Assembly: GCA_016765495.1 (NCBI GenBank)
Contig: JAESPV010000035.1
Coordinates: forward strand, 133,472-166,862
Origin: Desulfocapsa sp.
GTDB lineage: Bacteria; Desulfobacterota; Desulfobulbia; Desulfobulbales; Desulfocapsaceae
Direction: 5' to 3'
Length of the DNA: 33,391 nt
The first letter of the stretch is position 1. The number at the start of each line of letters is the position of its first letter. A program made the position numbers and the translations under genes. Shown one piece after another: positions 1 through 33,391 of the stretch. A model generated the notes under the pieces. The model saw only the letters and a program-made list of their open reading frames with translations, did not search any database and had not been told where the DNA came from.

Positions 1-83
1 GCCTGCATCATATCCAGCGGCAACCTCCCGGCAGGCAATAACAGCGTAATACTAACCCCGGAGGTACCTTCATCATTTTTCAT
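1..83 (-). CDS. partial CDS at left edge, possibly a nitrite/sulfite reductase-like half-domain protein
   Basis: The frame is open from an ATG at 83 to the window edge, giving 27 complete codons of an N-terminus with the core SITLLLPAGRLPLDMM. A GAGGAG ribosome-binding site lies about 9 nt upstream of this ATG. An ATG nine bases further upstream (92) is in frame but sits directly on that ribosome-binding site, so 83 is preferred. The pattern 'VTLLLPAGRLPLD' resembles the start of the ferredoxin-like half-domain of nitrite/sulfite reductases, but only 27 residues are visible and this is a weak guess. The start lies 23 bp downstream of the remnant regulator on the same strand, so the two could once have formed an operon. 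Confidence 0.45.
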   Translation of the reverse strand, partial: MKNDEGTSGVSITLLLPAGRLPLDMMQ

Positions 84-106
84 ATAGCTCATCTCCTCAT
101 TTGACG

Positions 107-360
107 TTAATTGTTTATTTTCAAGTCGTTACGGACTACACACTTCATCGCCCCATACGTCAGGATACATATTTAACTGCATGGGATCACAAAATACCAC
201 CTTGTTGTAACATTTTCAATACACAGGTTTTTTCATCCATGGACACTGTAGCAGGTTATTCACCTGTGTACCTCCGGAATAAGAATACTTATTTAGCAAA
301 ATATCACGGGCAGATGAAAAGATTTCCAACGGATCGTTTAAAACGAAATAATACATGCTG
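107..360 (-). pseudogene. decayed C-terminal part of a YheO/DauR-type PAS-HTH regulator
   Basis: Read on the minus strand, this stretch carries fragments matching the C-terminal half of the intact regulator at 16632-17276. In order they are: EIFSSARDIL (compare ESFAKSANDTV); after a frameshift near 260-300, PATVSMDEKT (compare PASMSIDEKT); QQGGIL (compare KRNGVF); AVKYVS and RMG in the first helix of the HTH; and an ending readable as YDYLKINN plus stop if a few deleted bases are restored. The reading is broken by several TGA, TAG and TAA codons, so it cannot be translated. At DNA level, 226-244 and 16755-16773 share 18 of 19 bases. The family normally has a YheO-like PAS domain followed by a helix-turn-helix of the form GAVxxVAxxMGVSxxTVYNYL. 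Only the C-terminal third is recognisable. The identification is by eye, from scattered fragments. Confidence 0.6.
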
Positions 361-458
361 AAAAAAAACATTTTGGTAGAGGAATACTCTTGTGATAGGC
401 TTTAGCAAATGTTGATATTTATGCAGTTACTTTTTATTCAAATCATAAGGAAGAAAGA

Positions 459-2552
459 ATGCTCAAACTAAATAATATTAAAATGAAGCCAAAATTGATT
501 CTCTTGTTTTTATTAACAGGGATCATTCCCTTAGTTGTTGTAGGCTGGTGGGCAAGTCAGAAAGCGACAGATGCACTCATGCTAAGTTCGTTCAACCAAC
601 TGGAAGCATTACGTAGTGTAAAAAAGCATGAGCTTGAAAGCTTCTTTCATGAACGTATGCAAGATATCGAAGTTTTGTCAAAGAGTGCTGATACACACAT
701 GTTAATATACTACTTTCAAAAATACCTTGATGAGTATGAGATTCAGGCAGATGCTCCCTATGATGTATCTACACCTGAATACAAACAGATATGGAAAGGA
801 AAGGGAGGAGATTTAGCTGTTTATATGAATGACTACGGTTATTATGATGTTTTTATCATTAGTGCTAAACATGGTCACGTAATGTATACAGCGGCTAAAG
901 AAGCCGATCTGGGCACAAATCTTAGCGTTGGGCCATACAGGAACAGTGCCTTGGGTAAGTTATGGCAACGTGTCGTAAAAACAAAGAAAGCAGCGTTTCA
1001 AGATTTTGCACCTTATGCACCAAGCAACAACGAACCAGCTGCATTTATCGGTTATCCTGTTTTGGATAATAACGAAATCGTAACGAGTGTTATTGCCTTG
1101 CAGATTACTCCAAAGGCAATAAATGAGATAATGCAGCAACGTGACGGTATGGGAGAAACCGGAGAAACATACCTGGTAGGTCAAGATAAACGAATGCGCT
1201 CTGATTCCTTTCTTGATCCTCAAGGCCATTCATTAATCGCATCTTTTGCTGGAAACGTTGCTGATAACGGTGTTGACACCAAAGCGAGTCGAGAAAGCCT
1301 GGCTGGAAGCACCGGGTCAGAGATAATCATCGACTACAATGGCAAGCCGGTTCTTTCAGCATATACTCCTGTACACATAGGAGATACCACTTGGGCACTC
1401 ATTGCTGAAATTGATAAAGCAGAGGTCAAGAAACCCATACATGAAATGATTCGGAGTATTTTTATTATAGGGTTTATCGCAATTATTCTCATTGTTTTGT
1501 GTGCTCTTATAATCGCCTCTAAGATAGCAAAACCATTAACCCAGGCAGTGGATTTTGCCCAAATCATTTCAGGTGGCGACTTAACAAAACAAGTGGATAT
1601 TCATCAAAAAGATGAAATCGGTATGCTGGCAAAAGCCTTAAATGAAATGGGTGCTAATCTTCGTGTAATGTTTCAGGATATTTCCTCCGGTATACAAACA
1701 CTGTCTTCCGCTTCAACTAAACTTTCAGCAATATCCAACCAGATGTCTGCTAATTCCGAACAGACAACCGGCAAAGTAAATGCGGTTGCAGCGGCAGCTG
1801 AAGAGATGAGTGTGAATATGGATTCTGTTGCCGCTGCCTCAGAAGAAACATCGGTCAATGTAAACATGGTCGCAGCAGCAGCTGAAGAAATGAGTGCCAC
1901 AATCGTAGAAATTGCTGCAAACACTGAAAAGACTCAATCTATAACTGAGACTGCCGTTACTCAATCTCAGGATGCTTCCAATCAAATCAATGAGCTTGGC
2001 GCTGCTGCTCAGGAGGTAGGTAAAGTAACGGAAACAATTACGGAGATCTCAGAGCAAACAAATCTGCTTGCACTTAATGCAACAATTGAAGCTGCACGTG
2101 CAGGAGAGGCTGGTAAGGGCTTTGCCGTTGTTGCTAACGAAATCAAAGATCTTGCCAAGCAGACATCAGAAGCCACTGCTGAAATTAAAGATAAAATTTC
2201 TAAAATTCAGGCTGCAACCGGAAATTCTGTAACAGAAATCACCAGGATTACAGGCGTCATTAGTGAGGTCAGCGAAATGGTAGCTGCAGTTGCAGTGACT
2301 GTTGAAGAACAAAAAAATGCCACCCAGGAAATAGCAGAGAATGTCTCTCAGGCCTCTCAAGGTATCCAGGAAGTAAATGAGAATGTAGCTCAAGCATCAT
2401 CTGCAACCGGAGAAGTGGCTGCTGACATTGCAGAAGTCGGGCAATCTTCCACTGAAATTAATGCCAGCAGTACGCAAGTAAAGGCGAGCTCCGGAGAGTT
2501 GAGTGAACTTGCAGAGAGATTGACTGACATGGTGGGTCGGTTCAAAGTGTGA
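459..2552 (+). CDS. methyl-accepting chemotaxis protein with periplasmic dCache sensor
   Basis: This is a chemoreceptor of 697 aa that passes a periplasmic ligand signal to CheA/CheW. It has a short cytoplasmic N-terminus, a first membrane helix at about residues 13-33, a periplasmic sensor of about 300 residues typical of dCache domains, a second membrane helix at about 333-354, a HAMP linker to about 408, and a long Ala/Glu-rich coiled coil. The conserved hairpin tip ([20 protein letters not shown] onwards) starts near residue 528. The methylation-type AAAEEM segments repeat near residues 447-490. No C-terminal xWxxF tether for CheR/CheB is present; the protein ends MVGRFKV. The start has AAGGAAG upstream. 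It is a single gene with its own terminator. The ligand cannot be read from the sequence. Confidence 0.95.
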
Positions 2553-2561
2553 TTCATATGG

Positions 2562-2606
2562 AAACAGGGGACATCTGCGACAAGTGTCATAGATGCCCCT
2601 GTTTTT
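2562..2606 (+). terminator. rho-independent terminator of the chemoreceptor gene
   Basis: The left arm AAACAGGGG-a-CATCT (2562-2575) pairs with AGATG-CCCCTGTTT (2591-2603), with one bulged A. A run of T follows immediately (2601-2606). It begins 10 bp after the chemoreceptor stop codon. Confidence 0.85.
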
Positions 2607-2777
2607 ACAATACTCCCCCCCTTTTCTTTCTCCTTTCCATAGGAACAAGTTTAATCAGAGCATAATCCATTCCTCACAATTTCCTAACAATAGTCAGATA
2701 TACATTACCAAAGAAAAAATGACAGACGCCCATCAATATCTGTTATTGCGTATTCAAATTTAGGGGAGATTTAAAAC

Positions 2778-4580
2778 ATGAAGAAACGATTCAAATCATC
2801 ATTTATCGCACTTCTGGCAGTTGGTGTTATGTCCGGCCAGGCAGGTTTAGCTACTGCAGCTGACAAAAAACCATCTAAAGTTCCAGAATTTACTGAAGTC
2901 AGCTTTCCAGTAAGTGACACTGAAAAACGACTCATTCAAGCCAGCGAAGAAGTCGTAATAGATGGAAAAACCCATAAAATAGGATTCCAGACGATTCTCC
3001 GCAGCGGTCAAAAACTTGATGGCACTACTTTTGGCTTGCTGGTTGACCAAGATGGCAAAGCGATCATCAGCAAAGACGGATCACAGCATATTTCCCACGA
3101 CAATGACTTTGCATCCCTGTTACCAGTAGGATCCAAGCTGTTCATGGTTTCACATTTTGAGTCTCGACCAGGTGCCATGTATGTAACTGAGCTTTCACAG
3201 GACAGTGATTCCGGGAAATTAAGTGCAGTAAAGACTGAAAATATTGATTTTTCAGAGTTCGGCGGTTTATGGGTTCCGTGCGCCGGCAGTGTAACACCAT
3301 GGGGATCCCATCTTGGCAGTGAAGAATATCCAAGCGATGCCCGTGCCACTAACGAGGCTACGTCCATGGACACAATCGAAGATTATGACAAACCAATGGC
3401 CCGATATTTTGGTGTAAATCCTTATGCTGAAGACACCTCTGTAGACGATTTCCGTAAAGTATTCAAACCATATCGTTACGGTTACCCTGTGGAAGTATCT
3501 GTCTCTGAAGCTGGTAAAGCAAGTGTCAGTAAACATTTTGCCATGGGTCGTGTTGCAGTCGAACTGGCATACGTCATGCCGGATAACCGCACTGCCTATA
3601 TTTCCGATGATGGAACCAATGTTGGCTTGTTCATGTTTATTGCAGACGAGGCAGGAGAGCTTTCCAGTGGTAGTCTCTATGCCGCAAAATGGGAACAGAT
3701 ACACGCCACCAACGGTGGGTATGCAAACCTTCAGTGGATCAACCTGGGGCATGCTGATAACAGTACCATCCAAAAAGCAATTGAGAATGACGTAACATTT
3801 TCTGATCTTTTTGCAACTGCCACGCCAAAAGACGACGGCTCCTGCGAAAATGGCTTTACTGCAGTGAACACCACCACAGGGAACGAATGTTTACAAATCA
3901 AACCCGGTATGGAAACAATTGCCTCACGGTTAGAGACAAGACGTTATGCTGCGATGAAGGGAGCAACCACCGAACTGCGTAAAGAAGAGGGAATCACTTT
4001 TGATGCTGAACGGTCCATTCTTTATGTGGCCATGAGTCAAGTTGCAAAAGGCATGGAAGATAATGGAAAGCATGACAAAGGAGGACCCAACCATATCCGC
4101 CTGCCAAAAAACAAATGCGGAACCGTATACGGACTTGACATTAAGCCCGATGCAACCATCGGAAGTGATTATGTTGCTCAGAATATGTACGGTGTAATCA
4201 GCGGCACCATGGTTTCCTACCCCAAAGATGGTGATTATGCGAACAACACTTGCGACATAGACGGAATTGCCAACCCGGATAATATAACGTATATACCAGG
4301 TCGAGACACTTTAATTATTGGTGAAGACACAGGATCCGGCCACCAAAACGATGCCATCTGGGCCTACAACGTAACTAGCCGGAAACTAACAAGAATACAG
4401 ACCACACCCTATGGTTCCGAGACCACCTCACCTTACTTTTATCCTGATATCAATGGACACGCCTATCTGATGAGTGTTGTTCAGCATCCATATGGCGAGT
4501 CAGATTCAGACAAACTCAGTGATCCTGCCGATGCCGCCGGCTACACCGGATATATTGGCCCTTTTCCTGCAATGAACTAG
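2778..4580 (+). CDS. phoX: PhoX-family (DUF839) secreted phosphatase
   Basis: The 600-aa protein belongs to the PhoX alkaline phosphatase family, monomeric periplasmic beta-propeller enzymes that release phosphate from esters using iron and calcium. Family signatures seen are WVPCAGSVTPWGSHLGSEE (residues 165-183, with Cys168 and the Glu pair) and the acidic metal-site segment GEDTGSG around 515-521, plus the SDDGT motif in the middle. The N-terminus MKKRFKSSFIALLAVGV followed by ATAADKK is an ordinary Sec signal peptide; the twin-arginine motif usual for PhoX is absent. The start is supported by AGGGGAG upstream. No clear Pho box was found in the 225-bp upstream gap. The family call is secure, but the phosphatase substrate is inferred and some DUF839 proteins have unknown function. 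Confidence 0.85.
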   Translation: MKKRFKSSFIALLAVGVMSGQAGLATAADKKPSKVPEFTEVSFPVSDTEKRLIQASEEVVIDGKTHKIGFQTILRSGQKLDGTTFGLLVDQDGKAIISKDGSQHISHDNDFASLLPVGSKLFMVSHFESRPGAMYVTELSQDSDSGKLSAVKTENIDFSEFGGLWVPCAGSVTPWGSHLGSEEYPSDARATNEATSMDTIEDYDKPMARYFGVNPYAEDTSVDDFRKVFKPYRYGYPVEVSVSEAGKASVSKHFAMGRVAVELAYVMPDNRTAYISDDGTNVGLFMFIADEAGELSSGSLYAAKWEQIHATNGGYANLQWINLGHADNSTIQKAIENDVTFSDLFATATPKDDGSCENGFTAVNTTTGNECLQIKPGMETIASRLETRRYAAMKGATTELRKEEGITFDAERSILYVAMSQVAKGMEDNGKHDKGGPNHIRLPKNKCGTVYGLDIKPDATIGSDYVAQNMYGVISGTMVSYPKDGDYANNTCDIDGIANPDNITYIPGRDTLIIGEDTGSGHQNDAIWAYNVTSRKLTRIQTTPYGSETTSPYFYPDINGHAYLMSVVQHPYGESDSDKLSDPADAAGYTGYIGPFPAMN

Positions 4581-4607
4581 CGTCAGCAATTCTACCACAA
4601 GCACTAC

Positions 4608-4636
4608 AATGGACAGACCATTCGGTCTGTCCATTT
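4608..4636 (+). terminator. hairpin terminator after phoX
   Basis: A perfect 12-bp stem, AATGGACAGACC (4608-4619) with GGTCTGTCCATT (4624-4635), closes a 4-nt loop. Outer bases ACCACAA/TTGTGGT extend the pairing imperfectly. The T tract is short (TTT then G), so it may act in both directions or be assisted. It separates phoX from the cytochrome-propeller gene. Confidence 0.65.
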
Positions 4637-4688
4637 GTGGTTCAAGATATTTACTCCGTCATCTCACTAAATAATCCTGGAGATTTTC

Positions 4689-7600
4689 ATGAAAAAGCTA
4701 ACGTGGAACCTGACAATTATTGCAGTACTTGTTCTGCTTGCACAGCATAGCCAGGGACAAGAACACCAAGGCATGCAAGTTAATTTGAAGAGCAGTGCGG
4801 TTCACAACGAAACAGCATATATTCCTTCCCAATGCTATACAAAAACCGAAGATGCGCAAAAACAGGTATATAATCCCTGTTACGTCTGCCACACGAAGTC
4901 CATTGAGCCTAATTATGTTAATGATTGGGATTTGCAGCTTGAATATTCGTTCCCGGAAGCTGGCTTGACCAACCCATGGACCAACCTGTTTGAGGATCGT
5001 TCCGGGCGCATTCAGAAAATATCCGACAATGAAATCCTCAAATATGTGCGCACAAGTAACTACCTGGACAAACAGGGGAACATCATTTTACACACACGTC
5101 TGAGAGAAGTTCCATCCTCTTGGGATGTCAACGAAAACGGGAAATGGGACGGCTATACCCCGGATTGTTACTTCAATTTTGATGATGAAGGCTTTGATCG
5201 TGATCCGGAAAATAAACGTACCGGCTGGAGAGCTTTTGCCTACTATCCTTTCCCTGCAACACACTGGCCTGCAAGTGGTTCCACAGCCGATGTTCTTATC
5301 CGCCTGGCAGAGAGCTTTCGCCAGGATGACAAGGGATACTTTGATCTCACCGTGTACAAAATCAATCTTGCAATTGTTGAAGCCCTTATCAGTAAGCGCA
5401 ATATTGCAATTGACGAAATTGACGAAAAACGCTTTGGGGTTGATCTCAACAAAGATGGGAAAATAGGAAAAAGCAAGCAGATCACCTTCGACTGGGCTCC
5501 ATTACAAAATAGATACATGTCCTACGTGGGACGAGCAAAAAAAGAGCAAGAAGAGGGACAAATCCACCTGGCAGCCGGGCTCTTTCCAGAGGGAACAGAA
5601 TTCCTCCAGAGTGTCCGTTATGTTGATCTTGATGATCAAGGAACTATTGCCATTGCCCCTCGTATGAAAGAACTGCGGTATATGAAAAAACGCAGTTGGC
5701 AATCCTATGCTCTTCTTGAGAACTCAGCACTTAATGAAATCAAAGAAAGAAATGATTTCCCGGATCGCACCCGACAATTTATCGGCAATGCAGAACAGGG
5801 AATAAACAATGATGATGGGTGGCTATTACAGGGTTTTATTGAAGATGCAGCAGGCAATCTCAGGCCACAGAGCTTTGAAGAAACTGTATATTGTATCGGT
5901 TGCCATGGCGGAACCGGTGCCACCACTGACTCGGTATTTTCTTTTCCCCGTAAAATTGATTCCAGCCATACTCAACGTGGATGGTACCACTGGAGTCAGA
6001 AAAGTATGCAGGGCCTCAACGAACCAAAAATCAAAATCCATACGGCTGGTGTGTACTACGAATATTCTTACTACCTGATGTACACCAAATCCGCCAACGA
6101 GTTTCGTGATAATCAGGAAATACTTGATACTTTTTATAACGGCGATGGTTCACTGAAGCAGAACAAACTGGATTTACTCCATGAAGACATCACCACCCTC
6201 CTTTATCCTTCACCCAATCGTGCATTGCAGCTGAACAAAGCCTATCGAACCATTGTCTGGGATCAGGATTTTATCCATGGCCGTGATGCCAACATTACTC
6301 CTGTTGCCAATGTGCATAAAGAAGTTGAACAGGACTTGCCCACGGGAGTTAAGCAGCCGTCAAGTATCGATGGCTTTCGGGGTCGCTTTCACTCTCATTC
6401 CCTCTGTTCAAGCAATCAGGGCCTTCCGCAGGTTGATAACCCATACAAAAACATGATTTTAGGAAATGGAATGCCGGGTCCCAGCGGTATCAGCTATGAA
6501 GTTGACTGGCAGGGTATTATTCAGAAGAGCAACTACAGCCTTGATATTAAAGGGCTGCACTTTACTTTTCCACCGCGTCTCACCTTAGCAACCCGTGTGA
6601 TAACACCCCTTGACTCCATCCCTTCCTGCTATGAGTGTCATCGCTTGGATTATCCCAGAGTACCAGGGAAATCCATGATCTCCATACCTGTCCACTTTAG
6701 CAGTGAACAAGCAACCATTGACCGTGGCGAGAGTACCCAGTTGACAGACAACGCCTGGAGAAATGTCGGAGCCAAATACAGTCCCGATGGACAGAAAATT
6801 GCCTTTGTTTCAGATCGTAGCGGCAGTGACCAGATCTGGATTATGGACAAAGACGGATCAAATCAACGAAGACTGACATCCCCCCCCACTGTTGCTGCCT
6901 GGCCTGAATGGGATGGTAAAAGCAAAAAACTGGTTTTCTGGTCCTACAATGCAACAACCGGGATACATGCCATCAAGCAGGTGCAAATAGATACAGGCGA
7001 ATTGCAAACCCTGGTTACCAGTCGTGAAATGCTTGATAGACCAACCTATCATCCATCCGGTGAAATTATTGCGTATGGAGCTGTAACAAAAGGAAATTGG
7101 GATATCTGGCTGATTACAAGCGATGGGAGCGAGAAAATACGCCTCAGTGATGATTCCCAAATGGAAACCAATCCCTTATGGAGTCCTGATGGAAAAGCCC
7201 TTGCGTATAAAGTTGCACCTGTCACAGGTGGCTACAATTTAACCGGACAAAATTTCATGACCTTTGAAAACGGTTATCGTCATCCAACCGTGTATAGCTG
7301 GGAAGGGCCGGAATCGGTGCAGATGAACGCATGGAGCCCAAATGGCAAGCAAATCACCTATACCGCTGAAGTGATAAGTGATGCTTCCGGTGAAGACCGG
7401 GTTTCGTATGTTGCCATGGTCTCAGACCTTAGCCTTGTAGCGAACCGTGCTATTACGAAGAATACGATAATCCTTTCGCAAAATTGCACCCTGGGTGATC
7501 GAGGCCCGGTCTTTTCACCAGATGGCAAAAAAATTGCCTTCTGGGCCTGGGACACATCCTACGCAGCAAACCTCTGGATATACAATCTTGATTCGATGCA

Positions 7601-7724
7601 ACTCAGCAAGCTCACAACAGGTAAGTCGGATATGTATCCTCAATGGAGCCCAGATGGTGAACAACTTCTTTTTGAATCGGGAAAAACCGGAAAAAGAAAT
7701 ATCATGACCATTGACCTGCGGTAA
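4689..7724 (+). CDS. secreted triheme c-type cytochrome fused to a C-terminal PD40/TolB-like beta-propeller
   Basis: This 1011-aa exported protein has a Sec signal peptide (about residues 1-23, MKKLTWNLTIIAVLVLL core). Three CxxCH haem-attachment sites are seen: CYVCH at 64-68, CIGCH at 402-406 and CYECH at 647-651. Calcium-loop-like Asp/Asn-rich segments (DVNENGKWDG and DLNKDGKIG) lie between the first two haems. From about residue 695 to the end there are repeated PD40-type blades (forms of YSPDGQKIAFVSDRSG, WSPDGKALAYK, FSPDGKKIAFWAWD, WSPDGEQLLFESG), as in TolB and WD40-like propellers. The likely place of action is the periplasm or outer surface, with a role in electron transfer. No named family was recognised for the whole protein, and substrate and redox partner are unknown. 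It follows phoX on the same strand but behind a terminator. Confidence 0.8.
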   Translation: MKKLTWNLTIIAVLVLLAQHSQGQEHQGMQVNLKSSAVHNETAYIPSQCYTKTEDAQKQVYNPCYVCHTKSIEPNYVNDWDLQLEYSFPEAGLTNPWTNLFEDRSGRIQKISDNEILKYVRTSNYLDKQGNIILHTRLREVPSSWDVNENGKWDGYTPDCYFNFDDEGFDRDPENKRTGWRAFAYYPFPATHWPASGSTADVLIRLAESFRQDDKGYFDLTVYKINLAIVEALISKRNIAIDEIDEKRFGVDLNKDGKIGKSKQITFDWAPLQNRYMSYVGRAKKEQEEGQIHLAAGLFPEGTEFLQSVRYVDLDDQGTIAIAPRMKELRYMKKRSWQSYALLENSALNEIKERNDFPDRTRQFIGNAEQGINNDDGWLLQGFIEDAAGNLRPQSFEETVYCIGCHGGTGATTDSVFSFPRKIDSSHTQRGWYHWSQKSMQGLNEPKIKIHTAGVYYEYSYYLMYTKSANEFRDNQEILDTFYNGDGSLKQNKLDLLHEDITTLLYPSPNRALQLNKAYRTIVWDQDFIHGRDANITPVANVHKEVEQDLPTGVKQPSSIDGFRGRFHSHSLCSSNQGLPQVDNPYKNMILGNGMPGPSGISYEVDWQGIIQKSNYSLDIKGLHFTFPPRLTLATRVITPLDSIPSCYECHRLDYPRVPGKSMISIPVHFSSEQATIDRGESTQLTDNAWRNVGAKYSPDGQKIAFVSDRSGSDQIWIMDKDGSNQRRLTSPPTVAAWPEWDGKSKKLVFWSYNATTGIHAIKQVQIDTGELQTLVTSREMLDRPTYHPSGEIIAYGAVTKGNWDIWLITSDGSEKIRLSDDSQMETNPLWSPDGKALAYKVAPVTGGYNLTGQNFMTFENGYRHPTVYSWEGPESVQMNAWSPNGKQITYTAEVISDASGEDRVSYVAMVSDLSLVANRAITKNTIILSQNCTLGDRGPVFSPDGKKIAFWAWDTSYAANLWIYNLDSMQLSKLTTGKSDMYPQWSPDGEQLLFESGKTGKRNIMTIDLR

Positions 7725-7759
7725 AATTCTCAAATTTACCCGCTACTTACCATGTCGCA

Positions 7760-7794
7760 TGCCTCCTTGACATCATTTTAATGCCAAGGAGGCA
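7760..7794. repeat. 10-bp inverted repeat after the cytochrome gene, possible terminator
   Basis: TGCCTCCTTG (7760-7769) and CAAGGAGGCA (7785-7794) are perfectly complementary across a 15-nt loop, 36 bp after the stop codon. There is no T tract on either side, so it is either a weak terminator or an mRNA 3' stabilising hairpin. Confidence 0.5.
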
Positions 7795-7939
7795 CTTCCA
7801 TACCTCTCTTGTTTTATTCCTAAAAACTACCTCCCCCGCCAAGCAAACGAAACAGCATAGTGGGCCCCAAAAATAGATCTTTAATACAGATCAGGGGGGC
7901 AACTGGTAATGACAACCTATATATGTACCAAAAGCTTTC

Positions 7940-7968
7940 TTGACCAGAAATACGTATTCTGGTACCTT
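7940..7968 (+). promoter_or_regulatory. candidate promoter with overlapping palindromic operator for the methyltransferase-ABC operon
   Basis: The 303-bp gap 7725-8027 has no gene. Within it, an inverted repeat ACCAGAA (7943-7949) and TTCTGGT (7957-7963) with a 7-nt spacer lies between a -35-like TTGACC (7940-7945) and a weak -10 (TACCTT, 7963-7968). A further GTACCA/TGGTAC pair (7925-7930, 7960-7965) overlaps it. This placement is typical of a metal- or ligand-sensing repressor site, but the regulator is not identified. No riboswitch was recognised in the leader. Confidence 0.35.
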
Positions 7969-8027
7969 TGTTGTTACGTTTTTAAAAATCGTATTACATC
8001 TATCCCCACAAAGAGAAACAGCCAAAG

Positions 8028-8786
8028 ATGAACACAAGCATTCACTATGATACAACAGCAGGAGCCGACCGAGCGTGCATCAGGGAAAGTATTGCCAATT
8101 ACTGGAACTGGCGTTCATCATCCTTTGATAAGACTTCAGCCCAGCAGCAAGTATGGTGGGAGGCGTATCTCGCTGCGATTGGGGAAAACAAACAAAATAA
8201 AGTCCTGGATATTGGGACAGGTACCGGCTTTATCGCCCTCGGCTTGGCAGAACATGGACATCAGGTAACCGGAATCGACATAGCACCTGAAATGCTCGCA
8301 CATGCCAAAAACAAAGCGACGTTAAGAGGCGTTGAAATTGATTTCCTGGTTGCAGACGCCGAAAAACCACCGTTTTCCCCAAAAAGCTTCGACGTGATTG
8401 TTTGCCGCAATCTCCTGTGGACACTGTGTAATCCGGAACAGGCTATAAAAAACTGGTATCAACTCCTCCAACCAGGCGGGCGTATCATAGTGTCTGACGG
8501 GATATGGCAACATTCAACCCGGAAAACTCTTCTTCAAAAAATAAAAGAATACACCAGAACCATACTGAGAAATGGTGTACATTCCTATTCGCTGCGGTTT
8601 GAGCTTGCATATCGGAGCGTAAAGAAAACACTTCCTCATTTCAATGGACTGACGGCAAAAGATGTCGAGTCAATTTTGTATATCTGCGGGTTTAGCAACC
8701 TATCCAGACATGATCATATTTTTGCAAACAATCCATACCCAAAGGATCACAGCAGCGATTTTTTTATTATGGCTGGAATCAAATAA
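8028..8786 (+). CDS. class I SAM-dependent methyltransferase
   Basis: This 252-aa soluble protein has the Rossmann-fold methyltransferase signature. Motif I is VLDIGTGTGFIALGLAEHG (about residues 61-79), followed by the acidic strand VTGIDIAPEML and the motif II/III region FDVIVCRNLLWTL and LQPGGRIIVSDG. The layout fits the Methyltransf_11 group of small-molecule methylases. The substrate is unknown. It lies 105 bp upstream of a NikA/DppA-like binding protein and probably heads that operon, so it may modify a chelator or other molecule handled by the transporter; that link is inference from position. The gap downstream holds an imperfect hairpin (GATGAAAG at 8816 region with CTTTCATC near 8850). 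Confidence 0.85.
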   Translation: MNTSIHYDTTAGADRACIRESIANYWNWRSSSFDKTSAQQQVWWEAYLAAIGENKQNKVLDIGTGTGFIALGLAEHGHQVTGIDIAPEMLAHAKNKATLRGVEIDFLVADAEKPPFSPKSFDVIVCRNLLWTLCNPEQAIKNWYQLLQPGGRIIVSDGIWQHSTRKTLLQKIKEYTRTILRNGVHSYSLRFELAYRSVKKTLPHFNGLTAKDVESILYICGFSNLSRHDHIFANNPYPKDHSSDFFIMAGIK

Positions 8787-8891
8787 CAGCCATGGACATT
8801 TGTTCACACCAAACGATGAAAGCCATCTATTCGTTACTTCGTCTGGATAACTTTCATCTAAAAGACAGTACGATCACGTTAAGGAGAGACT

Positions 8892-10424
8892 ATGTTACAA
8901 AAAACGATCATTACAGCCCTATGCTTTTTCTTTGTTCTCACTGCAGGCCAGATTCTGGCGTCACAAGCAAACGACACTCTTGTTGTTGTTTCGCCATGGA
9001 AAGCAAAAGGACTTGACCCGACAATTTCCGGATATATTTTTACGCGGATGGGCTGCGTAGAAACGCTTACAACTTCTGATGGAAAGGGCGGGATCGAGCC
9101 GAAACTTGCGACAAGCTGGAGTGTTTCTCCAGAGAAGACAACCTGGACGTTTGTCCTTCGAGACAAGGTATTGTTCCACGATGGAACGCCGCTCACAGGA
9201 GAAGCCGTCGCGAATGCCCTGAACAAGGTTCTTATAAAGAAAAAACTTTTCAAAGGTACGCCGGTCAAATCGATCACATCCACAGGACGGCAGGTAATCA
9301 TTACCACCTCCAGTCCCTTTGCCGCATTACCTGCCTATCTTTCTCATTACAGTACCGGAATTGTTGCACCAGCATCCTATGGCAAGGATGGGAACGTGAA
9401 CGAAATCATCGGTACCGGTTTTTATCGTCTTGTTTCTACAAATGGTAAATCCGTTTTTGATTTTGAGGCATTCGACAACTACTGGGGAGAAAAGGCAACG
9501 ATCTCCAAATCCCGCTATTTGGCCATATCCAACGGAGAAACACGGGCACTCATGGCTGAATCTGGTGAGGCCGATATATCCCTCACTCTTTCAGCAACAG
9601 CGGCCGAACATCTTAATAATGTTACCGGTGTTTCGGTAATCAGCACCCCCATTCCCCGTGTCAGGCTTCTCATACTCAATGCAAATCTTGATTTTTTCAA
9701 TACGATCGAAGAACGCCTTGCCCTTTCTTTTGCCATCGATCGCAAGGGAATTGCCAACGCGATCTTAAAGAATCCAGAGACTGCAGCAATTCAGCTCATG
9801 CCAACAGTTTCTTTGTGGCACAATGCAGATCTCTCCCCTCTTGCATATAATCCTGAAAAAGCCATGCATCTTCTCGAAAAAGCTGGTTGGAAAAAGAATG
9901 CAGACGGGATCTACACCAAAGATGGTAAACTCTTTGCTTTTGAGCTTATCACATACTCCAGCCGTCCAATGCTTCCTGTTGTTGCAGAGGCCCTGCAGTC
10001 ACAATTCGCTGCAGTCGGAATACGTATGAAAATAACGGTTGGGAAATCATCTCAGATTCCCATGAGACATAAGGATGGCACGATGGAAACAGCCCTGGTC
10101 GGCCGGAACTTTGGTCTGGTTCCAGACTCCATCGGAACAATCAATGCTGACTTTGGCCCTGTTGCCTCCAGGGGTTCCTGGGGCGCTTTAGGCTGGGAAT
10201 CGTCTAAGCTGAATACACTCATTGATGACTACCTCAACACATTTGATGAAAACAAAGCATCTCAATTACGAAACGATATCACAGCAATTCTCCAGCAGGA
10301 ACTCCCTGTAATTCCTGTTTCCTGGTACGATCACCATGTGGCGGTCAGCAAAGATATTACAGGGGTCACCCTTGACGCATTTGAACTTCGACCATATCCA
10401 GAAGGAGTACGATGGGCGAAGTAG
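8892..10424 (+). CDS. ABC transporter periplasmic binding protein, NikA/DppA (SBP_bac_5) family
   Basis: The 510-aa exported solute receptor has a Sec signal peptide (hydrophobic residues 4-20, likely cleavage after ILA-S). There is no lipobox cysteine at that position, so it looks freely periplasmic. Family features are the N-terminal LDPT...YIFTRMGCVETL segment, the LRDKVLFHDGTPLTGEAV signature near residue 95, the AFDNYWG segment and the LSFAIDRKGIA segment. The general form is nearest to nickel/opine-type NikA-CntA proteins, but DppA-like peptide binding cannot be excluded. A strong AAGGAGAG ribosome-binding site precedes the ATG. Its 3' end overlaps the next gene by 13 bp, so the operon is translationally coupled. 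Confidence 0.88.
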   Translation: MLQKTIITALCFFFVLTAGQILASQANDTLVVVSPWKAKGLDPTISGYIFTRMGCVETLTTSDGKGGIEPKLATSWSVSPEKTTWTFVLRDKVLFHDGTPLTGEAVANALNKVLIKKKLFKGTPVKSITSTGRQVIITTSSPFAALPAYLSHYSTGIVAPASYGKDGNVNEIIGTGFYRLVSTNGKSVFDFEAFDNYWGEKATISKSRYLAISNGETRALMAESGEADISLTLSATAAEHLNNVTGVSVISTPIPRVRLLILNANLDFFNTIEERLALSFAIDRKGIANAILKNPETAAIQLMPTVSLWHNADLSPLAYNPEKAMHLLEKAGWKKNADGIYTKDGKLFAFELITYSSRPMLPVVAEALQSQFAAVGIRMKITVGKSSQIPMRHKDGTMETALVGRNFGLVPDSIGTINADFGPVASRGSWGALGWESSKLNTLIDDYLNTFDENKASQLRNDITAILQQELPVIPVSWYDHHVAVSKDITGVTLDAFELRPYPEGVRWAK

Positions 10425-11374
10425 TCCCAATTCTCCGCACACACCTCTTCCGCGGGATAGCTGTGGGCCTTGTTGTCGCCAGTTTAAGTTTTATTGTTGT
10501 TCATCTCACCAAAGGGGACACTGCCCTTGAGATCGCCATAGCCCGATACAATATTGATATTACCAATGAGTCCCTGGTCGAGCAGATCCGCGTTGAGGAA
10601 AAGCTCGACCAGTCCCTCCTTATCCAATATGGACGATGGATTGGGCATACATTTACCTTTGACTTTGGCCACTCTCTTGTCAGTAATGAAAAAGTCACCA
10701 ACCTGCTGTGGTATCATTTCCGTTACACATTGATCCTGTCGGCAACTGCCATGCTGATTTCCCTTGTGATCGCCCTCCCCTTGGGAATTGTATGCGGTAT
10801 GCATCCAGGGAGCGTCCTTGACAATATCTCCGGCCTGATGTCCAGTGCACTTGTTGCAGTTCCACATTTTATTACAGGTGTTCTGCTTATACTTGTGTTT
10901 GCAATACAATTGCAATGGTTCCCTGTTGCAGGTTTTTTTACACCCAGCCATTTACTTTTACCTGCTGTAACCTTGGGTATTGGCTTGGCTGCTTTCTCAA
11001 ATCGTGTTATTGCAACAGCAATAGTTAATGTACGCAGCGCAGCATTTTACCAATTTGCCCGAATGAAAGGCCTGACCGAATCTCGCGTACTGTTACATCA
11101 CGGAATCAAAAATGCTTCCATTCCAGTTATTACCTATATCGGGCTGCAGACCGCACACCTGCTTGATGGGGTGTTGGTTGTTGAGACGCTTTTTGCCTGG
11201 CCCGGAATCGGCAAGCTGATCCTGGATTCCATTCTCGCCCGTGACATTCCCGTGATACAGGGAGCCAGTTTATTCATCGGACTTGTGTATGTCTTTATTA
11301 ATGCAACGGTTGACCTGATTTGCATTGCATTAGACCCGTGTCGGAACACCACAGAGACAAGCCAATGGGAGTAA
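10412..11374 (+). CDS. ABC transporter permease, NikB/DppB type
   Basis: This 320-aa inner-membrane permease has about six membrane segments. The N-terminal part matches the family (MGEVVPILRTHLFRG, then hydrophobic VGLVVASLSFIVVHL, and the extracytoplasmic LDQSLLIQYGRWIGHTFTFDFGHS). The cytoplasmic EAA-type loop is FYQFARMKGLTESRVLLHHG (near residue 215), which contacts the ATPases. The C-terminal ETLFAWPGIGKLILDSILARDIPVIQG is highly characteristic of DppB/NikB. It overlaps the binding-protein gene upstream and the second permease downstream. Confidence 0.92.
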   Translation: MGEVVPILRTHLFRGIAVGLVVASLSFIVVHLTKGDTALEIAIARYNIDITNESLVEQIRVEEKLDQSLLIQYGRWIGHTFTFDFGHSLVSNEKVTNLLWYHFRYTLILSATAMLISLVIALPLGIVCGMHPGSVLDNISGLMSSALVAVPHFITGVLLILVFAIQLQWFPVAGFFTPSHLLLPAVTLGIGLAAFSNRVIATAIVNVRSAAFYQFARMKGLTESRVLLHHGIKNASIPVITYIGLQTAHLLDGVLVVETLFAWPGIGKLILDSILARDIPVIQGASLFIGLVYVFINATVDLICIALDPCRNTTETSQWE

Positions 11375-12183
11375 TGGTATGCATTCCGAAAAGCAACCGT
11401 CTGCAGGTTACAACAGGCGCCTTTATTTTGCTCGCCATAGCTTTGCTTTCTCTCATTGGACCGTATGTTACGCCTGACCCCTTCAGCCAGAATCTTTCTT
11501 CTGTTTTTGCCACTCCATCTTCTACATATCTGCTTGGATCAGACCATCTTGGGAGAAGCGTCGCTGCCCGTTTAATACACGGTGGTGCAAACTCTTTATG
11601 TAACGCATCACTGTGTGTTGCCGGAATGGTTTTTCTTGGCGTTTTTTTGGGCCTTTGTTCAGGGTGGTACGGTGGTTTGATTGATGCCGCAATTATGCGA
11701 CTGGTGGATATTACCATGTCCTTTCCAGGAATCCTCCTGGCACTTCTTATTGCAGGATTAATCGGAGGCGGACAGATGGCAGTCGTTGGAGCATTAATCG
11801 TGACAGGCTGGCCCGATTATTGCCGTATCACCAGAGCAATTACTCAGAGCATTATATCCCGTCCTTACGTGGAAGCCGGAGTTCTTGCCGGGTTTTCCGG
11901 ACCATTTATTTTAAGAAAATACATCATTATTGAAATAGTTCCTCAGATTGCTGTACTTGCGACACTGGGATTCGGTCGTACGATTTTAAACATATCTTCC
12001 CTGGGATTTATTGGCATAGGACTTGATCCCCCTGAGCCCGAATGGGGCGCCATGATCGCCGAGAGTCTCCCATACATACGCCAGGCACCGCACCTGATAC
12101 TCGCTCCAGCAGCTGCTGTGTCCATCACTGTTTTCAGTTTTATGCTTGTCGGTCAACCTCTGGCACAATCTGTAAAAAAATGA
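11365..12183 (+). CDS. ABC transporter permease, NikC/DppC type
   Basis: The second permease of the same transporter has about 272 aa from the chosen start. It has the DppC/NikC hallmarks: an N-terminal membrane helix, LGSDHLGRSVAARLIHG near residue 55, the EAA-type loop PYVEAGVLAGFSGPFILRKYI, and the ending ILNISSLGFIGIGLDPPEPEWGAMIAES. The frame extends upstream to 11320, but the ATG at 11365 overlaps the preceding stop by 10 bp and fits the family N-terminus; the ATG at 11374 (TAATG overlap) is an equally possible start. Its stop overlaps the next start as ATGA. Confidence 0.9.
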   Translation: MGVMVCIPKSNRLQVTTGAFILLAIALLSLIGPYVTPDPFSQNLSSVFATPSSTYLLGSDHLGRSVAARLIHGGANSLCNASLCVAGMVFLGVFLGLCSGWYGGLIDAAIMRLVDITMSFPGILLALLIAGLIGGGQMAVVGALIVTGWPDYCRITRAITQSIISRPYVEAGVLAGFSGPFILRKYIIIEIVPQIAVLATLGFGRTILNISSLGFIGIGLDPPEPEWGAMIAESLPYIRQAPHLILAPAAAVSITVFSFMLVGQPLAQSVKK

Positions 12184-13040
12184 ATGAAATCCTTCTACAT
12201 ATAAATAACCTGTCCATATCTTCCGTGGCTGAACACAAAAAACTCGTCGGAAACGTCAGTTTTTCGATTCGGCGGGGAGAAGCTTTTACCCTGATTGGTG
12301 AAACAGGTTGCGGGAAAACACTTGTGGCCCAGTCCATTACCGGAGCCTTACCAGACGAGCTTTCGGCAAGCGGTTCTGTAACATTTGAGGGATTGAATCT
12401 TATCGAACTTTCTGCAACAGAAAAACGAAAGCTCTGGGGGAAAAAATTATTCCTTCTCCCCCAGGAAGCAAAAAATTCCCTTAATCCCACCATGCGCGCG
12501 CTACAGCAGGTTGCTGAAGTATTCAGATATCTCAAAGGGCAACGGCCAGGGGATGCTGTAAAAAATGCCGAAAAATGTATTACCGACCTTGGGCTCTCCC
12601 CGTCTCGTGACACCATTCATTACCCTTCCAGACTTTCTGGAGGAATGAGCCAACGTGTCCTGCTAGCCATTGCCCTTGCAACTCCAGCTGAATTCATTGT
12701 AGCGGACGAACCGACCAAAGGTCTTGACACAAACCTGAGGGACTCTGCAGTAAAGCTGTTAAAAACCCTTGTGCAGAAAGGGAAAACCCTATTGTGTATC
12801 ACCCACGATCTCACAGTAGCACGCAATCTTGGGGGCACTATTGCTGTAATGTATGGCGGTTATATTGTCGAATCAGGCCCAGCTGAAAGAGTGCTTGATT
12901 TTCCCGAGCACCCATATACACGAGGCCTTATCAAAGCTGCCCCGGAACACGGCCTGGAACCCATACCAGATCATGTTTTACGCGCAATGGACACTGCGTG
13001 GAACAATGGTGATTCACAAAAATCGGAGGCCTGCTCGTGA
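12180..13040 (+). CDS. ABC transporter ATPase, NikD/DppD type
   Basis: The first ATPase of the importer has 286 aa from the ATG at 12180, which overlaps the upstream stop (ATGA). The open frame extends further upstream to 12042 but lies inside the permease gene and lacks homology, so it is not the start. Seen are Walker A GETGCGKT, Q-loop LPQEAKNSLNPTM, signature LSGGMSQR, Walker B FIVADEPTKGLD and the switch His in ITHD. The C-terminus has the EHPYTRGLIKAAP segment typical of oligopeptide/nickel ATPases. It lacks the cysteine-rich Fe-S tail of some members, although a few Cys lie at the end (EACS). Confidence 0.92.
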   Translation: MNEILLHINNLSISSVAEHKKLVGNVSFSIRRGEAFTLIGETGCGKTLVAQSITGALPDELSASGSVTFEGLNLIELSATEKRKLWGKKLFLLPQEAKNSLNPTMRALQQVAEVFRYLKGQRPGDAVKNAEKCITDLGLSPSRDTIHYPSRLSGGMSQRVLLAIALATPAEFIVADEPTKGLDTNLRDSAVKLLKTLVQKGKTLLCITHDLTVARNLGGTIAVMYGGYIVESGPAERVLDFPEHPYTRGLIKAAPEHGLEPIPDHVLRAMDTAWNNGDSQKSEACS

Positions 13041-13720
13041 GCGATGATGCCTATTGCATAGAGGCCGAAAATATCACAAAATCCTTTTTCAGCAGGGGAT
13101 ACGAGAACACTCTTTTTTCCTCCTTTTCCATCAAGGTGAAGCCGGGTGAAATAATAGGCCTTTATGGGCCGTCCGGGTGCGGGAAAACGACCTTGGGAGA
13201 TATTCTGCTCGGTTTACAATTTCCCAATAAGGGAAAAATATTCTGGAACGGAAATGACATTCAAAAACTGAGCAGAAACAGCAGAATGGCCTTGCGCCCA
13301 TACTTTCAGAAGATTTATCAAGACCCCTCAACATCCTTTCCTCCTCACCAAACAATGGAAGCTGCTCTTACAGATGTTGTAAAACATAACACTTTAACTA
13401 CCACAAAAGAGATCATCCACCAAAAAATTGTAACAGCAATCAACGATGTCGATCTTGAGAGACAACTTCTCAAACGATACCCAAGGCAACTTTCAGGTGG
13501 AGAAATACAGCGATTTGCATTGTCACGGGTTCTCCTGCTCAAACCACTGTTTTTCGTGGCTGATGAACCCACTTCACGACTGGATCTTTCTGTTCAGGCA
13601 CGAATAGTACGCCTTATCATGCACCTTGCAAAAGAACGCCGTATGGGGGTGTTGTTTATCAGCCACGACCTAGAACTCCTTAAAATTGCGTGTAAAAACG
13701 TTTTATCTCTTGCCAGGTAG
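13037..13720 (+). CDS. ABC transporter ATPase, NikE/DppF type
   Basis: The second ATPase of the importer has 227 aa, a short member that lacks the C-terminal oligopeptide-type extension. The GTG start at 13037 overlaps the upstream TGA (GTGA), and a good CGGAGG ribosome-binding site lies at 13024-13029. Walker A is GPSGCGKTT, Q-loop KIYQDPSTSFPP, signature LSGGEIQR, Walker B FFVADEPTSRLD, and switch His ISHD. The usual C-terminal region after the switch is nearly absent (ends KNVLSLAR), as in NikE-like proteins. It is the last gene of the methyltransferase-transporter operon. Confidence 0.9.
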   Translation: MSDDAYCIEAENITKSFFSRGYENTLFSSFSIKVKPGEIIGLYGPSGCGKTTLGDILLGLQFPNKGKIFWNGNDIQKLSRNSRMALRPYFQKIYQDPSTSFPPHQTMEAALTDVVKHNTLTTTKEIIHQKIVTAINDVDLERQLLKRYPRQLSGGEIQRFALSRVLLLKPLFFVADEPTSRLDLSVQARIVRLIMHLAKERRMGVLFISHDLELLKIACKNVLSLAR

Positions 13721-13827
13721 GATCTAATTCCCGGGGACAGTCAGGGTTCCTCAAGGCACCCCTGTAACTGGCAGCCTTTAAACACAACAAACCTATTGTG
13801 CCAGCTTGGTGAATCGTTATTTCCTAT

Positions 13828-13857
13828 TTGACAAATTGATGCTATCTGTTTTATCAT
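13828..13857 (+). promoter_or_regulatory. candidate sigma70 promoter for the BadF/HgdB-like pair
   Basis: TTGACA (13828-13833) and TATCAT (13852-13857) are separated by 18 bp in the 291-bp gap 13721-14011, about 155 bp before the start codon. The -35 is a perfect match and the -10 matches five of six positions. The rest of the gap holds no gene that I can support. Confidence 0.5.
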
Positions 13858-14011
13858 TGCTCCTCACACCACGTTGTAAGCCATAAGGATACTGGTGCTT
13901 CCGTGGCATTCCGTCTACATCCAGACAACTTTTCTTGCTCTACTCTCTGTCGGGGAAGAAACATGTAGCAAGGAAAATTAAGAACAGGCAATCACAACCC
14001 CGGGAGTCCAC

Positions 14012-14809
14012 ATGAGCAGGCAATATGCCGGTATTGATATAGGTTCACGCACCATAGAGCTGGTTATTATAAGTGACACAGGCGAAATTTTGCAAAGCCT
14101 GCAGACAGACACAGGTTTTGACCCCATGCTTGAGGCCAGCAAACTCCTCTCCGGTGTAAGCTATGACGCAATCATGGCAACCGGATATGGCCGCAATCTC
14201 TTTGAAATTTCCTTTGATGCAGCAACAGTAACAGAGATAAAGGCACACGCTGGAGGAGCACGTGCTATTTTTCCTGAAATTCGTGCTGTTCTTGATATCG
14301 GCGGCCAGGACAGCAAAGTGATCGCCCTCTCTGCCACAGGAAAAGTTACCAAATTTGAAATGAACGACCGTTGTGCGGCAGGCACAGGAAAATTCATGGA
14401 AATCATGGCCAGGACGCTGGGCTACACCATTGAGGAATTTGGCCAGGAGGCATTGCTCGCAGAACAGGCTCTTACGATTTCAAGCATGTGCACGGTATTC
14501 GCAGAAACCGAAGTAACGACCCTGATCGCCAAAGGGGCGGATTGCCGGGAAATTGGTTTAGGCCTGCACAGCAGTGTGATCCGCAGAGTTACAGGGATGA
14601 TCAACCGGATTTCGCCCTCAGGTTCCATTGCCTTCACAGGTGGCGTTGCCAATAATCCCTGCATGGCTGCATTACTGGAACAACAAATAAACAGAAAAGT
14701 CGTTATTCCCGATGAGCCACAGTGTATGGGGGCATTTGGTGCAGCACTTCTTGCCCGGGAAATGGAATGTAAATCAGAAGTAAAAAACACTTTTATCACA
14801 GGAGCATAG
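14012..14809 (+). CDS. BadF/HgdC-type ATPase activator (ATP-dependent Fe-S reductase, YjiL-like)
   Basis: This 265-aa member of the ASKHA-fold BadF/BadG/BcrA/HgdC family uses ATP hydrolysis and a [4Fe-4S] cluster shared between two subunits to push one electron at very low potential into a partner Fe-S protein. Seen are the first nucleotide loop YAGIDIGSRTIELVI (residues 5-19), the second loop LDIGGQDSKVI (94-104), the cluster cysteines Cys121 in CAAGTGKF and Cys160 in SSMCTVFAE, and the adenosine segment AFTGGVANNP. Length and motifs are canonical. GGGAG precedes the start. The gene is two bases apart from its partner, separated by TAG-CT-ATG, and resembles the activator of the E. coli yjiL/yjiM pair and of double-cubane cluster proteins. 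Confidence 0.92.
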   Translation: MSRQYAGIDIGSRTIELVIISDTGEILQSLQTDTGFDPMLEASKLLSGVSYDAIMATGYGRNLFEISFDAATVTEIKAHAGGARAIFPEIRAVLDIGGQDSKVIALSATGKVTKFEMNDRCAAGTGKFMEIMARTLGYTIEEFGQEALLAEQALTISSMCTVFAETEVTTLIAKGADCREIGLGLHSSVIRRVTGMINRISPSGSIAFTGGVANNPCMAALLEQQINRKVVIPDEPQCMGAFGAALLAREMECKSEVKNTFITGA

Positions 14810-14811
14810 CT

Positions 14812-15966
14812 ATGAATATCACCCCGCTAATGAATGATGGTTTTGACGGGCAGCCAGCCAAAAGAGTACTCCAGTATATGGAGCGACATAAAGACCAGGG
14901 AACCCCCATCGTTGGTATTTACTGCAGCTACGCCCCTCTGGAACTCATACAATCCATGGGCATTGTGCCGGCAGTACTCTGTTCATTTGCTGATGCACCT
15001 ATTACCTCAGCGGAGTCAGTGCTCCCTGCCAACCTCTGTCCTCTGATCAAATCAAGTTACGGTTTCATTCTTGAAGGAACCTGCCCGTTCTTTTCCATGT
15101 CCGATGCGATAATTGCTGAAACGACTTGCGATGGCAAGAAAAAAATGTTTGAGCTTGCAGCGGAGATAAAACCGCTGCATGTAATGGATCTTCCACAACT
15201 ACCCGATGAGCCGGAAGCACTGCAAAACTGGACCACGATGATCCGTAAACTTCAACGTTTCCTTGAAACAACCTTCCAACTTGAGACGACAGACCAGAAA
15301 ATCGAACAAGCAATTAAGAATGGCAATAAAAGAAATCGGAAAATGCGGGAAATATATGATTTCGCAGCCATGCACCCTCCGGTTATCAGCTGGGAAGAGA
15401 TGTATGACATTGGCTTTCTCACTCTTCCGTCCACTGCTGATGAGGTGTTACCTACCCTGGAAAAAATGTTGGAAAGACTGAGGGAAAGAGTGGAACAGGG
15501 CGTCCATTTTGGAACATTGGATTCTCCCAGAGTGCTGGTAAGTGGGTGCCCCGTGGGAGGGGATGCACTTAAAATATTTAAAATCATAGAAGACTGCGGA
15601 GGGCTGGTTGTTGCCCCAGACTCATGTACCGGCATGAAAACCTTTATGGGGGATATTGAAGAAAACAGCCCTGATCCGATTAAGGCCATAGCCAAAAGAT
15701 ATCTTGAAATTCCCTGTGCCTGTATGACCCCAAATGACCGACGCCTCGAATTGCTCTCACAGACCATTGAACATTTCAGGCCGGATGTTATTGTCGATTT
15801 CGTCCTGACGGCCTGTCATTCGTTCAATATTGAAGCATATAAAGTCGGACGCTACGTTACAGAAAAGCATGACCTGCCCTATTTGAAAATAGAATCAGAT
15901 TACTCTGACAACGATGTGGGGCAGATTCGTACTAAAATTGAAGCACTCTTTGAAATAATTCAATAG
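14812..15966 (+). CDS. HgdB-like 2-hydroxyacyl-CoA dehydratase D-family protein, probable double-cubane cluster protein (YjiM-like)
   Basis: This 384-aa Fe-S protein of the HgdB/FldBC/BcrBC family accepts electrons from the upstream ATPase. Family features are YCSYAPLELIQSMGIVP (Cys38), LPANLCPLIKSSYGF (Cys76), CPFFSMSDAIIAETTCDGKKK (Cys91, Cys106), SGCPVGGDALKI, DSCTGMKTF, CACMTPNDRR and the terminal DFVLTACHSFNIEAYKVG. True 2-hydroxyacyl-CoA dehydratases need two different subunits plus activator; only one such subunit is encoded here. The one-subunit-plus-activator layout and length match YjiM/DCCP proteins, which hold an [8Fe-9S] double-cubane cluster and reduce small molecules. The cluster type and substrate are inferred. 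AGGAG precedes the ATG. It ends facing the convergent mocA-like gene, with only 69 bp between them. Confidence 0.85.
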   Translation: MNITPLMNDGFDGQPAKRVLQYMERHKDQGTPIVGIYCSYAPLELIQSMGIVPAVLCSFADAPITSAESVLPANLCPLIKSSYGFILEGTCPFFSMSDAIIAETTCDGKKKMFELAAEIKPLHVMDLPQLPDEPEALQNWTTMIRKLQRFLETTFQLETTDQKIEQAIKNGNKRNRKMREIYDFAAMHPPVISWEEMYDIGFLTLPSTADEVLPTLEKMLERLRERVEQGVHFGTLDSPRVLVSGCPVGGDALKIFKIIEDCGGLVVAPDSCTGMKTFMGDIEENSPDPIKAIAKRYLEIPCACMTPNDRRLELLSQTIEHFRPDVIVDFVLTACHSFNIEAYKVGRYVTEKHDLPYLKIESDYSDNDVGQIRTKIEALFEIIQ

Positions 15967-16035
15967 AGTATATGCCGCATGGGTCCTGAAGAAAAAACAA
16001 CCATTCTGTTGAGGGAAAGAGCCTGGCGGTATCAA

Positions 16036-16629
16036 TCAGATTTTTTTAAGCTGTTCATAGTCTTCAGGAGTATCTATATCTAAGACAACTCCTCTGTCAT
16101 CCACATCAACAAGTTTCAGGTTGGCGGCGGGGTCGCTCAGATGTTCTCTTGGCCCCGTATCGCCCTTAAGAGCAAAAATTCGGTCAAACCATGAGACGGG
16201 AATGATGACTGGATTGCCACGCAGGCCACTCCATGATGGAGCGACCCAACGTTCAGGTTCTTCCTGGAAGGCTAAAATTAACCTGTTAATGGTTTTGGTG
16301 ATTAGCAGTGGTTGATCACCAAGCAGAAACATTGCTCCGGCACAGGGCTCGCTGAGTGCCTTCAACCCAACCTGCAAAGAAGATCCATAGCCGCAGAGAA
16401 AAGAAGGATTTTCAACAATTATTACCCTTCCCGGGGTAATTTGTGCTTGTACCAGGTCACTTTTAGAGCCCAGAACAAGAATAAGCGGAGACAGGGACGA
16501 TTGTTGCGCTGTATCAAGTACATGTTGAAGGATGGGCTTACCATGGAATGAAAGGAGTAACTTGTTTTTTCCCATGCGTAGACTTCTTCCTGCTGCAAGG
16601 ATTATTCCTGGAATGGGTATTTGTGTCAT
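16036..16629 (-). CDS. mocA: MocA/YgfJ-like molybdenum cofactor nucleotidyltransferase
   Basis: The protein is 197 aa with the MobA/MocA/GlmU-type nucleotidyltransferase fold. The N-terminal nucleotide loop is IILAAGRSLRMGKNKLLL (residues 8-25). Further family segments are CGYGSSLQVGL, the metal-binding FLLGDQPLL, LRGNPVIIPVSWF and KGDTGPREHL, ending VVLDIDTPEDYEQL. MocA adds CMP to molybdopterin for xanthine dehydrogenase-type enzymes. In SDMH clusters the equivalent gene is ygfJ, and the xanthine dehydrogenase here needs such a cofactor. It starts 2 bp after the regulator stop and is last in the minus-strand arm. No strong ribosome-binding site is seen, so translational coupling is likely. 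Confidence 0.88.
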   Translation of the reverse strand: MTQIPIPGIILAAGRSLRMGKNKLLLSFHGKPILQHVLDTAQQSSLSPLILVLGSKSDLVQAQITPGRVIIVENPSFLCGYGSSLQVGLKALSEPCAGAMFLLGDQPLLITKTINRLILAFQEEPERWVAPSWSGLRGNPVIIPVSWFDRIFALKGDTGPREHLSDPAANLKLVDVDDRGVVLDIDTPEDYEQLKKI

Positions 16630-16631
16630 AT

Positions 16632-17276
16632 TTACATTATCTTTTTCAAATAGTTATAAACTGTACACTTGGTGACATCCATAAGCCCGGCAACCTGTTC
16701 AACGGCACCTTTAAATTGGAAGACACCATTTCGTTTCATCTTTTCAACAAAGCGGGTTTTTTCATCAATGGACATTGAAGCCGGTTGAATACCCATTTCT
16801 TCAACCGTCTGAACAAATAGTGATTTTACTGTGTCATTGGCAGATTTTGCAAAAGACTCTTTGCTGGGGTATATCCCACTTTCCAAGTCATGGATAAAAG
16901 GCATCATGGCCTGGATTGCATTGAAATACTGGGTGGTATCAAAATTGATACAAAAAGCAGCCACTGCTTTTCCACTGTTGTCTTTTATGATCGTGGTTGC
17001 TGATTTAAGGCATCTACCATCTGCAGTAACTGATTTGTAATTATGTTGATGGTCACCTCTTTCGGGAGTTTGTTGTAAGAGCTTTGCCAGCAGATCCGTT
17101 GCTGGAGCACCAAGCTTTCTTCCCGTCACATCCCCTTTCATGTAAACAAGAGAATTCTGCAGATCGGATAGGTCATGAATAACGACTTCACAGTTGAGCC
17201 CAAAGAGGGCATGAACTGCATCTGCGATCTGTCTCAGGTTTTGAAAAATCTGTTCGTTTTCTGTTGTTTTAGTCAT
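16632..17276 (-). CDS. YheO/DauR-type transcriptional regulator (PAS plus helix-turn-helix)
   Basis: This 214-aa regulator of the YheO-like PAS (about residues 10-125) and HTH (about 165-213) family is the probable local regulator of the purine island. The PAS half contains NCEVVIHDLSDLQNSLVYMKG and AAFCINFDTTQYFNAI. The C-terminal half has GAVEQVAGLMDVTKCTVYNYLKK, the typical recognition-helix signature. The frame also opens at a TTG at 17279, but the ATG at 17276 overlaps the ygeX stop as TGATG and is preferred. Its place inside the minus arm, downstream of ridA and ygeX, implies autoregulation through the divergent region 18917-19204. A decayed relative lies at 107-360. The effector, perhaps a purine or diaminopropionate, is unknown. 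Confidence 0.85.
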   Translation of the reverse strand: MTKTTENEQIFQNLRQIADAVHALFGLNCEVVIHDLSDLQNSLVYMKGDVTGRKLGAPATDLLAKLLQQTPERGDHQHNYKSVTADGRCLKSATTIIKDNSGKAVAAFCINFDTTQYFNAIQAMMPFIHDLESGIYPSKESFAKSANDTVKSLFVQTVEEMGIQPASMSIDEKTRFVEKMKRNGVFQFKGAVEQVAGLMDVTKCTVYNYLKKIM

Positions 17277-18523
17277 CAATCTTCTTGTTTTTTGTCCCGA
17301 CTTTCATTCTTATAATCGTATTTTCCATACCATACAGCATCCCGAAAAGCACGGGGAGATGTATTGCCTTCAGTACTGATAAGTAACACAACAGAGGTTT
17401 TTCCTAACCCCAGTTGTTTACGCAGCCGGGCAGGATTGCCGGTTGTTGATTCCATCAGTAAGTGGAGCAGACCGGTGGTGACCGCGCCGGACTCACCCGA
17501 GATTAGCACATCGTCACCTTTCAATGGAGTCGCTAACACTCGCATCCCTGTGGCGGCAAGATAATCGGGGCAGGAAGCATAAGCCGCAGCATAATCACGC
17601 AACAATTCCCAACTGATGGTGTTGGGTTCACCGCAGGCCAGACCCGCCATAAGCGTATCAAGCTCACCGCTTACATTATGAGCTTTCCCGTCACCAATTT
17701 GAGCAGATTTATAAATGCAGTTTGCTTTTTCCGGTTCAACGATTGTTATTTTCGGCATTTTTTTTCCAAGTCTGGAGGCAAAAAAGCCAAGCACACCACC
17801 GGCAAAGGATCCAACCCCGGCCTGAAGAAACACATGGGTCGGTTGCGCGATTCCTTGTTTCTGAAGCTGTTCCAGGGCTTCAACAGCTAAGGTTGCATAG
17901 CCCTGCATGATCCATGTTGGAATGGCTTCATATCCGGCCCAGGCTGTATCCTGAACGACGACCCAATTGTTTTCTTTAGCTTTTTTTTCAGCCAGTCGAA
18001 CTGCATCGTCATAGTTTAAATCGGTTATAGAAGCTTGAGCACCAAGATCCTGGATATTCTTCAGCCTCACCGGATCTGAACCTTTGGGCATATAAACAAC
18101 AGCCTTTTGCTTCAGTTGTTTGGCTGCCCAGGCAACAGCACGCCCGTGGTTGCCATCAGTTGCTGTGGCAAAGGTGATATCGCCAAGTTGTTTTCGAACA
18201 GTCACTGAACGTAACTCTTCATAGGAAATATCGGAAATATCCTTATCCAATTTTTCGGCCAGATAACGACCGATGGCATAGGATGCACCAAGGACCTTGA
18301 ACGCATTAAGACCAAAACGTGAAGATTCATCTTTAACAAAAAGTTTATCGATGCCGAGATATTCTGCAAGATTGGGCAGTGATACCAATGGGGTGGGTTC
18401 ATATTCCTTGAAACTTTTATGATACGCACGAGCTTTCTCTGCTTCTTCTGTGGTAAGGATGTTGAGATTAGCCCCCTCCCCCGGTTCTTTCAAATTTTTG
18501 TTAAAAATGTAGTCTATGGACAT
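17276..18523 (-). CDS. ygeX: 2,3-diaminopropionate ammonia-lyase YgeX
   Basis: The 415-aa PLP enzyme splits 2,3-diaminopropionate to pyruvate and two ammonia. It shows fold-type II features: the Schiff-base lysine Lys76 in RFGLNAFKVLGASYAIG, the substrate/phosphate segment TDGNHGRAVAWAA, the glycine loop QAGVGSFAGGVLG, and SGESGAVTTGLLHLL near the C-terminus. Length fits YgeX (398 aa in E. coli) with a slightly longer tail (NESRDKKQED). The start is set by AGGAGAG 7 nt upstream, which overlaps the ridA stop codon. In the purine-degradation cluster it is the terminal step that yields pyruvate. It releases 2-aminoacrylate as an intermediate, which explains the adjacent ridA. Confidence 0.95.
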   Translation of the reverse strand: MSIDYIFNKNLKEPGEGANLNILTTEEAEKARAYHKSFKEYEPTPLVSLPNLAEYLGIDKLFVKDESSRFGLNAFKVLGASYAIGRYLAEKLDKDISDISYEELRSVTVRKQLGDITFATATDGNHGRAVAWAAKQLKQKAVVYMPKGSDPVRLKNIQDLGAQASITDLNYDDAVRLAEKKAKENNWVVVQDTAWAGYEAIPTWIMQGYATLAVEALEQLQKQGIAQPTHVFLQAGVGSFAGGVLGFFASRLGKKMPKITIVEPEKANCIYKSAQIGDGKAHNVSGELDTLMAGLACGEPNTISWELLRDYAAAYASCPDYLAATGMRVLATPLKGDDVLISGESGAVTTGLLHLLMESTTGNPARLRKQLGLGKTSVVLLISTEGNTSPRAFRDAVWYGKYDYKNESRDKKQED

Positions 18524-18535
18524 AGGTTCTCTCTC

Positions 18536-18916
18536 CTATGCCATTGCAATGGCATCTATTTCAACTTTAGCACCCAATGGCAGAGCTGCCACCTGAACAG
18601 TTGCGCGCGCAGGATAGTTTCCGGTAAAGAAGCTTGCATACATGTCATTTATTGCCGCAAAATCGGCCAGATCAGTTACAAAAATTCCGCAACGGACTAC
18701 CTGTTCCATGGACGAGCCAGCCTCTTTGAGAATTGCCTTAATATTATTCATACTTTGCTCGGTCTGCACACTGACATCATCATCCATCTCCTTTGTTTCG
18801 GGATTTAATGGAAGTTGGCCGGATACATAGATGGTGTCACCATGTTGGACAGCCTGGGAGTAGGGTCCAATTGCTGCGGGGGCATTTGGGGTGCTGATGA
18901 TATTTTTTTTTGACAT
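18536..18916 (-). CDS. ridA: RidA-family enamine/imine deaminase
   Basis: The 126-aa protein has the standard YjgF/YER057c/UK114 family length. It hydrolyses reactive 2-aminoacrylate and related imines to keto acids. Seen are the N-terminal STPNAPAAIGPYSQAVQHGDTIYVSGQ segment, the middle VVRCGIFVTDLADFAAIN and the catalytic-arginine strand PARATVQVAALPLGAKVEIDAIA. AGGAGA lies 6 nt before the ATG. It is the first gene of the minus arm and its stop overlaps the ygeX ribosome-binding site, so RidA is made together with the lyase that generates its substrate. Confidence 0.95.
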   Translation of the reverse strand: MSKKNIISTPNAPAAIGPYSQAVQHGDTIYVSGQLPLNPETKEMDDDVSVQTEQSMNNIKAILKEAGSSMEQVVRCGIFVTDLADFAAINDMYASFFTGNYPARATVQVAALPLGAKVEIDAIAMA

Positions 18917-18962
18917 ATTATATCTCCTTCGATATTTAACGATTTAATAAACGTACAACCAT

Positions 18963-18991
18963 TTTATAATTTTTTAAACTTTTCATGGCAA
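18963..18991 (-). promoter_or_regulatory. sigma70-type promoter of the ridA-ygeX-regulator-mocA arm
   Basis: On the minus strand TTGCCA (18991-18986) and TATAAA (18968-18963) are exactly 17 bp apart, giving a predicted start about 40 nt before ridA. It is the best promoter-like match in the divergent region. Confidence 0.6.
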
Positions 18992-19054
18992 GGCAAAAAT
19001 TTTCAGAAAGTACTCTTTCACATGGGACTCGCTACTTAAAAGTCGATAACGTGC

Positions 19055-19073
19055 ATATAATACTGCATTATAT
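19055..19073. promoter_or_regulatory. inverted repeat in the divergent control region, candidate operator
   Basis: ATATAAT (19055-19061) and ATTATAT (19067-19073) form a perfect 7-bp inverted repeat around ACTGC. It lies between the two outward-facing promoters, a good place for the regulator encoded at 16632-17276. It is AT-rich, so chance occurrence is possible. Confidence 0.35.
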
Positions 19074-19127
19074 ATGGTAGCGAAAATTATTCCGACGTGG
19101 CACGAGGTTCGCTTTCCTGAAATTGAG

Positions 19128-19156
19128 TTGACAAGAACTTATACTTTTTGTAAAAA
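19128..19156 (+). promoter_or_regulatory. candidate promoter of the ygeY-to-permease arm
   Basis: A perfect -35 TTGACA (19128-19133) is followed after 17 bp by TAAAAA (19151-19156), which matches the -10 consensus at four positions. The start codon of ygeY follows 48 bp later. The weak -10 would suit a promoter that needs activation. Confidence 0.45.
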
Positions 19157-19204
19157 TACGTCTGTAAAAATCCATCAAGAATATAACAGAGAGTACAAAT
19201 ACAA

Positions 19205-20416
19205 ATGGCTAAGCTTAACTTTGATAAAATAACTGAACTTGCTAAAACATACGAACCTGAAATGACCAGATTCCTGCGGGATATGGTTGCCATACCGAGC
19301 GAAAGCTGTGATGAAGAAAAAGTAATTCTTCGAATTAAAGAAGAAATGGAAAAGGTTGGTTTTGATAAAGTTGAAATCGACCCCATGGGCAATATCCTTG
19401 GTTATATCGGTTCCGGCCCACGCTTGATAGCCTTTGATGCCCACATTGATACTGTCGGTGTTGGCGTTGCCGGAAACTGGAATTTTGATCCTTACGAAGG
19501 TTACGAAGACGATGAATGCATTGGTGGCCGGGGAACTTCCGATCAGGAAGGGGGGATGGCATCCATGGTTTATGCAGGTAAAATCATCAAAGACCTTGGC
19601 CTTGCCGATGATGGATACACTGTTGTTATGACAGGAACAGTTCAGGAAGAGGACTGCGATGGTTTATGCTGGCAGTACATCATTAACGAACTTGGCCTGA
19701 AACCGGAATTTGTGGTTTCCACTGAACCAACCGATGGCGGGATTTATCGTGGCCAGCGAGGTCGCATGGAAATCCGTGTTGATGTGGAAGGCATCTCCTC
19801 CCATGGTTCCGCACCTGAACGAGGCGACAATGCCATCTTTAAAATGGCAAAAATTTTAAATGAACTTGAAGTGTTACACACGGAACTTGCAGATGATCCG
19901 TTCCTTGGCAAAGGATCACTCACTGTTTCTCAGATATTTTACACATCTCCATCACGTTGTGCTGTGGCCGATGGCTGTTCAATCTCCATCGACAGGCGTC
20001 TCACTGTTGGAGAAGATGCAAAACTTGCCATGTCTCAGATTGCAAATCTCCCTGCTGCAAAAGCTGCAAATGCCAAGGTGAGCATGTATAAGTACGATAC
20101 TCCTGCTTATACCGGCCTTGTTTATCCCACGGATTGCGATTTTCCATCATGGGTTGTGGCAGAAGACCATCCGGCAGTTCAGGCAACAGCAGCAGCTTAC
20201 TCATCACTCTTTAAAACTGCTCCCCGCATCGACAAGTGGACTTTTTCCACAAATGGTGTGGCTATAACTGGTATGCATGGTATCCCAACAGTCGGCTTTG
20301 GCCCGGGAAAAGAAGCTGAGGCACACGCGCCAAACGAGAAAACATGGAAGGCTGATCTTGTTCGCTGCGCTGCTTTGTATGCAGCCCTCCCCAGTGTTTA
20401 TGTAGAAAAGAATTAA
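19205..20416 (+). CDS. ygeY: YgeY, M20-family putative selenium-metabolism hydrolase
   Basis: The 403-aa protein has the same length as E. coli YgeY and belongs to the M20 metallohydrolases (ArgE/DapE/carboxypeptidase G2 type). The di-metal ligands are all present: His80 and Asp82 in DAHIDTVG, Asp113 in GTSDQEGG, the catalytic Glu148 with ligand Glu149 in QEEDCDG, Glu174 in STEPTDGG, and His374 in EAEAHAPNE. It probably removes an acyl or carbamoyl group from a ring-opened purine product, upstream of YgeX, but the substrate is not proven. The ribosome-binding site is weak (GAGAG about 11 nt upstream). It is the first gene of the plus arm. Confidence 0.92.
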
Positions 20417-20429
20417 GGCCATACCGACT

Positions 20430-21380
20430 GTGAAAAAACAGCTTGCTGTGATTGCCATTGGAGGCAATTCCCTGATTAAGCATCGGGAAAAACAAACGGT
20501 GGAAGATCAGTACAATGCAATTTGCGAGACAATTAAACACCTTGTTGACCTTGTTGAATTGGATTATCAATTAATTATCACCCATGGTAATGGGCCGCAG
20601 GTTGGTTTTATCATGCTGCGCTCAGAAATTGCCCGTGACCAGATTGGGCTGCACATTGTCCCTTTAAGTTCCTGTGTGGCAGATACCCAAGGGGCGATTG
20701 GTCTTCAGATTCAACAGGCCTTAACTGATGAGCTGCAAAACCGTCAACTGGATGCAAAAGCTGTAACCATTGTCACTCAGGTTGTAGTGAGTCCAACTGA
20801 CCCCGGTTTTGTTGTCCCGGATAAACCAATTGGTGAATTTTATCCTGAAGAAAAGCTTGCAAAGCTCAAGGAGCAGCACCCTGACTGGATATTAAAGCAG
20901 GATGCCAATCGTGGCTATCGCAGGGTCGTTGCATCGCCTTTGCCCTTGGTAATCGTGGAAGAAGAGGCTGTTGTTGCCCTCCTTGAAAATGGTTTTCATG
21001 TTGTGACTGCGGGAGGTGGCGGGGTACCTGTTGTTCGGAGTGATATCGGCCTTACAAGTGTTGATGCTGTGATCGATAAAGATAAGACTGCCTCTCTTCT
21101 TGCCACCAACTTGCATGCACCCCTGCTTGTTATTTCCACAGCAATAGAGCAGGTTATGCTGAATTTTGATACTGCTGAAGAGAAAGCTCTTGGCCAGGTA
21201 TCAGTGGCAGATATGGAAAAATATCTTTATGACGGCCATTTTGCACCGGGTTCCATGGCTCCCAAAATTGAAGCTGCCATTGACTTTATCAAAAATGGCG
21301 GAAAAAAAGTAATCATCACGAACCCCGAAAATATAGGCAAAGCTATTTGCCATGGTAAGGGAACTCAGATAATCCCTTAA
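20430..21380 (+). CDS. yqeA: carbamate kinase (YqeA/ArcC family)
   Basis: The 316-aa amino-acid-kinase-fold enzyme converts carbamoyl phosphate and ADP to ATP, CO2 and ammonia. Seen are the N-terminal glycine loop AIGGNSLI (residues 8-15), ITHGNGPQVG near 50, the AGGGGVPVV loop, the SVDAVIDKDKTASLLATNL segment and the C-terminal FIKNGGKKVIITNPENIGKAI. The start is GTG at 20430, 14 bp after the ygeY stop, with a weak upstream AAGG. With the carbamoyltransferase downstream it supplies ATP by substrate-level phosphorylation. The gene symbol follows its cluster context; arcC-like naming would also be correct. Confidence 0.95.
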   Translation: MKKQLAVIAIGGNSLIKHREKQTVEDQYNAICETIKHLVDLVELDYQLIITHGNGPQVGFIMLRSEIARDQIGLHIVPLSSCVADTQGAIGLQIQQALTDELQNRQLDAKAVTIVTQVVVSPTDPGFVVPDKPIGEFYPEEKLAKLKEQHPDWILKQDANRGYRRVVASPLPLVIVEEEAVVALLENGFHVVTAGGGGVPVVRSDIGLTSVDAVIDKDKTASLLATNLHAPLLVISTAIEQVMLNFDTAEEKALGQVSVADMEKYLYDGHFAPGSMAPKIEAAIDFIKNGGKKVIITNPENIGKAICHGKGTQIIP

Positions 21381-21398
21381 TAATCAGGAGATACAAAA

Positions 21399-22595
21399 AT
21401 GGACAAACTGGGAATTGAACAATTAATCAGGGAACTTTCCACACTTGATTATCAGAATATGTATAATGATGATTTTCTCCTGACCTGGGAAAAATCAGAC
21501 GATGAAATCAGCGCCACCTTTACCGTGGCAGAAATCCTGCGCGGTATGCGGGAACAGAATATTTCCAGCCGTGTTTTTGATTCGGGTCTGGGCGTTTCCC
21601 TGTTTCGTGATAATTCCACTCGTACCCGTTTCAGTTTCACCAGTGCCTGTAATCTCCTTGGCCTGGAAGTTCAGGATCTTGATGAGGGAAAGTCACAGAT
21701 TGCCCATGGTGAAACTGTCCGTGAAACTGCTAACATGATCTCCTTCATGGCTGATGTTATCGGTATCCGCGATGATATGTATATTGGAAAGGGCAACGCC
21801 TACATGCGCAATGTTGCACAATCTGTCCAGATCGGCCATGAGGAAGGAGTGCTTGAACAGCGTCCGACCCTTGTGAACCTGCAGTGCGACATCGATCATC
21901 CCACCCAGTCCATGTCTGACATGCTGCATATCATCAAACACTTTGGCGGGGTAGAAAATCTTGCAGGGAAAAAGATTGCCATGTCCTGGGCCTACTCTCC
22001 ATCTTATGGTAAACCCCTGTCTGTGCCCCAGGGAATAATCGGTCTGATGACCCGTTTTGGAATGAACGTAGCCCTTGCTCACCCCGAAGGATATGAAGTT
22101 ATGCCTGAAGTTGAGGAAGTCGCTGCCAGACAGGCTGCTGAAGCTGGTGGAACATTTAGCAAATCAAACTCCATGGCTGAAGCATTTCAGGATGCGGATA
22201 TTGTGTATCCTAAAAGCTGGGCACCATATGCTGCAATGGAAAAACGTACTGATCTCTATGGCAATGGTGATATGGACGGTATTAAAGCCCTTGAGCAGGA
22301 GTTACTTGGCCAGAACAAAAAACATATGGATTGGACCTGCACAGAAGAGCTTATGGCCACCACCCATAATGGATCTGCTCTGTACATGCATTGTCTGCCG
22401 GCTGACATTACCGGAGTCTCCTGCGAACATGGTGAGGTCGAGGCCTCGGTTTTTGATCGTTATCGGGTACCACAGTATAAAGAAGCCAGCTATAAACCTT
22501 ATATTATTGCTGCAATGATCTTTCTCTCCAGGATGAAAAATTCTGCAGATGTATTGCAAGGCCTGATGGAGCGTGCGACTCCAAGAACACTGTAA
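21399..22595 (+). CDS. ygeW: knotted carbamoyltransferase YgeW
   Basis: The 398-aa protein is close in length to E. coli YgeW (396 aa). The carbamoyl-phosphate loop is STRTR (residues 73-77) inside FRDNSTRTRFSF. The second phosphate motif is HPTQ (167-170) with SMSDMLHI, and the C-terminal MHCLPAD carries Cys332. The long internal segments fit the knotted transcarbamylase subfamily rather than ornithine or aspartate carbamoyltransferase. In the anaerobic purine cluster it would run in the direction that makes carbamoyl phosphate from a ureido compound, feeding the kinase upstream; 2,3-diureidopropionate has been proposed as a related intermediate. AGGAG lies well placed before the ATG. Confidence 0.95.
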   Translation: MDKLGIEQLIRELSTLDYQNMYNDDFLLTWEKSDDEISATFTVAEILRGMREQNISSRVFDSGLGVSLFRDNSTRTRFSFTSACNLLGLEVQDLDEGKSQIAHGETVRETANMISFMADVIGIRDDMYIGKGNAYMRNVAQSVQIGHEEGVLEQRPTLVNLQCDIDHPTQSMSDMLHIIKHFGGVENLAGKKIAMSWAYSPSYGKPLSVPQGIIGLMTRFGMNVALAHPEGYEVMPEVEEVAARQAAEAGGTFSKSNSMAEAFQDADIVYPKSWAPYAAMEKRTDLYGNGDMDGIKALEQELLGQNKKHMDWTCTEELMATTHNGSALYMHCLPADITGVSCEHGEVEASVFDRYRVPQYKEASYKPYIIAAMIFLSRMKNSADVLQGLMERATPRTL

Positions 22596-22629
22596 GAAGT
22601 AGTTGCAGACTTGCATAAAGAGGGGGGCT

Positions 22630-25185
22630 ATGATTGAACTAACGCTTAACGGTAAGGGAACACAATACACAGGTGACGAGGATGTTTCTCTACTCTCCTG
22701 GTTACGCAATGATAAAAACCTGACTGCAGCCAAAGACGGTTGTTCAGGACAGGCTGCATGTGGAGCTTGTCTGGTGGAGGTGGATAAAAAGGCAGTCCTT
22801 GCCTGTGCAACCCCCATGAAAAAAGTTGCGGGCAAGAACGTTGTCACCCTTGAAGGGGTGCCCGAGTCCCTTTTACAGACCCTTGGCAAGGCATTTGCTG
22901 GCAGTGGCGCAGTACAGTGTGGGTTTTGTACACCCGGATTTTTAACCAGAACCAAAATTTTACTGGCAAAAAATGATACCCCCACCAGAGCCGAGGTTTT
23001 AAAAGCATTACAGTTCAATCTCTGTCGCTGTACCGGCTATGTGAAGATTGTTGATGCGGTCATTGCCGCAGCAACTGCCCTCCGAGAAGAAAAAGACACT
23101 CCCTTTGAAGACAAGGCAGGCATTGGTGTATCGAGTCCAAAATTTAAGGCGGTTGAGCGGGCCATTGGCCGTAAGCCCTTTACTGATGATTTACGCTTTG
23201 AAGGTATGCTCCATGGCGCGTTGAAATTTTCCGATCATCCGAGGGCCAAAATCCTCTCCATCGATGTGAGTGTTGCAGAAAAACAACCCGGCGTAAAACG
23301 TGTTTTTCTTGCCGCTGATATTCCAGGTAAACGTAACTCCGGACTTATTGTTGAAGATTGGCCCTTAATGATAAAGCAGGGAGAAATTACCCGCTATATC
23401 GGAGATGTGCTGGCATCCGTTGTTGCTGAAACCGAGGCTCAGGCAAGAGCAGCCGTGGAATTCATTGCAGTTGAGTATGAGGTTCTTGAACCACTCACCG
23501 ACATGCTGAAGGCTCTTGACAGTCCGATCAAAATCCACGAAAGCGGTAATCTTCTTGGTGAAAAAATCATACAACGTGGCGATACCGCCAGGCTGTTTGC
23601 AGAATCTGCTTTTACTGCAAAGGGAACCTACACAACCCCGACCATTGACCACGGATTCCTTGAAATGGAATGTTGTGTTGTTATCCCCAAAAAGAATGGA
23701 ATAAAAGTCTTTTCCCAGAGTCAGGGGCCGTATCGTGAACGTGATGAAATTGCCCAGCAGCTGGCTCTTTCAGAGGATCAGGTCGAAGTCGAAATTGTTG
23801 ACTGCGGTGGTGCTTTTGGCGGAAAGGAAGATATTACGGTACAGGGACACGCAGCCCTTGCCTGTCATCTGCTGCAGACCCCTGTAAAATACAAACTCAC
23901 CAGACCTCAATCCATCCGCATGCATCCCAAACGTCATCCAACCAGTATGGATTATGAAATTGGTTGTGACGCGAAGGGCATGCTCACTGCCTTGCATGCA
24001 AGAATTATTGGTGATACCGGTGCGTACGCCTCTGTCGGCGGACCGGTTATGGATCGTGCCGGAACGCATGCCTCCGGCGGATACCACTTTGAAGCTGTGG
24101 ATATTGCGGCACGATCTGTGTACACCAACAATATTCCCTGCGGTGCCATGCGAGGATTTGGTGTTAATCAGGCCACATTTGCCCTTGAATGTTTAATTGA
24201 TGAGCTTTGCAAAAAAGGCGACTTTGACCGCTGGCAGTTCCGTTACGACAATGCCCTTGATATCGGTCGTATGCTGGCTCCTGGCCAGGTACTTACAGCA
24301 AGTGTGGGCCTTAAAGAAACATTGGAAAGTGTTAAAGAGGCCTATGATAAAGCCAGGTATAAAGGACTTGCCTGTGCCGTGAAAAATTGTGGTGTGGGCA
24401 ACGGTATCCCTGAACTCAGCAGGGTTGTCATTGAAATCCATGAAGGCGGCAAGATCATCCTTCACCATGGCTGGACAGAGATGGGACAGGGAGTGCACAC
24501 CATTGCACAGCAGGTTCTTTGCGAGGCAACAGGAATAACAGATATTGACCTGATCACTCCTGTTGTCACCACTGCATCCGGTGCCATTGGCGGCCCTACA
24601 ACTGCAAGCCGTGGAACCTTACTTCTTGGACGTGCCATCATCGATGCTGCGAAAAATCTGCAAGAGGACCTCAAAGAAAAATCACTTGAGGAACTTGCAG
24701 GCCGTACATACAAAGGTGAATTTTTCTGCGATTATACCCAGGCAGATGGGAAACCCGGTGAGATCATCTCTCACATTTCCTATGGTTATGCCACCAATCT
24801 CGCAATTCTTGACGATGACGGCAAGCTGGAAAAAGTCATTGCCTCCCATGATGCCGGAAAAATTCTTAATCCAAAACTGTTTCAAGGTCAGATCGAGGGC
24901 GGGGTCGCCATGGGCATTGGCTATGCCCTCACTGAAAAAGTACCCCTCAAAGACGGTAAACTCACTTCGGATAAATACAGAGCACTCGGTATTCCAAAGA
25001 TGAATAAATTACCGGCAATTGAGGTAATTGGTGTTGAATCCGATGATCCGGAAGGGCCATATGGTGCCAAAGGTGTTGGTGAAATCGGTTGTATTGCCAC
25101 TGCCCCTGCCATTGCCAATGCTTTTTCTGATTATGACGGGAAGCGCAGATTTTCTCTACCGCTCAAACCAATCGATACGGAATAG
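22630..25185 (+). CDS. xdhD: selenium-dependent xanthine dehydrogenase, fused [2Fe-2S] and molybdenum domains
   Basis: The protein is 851 aa from the ATG at 22630, which has AGGGGGG just upstream; the frame is open from 22603 but the extra nine residues have no family match. The N-terminal domain (1-150) binds two [2Fe-2S] clusters: Cys38, Cys44, Cys47, Cys59 and Cys97, Cys100, Cys132, Cys134. The molybdenum domain has GGAFGGKED (393-401) and the catalytic-base motif GAKGVGE with Glu818. It matches the Se-dependent xanthine dehydrogenase family, which carries a labile, non-selenocysteine selenium at Mo. It would interconvert hypoxanthine, xanthine and urate. No FAD domain or FAD subunit gene is adjacent. 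The first cluster has one extra residue (C-x5-C instead of C-x4-C). The symbol follows E. coli context; that protein lacks canonical Fe-S cysteines. Confidence 0.9.
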   Translation: MIELTLNGKGTQYTGDEDVSLLSWLRNDKNLTAAKDGCSGQAACGACLVEVDKKAVLACATPMKKVAGKNVVTLEGVPESLLQTLGKAFAGSGAVQCGFCTPGFLTRTKILLAKNDTPTRAEVLKALQFNLCRCTGYVKIVDAVIAAATALREEKDTPFEDKAGIGVSSPKFKAVERAIGRKPFTDDLRFEGMLHGALKFSDHPRAKILSIDVSVAEKQPGVKRVFLAADIPGKRNSGLIVEDWPLMIKQGEITRYIGDVLASVVAETEAQARAAVEFIAVEYEVLEPLTDMLKALDSPIKIHESGNLLGEKIIQRGDTARLFAESAFTAKGTYTTPTIDHGFLEMECCVVIPKKNGIKVFSQSQGPYRERDEIAQQLALSEDQVEVEIVDCGGAFGGKEDITVQGHAALACHLLQTPVKYKLTRPQSIRMHPKRHPTSMDYEIGCDAKGMLTALHARIIGDTGAYASVGGPVMDRAGTHASGGYHFEAVDIAARSVYTNNIPCGAMRGFGVNQATFALECLIDELCKKGDFDRWQFRYDNALDIGRMLAPGQVLTASVGLKETLESVKEAYDKARYKGLACAVKNCGVGNGIPELSRVVIEIHEGGKIILHHGWTEMGQGVHTIAQQVLCEATGITDIDLITPVVTTASGAIGGPTTASRGTLLLGRAIIDAAKNLQEDLKEKSLEELAGRTYKGEFFCDYTQADGKPGEIISHISYGYATNLAILDDDGKLEKVIASHDAGKILNPKLFQGQIEGGVAMGIGYALTEKVPLKDGKLTSDKYRALGIPKMNKLPAIEVIGVESDDPEGPYGAKGVGEIGCIATAPAIANAFSDYDGKRRFSLPLKPIDTE

Positions 25186-25194
25186 GATACTCAA

Positions 25195-26475
25195 ATGACT
25201 CTCTATTTACAAAATGCCCAATACATTGATTCCCAAACACTTCAGGTCTCTTCCACCCATCTTGCCGTGGAAGTTGGTGCAACAGGTGGCGTCAAGCTGA
25301 TAGATGTAATTCCTCCCACAGATGAACGCAAAGATGGCGACCGGGTAATTGACTGCAAGGGCCGATTTGTTACCCGCTCCTTTGCCTGCGGTCATCACCA
25401 TATCTATTCTGCCCTTTGTCGGGGAATGCCGGCACCTCCTCAAATCCCCACAAACTTTCCCGAAGTTCTCGAATATGTCTGGTGGCGGGTGGATGCCCGG
25501 CTCGACAAGGACATGGTTGAGGCCAGTGCCCTTGCAGCTGCCCTGCAGATGGCGCGCAGAGGGGTCACATTCTGTATCGACCATCACGCATCTCCCATGC
25601 ATGTTGAGGGCAGCCTGGAAACCGTTGCCAGTGCCTTTGAAAAATGTGGAATTGGCCATCTCATGTGTCATGAATCATCTGACCGAAATGGTGCCGAACT
25701 TGCAGAAAAAAGCCTTGCCGAGCATGATTCATACCTTGCCTCGGGGCGTCCCGGCCTCATCGGCCTCCATGCCTCGTTTACAGTGGGCGATGATCTTTTT
25801 GAAAAATCAGTGAACCTTGCCAAAAAATACAACACCGGCCTGCATGTTCACGTGGCTGAAGATATTGCAGATGAAGTACACTGTGAAAAAACCTATAACA
25901 AACGGGTGGCAGAACGACTTCGTGATCTTGGGGGGCTTGAAAGCTCCAAAACCATCCTTGGTCACTGCGTGCATTGCAATGATAGGGAGCGAAAAATAAT
26001 TGCAGACTCTCCGGTATGGGTTGTTTCCAATGTTGAATCCAATCAAAATAATAACGTGGGTCTCACCGATTATGACTGGCTGGACAACATCATGCTGGGC
26101 ACAGACGGCATGCATAACGATATGCTGCGATCTGCCAAGGCTCACCATCTTGTCTGTTCCACCACGGGCGGCATTGGTTACGATGAAGTGTATCGTCGTT
26201 TCCGTAATGTTCATACCTATCTTGGACAGTTTGAAGGTGTTGGCGACGATCTGAATAATCTTGTTATTCTGGATTATGATACTCCCACCGAAGTAAGCGA
26301 TGAAAATTTCTATGGCCACTTTCTTTTCGGTCTGGAAGCCCTCCATGTGAATACGGTTATTGCACAGGGCCGGGTGATTATAGAAGAACGGAAATCAACA
26401 CTTGTGGATGAAGAAGAAGTTCTTTCCCATGCTCAAGAACAGGGAAAACGCCTCTGGGCAAAGCTTAGCGAGTAG
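25195..26475 (+). CDS. ssnA: SsnA, putative aminohydrolase of the SDMH/purine cluster
   Basis: This 426-aa amidohydrolase-superfamily protein is related to guanine and chlorohydrolase-type deaminases. Metal and catalytic residues are seen at His67/His69 (CGHHHIYSAL), His217/His219 and Glu222 (HVHVAED), His257/His260 (LGHCVH) and Asp304 (GTDGM), the expected order for a mononuclear deaminase. The N-terminal composite domain begins LYLQNAQYID. SsnA is a marker of selenium-dependent molybdenum hydroxylase clusters. Its substrate is not firmly established; ring amine or amide hydrolysis in purine breakdown fits. It starts 9 bp after the xanthine dehydrogenase stop, with GGA upstream. Confidence 0.93.
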   Translation: MTLYLQNAQYIDSQTLQVSSTHLAVEVGATGGVKLIDVIPPTDERKDGDRVIDCKGRFVTRSFACGHHHIYSALCRGMPAPPQIPTNFPEVLEYVWWRVDARLDKDMVEASALAAALQMARRGVTFCIDHHASPMHVEGSLETVASAFEKCGIGHLMCHESSDRNGAELAEKSLAEHDSYLASGRPGLIGLHASFTVGDDLFEKSVNLAKKYNTGLHVHVAEDIADEVHCEKTYNKRVAERLRDLGGLESSKTILGHCVHCNDRERKIIADSPVWVVSNVESNQNNNVGLTDYDWLDNIMLGTDGMHNDMLRSAKAHHLVCSTTGGIGYDEVYRRFRNVHTYLGQFEGVGDDLNNLVILDYDTPTEVSDENFYGHFLFGLEALHVNTVIAQGRVIIEERKSTLVDEEEVLSHAQEQGKRLWAKLSE

Positions 26476-26478
26476 ATT

Positions 26479-27876
26479 ATGAGTAGACTGGTGGCAGGCG
26501 GTACGGTGGTGACAGCCACTAAAACTTTTCAATCAGATATTCTGATTGAAGAGGGACGTATTGTTGGTATCGGTGAAAATATTGATCGTAAAAGCAGTCA
26601 GGAAATTGTTGATGCAACGGGCTGTTATGTCATGCCCGGTGCCATTGATGTTCACACTCACTTAAACTTAAACCTTGGTGAAGAAAAGGTCAGTGATGGT
26701 TTTTACCATGGTTCTGTGGCTGCTGCCCATGGCGGAACCACCTCCATTGTGGAGCATCCCGGCTTTGGGCCTGCCCATTGCGCACTGAACCATCAAATGG
26801 ATCTGTATCGTGATCAGGCCAAAGATGAGATGGTCGTTGATTACGGGTTTCATGGTGTTGTTCAACATGTTGATGAGCATGTGCTCTCTGCGATCAAAGG
26901 GTTAACGGCAACCGGGATTTCCAGCCTGAAGGTTTATCTTACCTATGGTGGCCGCCTTGGTGATGAAGATATCATTAAAGTAATGAAAGCCACCCATGCA
27001 GCCGGCGGGCTGACAGCGTTTCACGCAGAAAATCACGCAATAATAGGCGAGTTAACACAAGAGATAAGGGATAAGGGCGATATTACAGATCCTGCAAATC
27101 ATCCCAGAAGCCGACCGGATTATTCCGAGGCTGAAGCCGTTAACAGACTCATTGCTCTTTCCCGCGCAGCCGGTAATGCGCCTATCTATATTGTCCATCT
27201 TTCCACTGCCTCAGGGCTTGAAATAATAAAGGAAGCCAGAAGAAACGGGTTCCAGATCCATGTTGAAACCTGTCCCCAATACCTGACTCTTACAGAGAGC
27301 TGCTACCAGGAAGCTGATAATAAAAGACTGCAATATATAATGTCTCCACCGCTCAGGACACAAAAGGATTGTGATGCCTTGTGGGAAGGTCTTGCAGATG
27401 GAAGCATCGATGTGGTTGCCACCGATCACTGCTCATTTTCTTTTGCGCAAAAACTGAAAAACGGGAAAACGGATATCTTTAAAGCTCCCGGTGGCATCCC
27501 TGGCGTTGAAACCCGTGTGCCGCTTCTTTTTTCAGAGGGCGTGTTAAAAAATCGCATTGATCTGAACCGCTTTGTTCAGCTTGTTGCCACAAATCCGGCA
27601 ACTATTATGGGACTGGCACCGCAAAAAGGCTCCATCGATATCGGATCGGACGCGGATCTTATGATATTTGATCCTGAGATAGAAAAAATTATCAGCACGC
27701 AAGTCCTGCATCAGCATGTGGATTACACCCCGTTTGCAGGAATGCGTGTAAAGGGCTGGCCCAAAACAGTTCTGCTTCGGGGAGAAGTTCTGGTTTGTGA
27801 TGGAAAACTATCTGCTACTAAAGGTTTTGGCAGATTTATCAATCGTAGAAAGAATAAGTACTTAGTAAAAGTATAA
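26479..27876 (+). CDS. hyuA: HyuA, hydantoinase/dihydropyrimidinase-type cyclic amidohydrolase
   Basis: The 465-aa cyclic amidase has the full dinuclear zinc site of dihydropyrimidinases: His59 and His61 (DVHTHLN), carbamylated Lys151 (SLKVYLTYGG), His182 (FHAENH), His240 (IVHLST) and Asp316 (ATDHCSF). These positions match D-hydantoinase almost residue for residue. It is E. coli HyuA-like (465 vs 461 aa) and likely opens a cyclic amide in a purine-derived ring. The start is 3 bp after the ssnA stop, so it is co-translated. A 213-bp gap with repeats follows it. Confidence 0.93.
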   Translation: MSRLVAGGTVVTATKTFQSDILIEEGRIVGIGENIDRKSSQEIVDATGCYVMPGAIDVHTHLNLNLGEEKVSDGFYHGSVAAAHGGTTSIVEHPGFGPAHCALNHQMDLYRDQAKDEMVVDYGFHGVVQHVDEHVLSAIKGLTATGISSLKVYLTYGGRLGDEDIIKVMKATHAAGGLTAFHAENHAIIGELTQEIRDKGDITDPANHPRSRPDYSEAEAVNRLIALSRAAGNAPIYIVHLSTASGLEIIKEARRNGFQIHVETCPQYLTLTESCYQEADNKRLQYIMSPPLRTQKDCDALWEGLADGSIDVVATDHCSFSFAQKLKNGKTDIFKAPGGIPGVETRVPLLFSEGVLKNRIDLNRFVQLVATNPATIMGLAPQKGSIDIGSDADLMIFDPEIEKIISTQVLHQHVDYTPFAGMRVKGWPKTVLLRGEVLVCDGKLSATKGFGRFINRRKNKYLVKV

Positions 27877-27914
27877 TCCTGTCACATTGAAAATACGGGT
27901 TCTGAAAATGCGAA

Positions 27915-28009
27915 AATAATCCCAAAGGGATTTGTAGTTTATAGCGAGTAGAGCGATTCGGACGAACATGGGGTGCTAGTCGAATATTTACGAATAATCC
28001 CGAAGGGAT
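27915..28009. repeat. paired hairpin-forming intergenic repeat inside the purine operon
   Basis: The 213-bp gap between hyuA and ygfK has no supported gene. It contains two near-identical 17-mers, AATAATCCCAAAGGGAT (27915-27931) and AATAATCCCGAAGGGAT (27993-28009), differing at one base. Each can fold as an ATCCC/GGGAT hairpin. The stretch between and around them reads on the minus strand as LFVNIRLAPHVRPNRSTRY and similar, a phrase seen in spurious hypothetical proteins from dispersed repeats in several genomes (from memory). Confidence 0.55.
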
Positions 28010-28089
28010 CGGGTCGAAATCTGGTATATCACATAATATCCAGCACAAAAAAATAATTCACGATTTAACAACACTCACAGGAATATTAA

Positions 28090-30918
28090 ATGAAAAAAGA
28101 CCTCTTTTTCTGCACAGATATTGACGTTCTTCTCAAATGGATCCTCACTGATCTGGAAGAACGAAATGAAATATTCGGCATCGCTAAAGAACAATTTTTC
28201 ACTCCCGGCCCAGCCGATCCCTTTCGCATGCATCGCTATGGAAAACTCCTGGAAACTCCCCTTGGTGCAGCCTCTGGCCCTCATACCCAGCTTGCCCAGA
28301 ACATTGTCGCGGCCTGGCTCACCGGTGGTCGTTATATCGAACTGAAAACCATCCAGGTGCTTGATGAACTCGATGTGACCAAGCCCTGCATTGATATGAC
28401 CGATGAGGGCTATAACTGCGAATGGTCACAGGAGTTAAAACTCGATGAATCCTTTAACGAGTACTTAAATGCTTTTATTCTGCTCTACATCTTAAAAGAT
28501 ACACTTGGGTTCACTGGAGATGACGCCGGGTTTATCTTCAATATGAGTGCCGGTTATGAATTAAAGGGTATCCACAGTCCCACTGTTCAGCGGTTTTTTG
28601 ATCGTATGGAAGACTGCTCAAAAGAGCTTGCTGAAAAGATAGAAAAAATAGCCCATATCTACCCTCGTGTTAAAGAATTAAATATCCCCAGTCAGATATC
28701 GAACAACCTCACCATTTCCACCATGCATGGTTGCCCGCCGGAGGAAATAGAAAAAATAGCCCATTATTTTATTGAAGAGCGGGGCTATCACACCACCATC
28801 AAACTGAATCCAACCCTGCTTGGGCCTGAGCGCCTGCGAGATATCTTAAATAATCAGCTGAAATTTGATATTGATGTTCCGGATCTTGCCTTTGAGCACG
28901 ACTTGAAATACCCCGATGCAATCAATCTGATAAACTCTCTACTTGATTCCGCTCAAACAAAGGGCGTTGAATTCAACATCAAACTGACAAATACCCTTGA
29001 AACAACCAATATTAACCAGAAACTGCCAAAGACTGAGGCCATGTGTTACATGTCCGGTCGGGCACTGCATCCCATCAGCATAAACCTTGCTGCACGTTTA
29101 CAAGAAGAGTTTGCTGGTAAGCTCGATATTTCTTTCTGTGCAGGTATTGACAACTTTAATATATTTGAAACTCTAACCTGTGGAATGGCACCCGTTACTG
29201 TTTGTTCAGATCTTCTTAAACCTGGTGGATATGCTCGTGTGAAGCAGTATGCGGACACTGTACTTGAGGGGATGAAGGAAGCTGGTGTAAGTTCCATTGA
29301 ACAACTGGTTTGTAACTGGGCGGGCATGGAAGATAGAGCTGCTGCGGGACTGAATAATATAAGAAACTATGCTGCAAGCGTTGTTGACTCGGGCAATTAC
29401 GCTAAAGATCTGTTCCCTTACCAAAATGTTAAAACCAAACGTCCTTTATTACGATTTGACTGTGCAGGCGCCCCATGTGTGACCAGTTGCGGGGCCTCTC
29501 AGGATGTACCGCGCTATATGAATTATACGGCTCGTGGAGATTTTAAAAATGGTTATAAAACCATCCTTGCCACCAACCCCTTTCCCAACATGCAGGGCAT
29601 GGTTTGTGATCACCCCTGTCAGGGAAAATGTACCAGAATAAATTACGATTCACCTTTGCTTATCCGTGAAATCAAACGATTTATTGCCGAGAGCCAGAAA
29701 GAAGAGATTAAACTCATCCCGCAGGCAGATAACGGAAAAACTGTTGCCATTATCGGTGCCGGGCCATCTGGACTTTCAGCGGCATTCTTTCTAAGACTGG
29801 AGGGCTTTCAGGTCCATATCTACGAATCCAAAGCATTTCCTGGAGGCAGGGCTGCCGATGCTGTTTCAGATTTTCAGCTCGCTGAGAACATTCTGAAAAA
29901 AGATATTGATCCTATTCTTGCACTTGGTGCCCGCCTGCATACGGGCGTGAAAGTTGATAAAGCAAAATTCGCAAAGATTCGAGATTCCAATGATTTTGTC
30001 TATATTGCAAGCGGTTCCCAGAAAGGAAGCAGCTTGAATTTTCTCCCGGAAGCTGAGCTCAGTGTTGATAGAAAGACCCTGCGAACAACTCTGCCCTTTG
30101 TGTTTGCAGGGGGAGATGTGATTGAGACTTCCTCGCTCATTAACGCCATTGGTCATGGCAAAAGGGTAACAGAATCCATTCTGGCCACATCCGGGTTTTC
30201 GTCAAAGCTTGATATCGCACCGGCAGATGATCGTAAGCTGGATCTGACCAGGCTGCAAAAGCAAAATGCAACCCGAATATTTGGTGTAAATATTCATCAA
30301 TCTGCTCCAGAAGAAGGTTTGACTTTTGCTCCTTATACAGCAACTCTCAGTAAGGAAGAGGCAATGGCTGAGGCCGCCCGCTGTCTGCAATGTGATGTTG
30401 TTTGCAATATCTGCGTAACTGTTTGTCCTAACAGAGCAAATGTTGCTTTGAAAGCTGATCCGGTGACGTATCCTCTGCAGACTATTCTTGCAGATGGCAG
30501 GATTGAAACCAGTGGACAGATTGAACTTACTCAGGCGTATCAAATTATAAATATTCCTGATTTCTGCAATGAGTGTGGCAATTGCAGAACCTTTTGTCCA
30601 ACGAGTGGTGCGCCCTATTTTGCTAAATCTCACGTCCACCTTTCCGCTGCAAGCCTTGAGGCACACGGGGAAGGCTTTTTTATGGCAGAACCGGGTATGA
30701 TGCAAATTATGGCAGGTGGTAAAAAGTCCACTCTCACTGATAAGGGTGAAACATTTCTTTTTGAAGATGCGGAAGTAAGGTTTAGTCTTGCTAAGAAATC
30801 ACTGGAAGCATCAAAAGTAGAATTGAAAGGAGATGTGAAGAATAAAAAATTACGGAGAGTGGCCGAAGCAGCAATTTTATTTAATTTATTGGATGGAAGA
30901 AGCCCCTATTTCCGATGA
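28090..30918 (+). CDS. ygfK: YgfK-like Fe-S flavoprotein (putative selenate reductase subunit) lacking the NAD(P)H domain
   Basis: The 942-aa protein aligns with E. coli YgfK (1032 aa). Residues 1 to about 430 form the dihydroorotate dehydrogenase-like barrel (GAASGPHTQLAQN, STMHGCPPEEIE, KLNPTLLG). A GltD-type Fe-S region follows (Cys458, 463, 467, 506, 510, 514), then an FAD-binding Rossmann motif GAGPSG (556-561). C-terminal ferredoxin-like cysteines are C768-x3-C772-x2-C775-x3-C779-P and C826-x2-C829-x2-C832-x3-C836-P. Between Gln644 (IASGSQ) and Leu668 (LPFVFAGGD) only about 23 residues remain where E. coli YgfK has roughly 150 that contain the second, NAD(P)H-binding GxGxxA motif. The frame is intact, so this looks like a clean domain loss. 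YgfK presumably exchanges electrons with the molybdenum enzyme. AGGA precedes the start. Confidence 0.9.
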   Translation: MKKDLFFCTDIDVLLKWILTDLEERNEIFGIAKEQFFTPGPADPFRMHRYGKLLETPLGAASGPHTQLAQNIVAAWLTGGRYIELKTIQVLDELDVTKPCIDMTDEGYNCEWSQELKLDESFNEYLNAFILLYILKDTLGFTGDDAGFIFNMSAGYELKGIHSPTVQRFFDRMEDCSKELAEKIEKIAHIYPRVKELNIPSQISNNLTISTMHGCPPEEIEKIAHYFIEERGYHTTIKLNPTLLGPERLRDILNNQLKFDIDVPDLAFEHDLKYPDAINLINSLLDSAQTKGVEFNIKLTNTLETTNINQKLPKTEAMCYMSGRALHPISINLAARLQEEFAGKLDISFCAGIDNFNIFETLTCGMAPVTVCSDLLKPGGYARVKQYADTVLEGMKEAGVSSIEQLVCNWAGMEDRAAAGLNNIRNYAASVVDSGNYAKDLFPYQNVKTKRPLLRFDCAGAPCVTSCGASQDVPRYMNYTARGDFKNGYKTILATNPFPNMQGMVCDHPCQGKCTRINYDSPLLIREIKRFIAESQKEEIKLIPQADNGKTVAIIGAGPSGLSAAFFLRLEGFQVHIYESKAFPGGRAADAVSDFQLAENILKKDIDPILALGARLHTGVKVDKAKFAKIRDSNDFVYIASGSQKGSSLNFLPEAELSVDRKTLRTTLPFVFAGGDVIETSSLINAIGHGKRVTESILATSGFSSKLDIAPADDRKLDLTRLQKQNATRIFGVNIHQSAPEEGLTFAPYTATLSKEEAMAEAARCLQCDVVCNICVTVCPNRANVALKADPVTYPLQTILADGRIETSGQIELTQAYQIINIPDFCNECGNCRTFCPTSGAPYFAKSHVHLSAASLEAHGEGFFMAEPGMMQIMAGGKKSTLTDKGETFLFEDAEVRFSLAKKSLEASKVELKGDVKNKKLRRVAEAAILFNLLDGRSPYFR

Positions 30919-31721
30919 AAAATTTAACAATCATCATGCGGGGCGCAGGAGACTTGGCAACAGGTGTGGCACTAAGGCTCCATCGTTCAGGATTCAGACG
31001 TTTATTGCTTCTTGAAACAGAGCATCCCCTTGCAGTTCGTCGCCTGGTTTCTTTTTCAGAAGCAATTACTATTGAAAAAGTCTCCATCGAAAATGTTACA
31101 GCCATGCGCGTTAACGTTCATGATGTTGGAATACCTGGGCAATGGCCACCGGATGATACTATTCCAATTATAATTGATCCCTCTGGTAAAAGTATCCAGA
31201 AAATTCAACCGCATATTGTTATTGATGCTATTATAGCCAAGCGAAATCTCGGTACCGGTATCAATGATGCCGAACTTGTCATCGGTCTTGGCCCCGGTTT
31301 TACAGCTGGAAAAGATGTGAACTGTGTCATTGAAACCAAACGTGGTCATAATCTTGGCAGGGTCATTTATGATGGCACGGCAGCCGCTGATACAGGAATC
31401 CCTGGAAACATCGGTGGCTATACCAATGAACGTCTGTTACGGGCGCCAAATGCAGGAATATTTAAGACAAATTTTAATATCGGTGACAAGGTAGAAAAAG
31501 GAGAGTGCTTAGCCATGGTAGACTCTTCACCGGTGATTGCAAATATTTCCGGTGTAATACGTGGGCTGCTGCGCTCTGCGACTCCGGTGGACAATAAAAC
31601 AAAGCTAGGAGACATTGACCCACGAGGCAAAGTAGCTTTTTGTACCACGGCATCGGATAAGGCCATGGCTGTTGCTGGAGGCGTACTTGAAGCAATACTG
31701 CATAAATTCAATCGCATATAG
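30915..31721 (+). CDS. yqeB: YqeB, selenium-dependent molybdenum hydroxylase maturation protein
   Basis: The 268-aa protein matches the N-terminal half-length form of the YqeB family (E. coli YqeB is about twice as long). It begins with a Rossmann-type IIMRGAGDLATGVALRLHRSGF (residues 6-27). It continues with IVIDAIIAKRNLGTGINDAELVIGLGPGFTAGKDVNCVIETKRGH and a biotinyl-like IGDKVEKGECLAMVD segment. YqeB is a genomic marker for labile selenium in Mo hydroxylases and is thought to help place or activate selenium at the Mo site; the chemistry is unproven. The start overlaps the ygfK stop as ATGA. Confidence 0.93.
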   Translation: MKNLTIIMRGAGDLATGVALRLHRSGFRRLLLLETEHPLAVRRLVSFSEAITIEKVSIENVTAMRVNVHDVGIPGQWPPDDTIPIIIDPSGKSIQKIQPHIVIDAIIAKRNLGTGINDAELVIGLGPGFTAGKDVNCVIETKRGHNLGRVIYDGTAAADTGIPGNIGGYTNERLLRAPNAGIFKTNFNIGDKVEKGECLAMVDSSPVIANISGVIRGLLRSATPVDNKTKLGDIDPRGKVAFCTTASDKAMAVAGGVLEAILHKFNRI

Positions 31722-31762
31722 AAATGAACCACACCGGTTAATTAACAAAGGGGCGTATATTT

Positions 31763-33172
31763 ATGGGTACTACTGAAGAGAAGCAAACAATGACTGAATC
31801 GGAGTCGACTCCTTTTGATTCAGAACTCATTTTTGGTCTTGAAGACCGTCCCCCCGTTCATATTGCCTTCTTTGCAGCCATGCAGCATATGCTTGCCTCC
31901 ATTGTCGGTATTGTAACCCCTCCCATCATTATCAGTAATGCTTTGGGGCTCGATGTATCCGATGCATCCTATATTATCAGCATGACTCTACTCATTTCTG
32001 GAATTGCCACTTTTATCCAGGCAAAACGGATGGGGCCGGTGGGTTCCGGGCTGCTTGCCATGCAGGGAACAAGTTTTGCTTTCTTAGGCCCGATAATCGG
32101 GGCTGCCATTGCTATTAAAAATCAAGCCGATGCCCATACTGCACTCGCCGTAGTCTTTGGCTGTGTAATGGCCGGTTCCTTTATTGAAATGTTTATCAGT
32201 CGTTTTCTACATCTGGCGCAAAAAATCATTACCCCTGTTGTCACAGGCGTTGTGGTAACTCTGATCGGTCTGACCTTGATTAAGGTTGGCCTGGTGAGTA
32301 TGGCCGGTGGCTTTTATGTGATGAATAATGTTCCCGAAGCCTTTGCCAGTTTGCAAAACCTTGGAATCGCCTTTCTGGTACTTGCTATCATTGTGGCGCT
32401 GAACATGAGCAGAAACCAATACCTGCGCATGTCTTCCATCGTCATTGGATTAGCTGTCGGCTATGTTCTGGCAGCAGCTCTCGGTATGGTCAATTTTTCC
32501 AAGCTTTCAGGAATGAGCTTATTCACTATCCCTCAACCTCTCAAATACGGCATCGATTTTTCCTGGGGTGCATTCTTTGCCATCGGGCTTGTTTATGTGA
32601 TCACCGCCGTTGAGTCCATTGGTGACCTGACAGCCACTTCCATGATATCGAAGCAGCCTGTGAAGGGTGAGCTTTACATGAGTCGAATTAAAGGCGGTGT
32701 ACTGGCAGATGGCATTAACTCTTTCATAGCCGGTTTGTTCAATACCTTCCCCAATACCACCTTCAGCCAGAATAACGGTGTTATCCAGTTAACTGGTGTT
32801 GCCAGTCGTTATGTTGCCTATTTTATAGCAGGGATTCTCATTCTAATGGGGCTCTCACCCTTTCTTGCCGGAGTTTTCCGCATTATGCCGGAACCTGTTC
32901 TCGGTGGTGCCACTATCCTGATGTTTGGTACTGTTGCAGCCGCGGGAGTGAAGATCCTCGCCACCCAGAAACTGGACAATCGTGCGACCTTAATTATTGC
33001 AGTATCCTTAGGGTTGGGTTTAGGGGTCACCATGGTTCCCGAAGTGTTGAAAAACTTTGCCCCGGTTGAGATCAGAAACGTCTTTGCCTCGGGTATTACC
33101 ACAGGAGGTTTGACGGCAATTATTTTGAATCTTGTGCTTCCTCATAAAAAAATTCAAGTAATTAAGCATTAA
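31763..33172 (+). CDS. NCS2-family purine permease (XanQ/UacT-like)
   Basis: The 469-aa inner-membrane nucleobase:cation symporter has about 12-14 membrane segments. Family signatures are DRPPVHIAFFAAMQHMLAS (conserved His of helix 1), AMQGTSFAFLGP, AVESIGDLTATSMIS (the substrate-binding Glu, equivalent to XanQ Glu272) and SQNNGVIQLTGVASRYV. The QNNG signature is the purine (xanthine/urate) type, not the GENIG form of uracil carriers, so uptake of xanthine or uric acid is likely. Several prokaryotic xanthine permeases have the same N-terminal FxLEDRPP. It is last in the plus arm and supplies the pathway substrate. GGGG lies about 10 nt before the ATG. No clear terminator follows. Confidence 0.92.
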   Translation: MGTTEEKQTMTESESTPFDSELIFGLEDRPPVHIAFFAAMQHMLASIVGIVTPPIIISNALGLDVSDASYIISMTLLISGIATFIQAKRMGPVGSGLLAMQGTSFAFLGPIIGAAIAIKNQADAHTALAVVFGCVMAGSFIEMFISRFLHLAQKIITPVVTGVVVTLIGLTLIKVGLVSMAGGFYVMNNVPEAFASLQNLGIAFLVLAIIVALNMSRNQYLRMSSIVIGLAVGYVLAAALGMVNFSKLSGMSLFTIPQPLKYGIDFSWGAFFAIGLVYVITAVESIGDLTATSMISKQPVKGELYMSRIKGGVLADGINSFIAGLFNTFPNTTFSQNNGVIQLTGVASRYVAYFIAGILILMGLSPFLAGVFRIMPEPVLGGATILMFGTVAAAGVKILATQKLDNRATLIIAVSLGLGLGVTMVPEVLKNFAPVEIRNVFASGITTGGLTAIILNLVLPHKKIQVIKH

Positions 33173-33263
33173 GAAATATCAGAGCACGGACCGGTGTGGA
33201 TAAGACAATGGTGCCCTTAACCCGCATTTATTATGCACATTTTGTTGAAAAGCTATTAACAAG

Positions 33264-33332
33264 GTAACTATTCAGCAGGGCAGGATATTACCCTAACCTC
33301 TGAGTTGTAACTGTTCAGAAGTGCCTCATATT
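33264..33332. repeat. degenerate direct repeat pair near the right edge
   Basis: GTAACTATTCAGCAGGGCAG-type (33264-33289) and GTAACTGTTCAGAAGTGCCT-type (33307-33332) segments match at about 20 of 26 positions, 43 bp apart. Similar sequence flanks some IS66-type insertion sequences, from memory only; no transposase is visible before the window ends. Confidence 0.35.
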
Positions 33333-33390
33333 CGTTCATTCTGAGCAACGATGAGTACTTGTGCTACTCAAGTTGGTCAGAATGGGCGAA
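33331..33390. repeat. long imperfect inverted repeat (hairpin) at right edge
   Basis: The arms are TTCG-tt-CATTCTGA-g-CAAC-ga-TGAGTA (33331-33357) and TACTCA-a-GTTG-g-TCAGAATG-gg-CGAA (33365-33390), with a 7-nt loop (33358-33364). That gives 22 paired bases with small internal mismatches. No T tract follows within the window. It may be a mobile-element end, a dispersed palindromic element or a structured RNA. Confidence 0.55.
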
Positions 33391-33391
33391 G

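What the first reader, a model, noticed from the sequence alone, without database searches (positions are those of the whole stretch)
28090..30918. YgfK homologue that has lost its NAD(P)H-binding domain
The frame is intact through the FAD motif (556-561) and the IASGSQ strand (638-644), then moves after about 23 residues to LPFVFAGGD (668-676), which is the terminal FAD-contact strand. In E. coli YgfK these two strands are separated by a whole Rossmann domain with a second GxGxxA motif and an arginine-rich NADPH-phosphate segment. All Fe-S ligands are kept. This predicts a YgfK that cannot use NAD(P)H directly and instead links the Mo enzyme to ferredoxin or another Fe-S carrier.
Basis: partly seen in the sequence, partly recalled or inferred. 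Interest (0 to 1): 0.75.

Follow-up and report, generated by a model that had tools for sequence, protein, structure and literature searches.

The report
Uric-acid enzyme without its NAD(P)H module
In some Desulfocapsa-like bacteria, a gene related to an enzyme of oxygen-free uric-acid breakdown has cleanly lost the part that binds NAD(P)H while keeping its barrel domain and all conserved iron-sulfur cysteines, so the enzyme is likely powered by a ferredoxin-type electron carrier instead.

Summary
Window 28090-30918 is an intact 942-residue YgfK-type gene without the NAD(P)H-binding Rossmann domain: the YgfK profile matches at 9-639 and again at 794-968 of 1012. It is not an assembly error. 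The gap recurs in 15 protein clusters and five genomes of two families. Full-length relatives occur in the same genus, and one (P0004) falls in the clade that holds the short forms. The AlphaFold model shows no replacement for the missing module at the gap.

Independent signs support loss of NAD(P)H use. The IPx[FYL]RL loop is intact in 105 of 105 full and 0 of 16 short proteins. Fer4_20 and the first FAD half changed about twice as often, relative to the rest, as in full relatives. The 15 Fe-S cysteines and FAD glycines are kept.

The neighbours give a candidate for each step of reductive uric-acid breakdown. YgfK is therefore most likely a yanthine reductase (shown for E. coli, PMC12507026), not a carrier for the Mo enzyme. 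Best reading: a switch to a one-electron donor, probably ferredoxin. The donor is inferred; one or two losses is open (p-AU 0.101).

The parts
28090..30918 (+). YgfK-derived yanthine reductase (predicted), 942 aa, without the NAD(P)H-binding domain
   Evidence: ORF; TIGR03315 9-639 and 794-968 of 1012; tree among full-length YgfK
28168..29367 (+). residues 27-426: FMN-type TIM barrel (predicted substrate site)
29458..29706 (+). residues 457-539: Fer4_20 (DPD domain II type) with Cys 458, 463, 467, 506, 510, 514
   Evidence: Pfam PF14691; Cys kept 16 of 16 short; accelerated change in the short clade
29755..29772 (+). residues 556-561: FAD GxGxxG motif, intact
   Evidence: G556, G558, G561 16 of 16 short
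29863..29880 (+). residues 592-597: decayed IPxFRL loop (here VSDFQL)
   Evidence: IPx[FYL]RL 105 of 105 full, 0 of 16 short; the same loop reads GIPEYRL / GIPQYRL in two solved Nfn/Stn-type proteins
30001..30117 (+). residues 638-676: deletion junction; about 150 residues of NAD(P)H domain missing between IASGSQKGSS and LNFLPE
   Evidence: alignment; no helix of 4 or more or strand of 3 or more residues between 639 and 671 in the model, pLDDT under 50 at 644-647
30382..30597 (+). residues 765-836: C-terminal ferredoxin segment, 9 conserved Cys
   Evidence: Cys 765, 768, 772, 775, 779, 826, 829, 832, 836 kept 16 of 16
16036..16629 (-). MocA-like molybdenum cofactor cytidylyltransferase
   Evidence: TIGR03310, 177.0 bits, just under the cut-off of 186.45
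17276..18523 (-). YgeX, diaminopropionate ammonia-lyase (pathway end: pyruvate)
   Evidence: TIGR03528 622.2 bits, over cut-off 532.25
18536..18916 (-). Rid-family deaminase
   Evidence: TIGR00004 174.6 bits, over cut-off
19205..20416 (+). YgeY hydrolase
   Evidence: TIGR03526 668.7 bits, over cut-off
20430..21380 (+). carbamate kinase
   Evidence: NF009007 406.8 bits, over cut-off
21399..22595 (+). YgeW carbamoyltransferase
   Evidence: TIGR03316 758.7 bits, over cut-off
22603..25185 (+). selenium-dependent xanthine dehydrogenase, 2Fe-2S plus Mo parts, no FAD subunit beside it
   Evidence: TIGR03311 906.5 bits, over cut-off; neighbourhood
25195..26475 (+). SsnA-like amidohydrolase
   Evidence: NF005540 334.4 bits, below cut-off 444, best family
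26479..27876 (+). HyuA-type hydantoinase
   Evidence: TIGR02033 524.4 bits, over cut-off
30915..31721 (+). YqeB, selenium-dependent Mo-cofactor maturation
   Evidence: TIGR03309 342.4 bits, over cut-off
31763..33172 (+). xanthine-type permease
   Evidence: TIGR03173 440.6 bits, over cut-off

Best explanation
This is an intact, YgfK-derived gene, in a cluster with a candidate gene for each step of uric-acid degradation, that has lost the NAD(P)H-binding Rossmann domain of YgfK, and its enzyme is therefore likely to reduce yanthine at its FMN barrel with electrons from a reduced ferredoxin-type carrier instead of NAD(P)H. Shown here: the clean in-frame loss, its sharing by 16 sequences, kept Fe-S cysteines and FAD glycines, a conserved barrel, decay of the IPx[FYL]RL loop in every short protein examined, and faster change of the first Fe-S domain and first FAD half. 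From the literature: the E. coli enzyme acts on yanthine with NAD(P)H, coupled to SsnA. Inferred: electrons enter singly through the Fe-S clusters (or a still-bound FAD) and run to the FMN; the FAD has become a relay or a structural remnant; the donor is ferredoxin, possibly reduced by pyruvate:ferredoxin oxidoreductase acting on the pyruvate that the pathway itself would yield.
For: Domain gap in profile and alignments. Same gap in 15 of 120 listed clusters plus locus L093, against 105 full. Full-length P0004 falls in the same 17-row clade, support 100/99.

IPx[FYL]RL 105 of 105 full, 0 of 16 short. Fer4_20 plus first FAD half against barrel plus C-terminus: odds ratio of changes 2.05, short against full branches (column bootstrap 1.61-2.65; 0 of 2000 permutations as high). 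Near-invariant barrel columns kept at 98.9%, 15 Fe-S cysteines 16 of 16. Five of five short coding sequences read are open.

Pathway genes present. PFOR over cut-off in 10 of 10 genomes. Precedents: clostridial PydAc lacks FAD and NADPH domains and reduces uracil with reduced ferredoxin (PMC7332683, passages); FFTR keeps FAD, cannot use NADPH and takes electrons from ferredoxin (PMC12796991, passages).
Against: No donor was identified. No donor gene was recognised beside the short forms, whose core gene order matches that of the nearest full forms (many flanking ORFs were left unnamed). FAD glycines are conserved, so FAD may still be fed by a separate flavoprotein. PFOR is present in full-form genomes too, so it does not explain the loss. 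The dN/dS picture is mixed: the C-terminus is also raised in short pairs (0.16-0.25 against 0.10-0.13 in two computable full pairs) and the window-G041 pair shows no rise in the first FAD half (0.095). Yanthine reduction by a YgfK of these bacteria is unproven, and the SsnA-like partner scores below its family cut-off.
Confidence: 0.6

Rival explanations
1. The short YgfK is wired directly to the co-encoded xanthine dehydrogenase, whose 2Fe-2S part hands electrons from xanthine oxidation to the YgfK clusters, making the pathway self-balancing without soluble carriers.
For: The xanthine dehydrogenase at 22603-25185 has Mo and 2Fe-2S parts and no FAD subunit beside it; it lies in the same cluster as YgfK in the short and full relatives whose contigs reach that far (L093 and L114 do not).
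Against: The same enzyme without an adjacent FAD subunit accompanies full-length YgfK as well, so it does not track the domain loss. Each of ten genomes also has one FAD_binding_5 match over the cut-off that could serve it. In E. coli the Mo enzyme of the pathway reduces urate, that is, it consumes electrons (PMC12507026).
Confidence: 0.15
2. The NAD(P)H module now acts in trans: a separate flavoprotein of the Nfn/GltD type docks on the truncated FAD domain and supplies electrons from NAD(P)H.
For: The genome holds other proteins that match the same part of the profile (L002, L003, L004, L005; 172-304 bits); FAD glycines are kept 16 of 16.
Against: No further ORF in the short loci examined was matched to YgfK at 1e-5; the IPx[FYL]RL loop, which two solved Nfn/Stn-type proteins share, has decayed in 16 of 16.
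Confidence: 0.15
3. The gene is a decaying remnant that no longer works.
For: dN/dS of the first FAD half is higher in three short pairs (0.15-0.48) than in three full-full pairs (0.08-0.13), and that of the C-terminus is higher too (0.16-0.25 against 0.10-0.13).
Against: Near-invariant barrel columns kept at 98.9% and 15 Fe-S cysteines kept in 16 of 16; barrel dN/dS 0.07-0.11 in the short pairs; the form occurs in two families with neighbouring pathway genes kept as far as contigs reach.
Confidence: 0.08
4. The gap is an assembly or sequencing artefact.
For: The window genome is a 108-contig draft with 7.28% estimated contamination.
Against: 15 distinct clusters from several sources and five genomes carry the gap with the same or related junctions.
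Confidence: 0.01

Closest known systems
E. coli YgfK (NAD(P)H-dependent yanthine reductase, PMC12507026)
   Same: Barrel, Fer4_20, FAD and C-terminal ferredoxin segments align; shared pathway neighbours SsnA, HyuA, YgeW, YgeY, YgeX and YqeB.
   Different: About 150 residues of NAD(P)H-binding domain are gone and the IPxFRL loop has decayed; 717.7 bits against a cut-off of 835.3 for TIGR03315.
Clostridial PydAc and C. difficile UacX (no FAD or NAD(P)H domain)
   Same: No NAD(P)H domain, FMN barrel; PydAc was shown to run on reduced ferredoxin (PMC7332683), and for UacX, modelled as PydAc-like, ferredoxin is proposed (PMC12507026).
   Different: They lack the whole FAD domain; the window protein keeps the FAD fold and glycines, and by descent it belongs with YgfK.
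[quoted passage not shown]
   Same: A thioredoxin-reductase-type flavoprotein that keeps FAD, cannot use NADPH and takes electrons from ferredoxin; thioredoxin reductases are among the structural matches of the full YgfK model.
   Different: FFTR keeps a domain resembling the NADPH domain, with a CxxC, and reduces thioredoxin.
NfnI / NfnABC / GltD FAD-NAD(P)H modules
   Different: They are known (recalled) to carry the NAD(P)H domain; the short protein aligns with them over about 140 fewer residues than its full relative does.

Membership tests
YgfK (TIGR03315) | score over the curated cut-off 835.3 | tested here: not met
   Window 717.7 bits; four other short forms 680.5-732.1; three full relatives 863.4-870.0; E. 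coli 1778.7
YgfK (TIGR03315) | descent: nested among full-length YgfK | tested here: met
   17-row clade with full-length P0004, support 100/99; 25-row clade with eight further full rows, 100
YgfK (TIGR03315) | FMN-type barrel | tested here: met
YgfK (TIGR03315) | conserved cysteines of Fer4_20 and C-terminal segments | tested here: met
   15 columns, 16 of 16 short
YgfK (TIGR03315) | FAD-binding motif | tested here: met
   G556, G558, G561, E579, G585, G586 16 of 16; D676 15 of 16
YgfK (TIGR03315) | NAD(P)H-binding Rossmann domain | tested here: not met
YgfK (TIGR03315) | encoded in a reductive uric-acid cluster | tested here: met
   (SsnA-like and MocA-like below their cut-offs)
YgfK (TIGR03315) | NAD(P)H-dependent yanthine reduction | not testable with these tools
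   needs purified protein
Ferredoxin-dependent PydAc/UacX type | FMN barrel and Fe-S segments without NAD(P)H domain | tested here: met
Ferredoxin-dependent PydAc/UacX type | FAD domain absent as well | tested here: not met
   FAD fold and motif present
Ferredoxin-dependent PydAc/UacX type | activity with reduced ferredoxin | not testable with these tools
   needs assay

The most novel reading that the evidence does not exclude
A living intermediate between the NAD(P)H-driven and ferredoxin-driven forms of anaerobic uric-acid breakdown: the pyridine-nucleotide module has been excised, possibly twice independently, from a multi-centre flavoenzyme, its facing loop has decayed, and the leftover FAD now passes single electrons from ferredoxin, or straight from xanthine dehydrogenase, to the purine-reducing FMN.
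Probability: 0.4. Interest if true: 0.72.

Novelty: new variant of a known kind. Interest (0 to 1): 0.58.

Why it matters
The reductive uric-acid pathway was worked out biochemically only recently (PMC12507026, 2025), and a commentary lists the physiological electron donor of its first enzyme, XdhAC, as an open question (PMC12990295). This variant bears on the donor of the second reduction. It is a natural domain deletion with full-length sisters in the same genus, so the NAD(P)H and ferredoxin options can be compared on closely related enzymes. It also shows how an enzyme may change its electron source by losing a module rather than gaining one. For annotation: five of five short forms scored fall under the YgfK cut-off, though some sources still name short forms 'putative selenate reductase' (P0003, P0015, P0017), a name that hides the change.

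Tried and rejected
Assembly error: rejected by independent sequences.

A replacement NAD(P)H fold elsewhere in the protein: none among the listed structural matches, which cover 27-426 and 460-706. The C-terminal strand-rich part (about 784-920) was barely tested by that search, so this is no proof.

A compensating gene beside the short form: none recognised. The run YgeY, carbamate kinase, YgeW, xanthine dehydrogenase, SsnA, HyuA, YgfK, YqeB is the same beside short forms (window, L107-L109, L093) and the nearest full forms (L110, L112-L115) as far as contigs reach. The permease is present in some and absent in others of both kinds, and three more distant full loci (L116-L118) differ in detail. 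ORFs were matched only to window proteins; many were left unnamed.

Rnf as ferredoxin source: RnfC over the cut-off in 0 of 10 genomes, short or full; weak matches below it in 10 of 10.

A single loss: neither shown nor rejected (p-AU 0.101; 3% of 200 bootstrap trees need one change). Two junction types (...GSS|LNFLPE and ...GVIDH|LDFLPE) fit two losses, or one loss with later trimming. DNA was at hand for five short genes only.

Survey artefacts corrected: in the pairwise measurement, E. coli (L119) and L039 looked short; searches show both carry the domain. L030 and L128 are cut by contig ends. Nine loci without an N-terminal match were left out, eleven more gave no match, and its 229 rows hold duplicates of the same genes.

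Rows dropped: the rate test used 15 of 16 short (P0021, long branch, left out) and 18 of 105 full; one search used all 16 short and the same 18 and points the same way. The second FAD half is little raised (1.26 relative to the barrel). One dN/dS value could not be computed (G158-G012, C-terminus).

Equivalence of R596 with Arg235 of pig dihydropyrimidine dehydrogenase is recalled only; the listings did not settle it, and nothing here rests on it.

Literature on a YgfK without the NAD(P)H domain: not seen in the listings (30 of 62 papers listed), nor in the variants section of PMC12507026. Its supplements were not read.
Full report
What is there. The ORF at 28090-30918 encodes 942 residues without a stop. 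TIGR03315 (YgfK) matches it at profile positions 9-639 and 794-968 of 1012, and the total of 717.7 bits lies under the cut-off of 835.3. Four other short forms score 680.5-732.1; three full relatives score 863.4-870.0 and E. coli YgfK 1778.7. In the alignment the strand IASGSQ is followed after a few residues by LNFLPE...LPFVFAGGD, where full proteins have about 150 more residues with a GxGNSAMDAA-type motif and a YRRTR-type segment.

How widespread. The protein search listed 120 of 7958 homologues; 15 of the 120 are short. In 193 genomes drawn from the same order, 13 had the gene at 1e-60: five short (window, G153, G177, G130, G183) and eight full, four of them in the same genus. In 395 genomes drawn across the phylum 6 had a match: the window, one same-genus full form and four others, none of them short as far as they could be read (one, G204, is cut off). 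Of 80 named genome loci 3 are short, 1 is cut off and 76 carry the dinucleotide motif. The 80 are the best of 555, so this sample leans to close relatives.

History. A tree of 72 rows puts the 16 short rows and the full-length P0004 in one clade (SH-aLRT 99), itself inside full-length sequences. A careful tree of 34 rows repeats this with 100/99 support for the 17 rows and needs two changes of state; holding the short rows together is not rejected (p-AU 0.101). There are two junction types. One loss or two cannot be decided.

What the rest of the protein did. I compared 16 short with 105 full sequences. The 15 cysteines of the Fe-S segments are kept in all. Of the columns conserved in 97% or more of full proteins, residues 1-450 keep 98.9% on average, Fer4_20 92.1%, the first FAD half 76.6%, the second FAD half 95.5% and the C-terminus 93.8%. 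The FAD glycines and Glu579 are kept 16 of 16. The loop IPx[FYL]RL is intact in 105 of 105 full and 0 of 16 short proteins. The same loop reads GIPEYRL and GIPQYRL in two solved Nfn/Stn-type proteins. On a fixed tree, Fer4_20 and the first FAD half changed about twice as often in short branches as expected from the barrel and C-terminus: odds ratio 2.05, bootstrap 1.61-2.65, 0 of 2000 permutations (15 short and 18 full rows, with all 16 short, points the same way). The second FAD half is raised only slightly (1.26) and the C-terminus not (0.93).

Codon test, a mixed result. dN/dS of the first FAD half is 0.15-0.48 in three short pairs and 0.08-0.13 in three full-full pairs, but 0.095 between the window and the full G041 gene. 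The C-terminus is also higher in short pairs (0.16-0.25) than in the two full pairs that could be computed (0.10-0.13). All values are under 1; dS is high in several pairs, so these are rough. Taken with the loop and the branch-length test, this fits an enzyme in which hydride transfer from NAD(P)H to FAD is no longer selected while the Fe-S and FMN chemistry is.

Setting. The window holds a candidate for each step of the reductive uric-acid pathway: MocA-like, YgeX and Rid on the minus strand; YgeY, carbamate kinase, YgeW, selenium-dependent xanthine dehydrogenase, SsnA-like, HyuA, YgfK, YqeB and a permease on the plus strand. MocA-like and SsnA-like fall below their cut-offs. Whether this xanthine dehydrogenase (TIGR03311) performs the urate step of E. 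coli XdhD was not tested. The core gene order is the same beside short forms and the nearest full forms as far as contigs reach. The xanthine dehydrogenase has no FAD subunit beside it in either. Each of ten genomes (five short, five full) has one FAD_binding_5 match over the cut-off; in five of them (G041, G158, G012, G130, G172) its position lies in a second xanthine dehydrogenase set downstream. All ten have pyruvate:ferredoxin oxidoreductase and none has RnfC over the cut-off.

Function. From PMC12507026 (abstract, passages and section 9 read): E. coli XdhD-YgfM reduces urate to yanthine; YgfK with SsnA and NAD(P)H converts yanthine to ureidomethyl-hydantoin, neither enzyme alone giving detectable product; C. 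difficile UacX lacks the FAD domain, and ferredoxin is proposed as its donor. From PMC7332683 (passages): PydAc, which lacks FAD and NADPH domains, reduces uracil with reduced ferredoxin. From PMC12796991 (passages): FFTR keeps FAD, cannot use NADPH and takes electrons from ferredoxin. I therefore read the window protein as a yanthine reductase that is likely ferredoxin-driven. The missing domain is shown; inability to use NAD(P)H directly is strongly suggested; ferredoxin as donor is inferred; a link of YgfK to the Mo enzyme is not supported by the E. coli work but is kept as a rival. From PMC12990295 (part 1 of 2 read): the donor of the first enzyme, XdhAC, is still unknown.

Verdict. Real, not an artefact; a new variant of a known enzyme, with a sharp experimental test. 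Not categorically new, because enzymes of this kind without a pyridine-nucleotide module have precedents in PydAc and UacX.

Noticed in passing
window 29458-29706 (residues 457-539): The first Fe-S segment of the YgfK proteins aligned here has six conserved cysteines, while Cys765 of an RCLQC motif after the FAD domain is a ninth one in the C-terminal segment; it may complete a cluster of the first segment.
   Followed up: no
window 14012-15966: An acyl-CoA dehydratase activase (TIGR00241) and a double-cubane-cluster reductase (NF040772), both over cut-off, lie just before the uric-acid cluster. Such pairs are known (recalled) to make very low-potential electrons. Whether the pair accompanies the cluster in relatives was not checked properly.
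   Followed up: no
L109, L111, L112, L113 downstream of YqeB or the permease: A second, multi-subunit xanthine dehydrogenase set follows the cluster in relatives; the window's contig ends before this point.
   Followed up: partly
genomes G177, G130, G183 (another family of the order): Their short YgfK genes fall in a clade with sequences of the window's genus while G172 of the same family has a more distant full form, which suggests transfer of the gene or cluster between families.
   Followed up: no
L028, L049, L055: Three full-length YgfK proteins have GLSAVDA in place of the usual GNSAMDA in the NAD(P)H motif.
   Followed up: no
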